This document shows positions 1-64,000 of a stretch of DNA of 64,000 nucleotides, in pieces. The stretch covers positions 1 to 64,000 of the forward strand of contig NZ_PIPM01000001.1 of the NCBI RefSeq assembly GCF_003987175.1, read 5' to 3'. Positions within the stretch are counted from its first letter, which is position 1; each line of letters opens with the position of its first letter. The notes beneath the pieces were generated by a model. The model had not been told where the DNA came from. It ran no database searches and saw only the letters and a program-made list of their open reading frames with translations. Source of the DNA: Aliidiomarina sanyensis (lineage in GTDB: Bacteria; Pseudomonadota; Gammaproteobacteria; Enterobacterales; Alteromonadaceae). The position numbers were made by a program, and so were the translations under genes.

Positions 1-175
1 AGCTGCCGATAACTCATGTTGGAACTCACTTTTTTTGGTCGAAAAGTAAGACTACCACATGTCGGTAGCTGACCTCCTTTCGACCTATCCCATTACATGA
101 GTGTTGCGGTTATTATCTGAATTCAGGGAGAATTTATCGAGATTGGACTAAATTTTAACCTGGAGGTGGAATGTC
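1..175. other. Upstream region of the first gene, no gene seen
   Basis: No coding sequence is supported here. The first nine bases (AGCTGCCGA) can pair with TCGGTAGCT at 62-70, with one G-T pair, so the window may begin inside a structured element or terminator of an unseen upstream gene. The segment 100-175 is AT-rich and presumably holds the promoter of the next gene, but I could not place convincing -35/-10 hexamers. A strong GGAGGTGG ribosome site lies about seven bases before the ATG at 176. Confidence 0.4.
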
Positions 176-754
176 ATGAAAATACTAAAATCAAAATTAA
201 TCCTGACCACCAGCGTCCTTCTTTGCGTGATGTGGTCGAGTAATGTGTCGGCAAACTCTGAGTCCGAACAGCGCCAGATGATACGTGCGTGTCTTGACGC
301 CCTCGAAAACTTGGATGGTGTGAACTTCCAAACTGAACGTCAAGGACTAGAGCTTCATAGAAAAGCCGCAGATCAGGAAATAAAACATCAAAACCTGCGC
401 TCGGTTCAAAACAATCTTAGAATCATGGAACAAAATGCTCGTCAATGTAATGCTTATATGGATCCAGTTGGATGCAATAATCGACTCCAGCAGTTACGGA
501 GCTATGCTTCCTATGTTCAGAATCGAGAAGCCCAATTCAATCGAGAAGTAAGGGAACTCCGCCAATTGTTACGTCAGGTTCAAGAGCTTGAAGCTCGGCA
601 GGAGCCAGCTCATGACCGCATGGACCGTACATGCGGCCCTGCAGAAGCCGCGAGCCTCCCTATTCACCTCTGGCGTCAAGAGGTTCCCCGTTATCATCTC
701 CGTACAACAGCAGCACGAGACTATGCTTCCCGTATGCAAAATCGGGCGTATTAA
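176..754 (+). CDS. Secreted helical protein of unknown function
   Basis: This is a 192-residue protein I do not recognise. Residues 1-26 form a Sec signal peptide: two lysines, a hydrophobic stretch, then S-N-V-S-A-N with likely cleavage after VSA. The mature part is rich in Gln, Arg, Glu and Asn and looks almost wholly alpha-helical, probably coiled-coil between about 55 and 150. Four cysteines (near 39, 92, 100 and 152) could form disulfides in the periplasm. A short motif recurs: R-S-Y-A-S-Y-V-Q-N-R in the middle and R-D-Y-A-S-R-M-Q-N-R at the C terminus, which argues that the last third is read in the correct frame. The start has an excellent GGAGGTGG site. It stands alone, convergent with the ETF dehydrogenase gene, with a shared terminator. 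Confidence 0.7.
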   Translation: MKILKSKLILTTSVLLCVMWSSNVSANSESEQRQMIRACLDALENLDGVNFQTERQGLELHRKAADQEIKHQNLRSVQNNLRIMEQNARQCNAYMDPVGCNNRLQQLRSYASYVQNREAQFNREVRELRQLLRQVQELEARQEPAHDRMDRTCGPAEAASLPIHLWRQEVPRYHLRTTAARDYASRMQNRAY

Positions 755-756
755 AA

Positions 757-788
757 AAATAAGGCCCTTGGAAACGAGGGCCTTATTT
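757..788. terminator. Bidirectional rho-independent terminator
   Basis: A perfect 11-bp stem, AAATAAGGCCC at 757-767 paired with GGGCCTTATTT at 778-788, surrounds a 10-base loop. A-runs on one side and T-runs on the other let it work in both directions. It lies between the two convergent genes ending at 754 and 814. Confidence 0.85.
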
Positions 789-813
789 GAGAAGTTTATT
801 GTGGATCTTTTAG

Positions 814-2478
814 TTACATATTCGGGTAATTTGGACCGCCTGTTCCCTCAGGTGTTACCCAGCGAATATTCTGACTCGGATCTTTAATATCGCACGTTTT
901 GCAGTGGATACAGTTCTGCGCATTGATCTGAAACCGCTTTTCTCCGTCGTCAGTGCTGACCACTTCATAAACTCCGGCAGGGCAGTAACGCTGCGCCGGC
1001 TCATCATATTTCGCGAGGTTTACCGCAATAGGAATGGATGCATCGGACAACTGTAAATGACACGGTTGGTCTTCCTCGTGATTGGTATTGGACAAATACA
1101 CGGAAGAGTTGCGATCGAAGGTAATCACCCCATCAGGTTTCGGATAATCAATGGACTTTGCTTGATCTGCAAGTTCCATTCCTTCATGGTCGGCCCGCTC
1201 ATCTTTAATGGTGAAGGGCAGTTTGCCACCAAACCAGTTTTGATCCAGTGTGTTGTAAGCACCCCCAAGCCACATGCCCCATTTGTGAATGACGGGACCA
1301 AAGTTACGGGACCGATAGAGTTCGTCGTACACCCATGAGCTTTTGAAGCGCTCTGTGTAATCCGTTAACTCGGTATGCGCATGATTTGCGAACAACGCGG
1401 CCGCAATTGATTCGGCAGCCAACATGCCGCTCTTCATCGCGGTGTGATTGCCTTTGATTTTTGCAAAGTTTAAGGTCCCGGCATTACAACCGACCAATAG
1501 AGCGCCAGGCATGGTCATTTTCGGTAAAGAGTAGAAGCCACCTTTCGCGATGGCCCGCGCACCATAGCTTACGCGTTTGCCACCCTTCAGATATTTGAGA
1601 ATTTCTGGGTGTGTTTTATAGCGTTGAAACTCAGCAAATGGATTGAGGTGCGGGTTGGTATAGTTCAGATCAATAATTAAACCAACAAACACCTGCCCAT
1701 TTTCTGCGTGGTAAAGGTATCCTCCACCGGTTCCATTATCATTGACCGGCCAACCTGTGGTGTGGACGACCAAACCGGGTTGATGCTGCTCTGCGGGCAC
1801 GTCCCAGATCTCTTTAAAGCCAATTGCATAGTGCTGCGCCGTGGCGTCTTTATCTAAATCAAATTTTTGGATTAATTCTTTACCGAGATGCCCGCGACAC
1901 CCTTCAGCAAATACGGTGTACTTGGCGCGCAGCTCCATGCCAGGCATATAACTATCTTTTGGCTCGCCTGTTTCGCTAACGCCCATATCACCGGTAATCA
2001 CACCCGCAACGGCGCCATCGTCGCCATAAATTACATGCGCTGCGGCAAACCCAGGAAAAATCTCAACGCCCATAGCTTCTGCTTGCTCCGCTAGCCAGCG
2101 GCATACGTTACCCATACTGACGATATAGTTTCCGTCATTGTGGAACGTCTTGGGCACCATAAAGTTGGGGAGCTTTTTGCCTTTCTCACCGTCACTGAGC
2201 ATATAGATATCATCGCCGGTGACAGGGGTGTTTAACGGTGCCCCGCGCTCTTTCCAATCGGGGAAAAGCTCGTTTAATGCGGTGGGCTCAAAGACCGCAC
2301 CGGAAAGAATATGGGCACCAACTTCTGAGCCTTTTTCAATGACACAGATTTGGAGGTCTTGCTCTTTTTCTTGGGCGAGTTGCGCTAAGCGGCAGGCTGT
2401 TGATAATCCGGCAGGGCCTGCGCCAACGATGAGGACATCAAACTCCATACTTTCGCGTTCCACGGCTTGGTCCGCCAT
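814..2478 (-). CDS. etfD: Electron transfer flavoprotein:ubiquinone oxidoreductase
   Basis: A 554-residue membrane-associated iron-sulfur flavoprotein that passes electrons from reduced ETF to ubiquinone. It is thus the outlet for the acyl-CoA dehydrogenases encoded in this window (isovaleryl-CoA dehydrogenase, the 47,106 gene and the final gene). The N terminus has the FAD dinucleotide motif G-A-G-P-A-G at residues 19-24. The C terminus has the ferredoxin-like 4Fe-4S cysteines in R-Y-C-P-A-G and C-I-H-C-K-T-C-D. Length matches the bacterial family. GAGGAG lies nine bases before the ATG. It lies 36 bp downstream of the GGDEF/EAL gene with no terminator between, so read-through is possible. 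Confidence 0.96.
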   Translation of the reverse strand: MADQAVERESMEFDVLIVGAGPAGLSTACRLAQLAQEKEQDLQICVIEKGSEVGAHILSGAVFEPTALNELFPDWKERGAPLNTPVTGDDIYMLSDGEKGKKLPNFMVPKTFHNDGNYIVSMGNVCRWLAEQAEAMGVEIFPGFAAAHVIYGDDGAVAGVITGDMGVSETGEPKDSYMPGMELRAKYTVFAEGCRGHLGKELIQKFDLDKDATAQHYAIGFKEIWDVPAEQHQPGLVVHTTGWPVNDNGTGGGYLYHAENGQVFVGLIIDLNYTNPHLNPFAEFQRYKTHPEILKYLKGGKRVSYGARAIAKGGFYSLPKMTMPGALLVGCNAGTLNFAKIKGNHTAMKSGMLAAESIAAALFANHAHTELTDYTERFKSSWVYDELYRSRNFGPVIHKWGMWLGGAYNTLDQNWFGGKLPFTIKDERADHEGMELADQAKSIDYPKPDGVITFDRNSSVYLSNTNHEEDQPCHLQLSDASIPIAVNLAKYDEPAQRYCPAGVYEVVSTDDGEKRFQINAQNCIHCKTCDIKDPSQNIRWVTPEGTGGPNYPNM

Positions 2479-2514
2479 AGCAAATACTCCTCAAATCAAT
2501 TCAATTAGTGACAG

Positions 2515-4710
2515 TTAGCTTATTTTAACAGGAATTAGACCGTCTGGCTGCGTTAGCAACTGGGTGATTTCATCGGCGGGGAGCGGGCGGCTGTAATAGA
2601 AGCCTTGGCCAATGGTACAGCCCCGTTCAATTAAGAACTCAGCTTGCTCTTCGGTTTCTACCCCTTCTGCAACAATCCCAATATCGAGGTTGCGTGCCAA
2701 ACTAACAATGGTTTGTGTGATGGTTGCGTCGTCTTTGTCATCGGGTAGGTCTTTGACAAACGACCGATCAATTTTGAGCGCGTTAATTGGAAAATGCTTT
2801 AAATAGGACAAAGAGGAATAACCCACACCGAAATCGTCAATCGCTAGCGTGATCCCATTGTCGCGCATATCGTGCATGAATTGCGTGTGTGAACTGCTGT
2901 TCTCGATAAGCACTTGCTCGGTTAATTCAAGCTCAAGAAACGCAGTGGGAATACCCGCACTGCGAATTGCATATAAGATTTGTTCGGTGAGATCAGGAAG
3001 CTGGAAGAGTCGGCCGGAAATATTCACCGACATACGCAAATCCGTGAAGCCAAGATCGCGCCAGCGCGCAAGCTGGCGACACGCTGTCTGTAATACAAAT
3101 TCGGAGATTGGGATAATTAACCCGGAATCTTCTGCGATCGGAATAAATCGGTCTGGCCCAATCATGCTCCCATCGTCCTCAATCCAACGAACGAGCGCTT
3201 CGACCCCAATAATTTTGCGAGTCGTCATATCCACTTGCGGTTGGTAGAACACGGTTAACTTGTTTTGCTCGATGGCATAGCGCAGCTTCTTCGATAAATC
3301 GAGACGTTCAGAGAGCTCATCATGGAGTTCTTGGCTATACACATGCCAAATGTTTCGGCCTTTGTCTTTCGCACGGTAGAGTGCCGTGTCCGCGTGACGC
3401 ATCATTTCCTCGGCGTCTTCCTCACCCGTTTGGGTCAGTGCAATTCCAATACTGCCGGTAATGAAAATTTCGTATCCTTCGACATTAAATGGGGTATCGA
3501 GGATATGAATCACTTCATCAGCTAATTGCTCGAGCTCGCTTTGTTCATGGACATCACCCACAAGAATGGCAAATTCATCGCCTCCCAAGCGTGCGAGCAA
3601 GGAACGCCCGGTCTGGATTTCAGATAGGCGGCTTGCAGCTTGTTTTAAGAGCGCGTCGCCGATGTTGTGACCAAGCGTGTCATTGACTTCTTTAAAGTGG
3701 TCTAAATCAATCAGAAGTACGCCAATGAGTTCACGTTGTTCGCGTAAACGAAGGAGTTCACTTTTGAGGTGTGCGATAACTGCATTTCGATTCGCAAGGC
3801 CGGTGAGTGGATCATGCTCCGCGAGATAGGCTACGCGCTGTTCAACTTTCTCGCGCTCTTCAATTTCATCGTAGAGTTCTCGGTTGGCTTCCTGCAACAT
3901 GCGTTCGCGAACCCGACTGACGCCTAAAAGATAGAGAACAAATGAGATCAAGGCAGTGACTAACAGGCCGGCTATCAGGATGAGGAGTGGTAATTTACTG
4001 CGCATCTCTTGGAGCCGAGCGGGTGTCGGCCATAGCTCGAGGTACCAAGTTTCACCAAACAATTGAAAGACGCGCCCGACAGACCAGGCCTCGCGTAATA
4101 TGTCATTGCGCCCATGGTTAAATAGGATTTCTTCATCAGACTGCCGGACAACTTGGAACTGCGTGCCTTCGACAATGTGCCGCCCCGTAATCAGATGAAG
4201 GAGGCGGTTGGTATCGAGGAGTCCGGCGTAATACCCTTGAGGCTCTCGTTCGCGCTGGGGGACCACGAGCAGAAGATCCGCGGGATGGTCGCTCAGCCCG
4301 TCTGCCGCAATTAAATAGCGCACACCATGGTTAAATTTATGCAACCAATACCGCGCCTCGTCTGGAAGCGCGACAGGATGTTCTGTTCCTGCGGGATAGA
4401 CACTCCTAATCTGTCCATCTGTATCCAGCCAATAAAGGTGTCTAAATTGGCGGTAGTAGGACGTGATGGTTTCGCCTTCGTCCACCCAGCTTGGGCCGTT
4501 TACGCCTTGGCGACTAATCCACGTGAATCCAAACATATGGGATTGGAGTTCTCGTCGAATTTCAAATTGGAGAGCGTAGAGCTCGGCGTCGAGTTGATCG
4601 CGAATGGTGTGGTTGTCTGCAAACCGTAGCGAAAAGGTCAGGACAAGCGTCAAAACGACGCCTGTGAGGCCTGCTATGATAGCTTCCCGATGTCTTCTCA
4701 GTTTGCGCAT
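2515..4710 (-). CDS. Membrane GGDEF-EAL cyclic-di-GMP turnover protein
   Basis: A 731-residue inner-membrane signalling protein. TM helix 1 (about 11-30) and TM helix 2 (about 240-265) flank a periplasmic sensor region of about 200 residues. A short coiled segment leads to a GGDEF domain with intact G-G-D-E-F near residue 377 and D-L-D-H-F-K-E-V-N-D upstream. No RxxD inhibitory site is seen at the expected spacing. The EAL domain follows, with E-A-L-V-R near residue 503 and the catalytic residues of active phosphodiesterases: S-V-N, E-L-T-E, D-D-F-G, K-I-D, A-E-G-V-E and Q-G-F. By motif, both activities look possible; the net direction cannot be read from sequence. It could be co-transcribed with etfD. 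Confidence 0.9.
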   Translation of the reverse strand: MRKLRRHREAIIAGLTGVVLTLVLTFSLRFADNHTIRDQLDAELYALQFEIRRELQSHMFGFTWISRQGVNGPSWVDEGETITSYYRQFRHLYWLDTDGQIRSVYPAGTEHPVALPDEARYWLHKFNHGVRYLIAADGLSDHPADLLLVVPQREREPQGYYAGLLDTNRLLHLITGRHIVEGTQFQVVRQSDEEILFNHGRNDILREAWSVGRVFQLFGETWYLELWPTPARLQEMRSKLPLLILIAGLLVTALISFVLYLLGVSRVRERMLQEANRELYDEIEEREKVEQRVAYLAEHDPLTGLANRNAVIAHLKSELLRLREQRELIGVLLIDLDHFKEVNDTLGHNIGDALLKQAASRLSEIQTGRSLLARLGGDEFAILVGDVHEQSELEQLADEVIHILDTPFNVEGYEIFITGSIGIALTQTGEEDAEEMMRHADTALYRAKDKGRNIWHVYSQELHDELSERLDLSKKLRYAIEQNKLTVFYQPQVDMTTRKIIGVEALVRWIEDDGSMIGPDRFIPIAEDSGLIIPISEFVLQTACRQLARWRDLGFTDLRMSVNISGRLFQLPDLTEQILYAIRSAGIPTAFLELELTEQVLIENSSSHTQFMHDMRDNGITLAIDDFGVGYSSLSYLKHFPINALKIDRSFVKDLPDDKDDATITQTIVSLARNLDIGIVAEGVETEEQAEFLIERGCTIGQGFYYSRPLPADEITQLLTQPDGLIPVKIS

Positions 4711-4764
4711 CTATCGATGTTCTTTATTATTGTAGGATGAAGCGGCGTCTCATCATTACGTAAA

Positions 4765-4791
4765 CAGAGCAAGAACGCAATTCTTGCTCTG
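4765..4791 (-). terminator. Terminator of the liu operon
   Basis: A perfect 11-bp inverted repeat, CAGAGCAAGAA and its complement, has a five-base loop. It begins five bases beyond the stop codon of the last operon gene. The following T-run on the minus strand is short (TTTACG), so termination may be incomplete. Confidence 0.7.
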
Positions 4792-4796
4792 ATATA

Positions 4797-6743
4797 TCAG
4801 CTCAATTCCGGTCGATTTCTAAAAAACTCGAGCGCTTCAGGGTTGGCCAAAGCGTCGGTATTCTTCACGATCTCACCGTGAACTACCTGACGAACTGCGA
4901 GCTCGACGATTTTGCCACTAATGGTTCTCGGTATATCGGCCACTTGCAAAATAACTGAAGGGACATGTCGAGGTGTTGCATTGGCTCGGATGGTCTTCTT
5001 GATTGTTTCCCGCAGCGCGTCATCGAGCGTCAGGCCGTCTCTGAGTTTGACAAATAAAACAATGCGTTCGTCATCCTCCCAGCGTTGGCCAATAGCAATG
5101 CTCTCAAGCACCGCATCGATTTTCTCAACTTGCCGATAGATTTCTGCTGTTCCGATGCGAACCCCACCAGGATTAAGGACTGCATCGGAGCGGCCGTAAA
5201 TGATCACCCCTTGCTCTGGGGTTAACTCCGCATAATCACCGTGTGCCCATCTATTTTCAAAGCGCTCAAAGTAGGCTGCACGGTATTTGCTGCCATCTGC
5301 ATCGTTCCAAAAACCAATGGGCATACAGGGAAAGCTTTGTTCACAGACTAATTCGCCTTTTTCCCCTTGGACTGGCTGGCCCATATCGTTATAGACGCTG
5401 ACGGCTAAACCGAGGCCCCGACACTGAAGTTGCCCTCGATACACGGGTAAGATGGGGTTCCCAAGGGCAAAGCAAGAGATAATATCGGTGCCTCCTGAAA
5501 TAGAGCTCAAACAAAGATCGGCTTTGATATCACGGTAGACATAATCAAAGCTTTCTGGCGCCAATACGGACCCTGTGGTCAACACCGCTCGGAGCGACGT
5601 GAGCTGATGGGTTTGGGCTGGCTTCGCGCCGGCTTTTTCCAACGCAGCTAAATATTTGGCACTGGTCCCAAAGACGGTAATCCCTTCGCGGTCAATAAGA
5701 TCTGGCATAGCGTTCGGTGACGGATAGAAGGGAGAACCGTCGAACAAGGCAAGCCGCGCTCCTAAAGCGAGGCCAGAAACCAACCAATTCCACATCATCC
5801 AGCCACAGGTTGTGAAATAGAATAGGGTATCTTCGCGGCGCAGATCCGTATGCAGAGCATGCTCTTTTAGATGTTGCAGTAGGGTTCCACCGATCCCATG
5901 CACGATACACTTAGGTACTCCGGTCGTGCCTGAGCTGAACATAATGTAGAGTGGGTCGTTGAATTTGCGCGGTACAAAGTCAATTTCAGTGGCGTCGCGG
6001 TCGAGGAAATCGGCCCATGCAACTGAATTTGAAGGTTTTCGTTGGGTGCTCGCGAATGGAATAGTCACCAGCGTTTCGACGCTGGTCAAATGGGTATGGA
6101 TGGACTCTACTTTGTTCGTGACATCAATGGTTTTGCCGTTATAAAAGTAGCCATCGACCACAAATAGAACCTTGGGTTCTACTTGACCAAATCGGTCAAG
6201 CACACCTTGTTCACCAAAGTCAGGAGAGCAACTCGACCAGACTGCACCCAGACTTGTAGTCGCTAGCATCGCAACCAGTGTCTCGATGCAATTGGGGAGC
6301 ATGCCGGCAACGCGATCACCCGCTTGCACACCATTTTTTTTCAGTGCGGCAGCGAGTTGCGCCGTGCGCACGTAGAGTTCCTGATAGGTTATTTCCTCGC
6401 GCGTACCATGCTCGTTGGTGAATACAACGGCAGGGCGATCGTCACGAAAGCGCAGCAAATTTTCGGCGAAATTTAAGGTTGCATCAGGGAAAAATTGTGC
6501 TCCGGGCATTTTTTCGCCGTTGGACAGAACGATTTCACCTTTTTCACCTTGAACATCAAAATAATCCCATAGGATCGACCAGAACGACGCGCGTTGTTCG
6601 ACGGACCACTGGTAGAAGGCATGATAGTCGCCATTGAAATGCACCCCTTCAAGGCCTTCTACATGGCGCATAAAATGCGTCATCTGGCTGTTTTCAATAT
6701 GTGCCTTTGAAGGTTCCCACAGTTTTTTTGCCGAACTCGTCAT
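4797..6743 (-). CDS. aacS: Acetoacetyl-CoA synthetase
   Basis: A 648-residue ANL-superfamily enzyme that activates acetoacetate with ATP and CoA. As the last gene of the liu operon it recovers the acetoacetate released by HMG-CoA lyase; the thiolase at 13,973 can then split the product. The P-loop-like motif S-S-G-T-T-G-V-P-K-C-I-V-H-G lies near residue 268, and Y-G-R-S-D-A-V-L-N-P-G-G-V-R-I-G is the hinge motif typical of this enzyme. The reading frame stays open upstream to 7001, but that extension lies inside liuE. The ATG at 6743 (M-T-S-S-A-K-K-L-W) follows a CGAGAG ribosome site, gives the family length and sits 20 bp after liuE. Confidence 0.95.
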   Translation of the reverse strand: MTSSAKKLWEPSKAHIENSQMTHFMRHVEGLEGVHFNGDYHAFYQWSVEQRASFWSILWDYFDVQGEKGEIVLSNGEKMPGAQFFPDATLNFAENLLRFRDDRPAVVFTNEHGTREEITYQELYVRTAQLAAALKKNGVQAGDRVAGMLPNCIETLVAMLATTSLGAVWSSCSPDFGEQGVLDRFGQVEPKVLFVVDGYFYNGKTIDVTNKVESIHTHLTSVETLVTIPFASTQRKPSNSVAWADFLDRDATEIDFVPRKFNDPLYIMFSSGTTGVPKCIVHGIGGTLLQHLKEHALHTDLRREDTLFYFTTCGWMMWNWLVSGLALGARLALFDGSPFYPSPNAMPDLIDREGITVFGTSAKYLAALEKAGAKPAQTHQLTSLRAVLTTGSVLAPESFDYVYRDIKADLCLSSISGGTDIISCFALGNPILPVYRGQLQCRGLGLAVSVYNDMGQPVQGEKGELVCEQSFPCMPIGFWNDADGSKYRAAYFERFENRWAHGDYAELTPEQGVIIYGRSDAVLNPGGVRIGTAEIYRQVEKIDAVLESIAIGQRWEDDERIVLFVKLRDGLTLDDALRETIKKTIRANATPRHVPSVILQVADIPRTISGKIVELAVRQVVHGEIVKNTDALANPEALEFFRNRPELS

Positions 6744-6763
6744 ATTTACTCTCGTAGATTTTT

Positions 6764-7660
6764 TTAGTGTGAACCGCGTGCAATGCTGACTTGTGACCGA
6801 GGTGTCGTGTTCAATTCGCGAGTAATTGCATAGCCCGCGCGAATCACTCGTTCTAGATCGATCCCAGTCTCGATCCCCATCCCTTGGAGCATATACAGAA
6901 CATCCTCGGTGGCGACGTTTCCGCTCGCACCTTGTGCATAAGGACAACCACCGAGACCGGCCACAGCGCTGTCGATGACACGCACGCCGAGGGGTAAGCA
7001 TGCCGCTAAATTAGCTAAAGCCTGACCATAGGTGTTGTGAAAGTGCAGGGCAAGTTGGTCCATCGGAACCACATCAGCCACTGCGGACAGCATCCGTTGC
7101 GCATGCAGAGGGGTTCCCACACCAATTGTATCGCCCAACGAAATTTCGTAGCACCCCATATCGTGTAGCGCTTGCGCGACCCGAACGACCTCAGACACAG
7201 GAACTTCGCCTTGGTAAGGACAGCCTAAAACACAAGAGACATATCCTCGGACCGGTATGCCTTTCGCTTGTGCGGCTTCAAGAACAGGTGCAAAGCGTTC
7301 AAGTGATTCGGCAATCGAACAGTTGATGTTCTTTTGACTGAATGCTTCAGAGGCAGCACCGAAAATTGCAACTTCATCTGCCCCTGCGGCCATCGCAAGC
7401 TCAAAACCTTTTAAGTTCGGCGTCAGGGCTGTGTAGCGAATCCCCGGTGTGCGGGTAATACCACGCAAGACTTCACCGCTATCCGCCATCTGCGGCACCC
7501 ATTTTGGACTGACAAAGCTGCCTGCCTCAATTGTGCGATACCCTGCTTCACTGAGTGCATTAATCAGCGCAATCTTCGCGTGGGTTGGAACCGCTGCTTC
7601 ATTCTGTAATCCGTCGCGCGGACCGACTTCAACGATTCTGACATCCTTTGGTAGAGCCAT
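6764..7660 (-). CDS. liuE: Hydroxymethylglutaryl-CoA lyase
   Basis: A 298-residue TIM-barrel lyase that cleaves HMG-CoA to acetyl-CoA and acetoacetate, the last specific step of leucine degradation. The N terminus has [11 protein letters not shown] (divalent-metal and substrate residues). The flexible-loop motif G-L-G-G-C-P-Y-A near residue 238 carries the catalytic cysteine. H-F-H-N-T-Y-G supplies metal-ligand histidines. It follows liuD after 24 bp and precedes the acetoacetyl-CoA synthetase by 20 bp. Also called mvaB in other genomes. Confidence 0.97.
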
Positions 7661-7684
7661 AGCTTATCCTCCGACTCAGCGGTT

Positions 7685-9658
7685 CTATTCGTCCGATGAC
7701 AGGCTGAGAAGTTCCGCGCCGTCCGATACGAGGTCACCTGCCGCGAAGTATACGTGTTCAACCGTGCCGGCAAATGGTGCCCGAATGGTGTACTCCATCT
7801 TCATCGCTTCCATAATGACTAACGCCTGCCCTTCGGTGACCGTATCACCCGCACCAACATGCACCGCAACGATTGTACCGTTCATGGGAGCAGTCAGTGA
7901 GCCGGCCTCCTCTTCATGGATGAGCGCTTCCACCGCATCATGTTTGATCGCATCAAAGCGTCCATAGTCAGTGAATAGTGTCCACTGAGCGTCCACGCAG
8001 GCGACGTCGACGCGCATTCGCTTGCCGTTCAAAGTAATTGCGTGATCATCGGCCCACGTGACTTCAATTTCCTCTTGGCGCCAATAGAACGTATTCCGAT
8101 GCTGCGTAAAATCAATCGAAATAATGTCGTCGTGCCCCGGAATCCGGAACTCGACATGTTGGCGCGCTTCCGCGTTCATCCGGAACCCATCGGCAAAGCC
8201 CCACGGGTTGGAAGAGATGTTCTGGTGCGAACGGATCCAGGCGCACGCGAGAACAAATAGCGCTTCATTTTGCGGTAAAGCCGGCGTTTTTTGCAGAAGC
8301 GTGTCGCCAAATTGCTCAATAAACCGAGTGGTCACTCGACCGGCACGGAATGCTTCATGATCAGCAATCCGATATAAATAATCCGTATTCGTTGTGACAC
8401 CAGCGATGCGGGTGTCGCGCAACGCATTGCGGAGTCTACGGAGCGCTGAATCGCGGTCTTCGTCCCAGACGATGAGCTTGGCGATCATGGGATCATAGAA
8501 CGCGGTCACTTCGTCCCCTTCGATAATTCCGCTATCCCAACGGGAGTAGGGTGAATTTTCTGGGTGGCGTAAGAAGCTGACCGTGCCCGTGCTCGGCATA
8601 AAATTCTCATCTGCATTCTCTGCGTAGATCCGAGCTTCAAATGCATGACCGTCAAGCTCAATATCGTCTTGCTCAAGGGGTAAGACATCACCCGCAGCGA
8701 CGCGAATTTGCCAGTCCACTAGATCAATGCCGGTAATCATCTCAGTCACTGGATGTTCGACCTGCAGGCGCGTGTTCATTTCCATGAAATAGAAATCTTC
8801 ATTTTCATCGAAGAGAAACTCAACGGTTCCGGCACCCACATAATCAATGGCTTGTGCTGCACGAACTGCCGCTTCACCCATGGCTTTTCGCAGTTCTGGA
8901 GTAAAGCCGGGGGCTGGCGCCTCTTCAATGACTTTTTGATGACGACGTTGCACGGAGCAATCACGCTCCGCAAGGTACAATGCGTTGCCATGCTGATCAC
9001 AGAATACTTGAATCTCCACGTGACGTGGTTGTGTGATGAATTTTTCGACCAACATTTTATCGTTACCGAAAGACGCTTTCGCCTCACGCCGTGCTGAGGC
9101 GAGCGCTTCGTTAAATTCATGCGCAGCATTCACGATCCGCATGCCTTTTCCACCACCGCCGTAGGCCGCTTTCAAAAGCACTGGATAACCGATTTTCTCG
9201 GCTTCTTGCGCCAGAAGGTCGTCCGATTGGTCGTCTCCATGGTAGCCCGGTACTAGGGGCACACCGGCTTCCTGCATGATTTTCTTTGCTGCACTCTTTG
9301 AGCCCATCGCGGCAATCGCTGACACCGGTGGACCGATAAAAATGAGGCCGGCTTCGGCCAGTTGTTCTGCAAAGGTTTCGTTTTCGGAGAGAAATCCATA
9401 GCCAGGATGAATGGCTTGAGCGCCGGTTGCTTGCGCCGCAGCGATAATACGATCCGCCCGTAAATAGGATTCGCTGCTAGCGCTTTGCCCAATGTGAATG
9501 GCTTCGTCAGCTTGCAGAACGTGCTGCGCGTGACGGTCTGCGTCCGAATAAACTGCAACGGTCTTGATACCCATTTCGCGAGCCGTGCGAATGATTCGGC
9601 AGGCGATTTCACCGCGATTCGCGATCAGAATTTTATCGATAGGGGTCACAGTGGTCAT
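7685..9658 (-). CDS. liuD: Methylcrotonyl-CoA carboxylase, biotin-bearing alpha subunit
   Basis: A 657-residue protein with an N-terminal biotin carboxylase (I-A-N-R-G-E-I-A-C-R start; ATP-grasp loop with Y-G-G-G-G-K-G-M-R; Q-V-E-H-P-V-T-E) and a C-terminal biotinyl domain. The biotin lysine is in E-A-M-K-M-E near residue 620. With LiuB it carboxylates 3-methylcrotonyl-CoA. I place the start at 9658 (M-T-T-V-T-P-I-D-K): its ATG overlaps the liuC stop as ATGA, a classic translational-coupling arrangement. The possible start 11 codons upstream lies inside liuC. The biotin-domain spacing fits MCC better than propionyl-CoA carboxylase, and the operon context agrees. Confidence 0.96.
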   Translation of the reverse strand: MTTVTPIDKILIANRGEIACRIIRTAREMGIKTVAVYSDADRHAQHVLQADEAIHIGQSASSESYLRADRIIAAAQATGAQAIHPGYGFLSENETFAEQLAEAGLIFIGPPVSAIAAMGSKSAAKKIMQEAGVPLVPGYHGDDQSDDLLAQEAEKIGYPVLLKAAYGGGGKGMRIVNAAHEFNEALASARREAKASFGNDKMLVEKFITQPRHVEIQVFCDQHGNALYLAERDCSVQRRHQKVIEEAPAPGFTPELRKAMGEAAVRAAQAIDYVGAGTVEFLFDENEDFYFMEMNTRLQVEHPVTEMITGIDLVDWQIRVAAGDVLPLEQDDIELDGHAFEARIYAENADENFMPSTGTVSFLRHPENSPYSRWDSGIIEGDEVTAFYDPMIAKLIVWDEDRDSALRRLRNALRDTRIAGVTTNTDYLYRIADHEAFRAGRVTTRFIEQFGDTLLQKTPALPQNEALFVLACAWIRSHQNISSNPWGFADGFRMNAEARQHVEFRIPGHDDIISIDFTQHRNTFYWRQEEIEVTWADDHAITLNGKRMRVDVACVDAQWTLFTDYGRFDAIKHDAVEALIHEEEAGSLTAPMNGTIVAVHVGAGDTVTEGQALVIMEAMKMEYTIRAPFAGTVEHVYFAAGDLVSDGAELLSLSSDE

Positions 9659-10488
9659 GATGAGGTTCCATTCGTTTGTTTTTGTTGCCACAGCGGGGCC
9701 CGCTTCTCTAAAAAGGCGCTCAAACCTTCCTGTCCTTCTGGGGACACACGGATTTCAGCGATTCGACGTGCCGTTTCATTGACAAGCTGTTGATCGAGCG
9801 TGTGATTGCTCACGTGATCGATTAATTGTTTGCAGGCAGCGACTGCCGCGGGGCCATTTTGCAACAGCGCCTGGATAACGGGGGCAGCAAGATTTTCAAG
9901 ACTGTGCTGCGCATTATCACCCGCTTCGATGATTCCGTGAATGAGGCCGTATTTCTCGGCCGTTTCTGCATTGAATCGTTCGGCGGTCAACATGTAGCGA
10001 CGTGCCGCAGACAGTCCGAGCGCTCGCACAACATAGGGGCTTATCACAGATGGGATGAGGCCAATCTTGACCTCAGACAAACAAAAGCTAGCCCGTGTGG
10101 TGGCAAAAGCCATATCACAACAAGCCACCAGTCCGACGGCACCCCCAAATGCAGCGCCTTGAACGAGGGCGATGGTTGGCAGGGGAAGGTGATCCAGTTC
10201 CCACATCAGCGCGCCTAACTGACCTGCATCCTCTAAGTTTTCTTGATAGTTTTTCTCTGCCATGGAGCGCATCCATTGCAAGTCGGCTCCTGCCGAGAAG
10301 TTCTTTCCATTGGCTTGCAGGATAAGGATACGGGCAGTTTTGTCCTCGCATACGGCGCGCAACGCCGCACGCAATTCACCAATCATGACATCATCAAATG
10401 CATTGTGAACGTCGGGACGATTCATCGTCAGACGTGCAACCCCTAGGCTGTCTGTTTCTAACGTAATAAAACGAAAAGCGGTGGTCAT
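9655..10488 (-). CDS. liuC: Methylglutaconyl-CoA hydratase (crotonase family)
   Basis: A 277-residue enoyl-CoA hydratase/isomerase family enzyme, predicted from its place between the two MCC subunit genes to hydrate 3-methylglutaconyl-CoA to HMG-CoA. Visible family features are the oxyanion-hole segments N-G-K-N-F-S-A-G-A-D-L and G-A-A-F-G-G-A-V-G-L. The ATG at 10488 is preceded by AAGGAG at ideal spacing, directly after the liuB stop. A GTG two codons further upstream is open but worse placed. Its stop codon overlaps the liuD start by four bases. Confidence 0.94.
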   Translation of the reverse strand: MTTAFRFITLETDSLGVARLTMNRPDVHNAFDDVMIGELRAALRAVCEDKTARILILQANGKNFSAGADLQWMRSMAEKNYQENLEDAGQLGALMWELDHLPLPTIALVQGAAFGGAVGLVACCDMAFATTRASFCLSEVKIGLIPSVISPYVVRALGLSAARRYMLTAERFNAETAEKYGLIHGIIEAGDNAQHSLENLAAPVIQALLQNGPAAVAACKQLIDHVSNHTLDQQLVNETARRIAEIRVSPEGQEGLSAFLEKRAPLWQQKQTNGTSS

Positions 10489-10497
10489 GAGCACTCC

Positions 10498-12105
10498 TTA
10501 CATCCGGAACACGCCAAAACGGGTGTCCTCAATGGGGGCATTTAACGCTGCACTTATTGAGAGCCCAAGCACCATGCGCGTTTGCGCCGGATCGATGATG
10601 CCATCGTCCCACAGACGGGCAGAGGCATAATAAGGATGCCCCTGATGCTCGTAGGTATCAATGATGGGTTGCTTGAACGCTTTTTCATCATCCACACTCC
10701 ACGTTTCACCTTTGCGTTCCTTGCCGTCTCGCGTTACTTGCGCCATGACTCCTGCGGCTTGTTCACCACCCATCACCGAGATACGCGCATTCGGCCACAT
10801 AAACATCAATGTTGGGTCATACGCACGACCGCACATGCCATAATTACCCGCTCCATAACTACCGCCAATTAAGACTGTAAATTTCGGGACCTTGGCACAG
10901 CTCACTGCTGTCACCATTTTGGCACCATGTTTCGCGATCCCCTCGGCTTCGTACTTTTTACCGACCATAAAGCCCGTAATGTTCTGCAAAAACACTAAAG
11001 GAATCTTGCGTTGTGAACACAACTCAATGAAATGCGCCCCTTTTTGCGCAGATTCGGAAAATAAAATCCCGTTGTTAGCGACTATTCCGACTAAATGGCC
11101 ATGAATTCGTGCGAATCCCGTGACGAGGGTGTTGCCATAGTTTTGTTTAAACTCGTCAAAATCTGAGTCATCCACAATTCGGGCAATCACTTCACGCACA
11201 TCGTAGGGCTTGCGAAGGTCGGTCCCTACGATGCCATAGATTTCTTCTTCGGCGTATCGCGGCGGTTTAGTTGGTTGCACATCAAGGGTGGCTTTTGGGG
11301 GACGATTGAGGCGAGAGACTGCGCGGCGGGCAAGCTCAAGCGCGTGCTCGTCATTCAGTGCGAAATGGTCTGCCACGCCGGAGATCCGCGTGTGAACATC
11401 GGCGCCACCGAGTTCCTCTGCACTGACTTCCTCACCCGTTGCCGCTTTCACGAGCGGTGGTCCGGCAAGAAAAATGGTCCCTTGCTCCTTCACGATAATG
11501 GATTCATCTGCCATTGCGGGCACGTATGCGCCGCCGGCCGTACACAGCCCCATCACCACAGCAATCTGCGGAATGTTTTTGGCTGACATATTTGCTTGAT
11601 TGAAGAAAATGCGACCAAAATGATCCCGGTCTGGAAACACTTCATCTTGACGTGGCAAATTGGCACCGCCTGAATCGACAAGATAAATACAGGGTAGGTG
11701 ACAGCGCTCAGCGATTTCTTGAGCGCGAAGATGTTTTTTCACTGTGAGGGGATAATAGGTCCCTCCCTTCACAGTCGCATCATTTGCGACAATCATACAT
11801 TCCACACCGCTTACGCGGCCGATGCCGGCCACAACACCCGCTGCCGGAACGTAATCTTCATAGACATCCCAAGCGGCGAACTGACCAATTTCAAGAAACG
11901 GGCTACCCGCATCCAGGAGTCGTTGAATACGATCGCGAGCAAGGAGTTTGCCGCGCGCCACATGACGCTCTTGGTAACTTTTCCCACCGCCTTGTTTGAT
12001 TTGTTCGGCTTTCGTTTGCAAATCACGAATGACGTCTCGCATGGCTTTGTCATTTGCGATAAAGGCTTCGTCGCGCGCATTTACTTTACTGGTCAGGATC
12101 GCCAC
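10498..12105 (-). CDS. liuB: Methylcrotonyl-CoA carboxylase, beta (carboxyltransferase) subunit
   Basis: A 535-residue carboxyltransferase that moves the carboxyl group from biotin on LiuD to 3-methylcrotonyl-CoA. Typical crotonase-fold glycine-rich elements are present: [19 protein letters not shown], and [16 protein letters not shown] near the C terminus, the last highly typical of MCC beta. Length equals the family norm. Gaps to liuA (21 bp) and liuC (9 bp) indicate one transcript. Confidence 0.97.
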
Positions 12106-12126
12106 TGCTGAGCTCCTTGTTCAATC

Positions 12127-13299
12127 TTATTTCGATTCGGTGAAAAGTTCGCGGCCGATTAACATGCGGCGAATCTCCGAGGTTCCTGCACCGATTTCAT
12201 AAAGCTTAGCATCTCGGAGGAGGCGTCCGGTGGGGTATTCGTTGATATAACCATTTCCACCGAGTAGCTGGATCGCGTCGAGGGCCATTTTTGTCGCAAG
12301 TTCCGCGGCATATAAGATAGCGCCCGCGGCATCTTTGCGCGTGGCCTCACCTCGGTCACACGCTTTTGCAACGGCGTAGACATAAGCACGTGCCGCATTC
12401 ATTTGCGTGTACATGTCCGCTACTTTCCCCTGGACTAACTGGAATTCACCAATGGCCTTACCAAACTGCTCGCGTTCGTGAATGTACGGGACAACAACGT
12501 CCATACACGCTTGCATGATCCCCAAGGGGCCTGCTGCAAGAACGGCTCGCTCATAGTCGAGGCCGCTCATGAGCACCTTCACTCCTTCGTTGAGCTCACC
12601 CAAGATATTCTCAGCGGGGACACGTGCGTCCGCGAAAATTAATTCACAGGTGTTCGAACCGCGCATACCCAGTTTGTCGAGCTTCTGCGCGGTGCTGAAT
12701 CCGGGGGTATTGTCCTTCTCGATGATAAATGCGGTGATTCCTTTTGACCCTGCCGACGGTTCGGTCTTTGCATAGACAACAAGAATGTCTGCATCTGGAC
12801 CGTTGGTGATCCACATTTTATTGCCATTTAGAATATAGTGGTCGCCATCTTTCTTGGCATGAAGTTTCATACTCACCACGTCGGAACCTGCGTTCGGTTC
12901 ACTCATGGCTAGCGCTCCGACATGTTCGCCACTCACCAACTTCGGCAGATACTTTTCCTTTTGTGCTTGTGAGCCGTTAATTTTGATTTGATTCACACAG
13001 AGGTTTGAGTGAGCACCGTAGCTTAAGCCGACCGATGCAGAAGCGCGGCTGATTTCTTCCATTGCGACAACATGTTCAAGGTAGCCCATCCCAGCTCCAC
13101 CAAACGCTTCAGGTACCGTAATACCCAGCAATCCCATATCGCCAAATTTGCGCCACAAATCGGCTGGAAATTCATTCTTCTCATCAATTTCGGCTGCTCG
13201 CGGGGCAATTTCATCGCGAGCAAATGCGTTTACGTGGTCCCGCAACATATCAGCGGTTTCACCTAAATCGAAATTAAATGGTTTGTAGGTACTAAACAT
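12127..13299 (-). CDS. liuA: Isovaleryl-CoA dehydrogenase
   Basis: A 390-residue acyl-CoA dehydrogenase oxidising isovaleryl-CoA to 3-methylcrotonyl-CoA and passing electrons to ETF, hence to the ETF:quinone oxidoreductase encoded at the left of the window. M-S-E-P-N-A-G-S-D and W-I-T-N-G are flavin-site motifs. L-D-Y-E-R-A-V-L-A near residue 254 carries the glutamate in the position specific to isovaleryl-CoA dehydrogenases, instead of the C-terminal position used by medium-chain enzymes. It is the first structural gene after liuR (18 bp). Confidence 0.97.
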
Positions 13300-13317
13300 A
13301 ACGACTCCTAAACAGAT

Positions 13318-13752
13318 TTAATTGGCGCTGCGGGATGTTTTGGTTGCGAGTTCGGTGCGGCAACCGTTTTCGACGGCGCTTAACTCATGGAGAACAACCT
13401 TGATGTCTTCAAGTTGTTGACGCAACGCGGCCTTCTTGTCTTCAATTAAGGTGAGCATGGTTTGTAACTGATTGACACTGCTGCCATCACGGTCATACAT
13501 ATCAAACAAGGTGCGTGTTTCCGCGAGGGTAAAGCCGAGTCGTTTACCCCGTAAGATAAGCTTCAAGCGAACACGGTCTTTCTGTTTGTAGATGCGCGTT
13601 TGACCGCGACGTTCGGGCGTAATGAGGCCCTGATCCTCGTAAAAACGAATGGTCCGGGTTGTAACATCGAATTCGCGAGCGAGATCACCGATACTAAAGG
13701 TATCTTGCGTCCGACGCACGCGCTCGGGATTCATTGCAAACTCATCGTTCAT
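13318..13752 (-). CDS. liuR: MerR-family regulator of the leucine/isovalerate operon
   Basis: A 144-residue regulator with an N-terminal winged helix-turn-helix (F-S-I-G-D-L-A-R-E-F-D-V-T-T-R-T-I-R-F-Y-E-D) and a C-terminal dimerisation helix. Its position as first gene of the operon identifies it as LiuR, in which the ligand is expected to be a pathway acyl-CoA. The ATG at 13752 has AAGGTG ten bases upstream; the frame is also open from a TTG at 13773, and an ATG at 13734 is a further option. A perfect palindrome 54 bp upstream of the start is the likely autoregulatory operator. Confidence 0.93.
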   Translation of the reverse strand: MNDEFAMNPERVRRTQDTFSIGDLAREFDVTTRTIRFYEDQGLITPERRGQTRIYKQKDRVRLKLILRGKRLGFTLAETRTLFDMYDRDGSSVNQLQTMLTLIEDKKAALRQQLEDIKVVLHELSAVENGCRTELATKTSRSAN

Positions 13753-13805
13753 TGCGGATGTGCACCTTGCCAAGTTTGTTGAATACGCGTTAAGCTAACA
13801 TGAAG

Positions 13806-13821
13806 TTTACGTTAACGTAAA
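13806..13821. promoter_or_regulatory. Putative LiuR operator
   Basis: TTTACGTTAACGTAAA is a perfect 16-bp palindrome in the divergent region between liuR and the thiolase gene. MerR-type proteins bind such dyads between the -35 and -10 elements. The sequence resembles my recollection of the LiuR motif proposed by comparative genomics in gammaproteobacteria. A single site could serve both directions, but I could not define either core promoter with certainty. Confidence 0.75.
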
Positions 13822-13972
13822 GTGCGATGCAAAGGTTGCCGTAAACGGAACCCTTGTCGCTGGTACGAGATATTTACGCCCATAAGACTGGGCTATAAAA
13901 CAGTTTATACCGCGCTTTCCGACGAGGGGAGTGGGGGGGACATTAATTTATTTAGAATGGATGGAGAGCCGT

Positions 13973-15154
13973 ATGAGTTCCGATGCAATTGTAATCGTGA
14001 GTGCGACCCGGACGCCGATGGGTGGTTTTATGGGTGAACTGAGTCCTGTCACTGCGCCAACCCTAGGAGCGACCGCAATTCAAGCGGCGATCAAGCAAGC
14101 GGGTGTAGCCTCTGAAGGCGTTAGCGAGGTCATTATGGGGTGTGTCTTGCCCGCCGGTTTGAAGCAAGCTCCCGCACGTCAGGCCATGCTTGAAGCAGGT
14201 CTGCCATTGGGGACGGGCGCGACCACGATTAACAAAGTGTGTGGTTCGGGCTTGAAAGCAGTGATGTTCGGCCATGACTTGATTCGTGCTGGCTCTGCGG
14301 ACGTTGTGGTCGCTGGAGGAATGGAGAGTATGTCGAATGCTCCCTATTTGCTCGATAAAGCGCGTCAAGGATATCGGATGGGGCACGGCCAGGTGTTGGA
14401 TCACATGATGCTAGATGGCCTTCAAGATGCCTACGAAGGAAAGGCAATGGGCTGTTACGCCCAAGATACGGCCGATGCTTATGGCTTCACGCGTCAGGAC
14501 ATGGATGCATTTGCGATTCGATCGTTAGAACGCGCGCAAGCTGCCATCGCCTCGGGTGCGTTCGAAGCAGAAATCGTCCCGGTCACATATCAAGATCGGA
14601 AAGGTGAGGTGACCGTTGCTATTGATGAACAGCCAGGCAAGGCTCGAATTGATAAGATCCCATCGCTGCGCCCTGCGTTTGCAAAAGAAGGGACTGTGAC
14701 CGCTGCGAATTCGAGCTCCATTTCAGATGGCGCCGCGGCGCTTGTGCTGATGCGTGAATCCGATGCGAAAGCGCAAGGGTTGCAACCGATTGCCCGGATC
14801 GTTTCTCATGCAACCCATTCCCAGAAGCCATCGGAATTCACGATGGCTCCGGTGGGTGCCATGCAGAAAGCACTCGAAAAAGCTGGTTGGTCAAAAGAGC
14901 AAGTGGATCTGTGGGAAATCAATGAAGCATTCGCCATGGTCACGATGATCGCGCTGAAAGATATGAACTTGGATGCCAGCAAAGTGAATGTGAACGGTGG
15001 AGCGTGCGCATTGGGCCATCCCATCGGAGCGTCGGGGGCTCGGTTGTTGGTGACATTGATTCACGCATTAAAGCAACGCAAACTTCACAAGGGAATGACT
15101 TCATTATGTATCGGTGGGGGTGAGGCGGTTGCATTAGCCGTTGAGCTCGTCTAG
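13973..15154 (+). CDS. atoB: Acetyl-CoA acetyltransferase (thiolase)
   Basis: A 393-residue thiolase that interconverts acetoacetyl-CoA and two acetyl-CoA. Catalytic residues are visible: Cys90 in K-V-C-G-S-G-L-K, histidine in G-H-P-I-G-A-S-G, and the C-terminal cysteine in C-I-G-G-G-E-A. It is divergent from the liu operon and is the step needed after acetoacetyl-CoA synthetase. The start at 13973 (M-S-S-D-A-I-V-I-V) gives the family length and follows a GGAGAG site; longer in-frame starts at 13931 and 13961 are less likely. A role in short-chain fatty acid or polyester metabolism cannot be excluded. Confidence 0.95.
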   Translation: MSSDAIVIVSATRTPMGGFMGELSPVTAPTLGATAIQAAIKQAGVASEGVSEVIMGCVLPAGLKQAPARQAMLEAGLPLGTGATTINKVCGSGLKAVMFGHDLIRAGSADVVVAGGMESMSNAPYLLDKARQGYRMGHGQVLDHMMLDGLQDAYEGKAMGCYAQDTADAYGFTRQDMDAFAIRSLERAQAAIASGAFEAEIVPVTYQDRKGEVTVAIDEQPGKARIDKIPSLRPAFAKEGTVTAANSSSISDGAAALVLMRESDAKAQGLQPIARIVSHATHSQKPSEFTMAPVGAMQKALEKAGWSKEQVDLWEINEAFAMVTMIALKDMNLDASKVNVNGGACALGHPIGASGARLLVTLIHALKQRKLHKGMTSLCIGGGEAVALAVELV

Positions 15155-15180
15155 GCCCCGCTGTTTGAAGCGAAGAATGA

Positions 15181-15218
15181 AAAATCCCGCAGCGGGTTGG
15201 GAATCGCTGCGGGATTTT
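15181..15218 (+). terminator. Terminator after the thiolase gene
   Basis: A 14-bp stem, AAAATCCCGCAGCG with its complement at 15205-15218, is followed by T residues. It begins 27 bases after the thiolase stop. Confidence 0.9.
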
Positions 15219-15241
15219 TGTATGACGGGATATGTCCTGTG

Positions 15242-15257
15242 TGACCTCGCGAGGTCA
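15242..15257. repeat. Perfect 16-bp palindrome TGACCTCGCGAGGTCA
   Basis: A perfect dyad without spacer lies between the thiolase terminator and the stop codon of the 36-residue gene on the other strand. Without a loop it is a poor hairpin, so a dimeric DNA-binding protein site is at least as likely. A second, imperfect inverted repeat (GCCGTTAG with CTAGCGGC, 15270-15293) directly abuts the miniprotein stop codon and may be its terminator, though no T-run follows. Confidence 0.5.
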
Positions 15258-15293
15258 TCGACTCAGATTGCCGTTAGGCTGCAAACTAGCGGC

Positions 15294-15404
15294 TTAGAGT
15301 ACGAACAAGTAGAGATACACAGACCCGATGATAATTCCAGCGACTGTTAGAACGCCGGGAATGATGACATTGGCTAACAGGTTCTTACGGATTTCTTCAT
15401 TCAT
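15294..15404 (-). CDS. 36-residue single-span membrane miniprotein
   Basis: I read this reading frame directly from the minus strand. It begins M-N-E-E-I-R-K-N, continues into one hydrophobic helix from about Leu9 to Leu36 (L-L-A-N-V-I-I-P-G-V-L-T, then A-G-I-I-I-G-S-V-Y-L-Y-L-F-V-L) and stops at TAA. A textbook GAGGAG site lies six bases before the ATG, with a 14-bp palindrome (GTGCCGTTCGGCAC, 15420-15433) just upstream in the likely leader. Charged N terminus plus one TM helix suggests a small inner-membrane protein, perhaps an accessory subunit or toxin-like peptide; nothing in the sequence decides which. No neighbour suggests a partner. Confidence 0.65.
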   Translation of the reverse strand: MNEEIRKNLLANVIIPGVLTVAGIIIGSVYLYLFVL

Positions 15405-15419
15405 GGTCCACTCCTCAGT

Positions 15420-15433
15420 GTGCCGTTCGGCAC
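15420..15433. promoter_or_regulatory. Dyad upstream of the miniprotein ribosome site
   Basis: GTGCCG-TT-CGGCAC is a perfect inverted repeat ending four bases before the GAGGAG site on the minus strand. It could fold in the mRNA leader or bind a regulator. Upstream on the minus strand, the AT-rich GTTAATATATTTTAG (around 15440-15460) is a plausible promoter area. Confidence 0.35.
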
Positions 15434-15588
15434 TCACGACTAAAATATATTAACGCGAAAGAGAGCTCTGTTTCTCTTAATCCCTTGGGATTGCGCGTAT
15501 TATATCGAAACGCACGATCGAAGTGGAAAAAATTCGCATGAAATCGATTTATGGATAACCTGAATTTCTTTTGGGTAAAAAATAAACA

Positions 15589-15609
15589 AAAGGGGCCCTC
15601 GGCCCCTTT
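15589..15609 (-). terminator. Terminator after sppA
   Basis: AAAGGGGCC and GGCCCCTTT form a 9-bp stem with a three-base loop, followed on the minus strand by a T-rich run (TTGTTTATTTTTT). It lies 33 bases beyond the sppA stop. Confidence 0.88.
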
Positions 15610-15641
15610 ACAGGTTTTCTGCTCGACGTGTTGTTAGAAAA

Positions 15642-17483
15642 CTAAGGTCGTGTCACGCACTCTTGGCAGCGCAAATAAATGCCGCGCGGGTCGTTGTACT
15701 GACGGAACAAACTCCACGAGGACGCTGCATCCTGCATCAACTGTTTAATTTCATCATCGCTGCGTAGGTTAGCGCGGGAATTGAAGAGGTTTTGCAGGAG
15801 CTGATCACGGAATGATAACTCCCGCTCTGGCCACAGCACGGCGTAGTCTTCAACCTCTGCAAGCTCAGCGGCGCGTTCAATTGCATTCTCAACGCCACCA
15901 AGCGCATCCACGAGGCCGAGCTCGAATGCGCGTTTGCCGGACCATACTTTTCCTTGCGCCACTTCATGGACTTCCTCAACGGACATACCACGAGATTCCG
16001 CCACTAATGACAGAAAATCGTCATAGATTTGATCTACGCCTGATTGGAGCATGCGTTCAAAGCTCGCAGTAAGAGGCTTAGTGATGGTCATAAAAGGCAG
16101 TTCAGTCGTTTTTACACCGTCGTAGTGAATCCCGATGTCCGCTAACGCGCCATCGACTAGAGGAATCATCCCAAATACACCGATTGAACCGGTGATGGTG
16201 GTCGGCTCAGCGATGATGTAATCACTGCCGGCAGCGATCCAATATCCACCGGATGCAGCAACGGTACTCATACTGGTGACCACGGGTTTTCCGGCCTCAC
16301 GCAACATGAGAATCTCCTGACGAATGACTTCTGAAGCCATGGCACTTCCGCCGGGGCTGTCGACCCGCAAAACCACGGCTTTTACATTGTCGTCAAAACG
16401 AGCCTTGCGGAGTGCCTCAGCCATGCGGTCACTGCCAATTTCGGTTGGACTACCGCGGCCGTCGACAATCACGCCAGTGGCCTGAATCACCGCAACCTGT
16501 GTACTCGAGCCATGAGTCTGTGTGTTTCTTTGCTGAATGGCGACAGGCAATGTCGTGAGATAATCTTGATGACGAATGCCGCGGAACCCTTTGGTATCCT
16601 CATCTCTTCCCGCAATATCCACCAAGAACTGGGTCATTTCGTGGCGATGCTTGAGTCCATCGACTAACCCTGCGTGAACGCTGACCTGCGACAAGTCATT
16701 GTTGTGCTCCTCAAGGAGAGCAATAAAATCAGCTTCGGTTCCTGAAACAATGCGCGGATCAAGGTCACGACTACGCTGCACGGTTGCGAGATACTCATCC
16801 CACAACTCATTTAGCCAAATTGCCAAATTGTCGCGCGCCTCATCTGACATACCGTCTAGGATGTAGGGTTCGACGGCTGATTTAAAATCGCCGACCCGGA
16901 AGACGTGGACATTGATATTCAGTTTTTCGAGTAAACTTTTGTAGTAGGGTCGCAGACTCTCCAAGCCCGTAAATTCGACGGCGCCCATTGGGCTGACAAA
17001 AACCTCAGTTGCTTGGCTTGCGAGCAGGTATGGACTTTGCGTGAAGAAATCCGCATAGGCATATACGGGTTTACCCGAGGCTTTGAACTGCTCGATTGCA
17101 TTGGCGACACGGATGAGCTTGCTGACACCGCCACCGCCAAAGTTGCGAAGGTCAAGATAGACCCCGGCGATACGATCATCGGTCGCAGCGTAGGCAAGAA
17201 CGCGCTCAATTTCATGAACGGGTTGCTGTGCCGGCGGAGTTCCAAAGAGTAGGGTGTCCGATAGATTGTCGAATGGGTTAATGCTTGTAGCCTCATCAAC
17301 TAAAACCCCAGTTGGGGCAAGGACTAACAATCCACCCTTTGGGACCTCGACTTTATCGGTAGAGGAGAAAATCGCACTTAAAACCAGGACAATAACAACC
17401 ACGGTCAACACGTGGGCAGTGTAGCGGCGAATCGCTGATAAGACAGCACCGATTCGACCGAAAACTTTTTTCAAAATTTCCAT
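15642..17483 (-). CDS. sppA: Signal peptide peptidase SppA, 67-kDa type
   Basis: A 613-residue inner-membrane serine protease that digests released signal peptides on the periplasmic side. An N-terminal TM anchor (about 20-42) is followed by the tandem SppA domains of the long enterobacterial form. The catalytic Ser/Lys pair is visible: Lys near residue 201 in G-D-F-K-S-A-V-E-P-Y and Ser near 380 in D-S-P-G-G-S-A. CGGAG lies six bases before the ATG. The gene is single and divergent from the next membrane-protein gene. Confidence 0.95.
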   Translation of the reverse strand: MEILKKVFGRIGAVLSAIRRYTAHVLTVVVIVLVLSAIFSSTDKVEVPKGGLLVLAPTGVLVDEATSINPFDNLSDTLLFGTPPAQQPVHEIERVLAYAATDDRIAGVYLDLRNFGGGGVSKLIRVANAIEQFKASGKPVYAYADFFTQSPYLLASQATEVFVSPMGAVEFTGLESLRPYYKSLLEKLNINVHVFRVGDFKSAVEPYILDGMSDEARDNLAIWLNELWDEYLATVQRSRDLDPRIVSGTEADFIALLEEHNNDLSQVSVHAGLVDGLKHRHEMTQFLVDIAGRDEDTKGFRGIRHQDYLTTLPVAIQQRNTQTHGSSTQVAVIQATGVIVDGRGSPTEIGSDRMAEALRKARFDDNVKAVVLRVDSPGGSAMASEVIRQEILMLREAGKPVVTSMSTVAASGGYWIAAGSDYIIAEPTTITGSIGVFGMIPLVDGALADIGIHYDGVKTTELPFMTITKPLTASFERMLQSGVDQIYDDFLSLVAESRGMSVEEVHEVAQGKVWSGKRAFELGLVDALGGVENAIERAAELAEVEDYAVLWPERELSFRDQLLQNLFNSRANLRSDDEIKQLMQDAASSWSLFRQYNDPRGIYLRCQECVTRP

Positions 17484-17629
17484 ATTGAACTCCGGGATAA
17501 TGATGTGGCGGACATTCTACGTGAATGTCGCGAGCCACGTGTTAGAATTTTGTAACAAGCTGTGTCATTTGTAAAGTTTTATTGTCCAACTTCTCGCAAT
17601 TGAACGATTCCTAATGCACGAGGAGATGT

Positions 17630-19528
17630 ATGCAGGTCCTGTTCAGAAAATTTCTCATGTTCTTTCTCCTTCTGGGGGTTATCGGAAGTCTTGGTTGGCT
17701 CGGTATTGGGCGGGGCTATCAAATCCTTCCTGCATGGGGACTTTTGCTTGTCGTGGGAGCCTTTGCATGGATGTATTTTAACTATCTAAGCGAAACGCGT
17801 CTGATTCGACGGCATGCTTTACTTAATTATGCCTTACGCGAAAACAGTGCGTTGAAGCAGTGGCTCTGGGACGGATTCTTCACACAGTTTGTGCATGCAC
17901 TTAGCGCATGGCTGCTGGCCATCGCGGTGTTGATCTTTTGTATTCGGATGCGTCTTGATGAATGGATTGCTGTAGCGGTTGGGGTGTTATTATTCGCTCT
18001 TGTCTATACCCTGTCACGTGAGCGGTTTTGTCGCCAGTTCACCGATCACGTGGCCAAGTTAATGCAGGTTCGTTTCAGTTTGTGGGTGAGTGTTGGGCTC
18101 GTTGCGGTTGGTCTCTCCATTTGGCATCTCTTCTTTCTCGATCTACCTGATCTTCGGGGGCGGGAATTATCTGCAGTGCTCCATGAGGTTTGGTCAGAAC
18201 GATCGGAAACACGCATTCCAGGCTTAGGAGCGTTCTTGCAAGTGGATGCAGTGCTGCGTCATTTGCTTTGGTTTGCTTTACAAAGTGCCCAACAGTTTCC
18301 GGTGTTTCTCAGTCCTTGGACCCAGTTCATTCTCTGGTTCGGTGTGTTTCTTTTGAATGCGCTCAAGCTTGGATTGATCGGCGTCTTGTTACTGGCGAGT
18401 GTATTGCCCGGACAACAAGGGCGTATCCATAAGTCAGCGGCTTTGGACAGAAAACCTATGGTGTGGGGATCTATGCTTGGGCTTCTCGCTCCGGCGGTAC
18501 TCCTCGCTATGCTGGTGTATCTTGGTCCGAATGCGTGGGAACAACGTCAAGCCCGAACCGACCGAGCAATGTCTTCCGAGTCAAGCACGCCGGGTCAGAT
18601 CGATGATCCCTGCGCACCTGACGTGCTCACAGCCGAAATCGATCAGCTATCCGCGGAAGGTGAATCGCAACTGAGAAGACGAGAAAGGGAGCTGAATCGA
18701 GCACTTGAGGCGAAACTTGTACGTGAGGTTGAACGTGCCTTTGGACCCGCAGAACAGGCGGTTGACCAGTTTCTAGATTGGAACTTTAGTGTTCGAGGTC
18801 AATATCAGCAATTAGGGATGTTATTGGCGAGTAGCATGACTGAGGAAGCGTTTGCAACACGGCTTGCCGAGCGCCTCGAAGCGCAGCTTTCCGCTGCATT
18901 ATCACCGGAACTCACACGGCTGCAACGAAGCCTTGATGCGGAATACGCTGCCGCGCTCTCCGGCTTGATTCGGCAGCATGAGCGTTGGATGACTCAGGTT
19001 CAGCAACGGGCAGAATGTGAACTCCAGAACATTCGATTGGCACCGCTTTCGATTGACTTGGCATCTGCTGGCGTTGGTTCGGGAGCCGCAGTCGGCACGT
19101 TATTGGGTGGGCGAGCCTTGGTAGGGATCGGAGCACGCTTGACCGCTGGGGCTGGAACGCGGCGTGCGCTCGCGCAGATTTTTCGTCGAGCAGGCGCTCG
19201 CGCTGCAGCAACGGCCGGAGGCGCTGCAACGGGTTCCATATGTGGACCGATTTGCGTTGCTGTGCTCGGAACAGGCGCTGCACTTGCTGCGGATTTTGCA
19301 CTGGTTGAACTTGACGAATATCGGAATCGTGCGGTCATGCGGGAGGAAATGCTGGAGGCGATTCGAGAGGAGCAAGTGCGATTAGTGGCTGCTTTACACA
19401 GTATTTATCAATCCGAAATCGCTCGGGTCGTTCTGGCCGTTGAAGCGCAGCAAAATGCCCGCTTCAACGTATGGCGCGATGGTATTAATCCGCCGTCGGC
19501 AGAAACCCCACGAAGTGAGCTGGATTGA
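17630..19528 (+). CDS. Large membrane protein of unknown function
   Basis: A 632-residue protein I do not recognise. The N-terminal half has about six or seven TM helices (near 7-27, 33-52, 85-105, 110-127, 148-170, 235-260 and 285-305). A charged, helical region rich in Glu, Arg, Gln and Leu (about 335-475) follows, probably coiled-coil. Next comes a Gly/Ala-rich hydrophobic stretch (about 485-570) with repeated small-residue motifs such as G-S-G-A-A-V-G-T-L-L-G-G and A-T-A-G-G-A-A-T-G, then a helical charged tail. The glycine-zipper-like stretch could be a membrane hairpin. Its last 44 bases overlap the end of the convergent phosphoesterase gene. Start ATG has ACGAGGAG nearby. Confidence 0.75.
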   Translation: MQVLFRKFLMFFLLLGVIGSLGWLGIGRGYQILPAWGLLLVVGAFAWMYFNYLSETRLIRRHALLNYALRENSALKQWLWDGFFTQFVHALSAWLLAIAVLIFCIRMRLDEWIAVAVGVLLFALVYTLSRERFCRQFTDHVAKLMQVRFSLWVSVGLVAVGLSIWHLFFLDLPDLRGRELSAVLHEVWSERSETRIPGLGAFLQVDAVLRHLLWFALQSAQQFPVFLSPWTQFILWFGVFLLNALKLGLIGVLLLASVLPGQQGRIHKSAALDRKPMVWGSMLGLLAPAVLLAMLVYLGPNAWEQRQARTDRAMSSESSTPGQIDDPCAPDVLTAEIDQLSAEGESQLRRRERELNRALEAKLVREVERAFGPAEQAVDQFLDWNFSVRGQYQQLGMLLASSMTEEAFATRLAERLEAQLSAALSPELTRLQRSLDAEYAAALSGLIRQHERWMTQVQQRAECELQNIRLAPLSIDLASAGVGSGAAVGTLLGGRALVGIGARLTAGAGTRRALAQIFRRAGARAAATAGGAATGSICGPICVAVLGTGAALAADFALVELDEYRNRAVMREEMLEAIREEQVRLVAALHSIYQSEIARVVLAVEAQQNARFNVWRDGINPPSAETPRSELD

Positions 19529-20453
19529 GAACCGTTTCGCCCGACCAACGATAGGCCATCAACGGACCGTTGCGACCAGCCGAATAATCAACACAAGCAC
19601 ACAAAGGAGACTGCAGGTGAGGTTCTCCTTTCATCCAGTAGTGACCAAAGAAAACCGGCTTCGTTCCTCGATACGAAAATTCCTCGAGAACGGTCGGATC
19701 GGCACTTAAATCCGCGAGTGCATTCAGGGCGTCTTTGTTGCGCGCTGGATTCGGAATATGCGCGATCGCCGCCAGTGACTCGGGTGCTGTTTCCCACCAA
19801 GAAATACGAACCTGCCAGCGCTCTTTATCTTTATGATCACGAAAGGAAACGCCTTTTGGAAGGTCTACTTCAACGCCTTTAAGTACAGTTTCGGTTGCAC
19901 GATAGAGCGCATGTGACTCGTCAAATGCAGGCACCCAAGCATGCTCAAGAAGACTATTATCCGCATTTAAATAGGGTTTCAGCACGTTCAGGGAAGGCTC
20001 GTGCCAACATGCATGAACGACACGGAATGGACCGAGATCAAGAAAAAGCGGAAGGGTTTTGAACCAATCTAACCATGGTTGTCGTTCCACCGGATCAGGA
20101 ATCTCTTCCAAGAACTCAATATGATGAGCGACATTTTCGGGAATGTGGCGACGGAGAAAATCGTCACCCCCAGGGCGCGGAATTGCGAAGCCGACCGCAT
20201 TAAACTCATGATTCCCCATGATGACATGGGCCGTTTGCGCATCATGCATGGCCTTTACAATTTGCATCACCCGCAAATTTTGACGGCCATTATCGATGAG
20301 GTCACCAATAAAAATCGCGCGACGGCTTGGATGACCAAATACGCCATTGTGTTCCTGATAACCGAGGGTCTCGAGAAGCCCAATCAGTTTGTCCGCGTGC
20401 CCGTGAACATCACCAATAATATCGAATCCATCCGTTCGCTTCGTATCTTCCAC
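19485..20453 (-). CDS. Metallophosphoesterase (PPP-type phosphatase family)
   Basis: A 322-residue calcineurin-like phosphoesterase. The metal-binding signature is complete: G-D-V-H-G-H, G-D-L-I-D-N-G, G-N-H-E, H-A-C-W-H and F-F-G-H. Relatives include diadenosine-tetraphosphatase-like and protein phosphatases, so the substrate is not defined. I chose the GTG at 20453 because it starts one base after the upstream gene's stop, sits behind AAGGAG, and places D-G-F-D-I-I-G-D-V-H-G at the N terminus as is normal. The frame is open 28 codons further, but that would lie inside the transporter gene. Confidence 0.85.
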   Translation of the reverse strand: MEDTKRTDGFDIIGDVHGHADKLIGLLETLGYQEHNGVFGHPSRRAIFIGDLIDNGRQNLRVMQIVKAMHDAQTAHVIMGNHEFNAVGFAIPRPGGDDFLRRHIPENVAHHIEFLEEIPDPVERQPWLDWFKTLPLFLDLGPFRVVHACWHEPSLNVLKPYLNADNSLLEHAWVPAFDESHALYRATETVLKGVEVDLPKGVSFRDHKDKERWQVRISWWETAPESLAAIAHIPNPARNKDALNALADLSADPTVLEEFSYRGTKPVFFGHYWMKGEPHLQSPLCACVDYSAGRNGPLMAYRWSGETVLNPAHFVGFLPTAD

Positions 20454-20454
20454 C

Positions 20455-21351
20455 TTAAATATTCTCCTTGCTTGGGTCGCTCGTGTTTGTTCCGTGACGT
20501 CGATTGGGCTGAACGCGCGATGCAATGACGACGGCAATCACAATGATAGTGCCACCAAGAATGAGCTGAGGCCAGTTTACATCCTGTCCCCACAAGGCAA
20601 AATTAACTAAGAGACCCGCGGGAATTAGTGCGTTGTTCATCGTGGCCAGTTGTCCGATGTTCACTCGCTTACTGGCAATGCTCCACAGCAAATAGCCGAC
20701 CCCAGAGGCGCCTAAACCGAGCCACAGAAGAACGATCCAGTGAACCGTTGTCGTTGGCGTGCGGTTGAAATCGGCAAACAACAGCATACCGAGTCCACTG
20801 ACAATCGTCGCTCCGACGAAAAAGAGGCCATAGTGCTGAAGCTGCTGTCGTGGAGTACCCAGCTCAAGGCGTTTGTAGGCGACTTGACCTAATGCAAAGC
20901 ACAGGTTTGCCCCTTGAATAAGCACAAATCCAGTGATGAATCCGACGGATAAACCCTGATAGCGAATCAATCCTGCGCCAATAACCGAGATAAGCGCCGC
21001 AATCCACCAAGCCAAGGGAAGTTGCTTTTTGTTGAGCACGCGTTCATCGAGCAGGGTGATGTAGAGCGGCGTAAAAATCGTAAATAACAGCACTTCCGCC
21101 ACACTAATATATAAAAATGCATGGTAAAGCAGCAGGTACATCAAGCCGATCTGAATGGCGCCAATGCCCATCAAGTAGAGACGTTTTTTTGTGGGAGTCT
21201 GGCCGATACGCAAGAAAGGAACAATGAGGACACAGGCCAGTACCATCCGAATAAAGACCGCGATGTAGGCGTCGACATCAGCAGCGAGATACTCACCGAT
21301 CAACGAAAAACTGAATGCCCATACGAGGGTCATTAAAATGAGGATTGGCAT
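20455..21351 (-). CDS. EamA/DMT-superfamily transporter
   Basis: A 298-residue inner-membrane permease with about ten TM helices in two EamA repeats; such proteins commonly export amino acids or other metabolites. The hydrophobic N terminus M-P-I-L-I-L-M-T-L-V-W-A is the expected EamA beginning, with E-R-V-L-N-K-K-Q closing the first repeat. I use the ATG at 21351, which follows GGAG at eight bases. The longer frame to 21465 would overlap the lipoprotein gene and add a non-family N terminus. It is translationally close to the downstream phosphoesterase. Confidence 0.88.
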   Translation of the reverse strand: MPILILMTLVWAFSFSLIGEYLAADVDAYIAVFIRMVLACVLIVPFLRIGQTPTKKRLYLMGIGAIQIGLMYLLLYHAFLYISVAEVLLFTIFTPLYITLLDERVLNKKQLPLAWWIAALISVIGAGLIRYQGLSVGFITGFVLIQGANLCFALGQVAYKRLELGTPRQQLQHYGLFFVGATIVSGLGMLLFADFNRTPTTTVHWIVLLWLGLGASGVGYLLWSIASKRVNIGQLATMNNALIPAGLLVNFALWGQDVNWPQLILGGTIIVIAVVIASRVQPNRRHGTNTSDPSKENI

Positions 21352-21433
21352 GTCTGGCGCTCCGACAAAATTCGAGGCGCCAGTATGCCGCGCGATGAAT
21401 GCAAGCGCAATCGTCTCGGGCGCGATGCTTTCC

Positions 21434-21820
21434 TTAACCTTGGATGAGACGAAGCTTTGATTCACCCCAACCGACGAGCTCGCCGTTTAGAAACACCAGA
21501 GGTGTACATTCATCCCGCGTTGTCATCCCATCGGCAGTGACTCGATGCGTGCGGTAGTACAACACTCGGTAACTGCGATCATCAACGACCACAAATTCGT
21601 CGAAATCGGGAGTTCCCATGGTGCGCATGACTGAGTTGACCGAAGCGCCGGGCGAGAGCTTTGCAATGGCCTCGCGGTTCTTCTGTTCTTGTCGCTCCCA
21701 ATTTGATTCTGTCCCGCGGGATGAGCGGGTATCCCCGCCGACAGCAACCACGCACCCGGTAAGGGTTGTGGCAATCAGACCGGCGAGGATGGTGGTTTTA
21801 ATAAGAACCATTTTTTGCAT
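21434..21820 (-). CDS. DUF3192-like lipoprotein
   Basis: A 128-residue lipoprotein with lipobox L-T-G-C (lipidated Cys23). The mature part has a helical N-X-W-E segment followed by L-S-P-G-A-S-V-N-S-V-M-R-T-M-G-T-P-D-F-D-E-F, a pattern shared with SmpA/BamE-like and DUF3192 proteins, then Y-R-V-L-Y-Y-R-T-H-R, T-R-D-E-C-T-P-L-V-F and N-G-E-L-V-G-W-G. Function is unknown; association with envelope assembly is only a guess. It lies nine bases after the second RND pump gene with its own GGAG site. Confidence 0.8.
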   Translation of the reverse strand: MQKMVLIKTTILAGLIATTLTGCVVAVGGDTRSSRGTESNWERQEQKNREAIAKLSPGASVNSVMRTMGTPDFDEFVVVDDRSYRVLYYRTHRVTADGMTTRDECTPLVFLNGELVGWGESKLRLIQG

Positions 21821-21829
21821 TATTTTCTC

Positions 21830-24800
21830 CTAACTTAATGGGTTGCTTTCACTTGATTTGGTTGGTGCGCGCAAGGGGCCTCCAGCGTGTTGCCAAACAT
21901 CAGCCCAGTAAGCGCGCCAGGCCAAGAGGCGACTGTATGCATGCGGCACAAAGTAGAGACTCGTGATAGTTGAAAAAATCAGCCCGCTGATGATGGTAAT
22001 GGCCATCGGCGCGTAGGGCGGACCATCGCCACCGATTTGTGTATTCCCCATCGCCAATGGGAGCATTCCAAGCACAGTCGTTGCGACTGTCATGAGAATC
22101 GGGCGCACGCGCCGTGACGCAGCTTCAATCAGCGCAGTCTCGAGTGCGGCGCCGGCTGCGCGCTGTTGATTTACTGCATCGACCAGAACAATGCCATTGT
22201 TTACAACAATTCCCATCAGAATCAGGAGCCCGATAAGCGCCATGACATCGAGCGATGTACCCGTAAACAGTAATCCCCAAAAAGCACCACAGATTGCCAT
22301 GAGGAGTGAGCCAATGACCGCAGAGGGCAGTAGCAGGGATTCAAATAGCGCTGCCATCACCATGTACACGAGCGCCACGGCCAATAACATATTCACCAGC
22401 ATGATTTGGTTCTGCTGTTGCTGGGTTCTAAATCCGCCATCCAGGGACCAAGAAGTTCCCGCAGGAAGCTCAATCGATCCGAAGAGATTTTGTAGTTCCG
22501 CACGGGCCTCGGACAGCGAGATCTCGTCAAGATTGGCGGTGATTCGGACGGCTGTTCTGCGATCAAACCGGCGAATCGCACCCAATTGCGCCACTTGCTC
22601 AAACTCAGCGACTTGATTCAAGGTGATCAGCTGGCCGTCGGCCTGACCTACGATCAGGGTCTCAAGCTCCCGTACATCGCGTCGAATGGAATCAGGGAAA
22701 GTGACCTGAATTCGCATATCCCCTTCCGGATGATGGCGAAACGAGCGCAGATTGCGTCCTCGTAAGGCGACATCAACCTGATCGGCTACCTGTCGCGTTG
22801 ATAAACCAAATCGCTCGAGTTGTGCGCGGTCGAGGTGAATTTGAATTTCATCAAGCGCATTACGCGTTGCAGTTTGCACGTCGGTAAGACCTTGAATTTG
22901 ACTCATCTGTGGGATGAGTTGGTCTGCAAGTCGCTCGAGCTCAGCGGTTGAGCGTCCTTGTAGCGTGACTTGGACGCCACTGGTGTTTCCTCCCTGAAAC
23001 CCAAAGACGGGGCGTGAACGAGCGAGCGGAGGCATATCGGCCCGAATCCGACGTTGAATCTCCGATACCGAGAGCGTGCGGTCCGGTTTGAGAAGGATGA
23101 CGGACATTGCGTAGCCGGGGGTGTAGTAGCTATAAACATGCTCGATCTCGAATCGCTCACGATGCTCATATAAATAGGCTTCGAGCCGATGCACATCGGT
23201 TTCCACCTGCTCAAGTTTATATTGACCTGTGACAAAATAGTTCATGAAGAGGCGGTCATTGAACGCCATATCAGTCTGATTTCCACTCACTTGGATAAAC
23301 GGAATAGCAGTGCTCAGCAGCAGAGCAAGCATGATTACTGTTGTCCAACGCGGATGCCGGTGGCTCCAACGAAGCGAGTGTAAGTAGATCTGTTTCACGC
23401 GCCCATCACTGGCAGCTGTGGGCTGCCCATTGGTGATCAATTTGCTTAAGAGGAGCGGAATTAATGTTTGTGCAATCAGCAGTGATGCGAGGAGTGAAAT
23501 ACAAATTGCGACCGCAACGTGTTCAAGAAAAATCGTGATTTCTTGTTTTTCGCCAAAAATATTCGGCAAGAACACGATAGCTGTGGTGAGCGTTCCTGCG
23601 ATGATGGCGAGCGAAACACGCCCTGCACCTAACTCAATCGTTGTTTTGTTTGGTGTTTCACCCCGTGCAAACGCGTCCTGTTGTTCTTGTTTGATACTCT
23701 CAGATACTACCACCGCATTATCTATCAGCATCCCGACCGCTAGCATCAGTCCCATCATCGAGAGAATATTGAGGCTGTAGCCCAGTAAATACATGAATCC
23801 CATCGTCAGGAACAGGGCAATCGGCACCGAAAGAACAATGACTGCAGTGACTCGCCAATCCCGTAAGAATAAATACAGCACAATGATGGAAAGCACGGCA
23901 CCAAGCAGCCCCGCAGCCAGCAGATCACGCAGGGAGGTCGTGACACTCTCCGCTGTATTATCTAAGGTCATCAGGTAGATACCTGCAAATTCTGGATGCC
24001 CATCCGCTGCCTGGATCACTTGCGTGGCGGCCCGCGCAACGTCGACAAGATTAGCACTGCTCTCTTTGTAGATATCAATTCCGATCGCATAGGTTTGGTT
24101 AAATGACCTTCCAGCGCGAGGGCGAGGTAGTTCATAACCAATGTCTGCAACATCTGCGAGGGTCAGGTGTGCTGTAACCGGCAGACGGCGAATGTCATCT
24201 AGGTTACGAAACTCGCCGACCGGCTTGACCTGAATTCGCTCTCGGTCCGTCTCGACCGCACCTGCATTGAGCGTAAAGTTGGCTTGATTGAGGATCTGCG
24301 TAATGTCGAGGGTTGAAAGTCCTGTGGCAATGAGTGCATCGGGTCGGAGACGGATGATAATTTCTGGTTGATCCACCCCAAATAATTGCACGCGAGAGAC
24401 TCCCTCGACACGTTCCAGCGGCTGTTTCAGGTTCCGGTTGATGAGATCGTATGCCATGGATAGGTCTCGGTCACTGGAGATACGTAGCTGCATGACGGCC
24501 ATGTCGTCGGTATTAAATTGATAGACAAAAATCCGTTCGACATCAGCAGGCAGGGTATGACGAACCGTATCAATGGCCTCCCGAACCTCGATCCCACGCG
24601 CTGAGATGGGGTCATTCCAGTTGAAGTTTAGAACCACTTCCGAGGCGTCATCCCGTGACTCCGAGCGCATTTCGACAACGCCACTGATGGTCGCGAGTGC
24701 CTCCTCGATTGGACGTGTAATCAATCGTTCCACTTCTGCAGGCGTCGCTCCGGGATAGGGGACGACGACAGCAATTTGCGGAATGTCAATTCCAGGAAAC

Positions 24801-24931
24801 TTTTCCAGCGGTAATAGACGGCTTGAGACCAAACCGAGCACCAAGAATGACAAGAACAGCATGCATATGGTCACCGGACGACGCAGCGCTAGTCGAGCCA
24901 AGGGCGCTGAAATATCGGATAGATCACGCAT
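21830..24931 (-). CDS. RND efflux pump, second permease of a pair
   Basis: A 1033-residue inner-membrane RND transporter with twelve TM helices and two large periplasmic loops. The N terminus L-A-L-R-R-P-V-T and the segment P-Y-P-G-A-T-P-A-E-V-E typify drug and multisubstrate RND pumps. In TM4 the sequence is G-M-L-I-D-N-A-V-V-V: only the first aspartate of the usual Asp-Asp proton-relay pair is present. The start at 24931 (M-R-D-L-S-D) sits behind GGGGAG and overlaps the upstream pump gene by eight bases; the frame is open to 24964 but less well placed. No outer-membrane channel gene accompanies it. Confidence 0.92.
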   Translation of the reverse strand: MRDLSDISAPLARLALRRPVTICMLFLSFLVLGLVSSRLLPLEKFPGIDIPQIAVVVPYPGATPAEVERLITRPIEEALATISGVVEMRSESRDDASEVVLNFNWNDPISARGIEVREAIDTVRHTLPADVERIFVYQFNTDDMAVMQLRISSDRDLSMAYDLINRNLKQPLERVEGVSRVQLFGVDQPEIIIRLRPDALIATGLSTLDITQILNQANFTLNAGAVETDRERIQVKPVGEFRNLDDIRRLPVTAHLTLADVADIGYELPRPRAGRSFNQTYAIGIDIYKESSANLVDVARAATQVIQAADGHPEFAGIYLMTLDNTAESVTTSLRDLLAAGLLGAVLSIIVLYLFLRDWRVTAVIVLSVPIALFLTMGFMYLLGYSLNILSMMGLMLAVGMLIDNAVVVSESIKQEQQDAFARGETPNKTTIELGAGRVSLAIIAGTLTTAIVFLPNIFGEKQEITIFLEHVAVAICISLLASLLIAQTLIPLLLSKLITNGQPTAASDGRVKQIYLHSLRWSHRHPRWTTVIMLALLLSTAIPFIQVSGNQTDMAFNDRLFMNYFVTGQYKLEQVETDVHRLEAYLYEHRERFEIEHVYSYYTPGYAMSVILLKPDRTLSVSEIQRRIRADMPPLARSRPVFGFQGGNTSGVQVTLQGRSTAELERLADQLIPQMSQIQGLTDVQTATRNALDEIQIHLDRAQLERFGLSTRQVADQVDVALRGRNLRSFRHHPEGDMRIQVTFPDSIRRDVRELETLIVGQADGQLITLNQVAEFEQVAQLGAIRRFDRRTAVRITANLDEISLSEARAELQNLFGSIELPAGTSWSLDGGFRTQQQQNQIMLVNMLLAVALVYMVMAALFESLLLPSAVIGSLLMAICGAFWGLLFTGTSLDVMALIGLLILMGIVVNNGIVLVDAVNQQRAAGAALETALIEAASRRVRPILMTVATTVLGMLPLAMGNTQIGGDGPPYAPMAITIISGLIFSTITSLYFVPHAYSRLLAWRAYWADVWQHAGGPLRAPTKSSESNPLS

Positions 24932-27900
24932 TCGATGTCTCCCCATCAAACTGTTTGCGATCAAATAGCTGATACACCAGTGGAATGAATAGGAGTGTCA
25001 ACAGTGTTGCGAAAAGCAAACCGCTCATGACAGCTATGGCCATGCTGGCGCTGAGTTCTGCGCCTTCGCCGATACCGAGCGCGAGCGGCGTTAACCCAAG
25101 CACCGTGGTTAAAGTTGTCATCAAGATGGGTCGTAAGCGCTGCGCCGATGCTTCGCGAATTGCTTGCAGTTTCTCAACTCCAGATTGACGGAGCTGATTG
25201 ATTCGATCGATCAAAACAATCGCGTTATTGACGACGATTCCCGCGAGCATAATTAAACCGATAAAGACCACAACGCTGAGTGGCGTGTTGGTCAGCCACA
25301 AGCCAACCACAGAGCCTGCAGCGGCAAGAGGAACCGAGAACATAATGAGCAATGGGTGTCCAAAGCTCTCAAATTGAGAAGCCATCACCAGGTAGACCAA
25401 GAAAACCGCAAGGCCTAGAGCAAGTGCCATGGAGCGATAGGACTCGGCTAAGAGTTCACCTTGCCCTCCTAGGCGTGCAGTGACTCCAGGAGGAAGTTGT
25501 AAGTTAGCGAGAATCACACTCAGCGCTTCTTGCGCACTGCGAATGTCGGTATTTGCAGGTGAGGCGGTGATAAGTGCCACGCGTTGCTGACCCAGGCGAG
25601 TGATCTCGCTTGGGCCGATGGCGCGTGTTATTTCGGCCACCGCAGAAAGTGGAATTTCGACCTCTGCGCCTGGATTAATAATGAGATCACCTAGGGCGTC
25701 TGGATTTTGGCGGGCATCGTCTGGAAGACGAACACGCACATCAATCTGCCGATCGAGTACTTGATAGCGCGTCGCAATTTGCCCACCAATATGGGTACTG
25801 ATGAGGCGAGCGACATCGGGCGCGTTCAATCCGGCCCATGCAAGCCGCGCATGATCGAATTGAATTTCAAGTTCCGGCTGCCCCGCAGTCAGTCCATTTT
25901 GCACATCGCGAAAGTTTGGATGTTCCGTGAGTGTATCCGTTAGGCGTGCAGCAACTGGCAATAGCCGATCGAGCTCATAGCCATACAGCTCGACGACCAG
26001 AGGCATATCCATTGAAACGAGGCTTGGAAAGTCGATACGGGCTTGGACGTCCGGTTGTTGCGCGAGATAGTCACGAATGTCTTGCATCAACTGTTGGCGA
26101 GCTTCGGGCGACAAACCAGATTCCGTTACGACATGCATGCGCCCCCAGAAGTCACCCCCTTGGTTGGCCTGGACTTGCATCAAGCTGCCGGTTCCAGCAA
26201 TCGAGTAGGTTCGTGTAATCCGAGGATCTGACGCAAACGCTGCGGCAAATTGAGCTAAAAATGCATCAGTTCGGGCAATCGGAGTGCCACGGGAAAGTTC
26301 GATGTCGACATAGAACTCACGTTGTTCCATGGCAGGTATAAGCTCTGCGTCGAGCCGTGGTAGGAGTAAGAAGCACGCAAAGGTAAGGAGTGCAAATCCA
26401 GCAAAATATGGCCAGGGTTTCTTTTGGGCTTTTTGAAGCGCATGTTGTTGCGCCCGGCTGGTGGTTTCGAGAACTCGGTCTACGGCAAACAGGAATGGTC
26501 GAGTCACCATGCGGCCGACCCAAGCGAGCCCAGCAATGAACAACCGAAGCCCACGCAAAACAAGTACTGGAAGCCAGTAGAATACTCCACGCAGCAAAGA
26601 ACGAACGGGCCAGCTCAACCAAAATAACACACCGCGACGGGTTGGGGGCGCCGAGCGTGCTGTTGGTTGAGCGGCCGGTTCAAATTGCAGTTCAGTCGAG
26701 CCTTTGCGACTTGCGAGCATGGGGATTAACGTCAGTGCGACGGCCAAAGACGCAAGAAGCGCTACACTGACCGTAATGGCCTGTTCTGTGAAAAGCTGCC
26801 CAGCCATGCCTGTGACAAAAATGAGTGGAATGAACACAGCGAGCGTGGTCAACGTAGCCGCAATAATCGCGCCCGTTACTTCGTGTGCACCATGAATGGC
26901 CGCATCGCTTACATCATCGCCTTGTTCGCGTCGCCGTGCGATGTTCTCGAGCACAACGATCGCGTTGTCGACGAGAAGTCCAATCGCAAGGGCGATGCCA
27001 CCGAGAGACATCATGTTCAGGCTCAAATTACTCATGAACATAAACAGGAAGGTGGCAATGACTGAGACTGGGATTGCAACGGAAATAATTAAGGTAGGGC
27101 GTATTTGTCGCAAAAAGAGAAATATGACGCCCATGGCCAATAGACCACCGATCCAAGCGTTCTGTTGTACCGAAGCAATTGCATTGCGAATAAATGTCGA
27201 TTGGTCGTTGAGCAGTTCAAGTTGGTAATCACGAGGAAGCTGTCCGCGAACTTGGGGCAAGCGACGGTGCACTTCGTTCGCAACACGCACGGTGTTGGCA
27301 TCGCCCTCTCGGTAAATATTTATTTCAATTGCTTCACGGCCGTTGACTCGGCTGATTGACGTTCGATCTTTAAACCCACTGCGGACCGTCGCGATATCCT
27401 GCAGCTGAATCGGCGCACCATTTCTTGTGGCAATATAGATATTTTCAATGTCGTCTAATGTTTGGAACTGATTCACTGTCCGCACGAGAAACTCGAGCGT
27501 GTTGGTCTCAACGCGGCCACTTGCTTGATTGAGGTTTTCTTGGCGAAGCCGAGACACGACAGTTTGTACATCGATGTTGAGTTGGCTGGCGCGACGCTCA
27601 TCGATCAGAATTTGGACCTCGTCTTCAAGTCCACCGCCGACACGCACCGCAGCAATCCCCTGAATGCTCTCTAGCTGCCGCTTTAACTCTTCATCGGCAA
27701 ACCGACGCATTTCCTGCATCTCACCTGGGCTGCTGATTTGCGGTTGATTCAGCGCGAAACGCATCATGGGTTCAAGGTTCGGGTTGAAACGAAGAATGAT
27801 TGGTTTTTCAAGGTCAAGGGGTAAGCGCACTGTATCTAACTTTTCACGGACTTCGAGGCCCGCCATATCCATTTGCGTTCCCCATGCAAATTCAAGGACG

Positions 27901-28193
27901 ACGTCCGATTGACCAGCCCGTGCATACGACGTGATGCTTCGTACGCCACGGACGGTACCGAGAACTTCCTCAATGGGGCGATTGACCAGTTGTTCGACTT
28001 CACTCGGGGCGGCACCGGGGTAGGCTGTACGCACTGTGAGCGTAGGGTAGCTTAGGTCGGGCAACAGATTCACCGGTAAGCGGCCAAGACTCACAATACC
28101 AAAGAGGACGATCGCAAGCGTAAACATCACGATGGTAACTGGGCGACGGACGGCTAGCGCGGCGATTCCAGATTTCTTATTATTCTGACTCAT
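24924..28193 (-). CDS. RND efflux pump, first permease of a pair
   Basis: A 1089-residue RND transporter. The N terminus A-L-A-V-R-R-P-V-T-I-V-M and P-G-A-A-P-S-E-V-E are family-typical. TM4 reads G-L-L-V-D-N-A-I-V-V-L-E-N, again Asp-Asn in place of Asp-Asp. Between the two halves (about residues 495-585) is a long central linker containing proline/arginine-rich and extra amphipathic or hydrophobic segments, longer than in its partner. It follows the adaptor gene by 11 bp and overlaps the next pump, so the two probably form a heteromeric pump as in the MdtBC arrangement (inference). Substrates are unknown. Confidence 0.93.
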   Translation of the reverse strand: MSQNNKKSGIAALAVRRPVTIVMFTLAIVLFGIVSLGRLPVNLLPDLSYPTLTVRTAYPGAAPSEVEQLVNRPIEEVLGTVRGVRSITSYARAGQSDVVLEFAWGTQMDMAGLEVREKLDTVRLPLDLEKPIILRFNPNLEPMMRFALNQPQISSPGEMQEMRRFADEELKRQLESIQGIAAVRVGGGLEDEVQILIDERRASQLNIDVQTVVSRLRQENLNQASGRVETNTLEFLVRTVNQFQTLDDIENIYIATRNGAPIQLQDIATVRSGFKDRTSISRVNGREAIEINIYREGDANTVRVANEVHRRLPQVRGQLPRDYQLELLNDQSTFIRNAIASVQQNAWIGGLLAMGVIFLFLRQIRPTLIISVAIPVSVIATFLFMFMSNLSLNMMSLGGIALAIGLLVDNAIVVLENIARRREQGDDVSDAAIHGAHEVTGAIIAATLTTLAVFIPLIFVTGMAGQLFTEQAITVSVALLASLAVALTLIPMLASRKGSTELQFEPAAQPTARSAPPTRRGVLFWLSWPVRSLLRGVFYWLPVLVLRGLRLFIAGLAWVGRMVTRPFLFAVDRVLETTSRAQQHALQKAQKKPWPYFAGFALLTFACFLLLPRLDAELIPAMEQREFYVDIELSRGTPIARTDAFLAQFAAAFASDPRITRTYSIAGTGSLMQVQANQGGDFWGRMHVVTESGLSPEARQQLMQDIRDYLAQQPDVQARIDFPSLVSMDMPLVVELYGYELDRLLPVAARLTDTLTEHPNFRDVQNGLTAGQPELEIQFDHARLAWAGLNAPDVARLISTHIGGQIATRYQVLDRQIDVRVRLPDDARQNPDALGDLIINPGAEVEIPLSAVAEITRAIGPSEITRLGQQRVALITASPANTDIRSAQEALSVILANLQLPPGVTARLGGQGELLAESYRSMALALGLAVFLVYLVMASQFESFGHPLLIMFSVPLAAAGSVVGLWLTNTPLSVVVFIGLIMLAGIVVNNAIVLIDRINQLRQSGVEKLQAIREASAQRLRPILMTTLTTVLGLTPLALGIGEGAELSASMAIAVMSGLLFATLLTLLFIPLVYQLFDRKQFDGETSNA

Positions 28194-28204
28194 TTCGGTG
28201 GTCC

Positions 28205-29263
28205 TTACAGTGCAATCACTTCAACACGAGCATCTTCACGCAAGGTGTTTTGGCCGGTCACCACTAATGTGGAGCCCGCATCAATTCCCTCAATTATTTC
28301 AATGTAGCCATTTTCGCGCAGTCCTGGAATCACTGCTTTGCGCACGGCCTTGTCGTTCTCCACAACGAAAACATACGCAGTTTGATCGATGCGAATCAGT
28401 GCATGATGTGGAATCCGTACCACATTGTCTTTCTCGGCATAATGAAGCTGCACGCGGGCAAACATTCCTGCGCGATATTCATGGGCTTCGTTGGGAATGC
28501 TGAGGACAACACGGAAAGTCCCGGATGTTGCATCAACAACGGGGCTGATCCGAGCGACTTGTGCATCAATTTGTGTCAGGCCAGTTTGATTTAAGCTAAT
28601 CCGCGCATTTTGACCAACCCGAACACTCGAGAGGGCTTGCTCTGGGAGGTGAATGGTGGCGCGCAAGGTTTGGTCATTTACGACGTGGAAGAGGGCACGT
28701 GGTTGATAGGCTTGAATCATGTTGCCAGTCCGGACGAAGCGCTGCGCGATATGACCAGAAATCGGTGCGCGGATAACCGCCTCGGATAAATCAAGTTCGG
28801 CCAGTGCTAATTGCGCACGAAGTCCCTCATAGCGCGTGTTTAGCCGTTCAAGGGTCTCTTTGCTGACCATTTGTTGCGTGGCTAACTGTTGCATCCGCTC
28901 AAGTTCTTTTTCAACACCACGGAACTCCGCAGCAATTTGGTCGCGGCTGTGTTGATAGCGAGAAGACTCAATGCGCGCAAGAGGCTGACCTTGTTCAACA
29001 AAGTCGCCTTCTTCTACATAAATTTCCGTAATTACACCACTGACACGGGCGATCACGTCGGTTTCTTCTTCAGCTTCGAGCACACTGCTTGCTTGGAAGC
29101 TGGCTCGTATTAATCCGCGCTCGACGGTAACCGCTTCAACGGGCACACCGCGTTCCCGCGGTTCCGCGGCAGAGGCTTGCACGTTGGTTGCTGATGAGTT
29201 TCCGCATCCTGTTAGGGCCACAAAGGCAAGTAATCCGATCACAATAAACGCTGAAGTTTTCAT
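28205..29263 (-). CDS. RND periplasmic adaptor (membrane fusion) lipoprotein
   Basis: A 352-residue adaptor linking the RND pumps to an outer-membrane channel. Lipobox L-T-G-C gives a lipidated Cys20. Barrel-sandwich (lipoyl-like) halves are visible as V-I-A-R-V-S-G-V-I-T-E-I-Y-V and V-I-R-A-P-I-S-G-H-I-A-Q-R, flanking a helical hairpin of about 90-160. A beta-barrel domain and membrane-proximal domain follow. It is the first gene of the minus-strand run, with its promoter presumably in the 252-bp AT-rich region to metY. The TolC-like partner must be encoded elsewhere. Confidence 0.93.
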   Translation of the reverse strand: MKTSAFIVIGLLAFVALTGCGNSSATNVQASAAEPRERGVPVEAVTVERGLIRASFQASSVLEAEEETDVIARVSGVITEIYVEEGDFVEQGQPLARIESSRYQHSRDQIAAEFRGVEKELERMQQLATQQMVSKETLERLNTRYEGLRAQLALAELDLSEAVIRAPISGHIAQRFVRTGNMIQAYQPRALFHVVNDQTLRATIHLPEQALSSVRVGQNARISLNQTGLTQIDAQVARISPVVDATSGTFRVVLSIPNEAHEYRAGMFARVQLHYAEKDNVVRIPHHALIRIDQTAYVFVVENDKAVRKAVIPGLRENGYIEIIEGIDAGSTLVVTGQNTLREDARVEVIAL

Positions 29264-29464
29264 TTTCCTGTCCTAGTTAAAAACTAAAATCTCTCGTGCC
29301 TAGGAATATGCTAAGTTCGTGCCAGTAAATTTAAATTATTGATATATAACGAATATAATTATTTATTAGAAGGTGGTTACACCCATCAGTGAAGAAATGT
29401 AGTCAGATTGACGATTTGAGTTGGTGAAAAATACAAAAAAATTTTAAATTAATTATGGACATTT

Positions 29465-29480
29465 AGACGTCTGAACGTGT
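29465..29480 (+). promoter_or_regulatory. Tandem MetJ-type boxes upstream of metY
   Basis: AGACGTCT (29465-29472) is a perfect met box; the adjoining GAACGTGT (29473-29480) matches the eight-base consensus at five positions, and GGACATTT just upstream at five. Tandem eight-base repeats are how MetJ dimers bind, with S-adenosylmethionine as corepressor. Candidate core promoter elements TTGGTG (29421-29426) and TTAAAT (29444-29449), 17 bases apart, lie immediately upstream. The rest of the 252-bp gap (29264-29515) is AT-rich, and I see no further gene in it. Confidence 0.7.
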
Positions 29481-29515
29481 AGATTCCCAGAGTAAACATC
29501 GTAAGAGAGGTTATT

Positions 29516-30808
29516 ATGCGTTTAGAGTCATTGGCGTTACATCACGGTTACACGGCAGAAGCGACGACCCGAGCTGCTGCAGTTCCGATATACCAAACAA
29601 CTTCATTTACCTTTGAGAATACTCAACACGGGGCCGATTTATTTGATTTGAAGGTAGAGGGAAACATTTACTCGCGGATTATGAATCCTACCAATGCCGT
29701 ACTTGAAGAGCGGCTTGCTGCGATTGAAGGTGGGATTGGTGCTTTGGCGGTCGGTTCTGGGATGGCTGCGATTACCTATACGATTCAAACATTAGCCTCG
29801 GCAGGGGACAATATCGTCAGTATCAGCAAGTTATATGGCGGAACCTTTAACCTCTTCGCTCACACATTACCCCAGCAAGGCATCGATGTAAGATTTGCCG
29901 ATGCAGATGATTTTGAGGGGCTTGCTGCCTTGATTGACGGCCGAACTAAACTGCTGTTTTGTGAATCCATCGGAAATCCGGCCGGCAATGTCGTCGATTT
30001 GGTTCAACTTGCGAAAATCGCGCATCAACACGGGATCCCTCTGGTGGTGGATAATACGGTCGCAACCCCTGTTCTGTGCCGTCCTATTGAGCTTGGCGCA
30101 GATATCGTGATCCACTCGTTGACCAAGTATATTGGCGGTCATGGCACCACGGTGGGAGGGATTATTATTGATAGTGGAACGTTCGATTGGTCAGCGCAGC
30201 CCGAGCGTTATCCGCAACTGAATCAGCCGGATCCCTCCTACCATGGCGTGGTGTACACCGAAGCACTCGGACCGGCGGCATTTATTGGACGTTGTCGTGT
30301 GGTTCCGCTGCGTAATACGGGTGCGTCATTGGCAGCGCAAAGTGCCTTCAATATTTTGCAAGGCCTTGAGACCCTTGCATTGCGCGTTGAACGTCACTGT
30401 GCAAATGCGTTGAAAGTCGCTGAATATTTATCTGCCCACCCAGACGTCAGTTGGGTTCAGTATGCTGGACTTCCGACCGATAAGTATCATGGTTTGGCGC
30501 AAAAAATCACTGCAGGACAGGGCTCGGGGATATTGAGTTTTGGTATCAAAGGCGGAAAAGAGGCGGCCACCCAGTTCATTGATGCGCTCAAGCTTTTCTT
30601 GCGCTTGGTCAATATTGGGGATGCCAAGTCCTTGGCGTGTCATCCGGCATCCACCACACATCGGCAGCTATCGCCGGAGGAATTGGGGCGAGCCGGTGTC
30701 AGCGAAGATCTTGTTCGTTTGTCGGTTGGAATTGAGCATATTGATGACATTATCGCCGATCTCGATCAGGCGCTTGCTGTCGCTCATAAGGCCTTGCGTG
30801 TCGCTTAA
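29516..30808 (+). CDS. metY: O-acetylhomoserine sulfhydrylase family enzyme
   Basis: A 430-residue PLP enzyme of the Cys/Met metabolism family, forming homocysteine from an activated homoserine and sulfide. Y-Q-T-T-S-F-T-F near the N terminus, Y-S-R-I-M-N-P-T-N, and the PLP lysine in S-L-T-K-Y-I-G-G-H-G are all present. The length of 430 and the segment D-L-F-D-L-K-V-E-G-N-I-Y place it with MetY and not with the shorter MetB/MetZ. AGAGAGG lies five bases before the ATG, and MetJ-type boxes lie upstream. It converges on metA, 13 bp away; see the finding on their apparent substrate mismatch. Confidence 0.93.
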   Translation: MRLESLALHHGYTAEATTRAAAVPIYQTTSFTFENTQHGADLFDLKVEGNIYSRIMNPTNAVLEERLAAIEGGIGALAVGSGMAAITYTIQTLASAGDNIVSISKLYGGTFNLFAHTLPQQGIDVRFADADDFEGLAALIDGRTKLLFCESIGNPAGNVVDLVQLAKIAHQHGIPLVVDNTVATPVLCRPIELGADIVIHSLTKYIGGHGTTVGGIIIDSGTFDWSAQPERYPQLNQPDPSYHGVVYTEALGPAAFIGRCRVVPLRNTGASLAAQSAFNILQGLETLALRVERHCANALKVAEYLSAHPDVSWVQYAGLPTDKYHGLAQKITAGQGSGILSFGIKGGKEAATQFIDALKLFLRLVNIGDAKSLACHPASTTHRQLSPEELGRAGVSEDLVRLSVGIEHIDDIIADLDQALAVAHKALRVA

Positions 30809-30821
30809 CAAAACTCGGTGA

Positions 30822-31703
30822 TTAGCGAACCCAGGTCTCAAGCCAGTTTTCTAACAGACGAACCCCGTGGGCTTGCCAATCAGCCTGCGGGGGATGTTCT
30901 CTCTCGACTCCCTCCGATTCATCATCGGTTTCCAAATAATAGAATTCAGGTTCGTTTGGACTCAACCCTCTGGACACATCTCGTTGAAATTCGCGATGTA
31001 AGGTGTCGGCTTCATATTCAGGATGACCGAGGACAAACAATCGCTTGCGAATCGGATCAATGGTCACAAAAGCACCCGCGCGGCGTGAGTCCATCAGCAC
31101 ACGCAATTCAGGATGTGCGTACATCTGATTTTGTCGTGCTTCTGCGTTGCGCGAATGGGGGACTCGGATGTCCCGCGGAATCCCCTCGATAATCGGATGT
31201 TTTCGTAAAATCCGATGTTCGTACAACCCACTAATTTTCTTCGCACGCTGCACGCGCGGGATACCATAATGATGATAGAAGGCAGCATTTGCTGCCCAGC
31301 ACAAATACATCACACTTGCGTAGCTCAGGATTGCGTCATCAAAGATGTGGCGGAGCTCTTGCCAGTAGCTAACCTCGTCGTAATCGCGCGTGCCAAGCGG
31401 CGCGCCCGTGATAATTAATGCATCGAGGTCATCCCGTGCATCCCAATCTTGGTAATACCGATCGAGATGGGCTTGACGGGTTTTTGATTTCCATTGCTTT
31501 AGCTTGAGACAATGAAGTTCCAGATCGAATTTCGTCTGTGCCAACAGACGTAACCAATGCCGTTCAGCAACTTCCTTTTCAGGCATTAAATTTAGAAAGC
31601 CTATTTTCAACACGCCGCGATGATTCGGATCGCAGCGCACGGGCAAACCTTCTTGCTGTAATTGCGAGATGATTGGTAATGGGCGATGCAGGGTTAATGG
31701 CAT
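30822..31703 (-). CDS. metA: Homoserine O-acyltransferase, MetA family
   Basis: A 293-residue MetA-family enzyme activating homoserine for methionine synthesis. Motifs: K-I-G-F-L-N-L-M-P-E-K, the catalytic cysteine in M-Y-L-C-W-A-A-N-A-A, G-L-Y-E-H, V-P-H-S-R, and catalytic His/Glu in L-G-H-P-E-Y-E. The loop I-T-G-A-P-L-G carries glycine at the position equal to E. coli MetA Gly111, which is linked with succinyl-CoA use; acetyl-CoA enzymes have glutamate there. The N terminus is shorter than in E. coli. No MetJ box was seen in front of it. It reads on the same strand as gltA but beyond a terminator. Confidence 0.93.
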   Translation of the reverse strand: MPLTLHRPLPIISQLQQEGLPVRCDPNHRGVLKIGFLNLMPEKEVAERHWLRLLAQTKFDLELHCLKLKQWKSKTRQAHLDRYYQDWDARDDLDALIITGAPLGTRDYDEVSYWQELRHIFDDAILSYASVMYLCWAANAAFYHHYGIPRVQRAKKISGLYEHRILRKHPIIEGIPRDIRVPHSRNAEARQNQMYAHPELRVLMDSRRAGAFVTIDPIRKRLFVLGHPEYEADTLHREFQRDVSRGLSPNEPEFYYLETDDESEGVEREHPPQADWQAHGVRLLENWLETWVR

Positions 31704-31840
31704 AAAAGTCTCATTCGAAGATCATGACAGGCCAAGTTTTGCCCTATTCTGATCTGAAACGTTATAGTTCGCCATGATGACATTTGATTATGGTCAAGAC
31801 AAGCCAAGAGAAAGGTGACTAAGCCGATTAAAGGCATGAA

Positions 31841-31867
31841 AAAAGCCGCTCTCAGTGAGCGGCTTTT
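31841..31867. terminator. Terminator after gltA
   Basis: AAAAGCCGCTC pairs with GAGCGGCTTTT around a five-base loop. A-rich and T-rich ends allow termination in both directions. It lies 15 bases past the gltA stop. The 178-bp gap 31704-31881 otherwise holds only the metA upstream region. Confidence 0.88.
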
Positions 31868-31881
31868 CGTATCATGGTGCT

Positions 31882-33162
31882 TTACTTCGCAATAGGCTTA
31901 AATTTGCGTTGTGCTTCGCCGGTGTATAATTGGCGCGGACGGCCAATTTTCTGGCTTGGTTCACTCAGCATCTCATGCCAATGGGAGATCCAACCGACTG
32001 TCCGTGACAATGCGAAAATCACCGTGAACATGTTGGTCGGGATACCGATCGCTTTCAAGATAATTCCCGAGTAGAAATCCACATTCGGATACAGTTTCTT
32101 CTCTACGAAGTACTCATCCTCAAGGGCAATCCGCTCTAATTCCATTGCAACGTCAAGGAGTGGATCTTTGATGTTGAGTTCTGATAGGACTTCATGACAG
32201 GTCTCGCGCATGACTTTCGCGCGTGGATCGAAGTTCTTGTAGACCCGATGACCAAAGCCCATCAGACGGAATGGATCGTTTTTATCTTTCGCTTTTGCGA
32301 TGTACTCAGGGATCCGATCAACCGAACCGATTTCCGCGAGCATCTTCAAGCAGGCTTCGTTTGCGCCGCCGTGTGCTGGGCCCCAAAGTGATGCGACACC
32401 AGCCGCAATACATGCGTATGGGTTTGCGCCTGAAGAGCCTGCTAACCGAACCGTGGAGGTCGATGCATTTTGCTCATGGTCCGCGTGCAAGGTGAAGATC
32501 CGATCCATTGCGCGTGCAACAACGGGACTCACTTTGTATTCTTCCGCAGGAACCGAGAACATCATGTTCAGGAAGTTTTCCGTGTAGCTTAGGTTGTTTT
32601 GTGGATAAACAAAGGGTTGCCCGATGTTATGCTTGTAGCACATGGCCGCAATGGTTGGCATTTTCGCCACAAGGCGATAAGCACTGCGAGCGCGCTGCTC
32701 GGGATCTGCGATGTTTAAATCGTCATGATAGAACGAGGAGAGGGCACCGGTTACAGCGCACAACATGGCCATCGGGTGGGCGTCACGGCGGAATCCGCCA
32801 AAAAACTCATGAATCCCCTGATGCACCATCGTGTGCTTGGTGATGGTTTTCTTAAATTTCTGATATTCCTCAGCAGATGGGGCCTCACCATGAATCAGCA
32901 TGTAGCAAACTTCGAGATAGTCTGCCTCGGTGGCTAACTGCTCAATTGGGTAACCGCGGTGTAAAAGTACACCGTTATCGCCGTCAATGTAGGTGATTTT
33001 CGACTCACATGAGCCAGTGGCGAGGAAGCCAGGGTCAAACGTGAAGTAGCCGTGCTTGCCAAGGGTCCGTACATCAATTACATCGTGACCGGCGGTGCCT
33101 GAAAGCACCGGCAGCTCGATACTATTGCCATCGATTTGAAGAGTGGCTTTACGCTCAGCCAT
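31882..33162 (-). CDS. gltA: Citrate synthase
   Basis: A 426-residue type II (hexameric, Gram-negative) citrate synthase condensing acetyl-CoA and oxaloacetate. Active-site segments include L-H-A-D-H-E-Q-N (catalytic His), G-P-A-H-G-G-A-N and [10 protein letters not shown] with the oxaloacetate-binding His and Arg. The N-terminal beta-domain (residues 1-50) of the proteobacterial form is present. AAGGAG precedes the ATG. It diverges from sdhC; a strong promoter is described separately. Confidence 0.97.
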
Positions 33163-33209
33163 GGATATCTCCTTGTATTCTGTGCGTCTTAGGTCAAAAA
33201 AGTGCGCTA

Positions 33210-33239
33210 TTTGTACTTGATCTTGGGGTGATCTGTCAA
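33210..33239 (-). promoter_or_regulatory. Likely gltA promoter
   Basis: On the minus strand a perfect -35 TTGACA (33234-33239) is followed after 18 bases by TACAAA (33210-33215). Right upstream of the -35, TTTACGTTAA (complement of 33241-33250) repeats ten bases of the LiuR palindrome near liuR, so a regulator may act here (speculative). The remainder of the 308-bp gap 33163-33470 is promoter DNA without a further gene. Confidence 0.65.
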
Positions 33240-33397
33240 TTTAACGTAAACGGTAGTTGTTTGGATGCCTACCTCTTTTTTGCTACGACTTTAGTCTAAT
33301 TGTTATAGTTCTATTGAGGTTGCAAGCCGTTCATTTACAGGGCTGTAACGACTGATGGGACCTGGCAATCTAAACCTTATTTTGCCGATGTCAGTAA

Positions 33398-33426
33398 TTG
33401 TAATTGTAAACTGTGCCCGATATACT
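33398..33426 (+). promoter_or_regulatory. Likely sdhC promoter
   Basis: TTGTAA (33398-33403) and TATACT (33421-33426) are separated by exactly 17 bases. Transcription would begin near 33433, giving a leader of about 38 bases before the sdhC start. Confidence 0.65.
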
Positions 33427-33470
33427 TGGGCGCACTGATTTCAACAGCGTTTTCAGATAAGGCAACAGTT

Positions 33471-33845
33471 GTGAAAAAACAAAGACCTGTTAACCTGGAG
33501 CTGACCACAATCAGCTTTCCACCTTCTGCAATCGCCTCCATTTTACACCGGGTTTCCGGCGTTATTATGTTGGTTCTCGTTGGCCTTTTGGTCTGGTTGC
33601 TCGCGCTATCGCTTCGTTCTTACGAAGGGTTCGTTCAAGCGCAAAATATTTTAGCAAACCCCGTCCTAAAGTTTGTCATCTGGGGCTTCCTCACAGCAAT
33701 GGGTTACCACTTGCTTGCCGGTTTGCGTCACATGGTGATGGATTTGGGCTTCTGGGAAGAGCTTGAGTCGGGGAATACCAGTGCGGTGGTTACCATCGTG
33801 TTGGCTGTCATTCTAGCCGTCTTAGCAGGGGTTTGGTTATGGTAA
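33471..33845 (+). CDS. sdhC: Succinate dehydrogenase cytochrome b556 subunit
   Basis: A 124-residue membrane anchor with three TM helices that binds heme b and quinone in complex II. K-K-Q-R-P-V-N-L near the N terminus and S-I-L-H-R-V-S-G (quinone-site Ser/Arg) are diagnostic, and the heme histidine lies in H-L-L-A-G-L-R-H. The GTG at 33471 is chosen because it aligns the start with the enterobacterial protein and has a TAAGG site; the frame is open from a TTG at 33426. It is first in sdhCDAB and overlaps sdhD by seven bases. Confidence 0.94.
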   Translation: MKKQRPVNLELTTISFPPSAIASILHRVSGVIMLVLVGLLVWLLALSLRSYEGFVQAQNILANPVLKFVIWGFLTAMGYHLLAGLRHMVMDLGFWEELESGNTSAVVTIVLAVILAVLAGVWLW

Positions 33846-34186
33846 AAATTGCTTCTACATTCGGTCGTAGCGGTACGCACGACTACATTCTGCTGCGCGC
33901 AAGTGCACTTATTTTGGCATCATACGCCGTCTTTTTGATTGCCTGGTTGGTATGTAACCCAGGCGTCAGTTATGCCGACTGGGTGGGCTTCTTTGGCCAC
34001 ATCGGGGTGAAAATATATACGTTGCTAGCGCTAACTGGACTCCTAATCCACGCATGGATTGGCATTTGGCAAGTGCTTACCGACTACGTGAAGAATTCAC
34101 TGTTGCGCGGTGCAATTCAATACGTGGTTGTGATCGCCTTGTTCGTCTACTGGTTCACCGGCTTATTTGTTTTGTGGGGTGTCTAA
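33839..34186 (+). CDS. sdhD: Succinate dehydrogenase membrane anchor subunit
   Basis: A 115-residue partner of SdhC with three TM helices. The signature H-D-Y-I-L-L-R-A-S-A and the heme-site H-A-W-I-G-I-W-Q-V-L-T-D-Y are present. The ATG at 33839 overlaps the sdhC stop, indicating coupling. The sdhA GTG follows immediately after its stop with no gap. Confidence 0.94.
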   Translation: MVKIASTFGRSGTHDYILLRASALILASYAVFLIAWLVCNPGVSYADWVGFFGHIGVKIYTLLALTGLLIHAWIGIWQVLTDYVKNSLLRGAIQYVVVIALFVYWFTGLFVLWGV

Positions 34187-35956
34187 GTGAGCAACTTGAA
34201 AGAACTACAGTTTGATGTAGTCGTTATCGGTGCGGGTGGTGCAGGTATGCGCGCTGCATTGCAAATCTCACAAAACGGGATGAGCTGTGCGCTGATGTCA
34301 AAAGTATTTCCTACCCGTTCTCATACGGTTTCAGCGCAGGGCGGTATAACCGTTGCACTGGGAAATGCGCACGATGACAACTGGGAATGGCACATGTTCG
34401 ATACGGTGAAAGGCTCTGACTATATCGGAGACCAAGACGCGATTGAATACATGTGTAAGACCGGGCCAGAAGCCATTTTGGAACTTGAGAACATGGGCTT
34501 GCCTTTCTCTCGTTTCGAGAACGGAAAAGTGTACCAGCGTCCGTTTGGTGGACAGTCAAAGAATTTTGGTGGTGAGCAGGCGGCGCGGACCGCAGCGGCA
34601 GCAGACCGAACCGGTCATGCCCTGCTGCATTTGCTTTATCAACAAAACGTGAAGAATAAAACAACCGTCCTTTCTGAGTGGTACGCGCTTGATCTCGTTA
34701 AGAATCAAGATGGTGTTGTGACCGGCGTCACCGCATTAGAGATTGAAACCGGCGAAATCTATCACATTCGCGCGAAAGCAGTTGTGCTTGCGACGGGTGG
34801 AGCAGGGCGTATTTATGCGTCAACCACCAACGCACACATTAATACGGGTGATGGCGTTGGGATGGCATTGCGTGCGGGAGCCCCAGTCCAAGATATGGAA
34901 ATGTGGCAGTTCCACCCAACGGGGATTGCTGGTGCAGGCTCCTTGGTGACCGAAGGGTGCCGCGGGGAAGGTGGATATCTGTTGAATAAGGACGGCGAGC
35001 GCTTTATGGAGCGTTATGCTCCGAACGCTAAAGACCTCGCAGGACGTGACGTTGTGGCCCGTGCCATGATGACTGAAATTCGTGAAGGCCGAGGGTGTGA
35101 AGGCCCTTGGGGTACTCACATTAAATTGAAACTCGACCACTTGGGCCGCGAGACCTTAGAAGCGCGTCTGCCGGGTGTCTGTGATCTGGCGAAAACCTTT
35201 GCCCATGTCGACCCAGCGGAAGAACCGATTCCTGTGATTCCAACCTGTCACTACATGATGGGCGGTATTCCAACCGACGTAAACGGTCAGTGTCTCCAAG
35301 TCGATGCAAAAGGTAATGTAACACCTATTCAAGGACTCTTTGCCTGCGGTGAGATTGCTTGTGTGTCTGTTCACGGTGCTAATCGCTTGGGTGGAAACTC
35401 ACTGCTTGACTTGGTTGTATTCGGACGGGCGACGGGTCTGCACTTAGGTGATGCACTAGCGGCAACAACCGAGTCGCGTGCCGCATCAGACAGCGACGTC
35501 GATGCCGCGTTAAGCCGATTAAATCGCTGGAATAGCACCCAGAAAGGTGAAGACCCGTATCAGATTCGGAAGGATCTGCAGAAGTGTATGCAGCTGAATT
35601 TCTCGGTCTTCCGTGAAGGGGAAGCGATGGAACAGGGCTTGAAAGAGCTCCGTGAGATTCGTGAGCGTCTGAAGCATGCGCGATTGGATGACACGAGTCA
35701 GGATTTCAACACCGCGCGTGTTGAATGCCTCGAGTTGGACAATTTGATGGAGACCGCTTACTCAACAGCAGTTTCTGCATCGTTCCGTCAAGAAAGCCGT
35801 GGCGCTCATAGCCGTGCCGACTTCCCTGATCGGGATGACGAGAGCTGGTTATGTCACACTGTGTATCGTCCGGAAGATGAGAGCATGGTGAAGCGGGAAG
35901 TGAACATGGCGCCGAAGTTGCGTGAAGCGTTCCCTCCGAAAGCACGTACTTATTAA
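34187..35956 (+). CDS. sdhA: Succinate dehydrogenase flavoprotein subunit
   Basis: A 589-residue catalytic subunit oxidising succinate to fumarate. [11 protein letters not shown] is the FAD motif. [10 protein letters not shown] near residue 45 carries the histidine that is covalently flavinylated in the family. H-P-T-G and R-G-E-G-G-Y are active-site segments, and [11 protein letters not shown] is conserved in the C-terminal half. Translation begins at GTG directly after the sdhD stop. Confidence 0.97.
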
Positions 35957-35968
35957 GAGGTTTGTACG

Positions 35969-36685
35969 ATGAAAAAACTTACCTTTTCGATTTATCGCTA
36001 CAATCCAGAGGTCGATACCAAGCCGCGGATGCAAGATTACACGCTCGAGCTTGAAGATAACCAAGACCTGATGGTGCTTGAAGCGCTCATTAAGATTAAA
36101 GAAGAGCAGGATCCGTCTCTGGCGTTCCGTCGTTCGTGTCGTGAGGGTGTATGTGGGTCTGACGGCTTAAATATGAACGGGAAAAATGGGTTGGCGTGTA
36201 TCACCAACTTGTCTTCGTTAAAGTCAAACAAGATTGTCATTCGTCCGCTTCCTGGCTTGCCCGTTATGCGCGACCTGATTGTCGATATGACGCAGTTCTA
36301 TAAGCAGTACGAGAAAGTAAAACCGTATCTGATTAATGACGAAAAAACGCCACCGGCGCGGGAGCGTCTGCAGAGCCCAGAAGAGCGGGCAAAATTAGAC
36401 GGTCTATACGAATGTATTCTGTGTGCTTGTTGTTCAACATCATGCCCTTCGTTCTGGTGGAATCCAGATAAGTTTGTCGGTCCTGCGGGATTGCTTCATG
36501 CTTATCGATTCTTGGCAGATAGCCGGGATACTGCGACTGAGCAGCGTCTTGACGATTTGGACGATGCGTTCAGTGTGTTCCGGTGTCACGGCATCATGAA
36601 CTGTGTGAATGTATGTCCGAAAGGGTTAAACCCGACGAAGGCTATTGGACACATCAAGTCTATGTTGTTGAGCCGCGCTGTTTAG
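35969..36685 (+). CDS. sdhB: Succinate dehydrogenase iron-sulfur subunit
   Basis: A 238-residue electron-transfer subunit. Cluster motifs appear in order: S-C-R-E-G-V-C-G-S-D-G with a later Cys (2Fe-2S, about 56-77), C-I-L-C-A-C-C-S-T-S-C-P (4Fe-4S) and C-H-G-I-M-N-C-V-N-V-C-P-K-G (3Fe-4S). It follows sdhA by 12 bp, ahead of a terminator. Confidence 0.97.
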   Translation: MKKLTFSIYRYNPEVDTKPRMQDYTLELEDNQDLMVLEALIKIKEEQDPSLAFRRSCREGVCGSDGLNMNGKNGLACITNLSSLKSNKIVIRPLPGLPVMRDLIVDMTQFYKQYEKVKPYLINDEKTPPARERLQSPEERAKLDGLYECILCACCSTSCPSFWWNPDKFVGPAGLLHAYRFLADSRDTATEQRLDDLDDAFSVFRCHGIMNCVNVCPKGLNPTKAIGHIKSMLLSRAV

Positions 36686-36727
36686 CGAAAGCAGGCGGTC
36701 TCTGATATAGTATTGAATATGTTGTAC

Positions 36728-36761
36728 AAATAGCCATCCCGCTACGGATGGCTATTTTTTT
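36728..36761 (+). terminator. Terminator between sdhB and sucA
   Basis: A 12-bp stem AAATAGCCATCC with its complement, a six-base loop and a T-run. Transcription of sucA may therefore need partial read-through or its own promoter in 36762-36828, which I could not define. Confidence 0.88.
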
Positions 36762-36828
36762 AAAAAAGTCGTGACCATTAACGCATATCTGCTGTTTTTC
36801 GCAGTCCGAACTAGTGAAAGGAAAAGCA

Positions 36829-39627
36829 ATGCAAGAAGGCGCAATGCAAGCCTGGATTGAGTCCTCTCAGTTTGCGGGAGGAAACGCAGCTTACATCGAA
36901 GAGCTGTTTGAGTTGTACCTCGACGACCCCACGGCAGTCAGCCAAGAATGGCGAGAACTGTTCGATACCCTGCCGCAAGGTGCTTACGATGTGAAGCACA
37001 GCGAAATTCGTGAGCAATTTCGTGAAGCGGCAAAAAATAAGCTGAAGCAAGCGGGCTCGGGCTCGTTTAATGCAGAGCTTGCTGAAAAGCAAGTGCGTGT
37101 ATTACAGCTAATTAATGCGTATCGCTTCCGTGGTCATCAGCATGCCAACCTTGATCCGCTTGGATTGTGGAAACAAGAGTCGGTTCCAGATCTTGACCCG
37201 AACTATCATGGTCTCAGCAAGGAAGACATGGACCTCGAGTTCAATGTCGGTTCCTTGATGATCGGCAAAGATACAGCGAAGCTGAATGAAATTCATAAGG
37301 CACTTGATGCCATCTACTGCGGGTCGATCGGTGCTGAATACATGCATATTGTGTCGACCGATGAGAAGCGCTGGATCCAGCAGCAACTTGAGTCGCAGCT
37401 GGGTAAGCCGAAATTTAGCACGGAAGAACGCAAACGCGCACTGAAAGAATTGGTGGCAGCGGATGGTCTTGAGAAATACCTCGGTTCCAAGTTCCCAGGT
37501 GCGAAGCGGTTCTCCCTCGAAGGTGGTGATGCCCTCGTTCCATTGATCAAATCATTGATTCGTCGTGCGGGTGTTCATGGGGCCAAAGAGGTCGTTATTG
37601 GGATGGCGCACCGTGGGCGCTTAAACGTTTTAATTAACGTCCTTGGTAAGAAACCCAAAGAATTATTTGATGAGTTTGCGGGTAAAAACACGACGGATAA
37701 AGCCGGTGATGTGAAGTATCACATGGGGTTCAGTTCTGACTTCGAAACGGAAGGCGGAAATGTTCACCTCGCATTGGCATTTAACCCGTCGCACCTTGAA
37801 ATCGTCAACCCAGTCGTGATGGGATCCGTGCGCGCACGAATGGATCGTCGCGGTTGCAAAGATGGCAGCAAAGCACTCCCGATCACCATTCATGGTGATG
37901 CAGCAATTGCTGGGCAAGGTGTCGTCCAAGAAACCTTTAACTTGTCGAAAACACGTGCCTATGGTGTGGGCGGAAGCATTCGGATTGTGGTCAACAACCA
38001 AGTCGGTTTTACCACTTCGAAGCAAGAGGATGCGCGCTCAACACAGTACTGTACGGACATTGCAAAAATGGTCCAGGCGCCTATTTTCCATGTCAACGCA
38101 GACGATCCAGAAGCCGTATTGTTTGTTTCTCAGCTTGCTGTGGATTATCGCAATACCTTCAAACGCGATGTGGTGATTGACCTCGTGTGTTACCGTCGTC
38201 ATGGTCACAACGAGGCGGATGAGCCGAATGCGACTCAACCACTGATGTATCAAAAGATCAAGAAGCATCCCGTTCCACGTGAGATCTACGCGAAGCGTTT
38301 GATCGAAGAGAAGATCGTGGAAGAGGATGATGTCAAAGGCTTGATGTCGGACTATCGTGATGCACTGGATCATGGTGAGTGCGTGGTTGACGAGTGGCGT
38401 CCGATGGAAGCGCATTCGGTTGATTGGTCGCCGTACATCGATAACGATTGGGACGTGGCCTACGATTCCAAAATTACGGTCGATGAATTAAAAGACCTCG
38501 GACACAAGGTCACCGCTATCCCGGCCGGATTCAAACTGAACTCGCGGGTTGCGAAGGTCTACGAAGAGCGCGTCAAAATGGCTAAAGGCGATCGCGCGCT
38601 CGACTGGGGAATGGCAGAAACACTGGCTTATGCCTCCTTGGTGAAATCCGGAGCAAGAATTCGGATGACTGGACAGGATTGCGGGCGTGGAACCTTCTTC
38701 CACCGGCATGCTGTGCTGCATAATCAAAAAGATGCGGCAACCTTCCTACCGTTGACTAAGATCGATGAAAAGCAAGCGCCGATCGAGATTTACGACTCCG
38801 TGCTTTCAGAAGAGGCCGTCATGGCGTTCGAGTACGGTTATGCGACTGCGGAACCGAACACCTTAGTCATTTGGGAAGCGCAGTTTGGTGACTTTGCGAA
38901 CGGTGCTCAAGTGGTGATTGACCAATTCCTGAGCTCAGGCGAGCAAAAGTGGGGGCGTCTCTGTGGCCTTACATTGCTTTTGCCCCACGGCTATGAGGGA
39001 CAAGGTCCGGAACACAGTTCTGCTCGGTTGGAGCGCTTCTTGCAGCTTTCGGCAGACCACAACTGGTCCGTTTGTGTGCCAAGCACACCAGCCCAAGTAT
39101 TTAACATGATCCGCCGTCAACAATTGCGCCCTGTGCGTCGACCGTTGATTGTGATGACTCCGAAGTCACTTTTGCGTCATGCGGACGCAGTAAGCTCTTT
39201 GGAGGATCTGGCTGATGGTAAATTCCACAACGTTATCGGAGAAATCGATAAGATCAATCCGAAAAAAGTAAAACGTGTGGTCTTCTGTAGTGGTAAAGTC
39301 TACTACGACTTGCTAGCGGCTCGCCGCGAGCGCGAACTGGATAATGTGGCGATTATCCGTATTGAGCAGTTGTATCCATTCCCTCATGAAGAAATGGCCG
39401 AAGTGCTGAAAGAGTATCAGCACGTGAAAGATTTTGTTTGGTGTCAGGAAGAACCACAGAATCAAGGCGCCTGGTATTGCAGCCAGCACCATTTCCATGC
39501 TGCCATTCCAGACGGAGCGAAGCTTAGTTACGCTGGCCGTGCCGCTTCATCATCTCCGGCAGTGGGATATGCCTCGGTGCATAAGGAACAACAAGAGAAA
39601 CTCGTGAACGAAGCACTCAGTATTTAA
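36829..39627 (+). CDS. sucA: 2-oxoglutarate dehydrogenase E1 component
   Basis: A 932-residue thiamine-diphosphate enzyme that decarboxylates 2-oxoglutarate and transfers the succinyl group to SucB. The N-terminal segment W-I-E-S-S-Q-F-A-G-G-N-A-A-Y-I-E-E-L and Y-R-F-R-G-H are typical of OGDH E1. Core motifs include G-M-A-H-R-G-R-L-N-V-L, H-G-D-A-A-I-A-G-Q-G-V and V-C-Y-R-R-H-G-H-N-E. The ATG at 36829 is behind AAAGGA; an in-frame GTG five codons upstream is less likely. It precedes sucB by 16 bp. Confidence 0.97.
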   Translation: MQEGAMQAWIESSQFAGGNAAYIEELFELYLDDPTAVSQEWRELFDTLPQGAYDVKHSEIREQFREAAKNKLKQAGSGSFNAELAEKQVRVLQLINAYRFRGHQHANLDPLGLWKQESVPDLDPNYHGLSKEDMDLEFNVGSLMIGKDTAKLNEIHKALDAIYCGSIGAEYMHIVSTDEKRWIQQQLESQLGKPKFSTEERKRALKELVAADGLEKYLGSKFPGAKRFSLEGGDALVPLIKSLIRRAGVHGAKEVVIGMAHRGRLNVLINVLGKKPKELFDEFAGKNTTDKAGDVKYHMGFSSDFETEGGNVHLALAFNPSHLEIVNPVVMGSVRARMDRRGCKDGSKALPITIHGDAAIAGQGVVQETFNLSKTRAYGVGGSIRIVVNNQVGFTTSKQEDARSTQYCTDIAKMVQAPIFHVNADDPEAVLFVSQLAVDYRNTFKRDVVIDLVCYRRHGHNEADEPNATQPLMYQKIKKHPVPREIYAKRLIEEKIVEEDDVKGLMSDYRDALDHGECVVDEWRPMEAHSVDWSPYIDNDWDVAYDSKITVDELKDLGHKVTAIPAGFKLNSRVAKVYEERVKMAKGDRALDWGMAETLAYASLVKSGARIRMTGQDCGRGTFFHRHAVLHNQKDAATFLPLTKIDEKQAPIEIYDSVLSEEAVMAFEYGYATAEPNTLVIWEAQFGDFANGAQVVIDQFLSSGEQKWGRLCGLTLLLPHGYEGQGPEHSSARLERFLQLSADHNWSVCVPSTPAQVFNMIRRQQLRPVRRPLIVMTPKSLLRHADAVSSLEDLADGKFHNVIGEIDKINPKKVKRVVFCSGKVYYDLLAARRERELDNVAIIRIEQLYPFPHEEMAEVLKEYQHVKDFVWCQEEPQNQGAWYCSQHHFHAAIPDGAKLSYAGRAASSSPAVGYASVHKEQQEKLVNEALSI

Positions 39628-39643
39628 CAGGTGAGACGAAATC

Positions 39644-41242
39644 ATGGCGATTGAAATCAAAGTACCCGAATTACCAGAATCCGTAGCGGATGGCACTATC
39701 GCGACTTGGCATGTCAAGGAAGGCGATAAAGTGACGCGTGACCAGAACCTGGTGGATATCGAAACCGACAAAGTCGTGCTTGAAGTGGTTGCTGAGGCAG
39801 ATGGAGTAATCGGCAAAATTAGTGCCGAAGAAGGCGCGACCGTGAAAAGCCAAGAAGTCATCGGCTCAATTGAAGAAGGTGATGGTAAATCGGACGCAAA
39901 AGCCGACAAGAAAGAAGCCAGCAAAGACGATAAGAAAGACGATAAAAAAGACGAGAGCAAAGACGAAAAGAAAGCCGACAAGAAAGATGACGGTGCGTCT
40001 GAGAAAAAATCGTCTAAGTCTGATGAAGAGAGTGGCGAAAGCATTGAGGTCAAAGTACCTGAATTGCCCGAATCTGTGTCTGAAGCAACGATCGCAACGT
40101 GGCATGTAAAAGCCGGTGATCAGGTTGCTCGGGATCAGAACTTGGTTGATATCGAAACAGACAAAGTCGTCCTTGAGGTGGTCGCGGAAGCCGACGGCGT
40201 GCTCGCTGAAATCATTCACGATGAGGGCGCGAATGTGGGTGCGAAAGAAGTGATTGGCAAAATCACAAAAGGGGCGAGCGGAAGTGTGAAAGCATCGTCT
40301 GAGGACACAAAGGAAGAGAGTGCTGATGACGAAGGGTCTGACAAAGACTCTGATGCCGTGAGCCCATCGGTGCGTCGTTTACTGGCCGAACACGATATTA
40401 AAGCAAGTGATGTGAAGGGAACCGGAAAAGACGGTCGCATCACGAAGGAAGATGTAGAGAAACACATGAAGTCAGCGAACGACAAATCTTCTTCAGAGAA
40501 GCAAGAAAGCAAATCTTCTGGACAGCCGGCCGTCAGCGGCGACCGCACCCAGAAGCGGGTTCCTATGACGCGTTTGCGCAAGACCATCGCGAAACGGTTG
40601 CTCGAGGCAAAGAATTCAACGGCCATGTTAACCACCTTCAATGAGGTGAACATGAAGCCAATCATGGATCTGCGTAAAACGTACCAAAAAGAATTCGAAG
40701 ATCGTCATGGAATTCGATTGGGCTTTATGTCGTTCTATGTGAAAGCGGTTGTGGAAGCACTGAAACGCTTCCCAGAGGTAAATGCGTCGATCGACGGAGA
40801 TGACATCGTGTATCACAATTACTTCGATGTCAGCATTGCGGTATCAACGCCTCGTGGGTTGGTGACACCGGTACTTCGTGATTGCGACAAATTGAGTTTG
40901 GCAGAAATCGAACAGGGTATTCGTGACCTCGCAATCAAAGGGCGTGATGGGAAGCTTACCTTGGATGAAATGCAAGGTGGTAACTTCACCATCACCAATG
41001 GCGGTGTATTTGGCTCCTTGCTATCGACGCCTATCCTGAATCCACCACAAAGTGCGATTCTTGGCATGCACAAAATCCAAGACCGCCCGATGGCGGTCGA
41101 TGGGAAGGTAGAAATTCTGCCTATGATGTATCTTGCGCTTTCGTATGATCACCGCATCATCGATGGCAAAGAGTCGGTCGGCTTCTTGGTCACCGTGAAA
41201 AACCTGCTGGAAGATCCGCAACGTCTGTTGCTCGACATCTAA
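39644..41242 (+). CDS. sucB: 2-oxoglutarate dehydrogenase E2 with two lipoyl domains
   Basis: A 532-residue dihydrolipoamide succinyltransferase. Lipoyl domain 1 (1-78) has the lipoate lysine at K43 in E-T-D-K-V-V-L-E. A Lys/Asp/Ser-rich linker (about 80-132) leads to lipoyl domain 2 (133-210), K174 in the same motif and nearly identical around it. A second acidic linker, an E1/E3-binding domain (S-P-S-V-R-R-L-L-A, about 240-278) and a catalytic domain ending with S-Y-D-H-R-I-I-D-G (His near 502) follow. The common enterobacterial form has one lipoyl domain and about 405 residues. No lpdA (E3) gene follows. Confidence 0.97.
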
Positions 41243-41249
41243 CAGTATT

Positions 41250-41273
41250 GCGGCAGCAGGGGTCTGCTGCCGC
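41250..41273 (+). other. Strong hairpin between sucB and sucC
   Basis: GCGGCAGCAG pairs perfectly with CTGCTGCCGC around a four-base loop, directly after the sucB stop. No T-run follows, so it looks like an mRNA-stabilising or processing structure and not a simple terminator. Confidence 0.6.
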
Positions 41274-41296
41274 TGTCATTTGCGCGGTAAAGTACG

Positions 41297-41340
41297 TATA
41301 ATTGCGCGCGAAAATTCGGGTAAGCAGCGTTTCGCTGCTT
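41297..41340 (+). promoter_or_regulatory. Possible internal promoter and hairpin before sucC
   Basis: A perfect -10 hexamer TATAAT sits at 41297-41302 without a good -35. Downstream, AAGCAGCG and CGCTGCTT (41322-41340, three-base loop) form a small hairpin followed by TCGTTTT, resembling a weak terminator. It lies in the probable sucC leader. Confidence 0.35.
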
Positions 41341-41371
41341 TCGTTTTGAATGAACAAACGGAATAAGCATC

Positions 41372-42538
41372 ATGAATTTGCATGAGTATCAAGCAAAACA
41401 GCTTTTCAGAGAGTTTGGTCTACCGGTATCTGAAGGATTCGCGGTTGACACACCTGAGGAAGCTGTCGAAGCGGCCAAGAAAATTGGTGGCGACAAATGG
41501 GTAGTTAAGTGTCAGGTTCACGCAGGTGGCCGCGGCAAAGCTGGCGGTGTGAAACTCGTCAGTAGCCTTGATGAAGTCCGTGCATTTGCCGAAAACTGGG
41601 TAGGCAAAAATCTCGTGACCTACCAAACCGACGCGAATGGTCAGCCGGTTGCAAAGATTTTGGTCGAAAGCTGCACTGATATCGATAAAGAGCTTTATCT
41701 TGGTGCCGTTGTTGACCGTGCAACACGTAAAATCGTATTTATGGCATCGACCGAAGGCGGTGTTGAAATCGAAAAAGTTGCAGAAGAAACACCTGAGAAA
41801 ATTCTAAAAGCGATCATCGATCCAACGGTCGGCCCACAGCCTTTCCAAGGCCGCGATCTGGCATTCCAATTGGGTCTCAATCCGGAGCAAGTAAAGCAGT
41901 TCACGAAGATCTTCTTGGGCCTTGCGAAGATGTTCGAACAGTATGATTTTGCATTGCTGGAAATCAACCCGCTGGTCATCACAGACGAAGGCAACTTGCA
42001 CTGCTTGGATGGTAAGATCAACATCGATAGCAACGCGATGTATCGTCAGCCGAAGATCAAAGAAATGCATGACCCTTCACAAGAAGACGCACGGGAAGCT
42101 CATGCAGCGAAGTTTGAGTTGAACTACGTTGCGTTAGACGGAAACATTGGCTGTATGGTCAATGGTGCAGGTCTGGCAATGGGCACGATGGACATCGTGA
42201 AGTTGAGCGGTGGTGAACCGGCAAACTTCCTCGACGTTGGTGGCGGTGCAACCAAAGAGCGTGTGACCGAAGCGTTCAAAATCATTCTTTCAGACGAGAA
42301 TGTGAAAGCGGTTTTCGTAAATATCTTCGGCGGTATCGTTCGCTGCGACATGATCGCAGAGGGGATTATCGGTGCAGTAGAGGAAGTTGGCGTCAAAGTA
42401 CCTGTCGTTGTTCGCCTCGAAGGAAACAATGCAGAACTGGGTGCGAAGAAATTGGCCGAGAGTGGCTTGAATATCGAAGCAGCGACCAGCTTGACAGACG
42501 CAGCACAGAAAGTTGTTGCTGCAGCCGGAGGTAAATAA
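41372..42538 (+). CDS. sucC: Succinyl-CoA synthetase beta subunit
   Basis: A 388-residue ATP-grasp subunit ([10 protein letters not shown] start; [12 protein letters not shown] nucleotide-binding loop; [12 protein letters not shown] near the C terminus). With SucD it makes ATP or GTP from succinyl-CoA. Its stop codon and the sucD ATG overlap by one base (TAATG). Confidence 0.98.
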
Positions 42539-43410
42539 TGTCTATCTTGATTGATAAAAATACCAAAGTAATCTGCCAAGGCTTTACCGGTGGTCAGGGT
42601 ACCTTCCACTCTGAGCAAGCAATCGCCTATGGTACGAAGATGGTTGGTGGTGTGACGCCTGGTAAAGGTGGTCAAACCCATCTTGGTTTGCCAGTATTTA
42701 ACACGGTGAAAGAAGCGGTTGCGCAAACTGGCGCAACAGCATCGGTCATTTACGTCCCAGCACCTTTCTGTAAAGATTCAATTATCGAAGCTGCAGACGC
42801 AGGAATTGAGCTGATTGTGTGTATCACAGAAGGCATTCCGACCTTGGATATGCTGTATGTAAAAGAATATCTGACGCACAAAGGCGTGCGGATGATCGGT
42901 CCAAACTGTCCAGGTGTGATCACGCCAGACGAATGTAAGATTGGTATTATGCCAGGCCACATCCACAAGAAAGGTAAGGTCGGTATCGTCTCGCGCTCAG
43001 GCACGTTGACGTACGAAGCGGTCAAGCAGACTACCGATGAGGGCTTTGGTCAATCAACATGCGTAGGTATCGGTGGTGACCCGATTCCAGGCTCAAACTT
43101 TATCGACATCCTTGCGTTGTTCGAAAAAGATCCTGAAACCGAAGCGATTGTCATGATCGGTGAGATCGGCGGGACCGCTGAAGAAGAAGCTGCTGAGTAC
43201 ATTAAAAACAATGTGACCAAGCCAGTTGTCTCTTACATTGCGGGCGTGACTGCTCCTCCAGGAAAGCGGATGGGTCACGCAGGCGCGATTATCTCAGGTG
43301 GTAAAGGAACAGCTGATGAGAAGTTCGCTGCACTTGAAGCTGCTGGTGTGAAAACAGTGCGTAGCTTAGCGGATATCGGCAAGGCACTGCGCGAGAAAAC
43401 CGGTTGGTAA
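42538..43410 (+). CDS. sucD: Succinyl-CoA synthetase alpha subunit
   Basis: A 290-residue CoA-binding subunit. The phosphorylated histidine lies in M-G-H-A-G-A-I-I near residue 247. [13 protein letters not shown] begins the CoA-binding Rossmann domain. It closes the sdh-suc gene set and is followed by a clear terminator. Confidence 0.98.
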
Positions 43411-43431
43411 TCATCTTGCTTTAATAGAATG

Positions 43432-43457
43432 AAAGGCGCTCTTCGGAGCGCCTTTTT
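43432..43457 (+). terminator. Terminator after sucD
   Basis: AAAGGCGCTC and GAGCGCCTTT form a 10-bp stem with a four-base loop and a T-run. Confidence 0.92.
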
Positions 43458-43466
43458 TGTTAAGGG

Positions 43467-43495
43467 TTGCGACGTTAGGTCAGGACTGATATATT
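43467..43495 (+). promoter_or_regulatory. Strong sigma-70-type promoter
   Basis: TTGCGA (43467-43472) and TATATT (43490-43495) are spaced by 17 bases, only ten bases past the sucD terminator. It points at the small reading frame that follows. Confidence 0.65.
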
Positions 43496-43521
43496 AATCA
43501 AATCTAATATAAGGAGGTCCT

Positions 43522-43725
43522 ATGCGTGACCGGATTTATCAGTTCTCAAGTAATCGAGGCGCTGCATCACATCGTGTCCGTTATGTGGAGGGCGCGCGGG
43601 CGGCAAATGAAGACGCTGGCGAATGCCGATTGTGTGCCGGCAGTCTGTTTATTCAAGAGACAAGGGATGCAAAAGTGCGAGGACGTCAGGCTAAAAACCC
43701 TGACGTCGAGCATTTGGAGTTCTGA
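43522..43725 (+). CDS. Possible 67-residue basic small protein
   Basis: A reading frame with an unusually good initiation region: a consensus-like promoter, then AAGGAGG five bases before ATG. The product is Arg-rich, with one C-R-L-C pair (C-R-L-C-A-G-S-L-F) in the middle, and has no domain I know. Codon and composition bias are not decisive. Its end overlaps the convergent lipoprotein gene by 35 bases. Alternatives are a small regulatory RNA with an accidental frame, or translation in a second overlapping frame starting GTG at 43526. Confidence 0.45.
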   Translation: MRDRIYQFSSNRGAASHRVRYVEGARAANEDAGECRLCAGSLFIQETRDAKVRGRQAKNPDVEHLEF

Positions 43726-44425
43726 GGTAAGCTTCATTTTGAATCAGCAGTTCGATCGCTGAGCGATACGTTCGCTGAATGGCGAGCTGCTCCTCTCCTG
43801 AGATTCCACAGCTCCGATAAAAATGATTAAGTTCTGAATCCAAATATTCCTCAATCATATAGATTTCTGCGCCGAAGCTGATGAAGAGCGCATTGAACCA
43901 ATCTTCGCGGGCAAGACGATTCAAATCCGACGCAAGTGTCCACGCATGACGCGTTGCAGGCCGAAGTGTGCACGCTTCTAAGAGGTCTGGCAGCGGTGTG
44001 TATTCCCGATACATGAGTACAGGGTAGCCGTCTGTTTGACGCTGAAAAGGGTGAATAAATGCGATTAGCATATATCCATTCATAAAGTCCGCGTGTGAGA
44101 CTTCGAGGACATAGCCACTCCGATAGCTTCCTCCAACGGTCGGAAGACGCCATGTGGTGCGTTCCTCTTCCCAAAGCGGAATCGAAAATTGCCCTGGAGT
44201 ATCGCTCGTGAGGGGCGGTGAAGGGTAAAACTCATCGTTCTCTGTGCGTGCACGTAAGGTTACTTGACTTACTGCATCACCGGTGTGAGCGTCCCAAACC
44301 GAGCCTGTGGTTTGTGGAACCACGACCACTTCCTGTTGAATGGGAACACAACTTGCAAGGATGAACGTAGTCGCGACTAGCCATACCGGCAAGCGACCGA
44401 GCGTGATCTTAACCAGTGTCCACAT
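43691..44425 (-). CDS. Lipoprotein of unknown function
   Basis: A 244-residue protein from the ATG at 44425 (M-W-T-L-V-K), with a signal peptide and lipobox I-L-A-S-C (lipidated Cys26). Residues about 40-130 look like a small beta-sandwich carboxypeptidase-regulatory-like fold (T-T-G-S-V-W-D-A-H-T-G-D-A-V). The C-terminal half is helical, with many aromatic and acidic residues. I do not recognise the family. The frame is open upstream to 44518, but that N terminus gives no better signal peptide. Confidence 0.7.
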   Translation of the reverse strand: MWTLVKITLGRLPVWLVATTFILASCVPIQQEVVVVPQTTGSVWDAHTGDAVSQVTLRARTENDEFYPSPPLTSDTPGQFSIPLWEEERTTWRLPTVGGSYRSGYVLEVSHADFMNGYMLIAFIHPFQRQTDGYPVLMYREYTPLPDLLEACTLRPATRHAWTLASDLNRLAREDWFNALFISFGAEIYMIEEYLDSELNHFYRSCGISGEEQLAIQRTYRSAIELLIQNEAYLRTPNARRQGF

Positions 44426-44575
44426 ATCCACCCCATCCCCGTTGAATAGAAAAGAACATAAAAACGAGACGCCTGCCAAACAGATGTAGAACGCCCGAGG
44501 GTCTTGATTATAGTTCAAAATGTAGACAAATCATGACGACAAAGATCATACGTCTTGGAATTTTATTTGTTATTA

Positions 44576-44598
44576 GAACTGTTATCTTATAACATAAC
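44576..44598. promoter_or_regulatory. Putative Zur (zinc uptake regulator) operator
   Basis: The core TGTTATCTTATAACA (44580-44594) matches 14 of 15 bases of the gammaproteobacterial Zur core. Over the full 23-base element I count 19 matches to the E. coli consensus. It overlaps a possible promoter (TTGTTA, then TAACAT after 17 bases), so zinc-dependent repression of the His-rich lipoprotein gene is predicted. Confidence 0.75.
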
Positions 44599-44673
44599 GA
44601 TTCGGCATGTATTGCGTTCGCCATTGAACGTTGTATTCCAATGACAACCAACCTGAATGATGGGTACATAACA

Positions 44674-46002
44674 ATGAAGTCAAATACACTTCCGGCAATC
44701 AAATCTATTGTGCTCGCAGTGACCGCTGCTTTGGCCCTTTCAGCCTGCGGAGAGAATCTAGAGGTTCAATTGATTAATCCGCCAACCGGTGACGATCATG
44801 GTCATGACCACGATCACGACCACGACCACGATCACGGTGACCGTTCAGGTCGCTTAGTCATGACCTCGTTTGATTCGGATCATGCATATGTGCTTGATCT
44901 TCACGATGAAGAGATCATTGCTGATTTTCACCTTACAAACCCGGCGGCCCGTATTTATCCGAGCCCAGGCTATCGTTTCGCCATTGCAATTGAGCGAAAT
45001 GACGGGGTGGTTCGCTTTATCGATAGTGGGTACGAAACCGAGGACCACGGTGACCACGGACATACCCATGAACATGATCCGTCATTACTTGATTTCCAAT
45101 TGTTTGGTGAATTGCCGACCCATTATGACTGGTTCGAAAACCGTGGTGCGGTCTTTTTCGATGGTGTACCTGGCGTTGCAGCAAAAGTCGATGCACTGAG
45201 TGATCATAGCTTAAGCGAAGGCCGTGTGTTGGCGACTCTCGAGCTTGAGCGCAATCAGCATGGAGCCGCCGAAATTCGTGGGCATGATTTATTTGTAAGC
45301 TATCGAAGTGCAGACGCAGAGGGTGTGTTACCTGACTTCGTTGAGCAGTATGAGCGCCACGGAAGTCACTTTGACTTTGTTCAACGGTTTGAAGAACCTT
45401 GCTCACGCTTGCATGGCAGTGCGATTACCCAACTGTATGTGACCTTTGGCTGCGCCGATGGAGTCTTGGTTATTCAAGCGGGCGATGACGGATATGAGGC
45501 AACTAAGTTGCCGAATGTCGCAAGTATCACCGATGCGGGGACCCGCATTGGCACGCTCTATGCTCATGACACGACGCAGAACTTTGTGGGTCGAGCAGGT
45601 CAGGCGCTGTACTGGTTGCACATCGAAGCGAATGATATGCACAGCGTTGAATGGCGTGGTGAAGAGAATTCGGAAGCAACGATCATTTCTGCAGGATTCA
45701 ATTTCAGTGGAAATCGTTTCGCAATTCTCGATAGCACGGGTCATTTGACGATCGTTCGCTTCCGCACTGATCACTATGAAATCCAAAGTGTAATGCATGT
45801 GCTTGACGAAGTCGGCGAACAAGCGCCAAGTATGGCCTTCAGCCCGGTAAACCATGACGCATTTATTGCGGATCCTGCCGGCCGTGAAGTGCTGGTCGTC
45901 GATTTGCATGATGGCGTGATTGAAGATCGTTGGGCTCTTGATTTCTCCCCGGCTGCTGTCACTTGGCTTGGCTTTACTGAAAGCCACGGTCACGCTCACT
46001 AG
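44674..46002 (+). CDS. His-rich lipoprotein, probable zinc-binding beta-propeller
   Basis: A 442-residue lipoprotein with lipobox L-S-A-C (Cys25). Residues 42-54 alternate His and Asp (H-G-H-D-H-D-H-D-H-D-H-D-H), a second cluster reads D-H-G-D-H-G-H-T-H-E-H, and the protein ends H-G-H-A-H. The body has repeated beta-strand units of the kind seen in WD/YncE-like propellers. The Zur site upstream and the histidine clusters point to periplasmic zinc binding; AztD-like zinc chaperones are the nearest family I can think of, but I cannot confirm homology. I use the ATG at 44674 because it starts a proper signal peptide; the frame opens at 44641. Confidence 0.85.
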   Translation: MKSNTLPAIKSIVLAVTAALALSACGENLEVQLINPPTGDDHGHDHDHDHDHDHGDRSGRLVMTSFDSDHAYVLDLHDEEIIADFHLTNPAARIYPSPGYRFAIAIERNDGVVRFIDSGYETEDHGDHGHTHEHDPSLLDFQLFGELPTHYDWFENRGAVFFDGVPGVAAKVDALSDHSLSEGRVLATLELERNQHGAAEIRGHDLFVSYRSADAEGVLPDFVEQYERHGSHFDFVQRFEEPCSRLHGSAITQLYVTFGCADGVLVIQAGDDGYEATKLPNVASITDAGTRIGTLYAHDTTQNFVGRAGQALYWLHIEANDMHSVEWRGEENSEATIISAGFNFSGNRFAILDSTGHLTIVRFRTDHYEIQSVMHVLDEVGEQAPSMAFSPVNHDAFIADPAGREVLVVDLHDGVIEDRWALDFSPAAVTWLGFTESHGHAH

Positions 46003-46051
46003 AGCGCAAGTTAGGTAGCCACAAGAGGGCGTATTTTCCCTCGTACGTTTT

Positions 46052-46081
46052 ACCGCGGCGCCTTTGGCCCGCGGTTTTTTC
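46052..46081 (+). terminator. Terminator after the His-rich lipoprotein gene
   Basis: ACCGCGG and CCGCGGT with an inner GCC/GGC pair form a GC-rich stem followed by seven T residues. A smaller hairpin (GAGGG/CCCTC) precedes it. Confidence 0.85.
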
Positions 46082-46111
46082 TTTCTCGCGGATCATAGCG
46101 CAGGGAGTGAT

Positions 46112-47023
46112 TTAGCTTCCATTTTCAACATGATTCACACCACTGATTACGTTGCGTAGCCATTCTGTGCCTGGATCCTGCGCATGGGCGTCGTGCCAAT
46201 AGATTTGAAGCCGAGTAGGTGTTAGGTCAAATGGCGTCTCCCAAAGTTCGACTGAGAACTGATTAACGAGGCGTGCCGCTATCGACTTTGGAAGCGTCAG
46301 TAAGTCATCGGTACTTGCGACTAACTGCCCAGCAGTTTGATAGCTTTGCACCCTGCTCCCCAGTCGTCGTTCGATCCCAAGCTCACGCAATAGATAGTCT
46401 TCGAGAGCCGTGCCGCGCGGTCGTGAGGAGACGACAATATGTCGGGCGCTCAAATAACGGCCGCTCGTTAGCGTTGAAAGCCCATTGCGACGTCCCAGAA
46501 CCACAAAAGGCTCCCGCGAAAGGGGTCTTTGATGGATAGGTCCTCCAATCGGAAGGGCTACATCAATCGCAACATCCACGATTCGATTTAATAGATGCTC
46601 ACTGAGTTGGCTGTGTGGAACGGCGATACTTTCAAATCGAGCATGTGGTGCCGCATTTGCAAGACGCGTGTAGAGTCTTGGAAAAAGCTCAGGCTCGATT
46701 GCTTCAGGGATACCAAGCCGAAAGACGCGCCGTGTCTCATGCGGGACAAATGACTTTCCGCGCTCAATCAGGCCCTGCATTCGGAGTAGTAGTTCGTGCA
46801 CTTCAGGGGCAAGTTTGTCGCACATGGGCGTTGGACGAAGCTGACGCCCACTTCGCAGAAATAGTGGGTCGTTGAATTGTTCTCGAAGGCGCCGCAGTGC
46901 ATGACTAATAGCGGAGGGTGTTAAAGCGAGTGACGCAGCGGCCCGAGCGAGTTGACGCTCCCGATAAATGGCCACAAGCACCCGAAGTAGATTTAAATCG
47001 GTCTTTAAATGAATATTGTTCAT
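46112..47023 (-). CDS. LysR-family transcriptional regulator
   Basis: A 303-residue regulator. The N-terminal helix-turn-helix reads R-Q-L-A-R-A-A-A-S-L-A-L-T-P-S-A-I-S-H-A, followed by L-R-R-L-R-E-Q-F and a periplasmic-binding-protein-like ligand domain (about 95-300). It is divergent, 82 bp from the acyl-CoA dehydrogenase gene, so it most likely controls the four-gene cluster at 47,106-50,937 and itself. The inducer is unknown; by context an acyl or hydroxyacyl compound is plausible. Confidence 0.93.
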   Translation of the reverse strand: MNNIHLKTDLNLLRVLVAIYRERQLARAAASLALTPSAISHALRRLREQFNDPLFLRSGRQLRPTPMCDKLAPEVHELLLRMQGLIERGKSFVPHETRRVFRLGIPEAIEPELFPRLYTRLANAAPHARFESIAVPHSQLSEHLLNRIVDVAIDVALPIGGPIHQRPLSREPFVVLGRRNGLSTLTSGRYLSARHIVVSSRPRGTALEDYLLRELGIERRLGSRVQSYQTAGQLVASTDDLLTLPKSIAARLVNQFSVELWETPFDLTPTRLQIYWHDAHAQDPGTEWLRNVISGVNHVENGS

Positions 47024-47105
47024 GTTATTAGCTGATTAAATTTCACTTCATTCATCTTAGGAAACTTCGTAGGATGAGCCAACTTCTTTTTTTAAGGGAT
47101 TGGGT

Positions 47106-48338
47106 ATGTTTGGACGTTCAGAACTCGCACAGCAATATTTAGGGCGCGTAAAAGCTTTTATGGCTGAGCATATCGAGCCAATTGAGCATGAAGTGTTGCA
47201 AGCTATGCATACAAGCCAAGGGCATGGTCGTTGGCAGGAATGGAAAGTTCCTGCGGTGATCGAGACGCTGAAGGCACAAGCGAAAGCAGACGGTTTGTGG
47301 AATCTTTTTTTACCAGATAGCCGTCTGGCACAAGGATTAAGCACATTAGACTATGCGCCGCTTGCAGAGCAAATGGGTCGCTCGATCATTGCCCCTGAAG
47401 TTTTCAACTGCAATGCACCCGATACTGGGAACATGGAAGTGTTATATCACTACGGAACCGATCAACAACGTAAAATGTGGCTTACCCCGCTACTCAACGG
47501 CGAGATTCGTTCGGTTTTCGCCATGACGGAACCCGATGTAGCCTCATCCGACGCGACGAACATGGAAACGCGCATCGTTGCCGATGGCGATGATGTGATT
47601 GTTTCCGGACGTAAATGGTGGACTACCGGGTTGGGCCACCCAAATGCAAAAGTTGCGATTGTTATGGGGCTTACCGATCCTGAAGCAGATCGTCACGCGC
47701 GCCATTCGATGGTTCTCGTCCCCCTTGATGCCCCCGGCGTAACCATTGCGCGGATGTTACCTGTATTCGGAGACTACGATGCGCCTTATGGCCACGGCGA
47801 AGTCATTTTCGATGAAGTTCGTGTCCCCAAGAGCTACGTAATTGGACGATTGGGTGCAGGATTTGCGATTGCCCAAGGACGCTTGGGTCCGGGTCGTATT
47901 CATCATTGTATGCGTGCATTAGGAGCTGCCGAGCGTTGCTTGGAACTGATGATTCAACGAGCGACATCACGGATCGCTTTTGGGAAGCCGCTGATCAAGC
48001 TCGGTGACAATGGAACGCGCATCGCGAAACATCGGATGGCCATTGATCAAGCGCGCTTGTATACGTTGTATACGGCAGGTGTTATCGATAGTCACGGGGT
48101 GCGCGCTGCGGCGAGTGAGATTGCTGGCATCAAAGCCGTGGTTCCGACTGTGCTTCAGAGCGTTGTAGACGATGCAATCCAAATGCATGGCGGCGGTGGG
48201 TTGAGCCACGATTATCCCTTCACTGCTTTTTATGCAGTCGCACGCGCGTTGCGCCTTGCCGATGGCCCAGATGAAGTGCATCAAGCGATGGTGTTGCGCC
48301 AAGAGCTACGTAAATATAAATCAACACAGGATGTCTAA
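47106..48338 (+). CDS. Acyl-CoA dehydrogenase, ACAD10/11-LvaC type
   Basis: A 410-residue flavoenzyme of the acyl-CoA dehydrogenase superfamily. M-T-E-P-D-V-A-S-S-D replaces the more usual E-P-G-S-G-S-D flavin motif. G-R-L-G-P-G-R-I-H-H-C-M-R and the C-terminal L-A-D-G-P-D-E-V-H-Q are features I associate with the branch containing mammalian ACAD10/11 and Pseudomonas LvaC. By eye the aspartate in A-D-G-P sits where medium-chain enzymes have the catalytic glutamate. AAGGGA lies six bases before the ATG at 47106. The gene runs directly into the kinase gene, which in that branch supplies a phosphorylated substrate. Confidence 0.9.
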   Translation: MFGRSELAQQYLGRVKAFMAEHIEPIEHEVLQAMHTSQGHGRWQEWKVPAVIETLKAQAKADGLWNLFLPDSRLAQGLSTLDYAPLAEQMGRSIIAPEVFNCNAPDTGNMEVLYHYGTDQQRKMWLTPLLNGEIRSVFAMTEPDVASSDATNMETRIVADGDDVIVSGRKWWTTGLGHPNAKVAIVMGLTDPEADRHARHSMVLVPLDAPGVTIARMLPVFGDYDAPYGHGEVIFDEVRVPKSYVIGRLGAGFAIAQGRLGPGRIHHCMRALGAAERCLELMIQRATSRIAFGKPLIKLGDNGTRIAKHRMAIDQARLYTLYTAGVIDSHGVRAAASEIAGIKAVVPTVLQSVVDDAIQMHGGGGLSHDYPFTAFYAVARALRLADGPDEVHQAMVLRQELRKYKSTQDV

Positions 48339-48339
48339 C

Positions 48340-49437
48340 ATGCCGAGCACGCATTCAACGGTGATTGACCGGGGCGTCGAGGTCCGGCCGGAAGAGCGTT
48401 TTGATGTTCAGGCGGTCACTGAGTGGTTATTACGAAAACGTCCTGAGCTTGAGGGAGAGCCTGAAGTTACACAGTTTCTAGGGGGCGCATCGAATTGGAC
48501 GTACCGTTTAAAGTACGCCAATGCAGACCTTATTTTACGTCGTCCGCCGGCGGGAACAAAAGCAAAATCCGCGCATAATATGCAGCGAGAACACGATATT
48601 CAGCTGATGTTGAAGCGGTTTTACCCAACTGTTCCTACCATGGTGGGGTATTGCAGTGATACATCGATCATAGGAACAGATTTTTACGTCATGGAGCGAA
48701 TCGAGGGCATCATTCCTCGCAAGAATCTCCCGGGTGATCTTCAGTTATCAAGCGAACAAGTTCGCACACTTTGTACCGAAATGCTTGACCAGCTTATTGC
48801 CTTGCATCAAGTGAATTATGTTGAAGCTGGGTTGGACAGCTTAGGCAAAGGCTCCGGTTACATTGAGCGACAAGTTGAGGGCTGGATCCGCCGCTATGAT
48901 CAAGCAAAAACGTGGAATGTGACGCACGCTAAACAGATTAAGCGATGGCTCCGCGAGCACCAGCCGAGACAAGAAAACTTGTGTATAACCCATAACGATT
49001 TTCGTTTTGATAACTTGGTCTTGAACCCGGATAACCCGACCGAGATTCTCGCCGTGCTTGATTGGGAGCTTGCGACTATCGGTGATCCTCTCATGGAGCT
49101 TGGGAATATGTTAGCGTACTGGGTTCAAGCAGATGACGACCGACTCGCTCGTGCCACCCGGCGTCAACCCACCCACCTGCCAGGAATGTTCACGCGAGAA
49201 GAAGTGATTGCGTACTATTGCGAGAAAATGAATCTCGGTGATGTTGATATGACTTTTTATGAGGTGTTCGGTCTGTTTCGTTTGTCCGTCATTGCGCAGC
49301 AAATCTACTATCGATACCATCACAAACAGACTCGCAATCCTCAGTTCAAGAATTTCTGGATAATTGTCAATTACTTGCATTGGCGTTGCTGGCGTCTCAT
49401 CCGTCGCAACGGACGGACTCAGAGGCGGGGTCGCTGA
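48340..49437 (+). CDS. APH-family phosphotransferase, probable acyl-CoA hydroxyl kinase
   Basis: A 365-residue kinase of the aminoglycoside-phosphotransferase fold. A glycine-containing ATP loop (L-G-G-A-S-N-W-T-Y-R-L) is followed by catalytic H-N-D-F-R-F-D-N near residue 219 and metal-binding L-D-W-E-L-A-T-I-G-D-P. The same fold forms the N-terminal domain of ACAD10/11 and LvaA, which phosphorylate the 4-hydroxy group of acyl-CoAs. Being adjacent to the dehydrogenase supports that role over antibiotic resistance. The ATG at 48340 has AGGA at suitable distance; another ATG at 48331 overlaps the previous gene. Confidence 0.9.
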   Translation: MPSTHSTVIDRGVEVRPEERFDVQAVTEWLLRKRPELEGEPEVTQFLGGASNWTYRLKYANADLILRRPPAGTKAKSAHNMQREHDIQLMLKRFYPTVPTMVGYCSDTSIIGTDFYVMERIEGIIPRKNLPGDLQLSSEQVRTLCTEMLDQLIALHQVNYVEAGLDSLGKGSGYIERQVEGWIRRYDQAKTWNVTHAKQIKRWLREHQPRQENLCITHNDFRFDNLVLNPDNPTEILAVLDWELATIGDPLMELGNMLAYWVQADDDRLARATRRQPTHLPGMFTREEVIAYYCEKMNLGDVDMTFYEVFGLFRLSVIAQQIYYRYHHKQTRNPQFKNFWIIVNYLHWRCWRLIRRNGRTQRRGR

Positions 49438-50150
49438 TGCCGCTCGTAAGCTTAGTTCGCCATGGGCAAGCGTCATTTGGCGCCGCTGACTACGATCAGC
49501 TTTCGGATTTAGGGTATCAACAGTTAGAACATCTGGGTGCTCAGCTCAGGGAGCGTGATGAACATGTTGATGTTTTTGTCCGCGGAACCTTACGGCGTCA
49601 CGCGCAGTCGCTGGATGCATTGATGACAGGATATGGTACATCCGGTGGGGCAACGGATGTTGTTGTGGATGCTGCATGGAATGAATTCGATCACCGCGCG
49701 GTGATGCGTGCACTTGGTAAAGCGCAACCGGAACTTCGTTCCTTGTTTGCGACAGATGGTACGCCATTGATTGATGGAGATAGCGTTCTAGCGCTCTTTA
49801 TGCAGTCGGTAGAACGGTGGCAAAACGACGAGCATGATGCGGACTACGAGGAATCCTGGAGCGCATTTGTTGCACGGGTCGAACGGGCGTGGTCCCAACT
49901 TCAGGCGCGCTTCGATGCGTCACGGATTTTGGTGTTGACGTCCGGCGGTCCGATTTCTCTGTCGGCGTCTGCTAGTTTAGGACTGCCTTCAGAACACATG
50001 ATGAAAATCAACGCTCAGTTAGTGAATAGTGGGATTTCACGTTTTCTCTGTCGTTCGCAGCGAAACACAGGCCCACATCGAAAACTTTTGAGCCTAAACG
50101 AACACAGCCACGTCAGTGGCCGCCACCAGCATTTGCTCACGTATCGTTGA
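49437..50150 (+). CDS. Histidine-phosphatase-superfamily protein with altered second histidine
   Basis: A 237-residue protein of the phosphoglycerate-mutase-like fold. R8-H9-G10 (V-R-H-G-Q-A-S), the arginine in L-R-R-H-A-Q and the acidic residue in W-N-E-F-D-H are present. Where the second catalytic histidine normally stands (S-H-G-G), this protein reads L-T-S-G-G-P-I. It may have altered activity, or another residue may compensate. Its start overlaps the kinase stop by one base (TGATG), so it belongs to the same transcript. It could remove phosphate from pathway intermediates, but this is inference. Confidence 0.87.
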   Translation: MPLVSLVRHGQASFGAADYDQLSDLGYQQLEHLGAQLRERDEHVDVFVRGTLRRHAQSLDALMTGYGTSGGATDVVVDAAWNEFDHRAVMRALGKAQPELRSLFATDGTPLIDGDSVLALFMQSVERWQNDEHDADYEESWSAFVARVERAWSQLQARFDASRILVLTSGGPISLSASASLGLPSEHMMKINAQLVNSGISRFLCRSQRNTGPHRKLLSLNEHSHVSGRHQHLLTYR

Positions 50151-50184
50151 GTGAGTGCATCAGGAATAGTGAAGGGAATTTAGA

Positions 50185-50937
50185 ATGCGCAAGAATATAG
50201 TAATTACGGGAGCAAGCTCAGGTCTTGGAGAAGAAATGGCTCGGCAATTTGCGGCTATGGGGCGAAATCTCGGTTTGTGCGCCCGCCGGACCGAACGACT
50301 TGAAGCATTGAAGGCGGAGATCGAAGCAAAGCATCCGGATGTTAACGTCATTTTAAAGGAGTTAGATGTCAACGATCATGAGGCAGTCTTTCGCGTTTTT
50401 AATGAGTTTAAAGCAGCGTTTGGAACCATTGATCGGGTGATCGTGAATGCCGGGATGGGGAAGGGTGGACCGCTTGGAACAGGTCTATTTAAATACAACA
50501 AGTTGACGGCAGAAACCAACTATATCGCGGCGTTGGCGCAATGTGAGGCAGCTTTGGAAATCTTCCATGCGCAAAAATCTGGGCATCTCGTGACTATTGC
50601 ATCGATCAGTGCATTACGCGGCATGCCTCGAGCGATGACATCCTATGCCTCGAGTAAAGCTGCGCTCGTAAATTTAACCGAGGGGATACGGGCTGAGCTC
50701 ATTCGGACCAACAGTCCGATAAAAACGAGCTGCATCCTGCCGGGCTTTATTCGCTCTGAAATCAATGAGAAGGTGAAGAATACGCCGTTTATGTGTGATA
50801 CCGTGCCCGGTGTGCGGAGTATGGTTCGTGCGATAGAAAAAGAGCGCGTTCATGCTTACGTCCCAGGTTGGCCGTGGACATTGGTGGCGTTCTTACTAAA
50901 GCGACTCCCGCTGAAAACGACACTAAAGCTCGGCTAA
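50185..50937 (+). CDS. Short-chain dehydrogenase/reductase
   Basis: A 250-residue classical SDR. T-G-A-S-S-G-L-G is the cofactor motif; N-A-G-M-G and the catalytic residues Ser in A-S-I-S, Tyr154 and Lys158 (Y-A-S-S-K) are intact. The C terminus V-P-G-W-P-W-T-L-V-A-F-L-L-K-R resembles SDRs that associate with membranes. In the cluster it may oxidise or reduce a hydroxyacyl intermediate, as LvaD is thought to in Pseudomonas (analogy only). The GAAGGGA site lies upstream, 34 bp from the previous gene. Confidence 0.9.
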   Translation: MRKNIVITGASSGLGEEMARQFAAMGRNLGLCARRTERLEALKAEIEAKHPDVNVILKELDVNDHEAVFRVFNEFKAAFGTIDRVIVNAGMGKGGPLGTGLFKYNKLTAETNYIAALAQCEAALEIFHAQKSGHLVTIASISALRGMPRAMTSYASSKAALVNLTEGIRAELIRTNSPIKTSCILPGFIRSEINEKVKNTPFMCDTVPGVRSMVRAIEKERVHAYVPGWPWTLVAFLLKRLPLKTTLKLG

Positions 50938-50983
50938 TCCGCAAGCACTGGTGTTGATGGAACGGTTAACGAAGGAGGCAATG

Positions 50984-51790
50984 ATGGATATTAAGCTGTA
51001 TCAGGTGGATGCATTTACCGAACGTCCATTTGGTGGAAATCCTGCCGCAGTGTGCCCCTTAGGTGGATGGCCTGAAGATACTTTATTGCAAGCAATTGCC
51101 GAGGAAAACAATCTTTCGGAGACTGCGTTTTTCGTGCCTGAAGGTGCAGGCTTTCGCTTGCGTTGGTTTACCCCGAAAGCGGAAGTTGATCTATGCGGTC
51201 ATGCTACCTTGGCGACCGCCCATGTCCTTTTTGCACGACTCGCATACGAAAAACCTGAAGTTACCTTTTACACGCGCAGTGGAGAACTTCGCGTAAAACG
51301 TGTTTCGGAAGGGTATCAGATGGATTTTCCCGCATCGATTCCGCTTCCTGTTGATCCTCCACAGGCGCTCATGGTGGGACTCGGTGTTGCACCTGAACAG
51401 GTATTGGCCGCTTATGATTATGTGGTCGTTCTTGGGTCCGAAAAAGAGGTTCGTGAGTTGAACCCTGATTTTCAAACACTTTCGGAATTGGACGGGCGCG
51501 GTGTGTTAGTGACCGCGCCGGGCGAAGACGTCGATTTCGTGAGCCGGTGCTTCTTCCCCAAACTTCGTGTTAATGAAGATCCGGTCACCGGTTCAGCTCA
51601 TTGTGAGCTTGCCCCGTATTGGGCGGAGCGTCTGAATAAACACAACCTTCGTGCAAAGCAACTCTCAGCGCGGGGTGGACAATTACAATGTATGGTCGAA
51701 GTAAATGAAGAAACGCACGCTGCTGAACGCGTACTTCTCGTTGGTAAAGCGGTCGATTATCTCGACGGGATGATTCGTCTTCCAGACTAA
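50984..51790 (+). CDS. PhzF-family isomerase/epimerase-like protein
   Basis: A 268-residue PhzF-like protein with the diaminopimelate-epimerase fold. The conserved acid is E46 in N-N-L-S-E-T-A-F-F, with G-G-N-P-A-A-V and D-P-V-T-G-S-A-H as family motifs. Substrate unknown; many non-phenazine bacteria carry such a gene. AAGGAGG fits the ATG at 50984 better than the adjacent ATG at 50981, and the frame is open to 50951. Confidence 0.93.
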   Translation: MDIKLYQVDAFTERPFGGNPAAVCPLGGWPEDTLLQAIAEENNLSETAFFVPEGAGFRLRWFTPKAEVDLCGHATLATAHVLFARLAYEKPEVTFYTRSGELRVKRVSEGYQMDFPASIPLPVDPPQALMVGLGVAPEQVLAAYDYVVVLGSEKEVRELNPDFQTLSELDGRGVLVTAPGEDVDFVSRCFFPKLRVNEDPVTGSAHCELAPYWAERLNKHNLRAKQLSARGGQLQCMVEVNEETHAAERVLLVGKAVDYLDGMIRLPD

Positions 51791-51821
51791 TCGCTGCATA
51801 TCTTATTTGTGAGAACTCCGC

Positions 51822-52772
51822 ATGAAGACTTTAAAATGGATTGGATTGACCCTTGCCTTGCTCCTGCTGGTGGTACTCGTTTTCGTTTTTTATAACCACT
51901 TTCGTCATTTTGATGAGTCTGTCACCTTAAGTGAGACTCATCGCACTGCAGCCCCTGGACATTTTGTTCGGTTATCGCAAGGCTATACACATTATGAGAT
52001 TGCCGGTCCCGATGAAGGTGCTGTGGTGGTGCTCGTGCACGGGTTTAGCATTCCGGGGGTAGTTTGGGGGGATACGTTTGAGGCGCTGGCAGACGCCGGA
52101 TTTCGGGTGATTCGTTACGACCTGTATGGACGCGGCTATTCTGATCGCCCGCGGGTACAATACAATCATGCGGTGTTTGTGAATCAGTTGATTGAGCTTC
52201 TTGATGCGCTCGAAATTCAAGATAAGGTGCAGCTTGTTGGGCTCTCAATGGGTGGGGCGGTGACCATGCATACAGCGGCCCTTCATCCGGAGCGAGTACA
52301 AGCTGTCGCACTCATAGCGCCTCTTCACCAGCCACTTCAACCGCCTCCGATGCCTGAGCGGATCGGGTATTACATGATCTCTGGATTCTACGTCCCGGGA
52401 TTACGGAGCAGCCTGGAAGCCGAATATCTGCGTCCTGAGCAGCGCTCTGAGATGCAAGCAGCCTATGATGCGCAAATGCGCTTCCGTGGCTTTACCCAAG
52501 CGCTTACATCCTCATTTTATGCTTTCACCACCGAAGATCATCCGAGTCGCTATCGTGCGACCAAGGAATACGATTTACCCGTGATGTTAATTTGGGGAAC
52601 GCGCGACACCATTGTTCCATACGGACAGCATGAAGGGGTGCTTACGGATGCAAATGTAGTGAAGTTCCTTACGATCGATGGTGCGGGTCATACACCGCAC
52701 CTCGAGCAGCCAGATTATGTAAATGATCGCTTGGAGTACTTTCTTCGCAGAACGCTGCGCAACGGCCATTAA
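51822..52772 (+). CDS. Membrane-anchored alpha/beta hydrolase
   Basis: A 316-residue alpha/beta-hydrolase with an N-terminal TM anchor (about 5-24). Oxyanion motif V-H-G-F-S-I-P-G, nucleophile Ser142 in G-L-S-M-G-G-A, an aspartate in W-G-T-R-D-T-I-V-P-Y and a histidine in G-A-G-H-T-P-H make a full triad. The substrate is not evident. The stop codon overlaps the stop codon of the convergent PhoX-like gene. Confidence 0.92.
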   Translation: MKTLKWIGLTLALLLLVVLVFVFYNHFRHFDESVTLSETHRTAAPGHFVRLSQGYTHYEIAGPDEGAVVVLVHGFSIPGVVWGDTFEALADAGFRVIRYDLYGRGYSDRPRVQYNHAVFVNQLIELLDALEIQDKVQLVGLSMGGAVTMHTAALHPERVQAVALIAPLHQPLQPPPMPERIGYYMISGFYVPGLRSSLEAEYLRPEQRSEMQAAYDAQMRFRGFTQALTSSFYAFTTEDHPSRYRATKEYDLPVMLIWGTRDTIVPYGQHEGVLTDANVVKFLTIDGAGHTPHLEQPDYVNDRLEYFLRRTLRNGH

Positions 52773-54763
52773 GTGCCAATCACGCCGCCGTCTTCGCGGG
52801 TAATGATGACGGTGGCGGATCGCGGCCGTGAGCCGAAGTTTCCGGGCCAATGACTCGATGGCGCCTCAATGGTTGAACCTTCCCCGGGGTGTTGGACGTT
52901 GATGAACATGGTTTTCCGATCCGGTGTGGTGACCACACCGGTGATTTCACATCCTACGGGTCCCGTTAAAAAGCGTTTTACCAGCCGGCGGTTTGGATCC
53001 GCCACGAGCATTCCATTGTTGCCATAGACCGGACCGCCCTGAATTGCGCCACTCATGTCAGTTTGGATCCAGAGAAGTCCGGCCGAATCAAACCACAGCC
53101 CATCGGCACACGCATGGTGATTGTCGTCGGAAAGCTGAATTGATGTCGCAGGCGTGTAGGTTCCCGGAGCGCCACCAAATAAAAAAATATCCCAGACAAA
53201 CGCAGTGCTTGCTTGTTCTCCCTGTTCTCGCCAACGAATGATATGGCCTGCGTAGTTTTCTGCTCGCGGGTTCGCTGGGTCAACTTGTCCAGCAGTCCGT
53301 CGCGTGTTGTTGGTGAGCGTGAAATAGACTTCCCCTGTATCTGGATGCACTGCGCCCCATTCAGGACGGTCCATGGGCGTTGCCCCCGCAAGATCCGCAG
53401 CTAGTCGCGTATTAATGAGAAGATCGCCTAGGTCTTCGAACACAATCCCTTGTTCCATCGCACGTTTTTGTAGTTCTAAGTTTTCAAGGGTAAGGGGGAG
53501 CCACTCGCCGCGTCCTTGCTCATTGAAGCGGGCGACATAGAGGGTTCCTTCAGTCAGCAGATGAGAGCCCGCATTCGCTCGATAATAGGGCCGCGACGAA
53601 ACGAATTTATAAATATATTCAAAGCGAGAGTCATCGCCCGAATAGGCGACCAGAGGCTCCCCTTCGACTGGAGGGGCAAACACCACGCCTTCGTGCGCAA
53701 AGCGTCCAAGTGCCGTGTGTTTCACTGGAACATGGCGTGGATTGAACGGGTCAATTTCGACAATCCAACCAAAGGTGTTCGGTTCATTGCGATAGTCCTC
53801 GTGAGCAGACGCTCCGCGCGGAGTTGCGTCAAAGCGGCGATGCTCATCAGCGGCGTCCGATGCCGTCTCCCAGTAGTACCGTCCATGCGTTGTCCCGACG
53901 CCATAGCGTGTATGCTCTTTAGGCTGTGAGTCGCGATTCACAAAGTATCGAGCCCAGTTTTCCTCGCAGGTCAGGTAGGTTCCCCAGGGCGTGTACCCAT
54001 GTGCACAGTTATTCAAGGTGCCACGCGCCGCGTTCCCTTCCGGACTGTATTTTGTTATGAGTTTCTCATGTCCAGCGGCAGGGCCGCTAAACTTCATCGG
54101 TGTGTAGCCGGTGATCCGCCGATTCAAAGGGCTTTGTTGTTGCAGCTGCCAGGTTGCTCCGGTTTTTTTGATATGCGCAATGGAGACGCCATGCGCGGCC
54201 ATTTCTTTGTGCACCTCATCGGCGGGTCGAGGCGGTGGAGTGGGGCCATGTGCATGCAGGAAGTTCGGATCCACGTATTCATGGTTCATCACCAATAAGC
54301 CTTCGTCTGAATTCAGCCCCGTGGTTCGCGCATCGAGCGGAAAGAAATGCATTCCATCGTGGTGGGCGCCGACCTGCGCCAACTGATCATTCCCCGTATT
54401 GGTCCCATCGGCTTTATATTCAGGAGCATTCGGTAACAGTGGCGATCCTTCAGGGAGAAATGCCTGCGCGCGGTAGCCGTCAGGTACCGTGACGTTATCC
54501 GCGTGACTAATCGGGATCGCTGAGAATGCGAGGGACTGCTCGCCGAGATTGAGGGGGTTATAAGAGCTCGCACATGCACTCAAGAGCGCAAGCGAGGCCC
54601 CACCTAAGGAAGCTTGTAAGAATCGACGCCGGCTAAGATTTACATTGACGACATCGTAGAAATCACGATTGCCACTATAATTCGTTTGCGGATCGATACC
54701 TGAATTATCGATCCGGGGGACGTCGTGGCGCCACATGGTGCTTTTGTTGGATTCTGGACGCAT
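52769..54763 (-). CDS. PhoX-family (DUF839) Tat-exported lipoprotein
   Basis: A 664-residue protein with a twin-arginine signal S-R-R-R-F-L-Q-A-S-L-G-G (about 44-55) that ends at a lipobox-like L-S-A-C (Cys64), so it is probably folded in the cytoplasm and anchored as a lipoprotein. The body carries DUF839/PhoX features such as N-C-A-H-G-Y-T-P-W-G-T-Y-L-T-C-E-E, G-R-F-A-H-E-G and G-D-D-S-R-F-E-Y. PhoX enzymes are calcium/iron phosphatases, but this branch is not proven to be one. The ATG at 54763 has GAGG eight bases upstream; the frame extends to 54826. A TATAAT lies at 54826-54831 on the minus strand. Confidence 0.88.
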   Translation of the reverse strand: MRPESNKSTMWRHDVPRIDNSGIDPQTNYSGNRDFYDVVNVNLSRRRFLQASLGGASLALLSACASSYNPLNLGEQSLAFSAIPISHADNVTVPDGYRAQAFLPEGSPLLPNAPEYKADGTNTGNDQLAQVGAHHDGMHFFPLDARTTGLNSDEGLLVMNHEYVDPNFLHAHGPTPPPRPADEVHKEMAAHGVSIAHIKKTGATWQLQQQSPLNRRITGYTPMKFSGPAAGHEKLITKYSPEGNAARGTLNNCAHGYTPWGTYLTCEENWARYFVNRDSQPKEHTRYGVGTTHGRYYWETASDAADEHRRFDATPRGASAHEDYRNEPNTFGWIVEIDPFNPRHVPVKHTALGRFAHEGVVFAPPVEGEPLVAYSGDDSRFEYIYKFVSSRPYYRANAGSHLLTEGTLYVARFNEQGRGEWLPLTLENLELQKRAMEQGIVFEDLGDLLINTRLAADLAGATPMDRPEWGAVHPDTGEVYFTLTNNTRRTAGQVDPANPRAENYAGHIIRWREQGEQASTAFVWDIFLFGGAPGTYTPATSIQLSDDNHHACADGLWFDSAGLLWIQTDMSGAIQGGPVYGNNGMLVADPNRRLVKRFLTGPVGCEITGVVTTPDRKTMFINVQHPGEGSTIEAPSSHWPGNFGSRPRSATVIITREDGGVIGT

Positions 54764-54853
54764 GAAAGGTGCCTCACTCGGTAAAGGGATGATTGCGTCC
54801 GTGACCCTAGCAAGGCAATGTGACAATTATATTTCAACGTAGCGCTTTTGCGA

Positions 54854-55792
54854 TTAATCCCATGTCGGACTGGTCAGGCGCGCAGGACCATCGCCATATT
54901 GGCGATAACTTTCAACTGAACCGAACTTCTCGTGATGCGCATTCCATTCCTGCGCAGCTTGCTTTAAGGATTCGTTATCCATAGCCACAAAGTTCCAAAA
55001 CATTTTGACAGGCTCGGGGAACGGTGTTCCGCCGACGATCAGTAAGCGTCCTTGACCGGTTAGAACAATGTTTTCGCGGCCCGGTCCAACGACATAACCT
55101 TCATGCATTCCGATCGTACCATCGTGTCCTTCGATAATGATCTCACCACTGGCAACGTAAAACAGATATTCGAAATCCGGATTCAGTTGAATATCGGCGT
55201 GTCCCGGAGCGTCACTTTCATACAGCAGATCAAAGGCCACCGCAGGTGAGCGCGTGGGGACTGATGACAAGCGATCACCTAACTCACCAAGGATAAGCTG
55301 TCCATGAAAATCACCAAAGGTGATCGATGGTAATTGATTTACGTGCTCAAAGGCGGGCTCGCAGTCCATTTCCTCTGGGGGAAGGGCAAGCCAAAGTTGA
55401 ACACCGTGCAGTGCATCTGCGCTTTGGCGACCCGCAGGTATGAGCTCTGCATGAGAGATCCCTTTCCCAGCCGTCATAAGATTGACTTCACCGGGACGTA
55501 ACCACTGTTCATACCCTAAACTATCAAGATGAAGAATGGAGCCCGACCATAACCAGGAGAGTGTTTGTAGTCCAATATGCGGGTGGGGTGGAACATCGAA
55601 CTCGAGCGTTTTATCTGGGGCTGTCGGCCCAAAGTGGTCTAGAAAGCAAAACGGGCCAATCATTCGCTGTTGCTTCTGTGGAAGGATGCGTGCCACGCGC
55701 ATCTCGGGGGTTAGTTCACTGGTTTTGGAGTGCAGGTGGCGTCCTTGGGTCTCACGTGGAGCACAGGCGCAGTCTTTATCGTAGTTCGTCAT
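54854..55792 (-). CDS. Pirin-family protein
   Basis: A 312-residue bicupin. The metal site of the N-terminal cupin is visible in P-P-H-P-H-I-G-L-Q-T and G-K-G-I-S-H-A-E. Pirins include quercetinase-like oxygenases and redox-sensing cofactors; the role here is not clear. The N terminus carries C-A-C-A, which could be a redox or metal site. The gene is 90 bp upstream of the PhoX-like gene on the same strand. Confidence 0.92.
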   Translation of the reverse strand: MTNYDKDCACAPRETQGRHLHSKTSELTPEMRVARILPQKQQRMIGPFCFLDHFGPTAPDKTLEFDVPPHPHIGLQTLSWLWSGSILHLDSLGYEQWLRPGEVNLMTAGKGISHAELIPAGRQSADALHGVQLWLALPPEEMDCEPAFEHVNQLPSITFGDFHGQLILGELGDRLSSVPTRSPAVAFDLLYESDAPGHADIQLNPDFEYLFYVASGEIIIEGHDGTIGMHEGYVVGPGRENIVLTGQGRLLIVGGTPFPEPVKMFWNFVAMDNESLKQAAQEWNAHHEKFGSVESYRQYGDGPARLTSPTWD

Positions 55793-55970
55793 GGGTGTTT
55801 TCTCGCACAGATAAGCGGTCCAGAATAACTACGATGGCGTAAATAAGGGGCGATGTAAAATAGAATGCTCGAATTTTCAGTTGCATCATTACGACATTGG
55901 TCTGGTTTCTTTCAAATTTGGCATCTGGCATCATGCAGCCATGACAATTCGATTTTAAGCGGAAATCTGT

Positions 55971-56441
55971 ATGCAACAACCTGACTCTCCGAGTAACCCG
56001 AATCGACCGAGTATTCAGCGTGTCATTGCGCTTGTTACCGCGCCCGTGGGATTGATTTTTCTTTTGTCGGACCCTCAAGACTTGTTACGTTTAATCATGC
56101 ACACCGGCCTGAGTTGGTATGCAATCTTTACGCCGGTGGCGTGGGGAATTATTTTGGGAACCATAGCGGGTTTGCTCCGATGGGATCGTATTCAGAATTA
56201 TTCAGAATGGGGGGTCTGGTTGAGCACGGCGCTGATGACGTTTGGCATGGTCGGAACGTTCGCAATCTATTTTGAACATCGCCTGTGGTATTTGGCATGG
56301 CCTACGATGTGGCTCGCGATGCTTGGGCTCGGTATTTTTGCCTTTTTCGCCATGCAAGTGCGTTTCTCGCTTAAAATTCAAGATGGTAAACAGAATCCAA
56401 AAGCACGGAGAACCTCCGGGCAAAATACCAAACGGAAGTAA
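55971..56441 (+). CDS. Small four-helix membrane protein abutting pxpA
   Basis: A 156-residue protein with about four TM helices (near 18-33, 48-68, 80-100 and 106-126) and a basic tail. I do not recognise a family. Its stop codon is immediately followed by the pxpA ATG, so the two are almost certainly co-transcribed. A role in uptake of 5-oxoproline or in the membrane is only suggested by position. GCGGAAA precedes the ATG. Confidence 0.7.
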   Translation: MQQPDSPSNPNRPSIQRVIALVTAPVGLIFLLSDPQDLLRLIMHTGLSWYAIFTPVAWGIILGTIAGLLRWDRIQNYSEWGVWLSTALMTFGMVGTFAIYFEHRLWYLAWPTMWLAMLGLGIFAFFAMQVRFSLKIQDGKQNPKARRTSGQNTKRK

Positions 56442-57206
56442 ATGATGGTGCAACTTAATTGCGATTTAGGTGAAAGCTTCGGCGCCTGGTCAATGGGTGA
56501 CGACGCAGCGGTGATGGCCTTTATCGACGAAGCCAATATCGCCTGTGGATTTCACGCAGGCGATCCGCTGACCATGGAAAAGACCATCGCCCTTGCGAAG
56601 GCTCATGATGTTGCAATTGGTGCCCATCCCGCCTACCCAGACCTCGAAGGATTCGGACGTCGCTCGATGGCATTGAGTGAGCAAGAGGTCTACAGCAATG
56701 TGCTTTACCAAGTAGGCGCTTTGTCAGCATTTTGTCGGGCACAGGGTGTCGCGCTGCGATACGTGAAACCTCATGGCGCGCTTTATCATGATCTCCTCAT
56801 CCAAGATGCAACTTTTCGGGGTGTCGTGCGTGCCATCGCGGACTTTGATGCGACCCTTCCGCTGGTTATTTTAGCGCAGCAGAATCCGTCGCATTGGCAA
56901 GAGCAAGCAGCCAAATATGGGGTGGAATTACGATTCGAAGCTTTTGCTGACCGCACCTATGAAGATGACGGTCGACTGCGTTCGCGGCGGGAGCCGGGGG
57001 CCGTGCTTCTGGAGCCCGCACAAATTGTGGCTCAGGCGCTACAAATTGCCCAGTTCGGTACGGTCACTACCTATTCAGGTCATACGATAGCACTGTCCGC
57101 TGACACCTTGTGTGTCCATGGCGACACACCGAGCGCTTTGGATGCCGTGAAGCAGATCCGGACAGCGCTTGATGCGCTTCGAACCTCTGCAGGAGAAGGA
57201 ATATGA
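56442..57206 (+). CDS. pxpA: 5-oxoprolinase subunit A (LamB/YcsF family)
   Basis: A 254-residue subunit of the ATP-dependent prokaryotic 5-oxoprolinase, which converts 5-oxoproline to glutamate. L-N-C-D-L-G-E-S-F-G at the N terminus, A-C-G-F-H-A-G-D-P, G-A-H-P-A-Y-P-D and Y-V-K-P-H-G-A-L-Y are family motifs. Four-base ATGA overlap with pxpB. Confidence 0.96.
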   Translation: MMVQLNCDLGESFGAWSMGDDAAVMAFIDEANIACGFHAGDPLTMEKTIALAKAHDVAIGAHPAYPDLEGFGRRSMALSEQEVYSNVLYQVGALSAFCRAQGVALRYVKPHGALYHDLLIQDATFRGVVRAIADFDATLPLVILAQQNPSHWQEQAAKYGVELRFEAFADRTYEDDGRLRSRREPGAVLLEPAQIVAQALQIAQFGTVTTYSGHTIALSADTLCVHGDTPSALDAVKQIRTALDALRTSAGEGI

Positions 57207-57958
57207 AGGATGGACCAGAAGCATTATTGGAGCGACCAGAACTGACGTTCACAGCAGCGGGCGTTGATGCACTTTTAATGCAGTTCGGACGGACCATGAA
57301 TCCCTGTTTGCCTGATTTTCTGGCCCAGCTCCGCGAGACTATTTTGTCGGATCTTTCATCTGTGGTTCTTGAAGTCGTTCCCGCTTACACCACCTTGTTG
57401 GTGTACTATGAACCACGACTCGTTCGTATTTTTGACTTAGAACAGGCGTTGACACAATTAAGCGATGCGACGCCGTGGGCGTGCACTCCATGGTCTGGTG
57501 ATCCTGAAAAAAACGAGTCGCTGATTCAAGTGCCTGTTTGTTACGACCGGCGGGTTGCACCGGATCTACAGGCAATTTCCGAAGCAACCGGAATGTCCGA
57601 GGATGACATCATTAAGTGCCACACCGACCCTATTTATCAAGTCTATGCGCTAGGCTTTGCCCCCGGTTTTGCTTACCTTGGCGAAGTACCTAAGCCACTG
57701 CAAATCCCACGTCTCGCAGAACCACGGACGCACGTACCTGCAGGCTCCGTTGGTATTGCAGGGGCGCAAACAGCGGTCTATCCCGACGATTCTCCCGGTG
57801 GGTGGCATTTGATTGGCCGGAGTCCGTTTCGTTGGTTCGATCCCCAAAGCACCCCAATGACCCCGGTACAAGTGGGTGATCGTATCCGATTCTACGGCAT
57901 CGAGTACGATGAGTTCGAGGCGTTATGGAGTAAGCATCATGGGGAGAAGCCAGAATGA
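57203..57958 (+). CDS. pxpB: 5-oxoprolinase subunit B (KipI family)
   Basis: A 251-residue KipI-type subunit. G-F-A-P-G-F-A-Y-L-G and the C-terminal G-W-H-L-I-G-R-S-P-F segment are characteristic. It overlaps pxpA and pxpC by four bases each, so all three are translationally coupled. Confidence 0.95.
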   Translation: MKDGPEALLERPELTFTAAGVDALLMQFGRTMNPCLPDFLAQLRETILSDLSSVVLEVVPAYTTLLVYYEPRLVRIFDLEQALTQLSDATPWACTPWSGDPEKNESLIQVPVCYDRRVAPDLQAISEATGMSEDDIIKCHTDPIYQVYALGFAPGFAYLGEVPKPLQIPRLAEPRTHVPAGSVGIAGAQTAVYPDDSPGGWHLIGRSPFRWFDPQSTPMTPVQVGDRIRFYGIEYDEFEALWSKHHGEKPE

Positions 57959-58881
57959 CAGGATTTCGTGTTCTCAAAGGGGGAATCCTTACGCTCATTC
58001 AAGATATAGGGCGCTTGGGATATCAGCATTTGGGGGTATCTCGTGGCGGACCCTTGGATGCGCAATCAGCCTATTGGGCAAATCGACTACTGGATAATGA
58101 ACCGAGCGCGGCAGTGCTCGAAATTACTGCCGGTGGATTTGAAGTTGAGGCGCAATCACAGACCATGGTGGCGGTCACGGGCGGTGACTTGAATTTAACC
58201 ATCAACGGTGAGCCACAGGCTCCATGGCGCAGCTTCTGGGTTCGGCAAGGGGATCGTCTGAAGTTTGGAACACCTCGATATGGTTTTCGTGCTTACCTAG
58301 CGGTTTCTGGTGGATTCCAGACGGAGCCGGTGCTTGGAAGTCGGGCAACCGTTGCGCGGGATAAGTTAGGCGGCGTGAATGGACACGGGGAAGCTGTTCG
58401 AGAAGGGGATTACCTGCCTTGTAAGCATCTGACAAGTGAAGGGATTGCACGGCAAATTCCACAGCGCTATCTGCCGCAAATAAGCCAACAGATCACGTTA
58501 CATCTCATACCTGGCTATCAGCAACATGAGTTCAGCAAGGGCACGTGGCAGCAACTGTGGAATCAGGAATTCAAACTCGATCATCAGAGCAATCGGCAGG
58601 GGGCGCGCCTGCAAGGTAAAGCACTTCCAGTTCCTGCGGGAGAGTTTTTATCGGAAGGCGTGAGTTACGGTGCGGTTCAAGTTCCTCCGAACGGTCAGCC
58701 GATTATTATGCTCGATGACCGTCAATCACTCGGTGGGTATCCAAAGCTGGGTAATATCCTTCCATTAGATGGCTTTAAGCTTGCGCAATGTGCGCCTGGA
58801 GCCGTCATTCGATTCCAGCCGATTCATCTGGCGGCAGCGCAACAACAAATGCGACGCTATCTTCGCTTTTTCGGCTTGTAA
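57955..58881 (+). CDS. pxpC: 5-oxoprolinase subunit C (KipA family)
   Basis: A 308-residue subunit of the biotin-dependent-carboxylase-like KipA family. Q-D-I-G-R-L-G-Y-Q-H-L-G-V-S-R-G-G-P-L-D is at the N terminus, and D-D-R-Q-S-L-G-G-Y-P and L-A-V-S-G-G-F are further motifs. Last gene of the oxoprolinase operon. Confidence 0.95.
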   Translation: MTGFRVLKGGILTLIQDIGRLGYQHLGVSRGGPLDAQSAYWANRLLDNEPSAAVLEITAGGFEVEAQSQTMVAVTGGDLNLTINGEPQAPWRSFWVRQGDRLKFGTPRYGFRAYLAVSGGFQTEPVLGSRATVARDKLGGVNGHGEAVREGDYLPCKHLTSEGIARQIPQRYLPQISQQITLHLIPGYQQHEFSKGTWQQLWNQEFKLDHQSNRQGARLQGKALPVPAGEFLSEGVSYGAVQVPPNGQPIIMLDDRQSLGGYPKLGNILPLDGFKLAQCAPGAVIRFQPIHLAAAQQQMRRYLRFFGL

Positions 58882-58948
58882 GCAACGCATATTATTGCGA
58901 TCATAGCGGCCATTTTGCAGTCGCAACGAATTTACGGAGAGCATGTTC

Positions 58949-60622
58949 ATGGCCGAAAGCGCCTCGCGTCCGACCAACTTTATTCGCAAGATTATCGATC
59001 AAGATCTTGAATCCGGTAAACACCAAAGCGTTCACACGCGGTTTCCACCTGAGCCGAATGGCTATTTGCACATTGGCCATGCGAAATCGATCGTGCTCAA
59101 TTTTGGTATCGCGGATGATTATCAGGGTACTTGCAACTTGCGCTTCGATGACACGAACCCGTTAAAAGAGAGTCAAGAGTACGTCAGCGCGATTAAAGAA
59201 GATGTTCGTTGGCTCGGATACGAGTGGGAAGGAAAAGAACGCTATTCGTCGGACTATTTCGATGCATTGCATGGCTTTGCGATAGAACTTATCGAAAAGG
59301 GGCTCGCGTATGTAGATTTCAGTGCGCAGGACGATATCCGTGCGATGCGTGGAACCCTCACTGAACCGGGCGTGAATAGCCCATATCGGGATACTGATGT
59401 GGCCACCAACCTTGCGGAGTTTGCGAAGATGACCGCGGGAGACTATCCCGAGGGACATTGTTCGTTACGTGCCAAAATTGACATGGCGTCCCCGTTCATG
59501 TGTATGCGTGATCCAGTGATTTATCGAATTCGCCATGTTCATCACCATCAAACCGGCGATGCGTGGTGTGTTTATCCGATGTACGATTTTACGCACTGTA
59601 TTTCCGATGCCCTCGAAGGAATTACACACTCGCTATGTACGCTTGAGTTTCAAGACAATCGTCGTTTGTATGACTGGATTTTGGATAACATCACAATTCC
59701 ATGTCATCCACAGCAGATCGAATTTTCGCGTCTCAACCTAGAATATACGGTGATGAGTAAACGGAAATTAAACTTGTTGGTGACGGAAGGGCATGTATCT
59801 GGTTGGGATGATCCGCGTATGCCGACGATTGCAGGTTTGCGCCGCCGTGGCTATACACCTGCCTCGTTACGGGAGTTTGCACATCGGATCGGTGTGACCA
59901 AAATGGATAACATGGTCGAAATGGGGCTTCTGGAATCCTGTATTCGGGACGACCTCAATGAAAATGCGCCCCGTGCGATGGCTGTGTTGGATCCAGTCAA
60001 AGTGGTGATTGAAAACTACCCGAGCGGAGCAAGTGAAGTTCTTACGGCCCCAAATCATCCAAATCGAGAAGACCTTGGCGTTCGTGAGGTTCCATTTAGC
60101 GGTGAAATATACATCGAGCGTGAGGACTTCAAAGAGGAGGCAAATAAGAAATTTAAGCGTCTCGTGCTTGGCAAGGAAGTTCGTTTGCGTAATGCGTATG
60201 TGATTAAAGCCGAGCGCGTTGAGAAAGACGCGGATGGCAATATCACAACCATTTTCTGTCAGTATGATCCGGATACCCTTGGGAAAGATCCCGCGGATGG
60301 CCGTAAGGTAAAAGGCGTAATTCATTGGGTTTCTGCAGCGCATGCGTTACCTGCAGAAGTTCGATTGTATGACCGCTTGTTCAATGTCCCAAATCCGGCG
60401 ACTGCGGAAACCCTTGATGACGTGATCAATCCTGAGTCGTTAATCGTGAAGCACGGCTTCGTAGAACCTTCATTGGCCCAGGCTAAGCCGGAGCAAGGCT
60501 TTCAGTTTGAACGCACGGGATACTTTTGCCTCGATAATAAGGATGCCACGAACCAGACGCTTGTGTTCAACCGAACGGTTGGACTCCGTGACTCGTGGGC
60601 TAAAATGAGTGGCGATGATTAA
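58949..60622 (+). CDS. glnS: Glutaminyl-tRNA synthetase
   Basis: A 557-residue class I synthetase. [15 protein letters not shown] carries the HIGH motif and V-M-S-K-R-K-L the KMSKS-type motif; C-terminal anticodon-binding beta-barrels are present. [10 protein letters not shown] near the N terminus matches the enterobacterial enzyme, so I choose the ATG at 58949 (nine bases after GGAG) over the ATG at 58943. Confidence 0.98.
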
Positions 60623-60628
60623 AGCGCT

Positions 60629-60651
60629 GGCCGGTGCTCAATGCGCCGGCC
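60629..60651 (+). terminator. Possible weak terminator after glnS
   Basis: GGCCGGTGC pairs with GCGCCGGCC (one G-T pair) around TCAAT. No T-run follows, so termination efficiency is doubtful. Confidence 0.45.
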
Positions 60652-60670
60652 TGTTGTCATCTCGGGACGG

Positions 60671-60934
60671 CTACTTTAATAAATCAAGCTGTCCCGAACT
60701 TTCCTGTTCCTCTTTCTCTGCTGCAGATTGTTGACGAAGAAATGCAGCACGACGCTTTTGACGATCCGCTAATAGTCGTAAGATTCGCGCTCGCTCTGCT
60801 TCGGGCTTCTCGTGCCAGTTAAACCGTTCATCGCGCGAACGGAGGCAGCCACGACAATACCCACGAGGCCCGGATTCACAAACACCGATGCACGGGTTCG
60901 GCAGCTCGAAAAGTTCAATTTGATCAGCGGCCAT
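60671..60934 (-). CDS. DUF1289 cysteine-rich protein
   Basis: An 87-residue protein with the four-cysteine pattern C-I-G-V-C, G-Y-C-R-G-C (C-x3-C-x7-C-x2-C) near the N terminus, followed by E-R-F-N-W and a basic helical tail, as in DUF1289 proteins. It probably binds a metal or iron-sulfur cluster. The ATG at 60934 overlaps the end of the AraC-type gene by 11 bases and uses GAGGAG inside that gene. The frame opens at 61006. Confidence 0.87.
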   Translation of the reverse strand: MAADQIELFELPNPCIGVCESGPRGYCRGCLRSRDERFNWHEKPEAERARILRLLADRQKRRAAFLRQQSAAEKEEQESSGQLDLLK

Positions 60935-61850
60935 CGTGTGTTCGCTCCTCGTGAGAATCTTGACGGTCTTCCGCTGCTTCGCGATAACGTTGAGGCGCCA
61001 TTCCAATCACCTTTTTGAAAAGCCGCGAGAAATAATACGGATCGTCAAAGCCGAAACTCAAAGCTATTTGACGTACGCTCTGTTCTGTTTCTTCGAGCAT
61101 CTTTCTCGCAGCTTGCATCTTCATCTCGTTAAAGTATCGGATGGGGGGAAGGCCCGTGAGCTCTCTAAATCGCTTACTAAAATAATAGCGGGAAAGCCCA
61201 GTAAACGCAGCAAAGTCATCCAATTCAAGTTGCCGATGGCTATTATCTCGCATAAATCGATCAAGTGCGGTGAGATTAAACCCAGATTCTAGCTTATCTG
61301 GATCGCGCACCAACAGCGGAAGCTGGGCGAGGAGTTTACGCAAGAGGGCAGCAGCAAGCATCGCGCGCTCGAAGGTAAGTCGCTGATGTTGTAAGTTTAA
61401 CAACTCAGTGACATCGGGCAGTAGTGCTTGCCAACGACGCAAGGTAAGCACCGGAGGGCGCCCGGTGTGTCGTTGAATCCCAATATAGTCCATGAATTGT
61501 TGGGAATGTTCTCCGGCAAAATGGGTCCAATAGATACTCCATGGTTGTTCAGGGTCACTATGGTAGCTATGGGCGACACCTTTTGGGAGAAATAGGACTT
61601 CTCCTGCGGTGATTGTGCCTCGGTGCTGTTCGGTTCGATAAAAACCCCGTCCTGCATGACAAAAAATCAGCAAGTGATCCGTATGTGTAGAACGACGAAC
61701 TCGATGATCACGTGCTTCAAGATAGTGCCCATAGGCCACAGGGTATAGTTGGCTGCTCAATGGATGCTGAGCAAGCTGTCGGGTAATATTATGGGGCAGC
61801 AAGAGGCGCGAACTTCCCGCGGGAAGGGGCCAATCAGACGGTTGACTCAT
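60924..61850 (-). CDS. AraC-family regulator, MmsR-like
   Basis: A 308-residue regulator with an N-terminal cupin sensor (F-L-P-K-G-V-A-H-S-Y-H) and two C-terminal helix-turn-helix motifs (F-T-G-L-S-R-Y-Y-F-S-K-R-F and I-A-L-S-F-G-F-D-D-P-Y-Y-F-S-R). Placement divergent from mmsA suggests the valine-pathway activator MmsR, which in Pseudomonas is an AraC-type protein of similar length. The frame reaches a TTG at 61853, but the adjoining ATG is more likely. Confidence 0.88.
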   Translation of the reverse strand: MSQPSDWPLPAGSSRLLLPHNITRQLAQHPLSSQLYPVAYGHYLEARDHRVRRSTHTDHLLIFCHAGRGFYRTEQHRGTITAGEVLFLPKGVAHSYHSDPEQPWSIYWTHFAGEHSQQFMDYIGIQRHTGRPPVLTLRRWQALLPDVTELLNLQHQRLTFERAMLAAALLRKLLAQLPLLVRDPDKLESGFNLTALDRFMRDNSHRQLELDDFAAFTGLSRYYFSKRFRELTGLPPIRYFNEMKMQAARKMLEETEQSVRQIALSFGFDDPYYFSRLFKKVIGMAPQRYREAAEDRQDSHEERTHDGR

Positions 61851-61925
61851 CAATTAGGGTCTTCATCGTAAATAGCAATATTGTCCATCATACAGGCAAT
61901 TTTATCGATTCTAAAGTGCGCGCGG

Positions 61926-61963
61926 TTTTGTTCTAATGCTGAACAGGTAAAAACCGAACAAAA
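61926..61963. promoter_or_regulatory. Candidate MmsR operator region
   Basis: TTTTGTTC (61926-61933) and GAACAAAA (61956-61963) form an inverted repeat; an extra GAACA lies at 61941-61945, giving direct repeats 15 bases apart. These sit about 50-80 bases upstream of the mmsA start, in the normal region for an AraC-type activator. Confidence 0.45.
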
Positions 61964-62008
61964 TTTTTACATCTGAGCGCATCAGGCATGCGCTCGAGCG
62001 AGGATATC

Positions 62009-63514
62009 ATGAGTACGACACAAGGTTTGAAGGTCAAGTTGTTTATCGAAGGTGAATTTGTAGAATCGCAAACGACCCAGTATATCCCTGTCACAAATCC
62101 GGCGACCCAAGAGGTCATCGCCGAGGCTCCGTGTGCGACGGATGCTGAAGTTGAGCGGGCGATTGCACACGCGAAAAAAACCTTTGAAACATGGAGAGAT
62201 ACGCCAGTTCCAGAGCGCGCTCGTGTGATGATGCGCTATCAAGCGCTTCTCAAAGAGCATCACGACGAGCTCGCGACCATTCTTGCCAAAGAGACGGGTA
62301 AGACCTTTGAAGATGCCAAAGGCGACGTATGGCGTGGGATTGAAGTCGTTGAACAAGCCGCGAATATCCCTGCACTCATGATGGGTGAAACCGCTGAGAA
62401 TGTCGCACGGGGTATCGACACCTATAGCTATATCCAACCCTTAGGCGTTTGCACGGGAATCACCCCCTTTAACTTCCCTGCAATGATTCCATTATGGATG
62501 TTCCCGATGGCTATTGCCTGCGGAAATACGTTCGTGCTGAAGCCGTCTGAGCAGGATCCGCTTACGCCCATGCGTCTCGCGGAGCTTTTTGAGGAAGCAG
62601 GCGCGCCGAAAGGGGTGTTGCAAGTGATTCACGGTAGCAAAGCCCAAGTGGATATTCTTCTAAAACACCAAGATATCAAAGCGATATCTTTCGTTGGCTC
62701 AGTCCCAGTCGGACAATACATCTATCGGACAGGTACAGAGCATTTGAAGCGAGTCCAAGCGTTTGCAGGTGCCAAAAACCACAGTGTCATTATGCCAGAT
62801 GCGAATAAGCAAATGGTCATCAATAACTTGGTAGGTGCGTCCGTGGGTGCTGCGGGCCAACGTTGTATGGCAATCTCTGTTGCGGTATTCGTCGGCCAGT
62901 CAAAAGAGTGGATTCCTGAATTGGCGAGTGAGTTGGCCAAGGTCAAGCCAGGTGCTTGGGATGATCCAAAGGCAGCCTATGGCCCGTTGATCAGCCCACA
63001 GGCCAAGCAACGCGTTCTTGATATGATTCAGAAAGGAAAAGAAGAAGGCGCGGAGTGTCTCGTGGACGGCACGAATTGCGAAGTGGACGGATTCCCGAAT
63101 GGAAACTGGGTGGGGCCGACGTTCTTTAGCAAAGTCACCAAAGAGATGAGCATCTATCAACAAGAGATATTTGGTCCGGTGCTGTGTGCTGTAGAAGTGG
63201 ACACACTCGAAGAAGCGCTCGAACTCGTAAATAGCAATCCGTTTGGAAACGGAACCTCTATTTTCACCACAAATGGTGCTGCGGCGCGTAAATATCAGCA
63301 TGAGGTTGAAGTCGGTCAGGTGGGTATCAATATCCCAATCCCTGTTCCATTGCCTTTCTTCTCGTTCACTGGTTGGAAGAATTCGTTCTTCGGTGATTTG
63401 CACGCTTACGGAAAGCAGGCGATCCGTTTTTACAGTGAAACCAAAACCATTACCGCCCGTTGGCCTGAAACCGATATTGATACAGGTCCTAACATGACAA
63501 TCAAGCTGCAGTAA
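62009..63514 (+). CDS. mmsA: Methylmalonate-semialdehyde dehydrogenase (CoA-acylating)
   Basis: A 501-residue aldehyde dehydrogenase that turns methylmalonate semialdehyde into propionyl-CoA in valine breakdown. [14 protein letters not shown] is the MmsA signature; the catalytic cysteine is in G-Q-R-C-M-A-I-S near residue 286, and F-V-G-S-V-P-V-G is a cofactor-site segment. The ATG at 62009 follows GAGG; the frame opens 7 codons upstream. It is followed by an acyl-CoA dehydrogenase gene after 16 bp. Confidence 0.97.
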
Positions 63515-63530
63515 TCGAGGAGAATTTCGC

Positions 63531-64000
63531 GTGAACTTCAACTTAACAGACGATCAACAAGCTTTTGTCGATACTGCGCGTGCGTTTGCGGAAAAGGAAA
63601 TGGCACCTTATGCGGGTCAGTGGGATGCGGAACACCATTTCCCGCTTGAAGTCTTCCGTAAAGCCGGCGAGATGGGTTTTATGGGCATGTATACCCCTGA
63701 GGATGCCGGTGGTTTCGGGATGAGTCGCCTGGATGCGGCGCTTATCTTTGAACAGTTGGCGATGGGTTGCACCGCAACGACGGCCATGATGACGATTCAC
63801 AACATGGTGACTTGGATGATCGGTTCATTCGCGCAACGTGAGATCATGGATGCGTGGGTTCCAGACCTCGTGGCTGGCGAAAAGCTGGGTTCCTATTGCT
63901 TGACAGAACCCGGCTCGGGTTCCGATGCTGCTAGTTTGCGGACGAGCGCCAAGAAAGACGGCGATGATTATGTCCTGAATGGCTCGAAAATGTTTATTTC
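63531..64000 (+). CDS. Acyl-CoA dehydrogenase, probably isobutyryl-CoA dehydrogenase (partial)
   Basis: The reading frame runs off the window end; 156 complete codons are visible. It begins with GTG, with GAGGAG eight bases upstream. M-N-F-N-L-T-D-D-Q-Q-A-F at the N terminus and C-L-T-E-P-G-S-G-S-D-A-A-S near residue 123 are the acyl-CoA dehydrogenase N-terminal domain. Its position after mmsA points to the valine intermediate isobutyryl-CoA. More valine-pathway genes are expected to the right. Confidence 0.92.
   Translation, partial: MNFNLTDDQQAFVDTARAFAEKEMAPYAGQWDAEHHFPLEVFRKAGEMGFMGMYTPEDAGGFGMSRLDAALIFEQLAMGCTATTAMMTIHNMVTWMIGSFAQREIMDAWVPDLVAGEKLGSYCLTEPGSGSDAASLRTSAKKDGDDYVLNGSKMFI

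Follow-up and report, generated by a model that had tools for sequence, protein, structure and literature searches.

A LysR-associated gene cluster of Aliidiomarina sanyensis that probably brings 4-hydroxyacyl-CoAs into beta-oxidation, and its phosphatase-like partner

The window, that is the whole stretch of 64,000 nucleotides from Aliidiomarina sanyensis that was analysed, carries, side by side, genes for an acyl-CoA dehydrogenase (ACAD), a kinase of the APH fold, a protein of the histidine-phosphatase fold (HP) and an SDR oxidoreductase, with a divergent LysR regulator (Table 1). An earlier note on this DNA, made from the letters alone, had described the locus in this way, and all five genes could be placed, with the families as named there. 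The ATG at 47106, which is preceded by AAGGGA, is most likely the true start of the ACAD rather than the TTG at 47100 found in the ORF list. The kinase starts one base past the ACAD stop, and the start codon of the HP shares one base with the stop codon of the kinase (TGATG). Among the searched loci, the PhzF gene is found downstream only in L117 and L118, and the alpha/beta hydrolase gene in L117-L120, and the linkage of both is confined to close Aliidiomarina.

Table 1. Genes and conserved site of the cluster and its downstream neighbours, with positions in the window.
Feature	Position	Strand	Basis or remark
LysR-family regulator	46112..47023	-	Pfam HTH_1 + LysR_substrate; transcribed away from cluster
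Conserved site TTCACTTCATTCAT in the intergenic region, a likely LysR operator or promoter element	47042..47055	+	Comparative sequence conservation
ACAD10/11/LvaC-type acyl-CoA dehydrogenase (ACAD)	47106..48338	+	PDB relatives, pocket residues, tree
APH-fold kinase, predicted 4-hydroxyacyl-CoA kinase	48340..49437	+	PF01636, E 7.1e-45
Histidine-phosphatase-fold protein (HP)	49437..50150	+	Invariant Ser169 at second active-site His position
SDR oxidoreductase (SDR2; NF006099/PRK08251)	50185..50937	+	NCBIfam equivalog, 382.8 bits, cut-off 253
PhzF-family isomerase, possibly co-transcribed	50951..51790	+	TIGR00654
Alpha/beta hydrolase, possibly co-transcribed	51822..52772	+	PF00561

The nearest PDB relatives of the ACAD are 4hr3 and ACAD11. 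Its R259, H267, R270 and D386 align to R626, H634, R637 and D753 of mouse ACAD11, so that all four marker residues are kept, and phosphate elimination by ACAD11 is reported to require the residues matching these four (PMC12440821). In the phylogenetic analysis (SH-aLRT supports, quick search) the ACAD falls, together with mouse ACAD11, inside a clade of 43 rows (support 100) and, within it, in a 27-row subclade (99), and nine ordinary ACADs are separated from the ACAD11-containing clade with a support of 99. The motif R-x7-H[CSA]MR is present in 118/118 ACADs scoring above 500 bits and in 16/16 at 250-500 bits, and in 0/27 of those at 60-250 bits; the catalytic Asp of two ACADs was missed by a crude pattern, and both in fact have ADGPD. 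Tree and motif thus agree and support a dehydrogenase of the ACAD10/11 kind, and the phylogeny, which the earlier note had named as a possible refutation, upholds its assignment of the ACAD. An ACAD of the same type was found in all 25 genomes of one genus, five loci of that genus and three from other genomes of the order have LysR and ACAD with no recognisable kinase, and one locus (L322) has LysR, ACAD and both SDRs and no kinase. The ACAD may therefore have other uses as well.

The kinase is related to 9o56 and to the ACAD11 kinase and keeps its catalytic motif intact. Residues D222, N227, D243, W244 and E245 are invariant in 11 aligned kinases (residue numbers follow P0001, two ahead of Met1), as is R179, which aligns with R176 of ACAD11, and the Arg next to the alpha-C Glu (R85) is also invariant. 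In a tree rooted on DUF6285-linked kinases (SH-aLRT, quick search, ACAD10 not among the placed rows) the window kinase belongs to a 37-row clade with a support of 98, and the ACAD11 kinase to a sister clade of 21 rows with a support of 97. The claim of an ACAD10/11-type kinase thus stands as regards fold and catalytic residues and falls as regards membership of the ACAD11-kinase clade. A kinase or dehydrogenase placed outside the ACAD10/11-LvaA/C branch was what the earlier note had held would speak against it, and half of that objection therefore applies. The position in a sister clade also means that the substrate could differ.

The kinase was found at E <= 1e-40 in 29 of 274 class-level genomes, our own counted, and in 11 of these at E <= 1e-80. 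An HP (E <= 1e-15) lies within about 2.1 kb of the kinase in 10 of the 11; in the eleventh (G120) the HP falls below that cut-off, yet a 54-bit match sits 1.1 kb from the kinase. When the HP only was used as query, a kinase was at most 5 kb away in 13/16 genomes. Because this proximity recurs across class-level genomes, the gene set is not a chance arrangement, and the neighbourhood survey suggested in the earlier note thus bears out the kinase-HP pairing. The module is common in Gammaproteobacteria, Myxococcota and Actinomycetota. Neither kinase nor HP was found at those cut-offs in the one other genome listed for the same family (G139) or in the one listed for the same order (G252), and the cluster is therefore not universal among near kin. 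A set of named loci was also picked by kinase similarity, as the best 80 of at least 579 relatives, and HMMs were derived from relatives of the window's proteins. Nine loci with short flanks were left out, and in the 71 counted from these best 80 of at least 579, the kinase is adjoined by the SDR in 58 and by the HP in 49, the LysR gene is divergent in 27, and an ACAD is present in 61, a count corrected for two of the 12 loci first scored as ACAD-less (L129 and L178), which carry an ACAD with HSMR.

Between the LysR and ACAD genes sits a conserved site, TTCAYTTNATTCAT. The form TTCACTTCATTCAT is exact in the window, in three Aliidiomarina loci (L117, L118, L121) and in two Alteromonas loci (L151, L164), and is absent in this exact form from L119 and L120. 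With up to three mismatches the motif occurs in 27 of 45 LysR-ACAD regions and in 0/45 of the reversed control; since it was first spotted by eye in four Idiomarinaceae loci, 23 of the 41 remaining regions is the fairer figure, in a sample where L320 duplicates L077 and many Acinetobacter loci are closely related. In the own genome the 18-base form matches exactly at one place, and at one other place with two mismatches. Judging from this conservation, TTCACTTCATTCAT is likely an operator or promoter element to which the LysR protein would bind. The site looks new, and the LysR control assumed in the earlier note gains comparative support from it.

The histidine phosphatase superfamily is defined by two His and two Arg residues. 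The HP has the fold, RHG His, second Arg and acidic residue of a branch 1 histidine phosphatase; the second catalytic His is absent. Ser169, which aligns to His in five PDB alignments, replaces this second active-site His in 91/91 HPs, and the same 91 all keep the nucleophile H9, the two arginines and the acidic E83. The two-His core of the superfamily is described in PMC10728186, and our search of the open-licence literature found no report of a His-to-Ser subfamily. The invariant Ser thus looks new. Elsewhere in the own genome PF00300 has a single match, which spans the first 72 positions and so offers no control for the second His. Of 24 genomes in which no HP was seen at the locus of the kinase, 14 give no HP match at E <= 1e-12. 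The absence is weaker for some of the 24, since downstream sequence is under 2 kb in L141 and L169 and several of the genomes are metagenome assemblies. Four of the 14 are Idiomarina or Pseudidiomarina that retain ACAD, kinase and SDR, and the HP is therefore accessory, a status that also looks new.

Gene order, families, active-site residues, trees, conservation and fadBA/fadJI-like genes were all seen directly, and from them we infer the reactions, the substrate and the roles of SDR and HP. We think that the cluster is probably a LysR-controlled module that brings 4-hydroxyacyl-CoAs into beta-oxidation. The kinase would use ATP to place a phosphate on the 4-hydroxyl of an acyl-CoA, and the FAD-bound ACAD would expel that phosphate by means of its Arg-His-Arg pocket and catalytic Asp, giving a 2-enoyl-CoA with no net redox change. 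The product could then pass to FadB/FadJ; the own genome has FadBA- and FadJI-like genes, with 3HCDH frames of 750 and 710 aa near thiolases. The SDR probably interconnects 4-oxoacyl-CoA and 4-hydroxyacyl-CoA, which is the role of LvaD. It is less probable that kinase and ACAD act by this chemistry on some other hydroxyacyl-CoA, with another chain, a branched or cyclic one, or another hydroxyl position. The window kinase and the ACAD11 kinase fall in separate clades, with supports of 98 and 97, and the PhzF and alpha/beta hydrolase neighbours in Aliidiomarina hint at a special substrate, but the ACAD residues that hold the 4-phospho group are unchanged and the ACAD clusters with ACAD11, and we regard such a substrate as rather unlikely.

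The authors who described the Pseudomonas citronellolis cluster propose that its HP removes the phosphate from 4-phosphoacyl-CoA (PMC6692424), and the invariance of H9, both arginines and E83 in 91/91 HPs would fit such a regular step. We find it improbable, as the ACAD retains all ACAD11 residues for expelling the phosphate itself, plain hydrolysis would merely reverse the kinase, a Ser occupies the position of the second active-site His, and of the 24 genomes in which the kinase locus shows no HP, 14 give no match at E <= 1e-12, four of them Idiomarina or Pseudidiomarina. An obligate phosphate-removing HP was likewise set aside, as Idiomarina and Pseudidiomarina genomes show no HP. Within the proposed 4-hydroxyacyl-CoA module, the accessory HP, translated with the kinase, would most likely act, through binding or slow hydrolysis, to limit or repair 4-phosphoacyl-CoA that goes astray or some other phosphorylated by-product. 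The folds of HP and HAD differ. As a tentative suggestion, the HP could serve specifically to regulate or proofread the 4-hydroxyacyl-CoA kinase and be a convergent counterpart of the degenerate HAD of ACAD10; the route would then have gained an altered phosphatase fold at least twice, preventing a build-up of 4-phosphoacyl-CoA, with P. putida LvaB in the same place.

It is very doubtful that the cluster is the levulinate catabolic operon proper, i.e. the lva operon of this species, even if kinase, ACAD and SDR match LvaA, LvaC and LvaD in kind and an HP is also described from the lva-type cluster of P. citronellolis (PMC6692424). Neither an LvaE-like CoA ligase nor a sigma-54 LvaR-like gene was seen among the cluster genes and neighbouring ORFs scanned by Pfam, and a LysR stands in place of the sigma-54 regulator. 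DUF6285 (PF19802), which we take to be the LvaB family, is unmatched in the own genome. Levulinate or valerolactone, which the earlier note had named for growth tests, thus finds as a substrate no specific support in these genes and this genome. DUF6285 adjoins a kinase in all 20 contexts examined (of 30 places in 28 genomes of one order), and was tried as a marker for true lva operons and rejected: the linked kinases form a separate clade of 10 rows and no ACAD above 430 bits was found within the 20 stretches, and these contexts therefore did not identify P. putida LvaA/LvaC. Nor were these identified by ACAD searches of one order and one genus, or by plasmid searches. The reading as an ordinary fatty acyl-CoA dehydrogenase with a neighbouring resistance kinase is rejected, as the ACAD has the ACAD10/11 pocket and the kinase scores 31.9 bits for NCBIfam APH(3'), with a cut-off of 205.

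Bacterial clusters in which the route is split into separate genes, together with a conserved extra partner, are simple study systems for the control of the phospho-intermediate and for the identity of the natural substrates. The role of the HP can be tested directly through the invariant His-to-Ser change.

The lva operon of P. putida KT2440 (lvaABCDE; LvaA is Q88G01), compared by description, has the same logic of kinase, ACAD and SDR, but as described it contains LvaB, LvaE and LvaR and no HP. For the lva-type cluster of P. citronellolis LA18T (PCLA_07f0390-0396), the published description (PMC6692424) gives a kinase, HP, ACAD and SDR together and no LvaB. The phosphatase-like member, which the earlier note took to be absent from the published lva set, has thus been published as part of an lva-type cluster, and its novelty is weaker than stated there. 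By the same description, the P. citronellolis genes run kinase-HP-ACAD-SDR and adjoin LvaE2, a symporter and a sigma-54 LvaR homologue, whereas the window has the order ACAD-kinase-HP-SDR and a LysR. In one Burkholderia multivorans locus an HP, a kinase, two SDRs and an ACAD stand together, but that kinase belongs to the ACAD11-kinase clade, unlike the one in the window. In PGAM5 and other branch-1 histidine phosphatases, judged by the five PDB alignments, a second His is found where the window-type HPs have the invariant Ser.

The ACAD10/11 route has been explained in papers from 2024 and 2025 (PMC11342911, PMC12440821), and the former reports that the LvaA/LvaC orthologues of B. pseudomallei (Q63VL0 and its partner) could replace ACAD10 domains in vitro. 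Mammalian ACAD10 and ACAD11 share with the window the kinase fold and an ACAD with the R...HCMR...D pocket, but in the window kinase and ACAD are separate genes, and its kinase and that of ACAD11 are in sister clades. The HAD of ACAD10 is described as missing one Asp of its DxD motif and as restraining the kinase (PMC11342911). A phosphatase-fold partner thus accompanies the kinase in both cases, a HAD domain in ACAD10 and the HP here, and in the cluster the bacterial counterparts of two mammalian enzymes, which were explained recently, go together with an odd phosphatase-like helper.

We consider it likely that the cluster operates the proposed route, in which the APH-fold kinase would phosphorylate 4-hydroxyacyl-CoA and the acyl-CoA dehydrogenase (ACAD) would expel the phosphate, giving 2-enoyl-CoA for beta-oxidation. 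The closest solved structures to the ACAD are 4hr3 and ACAD11. According to section 7 of PMC12440821, ACAD11 holds the 4-phosphate by R626, H634 and R637 next to the catalytic D753, and changing these three residues to Ala or Leu gave the strongest disruption of the ACAD step; the window ACAD has R259, H267, R270 and D386 at the four positions. Among the fetched loci, R-x7-H[CSA]MR was found in all 118 ACADs above 500 bits (117 distinct; exactly HCMR in 115), in all 16 of those scoring 250 to 500 bits and in none of the 27 (25 distinct) at 60 to 250 bits. Mouse ACAD11 shares a 43-row clade with the window ACAD (support 100), which lies in its own 27-row subclade (support 99), separate from ordinary ACADs. 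One genus (genomes of 5.5-7.2 Mb) has an ACAD10/11-type ACAD in 25/25 genomes; in five loci from it (L308, L309, L311, L330, L331) and three from other genomes of the same order (L310, L312, L313) the ACAD adjoins a LysR gene, and no kinase could be recognised close to it in any of the eight.

Features of the cluster and of the rest of the window
Feature	Position	Strand
Genes resembling a leucine/isovalerate (liu) operon: HMG-CoA lyase-like, biotin carboxylase, enoyl-CoA hydratase, carboxyltransferase, acyl-CoA dehydrogenase	6764-13299	minus
ORF with His-Asp-rich stretch close to its start, no Pfam match; perhaps metal-binding	44641-46002	
LysR	46112-47023	minus
Site TTCACTTCATTCAT, between LysR and ACAD	47042-47055	
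ACAD	47106-48338	
Kinase	48340-49437	
Histidine-phosphatase-fold protein (HP)	49437-50150	
SDR (SDR2)	50185-50937	
PhzF-family gene, then alpha/beta hydrolase	after SDR	
PhoX-family alkaline phosphatase, directly downstream	52769-54826	opposite
LamB/YcsF and carboxyltransferase A/B genes, apparent 5-oxoprolinase (pxp) set	56442-58881	

The kinase has the HND..xDN and DWE motifs, with key residues invariant in 11 aligned relatives, and its R179 aligns with ACAD11 R176, placed at CoA by modelling (PMC12440821). Its top named relatives among the matches listed are those of A. halalkaliphila and A. shirensis (78% identity), which places the genome nearest to Aliidiomarina. Rooted on DUF6285-linked kinases, the tree has three parts: these kinases, an ACAD11-kinase clade (21 rows, support 97) that takes in a B. 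multivorans kinase, and the window's clade (37 rows, support 98), which is sister to the ACAD11-kinase clade. This placement speaks in part against the wording of the earlier note. HPs go with kinases of both clades (in the ACAD11-kinase clade, for example, L276, L315-L317, L210, L211 and L216). DUF6285 adjoins an APH kinase in 20/20 fetched contexts (L250-L269), and a single ORF matching both (L101:5866-7326) suggests a fusion.

The one-base ACAD-kinase gap and the TGATG overlap of kinase and HP in the window sequence suggest coupled translation. Neighbourhoods were counted in 71 loci with 3 kb on each side, out of 80 named kinase loci (the best 80 of at least 579 relatives). Near the kinase stood a motif-bearing ACAD in 59 (61 including two HSMR forms), SDR2 in 58, HP in 49 and a second SDR (SDR1) in 21, and LysR was divergent in 27. 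The fullest arrangement, LysR | ACAD-SDR-kinase-HP-SDR, is also seen in Pseudoalteromonas, with public annotation; its middle SDR is missing both from the window's cluster and from those of the five Aliidiomarina relatives. Azospirillum has LysR | ACAD-kinase-HP-SDR-SDR, and ACAD, two SDRs, kinase and HP are all present in Pyxidicoccus (L122) and Kribbella (L185). At the cut-offs used, neither kinase nor HP was found in G139 and G252, one a same-family and one a same-order genome.

A kinase lies within 5 kb of 81/91 HPs over all fetched loci, the majority fetched by kinase, and in 13/16 genomes found with HP alone as query. A genome-wide search (E <= 1e-12), which recovered three positive controls, gave no HP in 14 of 24 genomes lacking one at the kinase locus, including two Idiomarina and two Pseudidiomarina, all keeping ACAD-kinase-SDR. 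The other ten have an HP elsewhere: in five it stands next to another motif-bearing ACAD, accompanied in three cases by a second kinase, and in five it stands next to neither. HP therefore tends to accompany the pathway, yet is dispensable, and we favour a regulatory or repair role over an obligate step.

The 14-mer TTCACTTCATTCAT recurs exactly, at the same position, in 3/5 Aliidiomarina and two Alteromonas loci. With up to three mismatches it occurs in 27/45 LysR-ACAD regions (reversed motif, 0/45), and in 23/41 after removing the four where it was first seen. In the own genome, the 18-base form matches exactly at one place and with two mismatches at one more. This genome is 2.59 Mb in size and 99.5% complete. 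It carries two 3HCDH frames (C12, C47) whose size fits FadB/FadJ, each close to a thiolase and named fadBA and fadJI from size and layout, so it could use 2-enoyl-CoA.

As told in PMC6692424, phosphorylation in P. putida is by LvaA/LvaB, which were pulled down together, and elimination by LvaC; P. citronellolis has an HP where LvaB would stand and no LvaB, and its authors suggest phosphate removal as a possible role. In ACAD10 the kinase is restrained by a HAD domain without one catalytic Asp (PMC11342911). From these precedents we read the window cluster as a variant of the known route, differing in its LysR regulator, in a kinase of a clade separate from that of ACAD11, and in an HP that is a serine variant, with Ser169 in place of the second active-site His.
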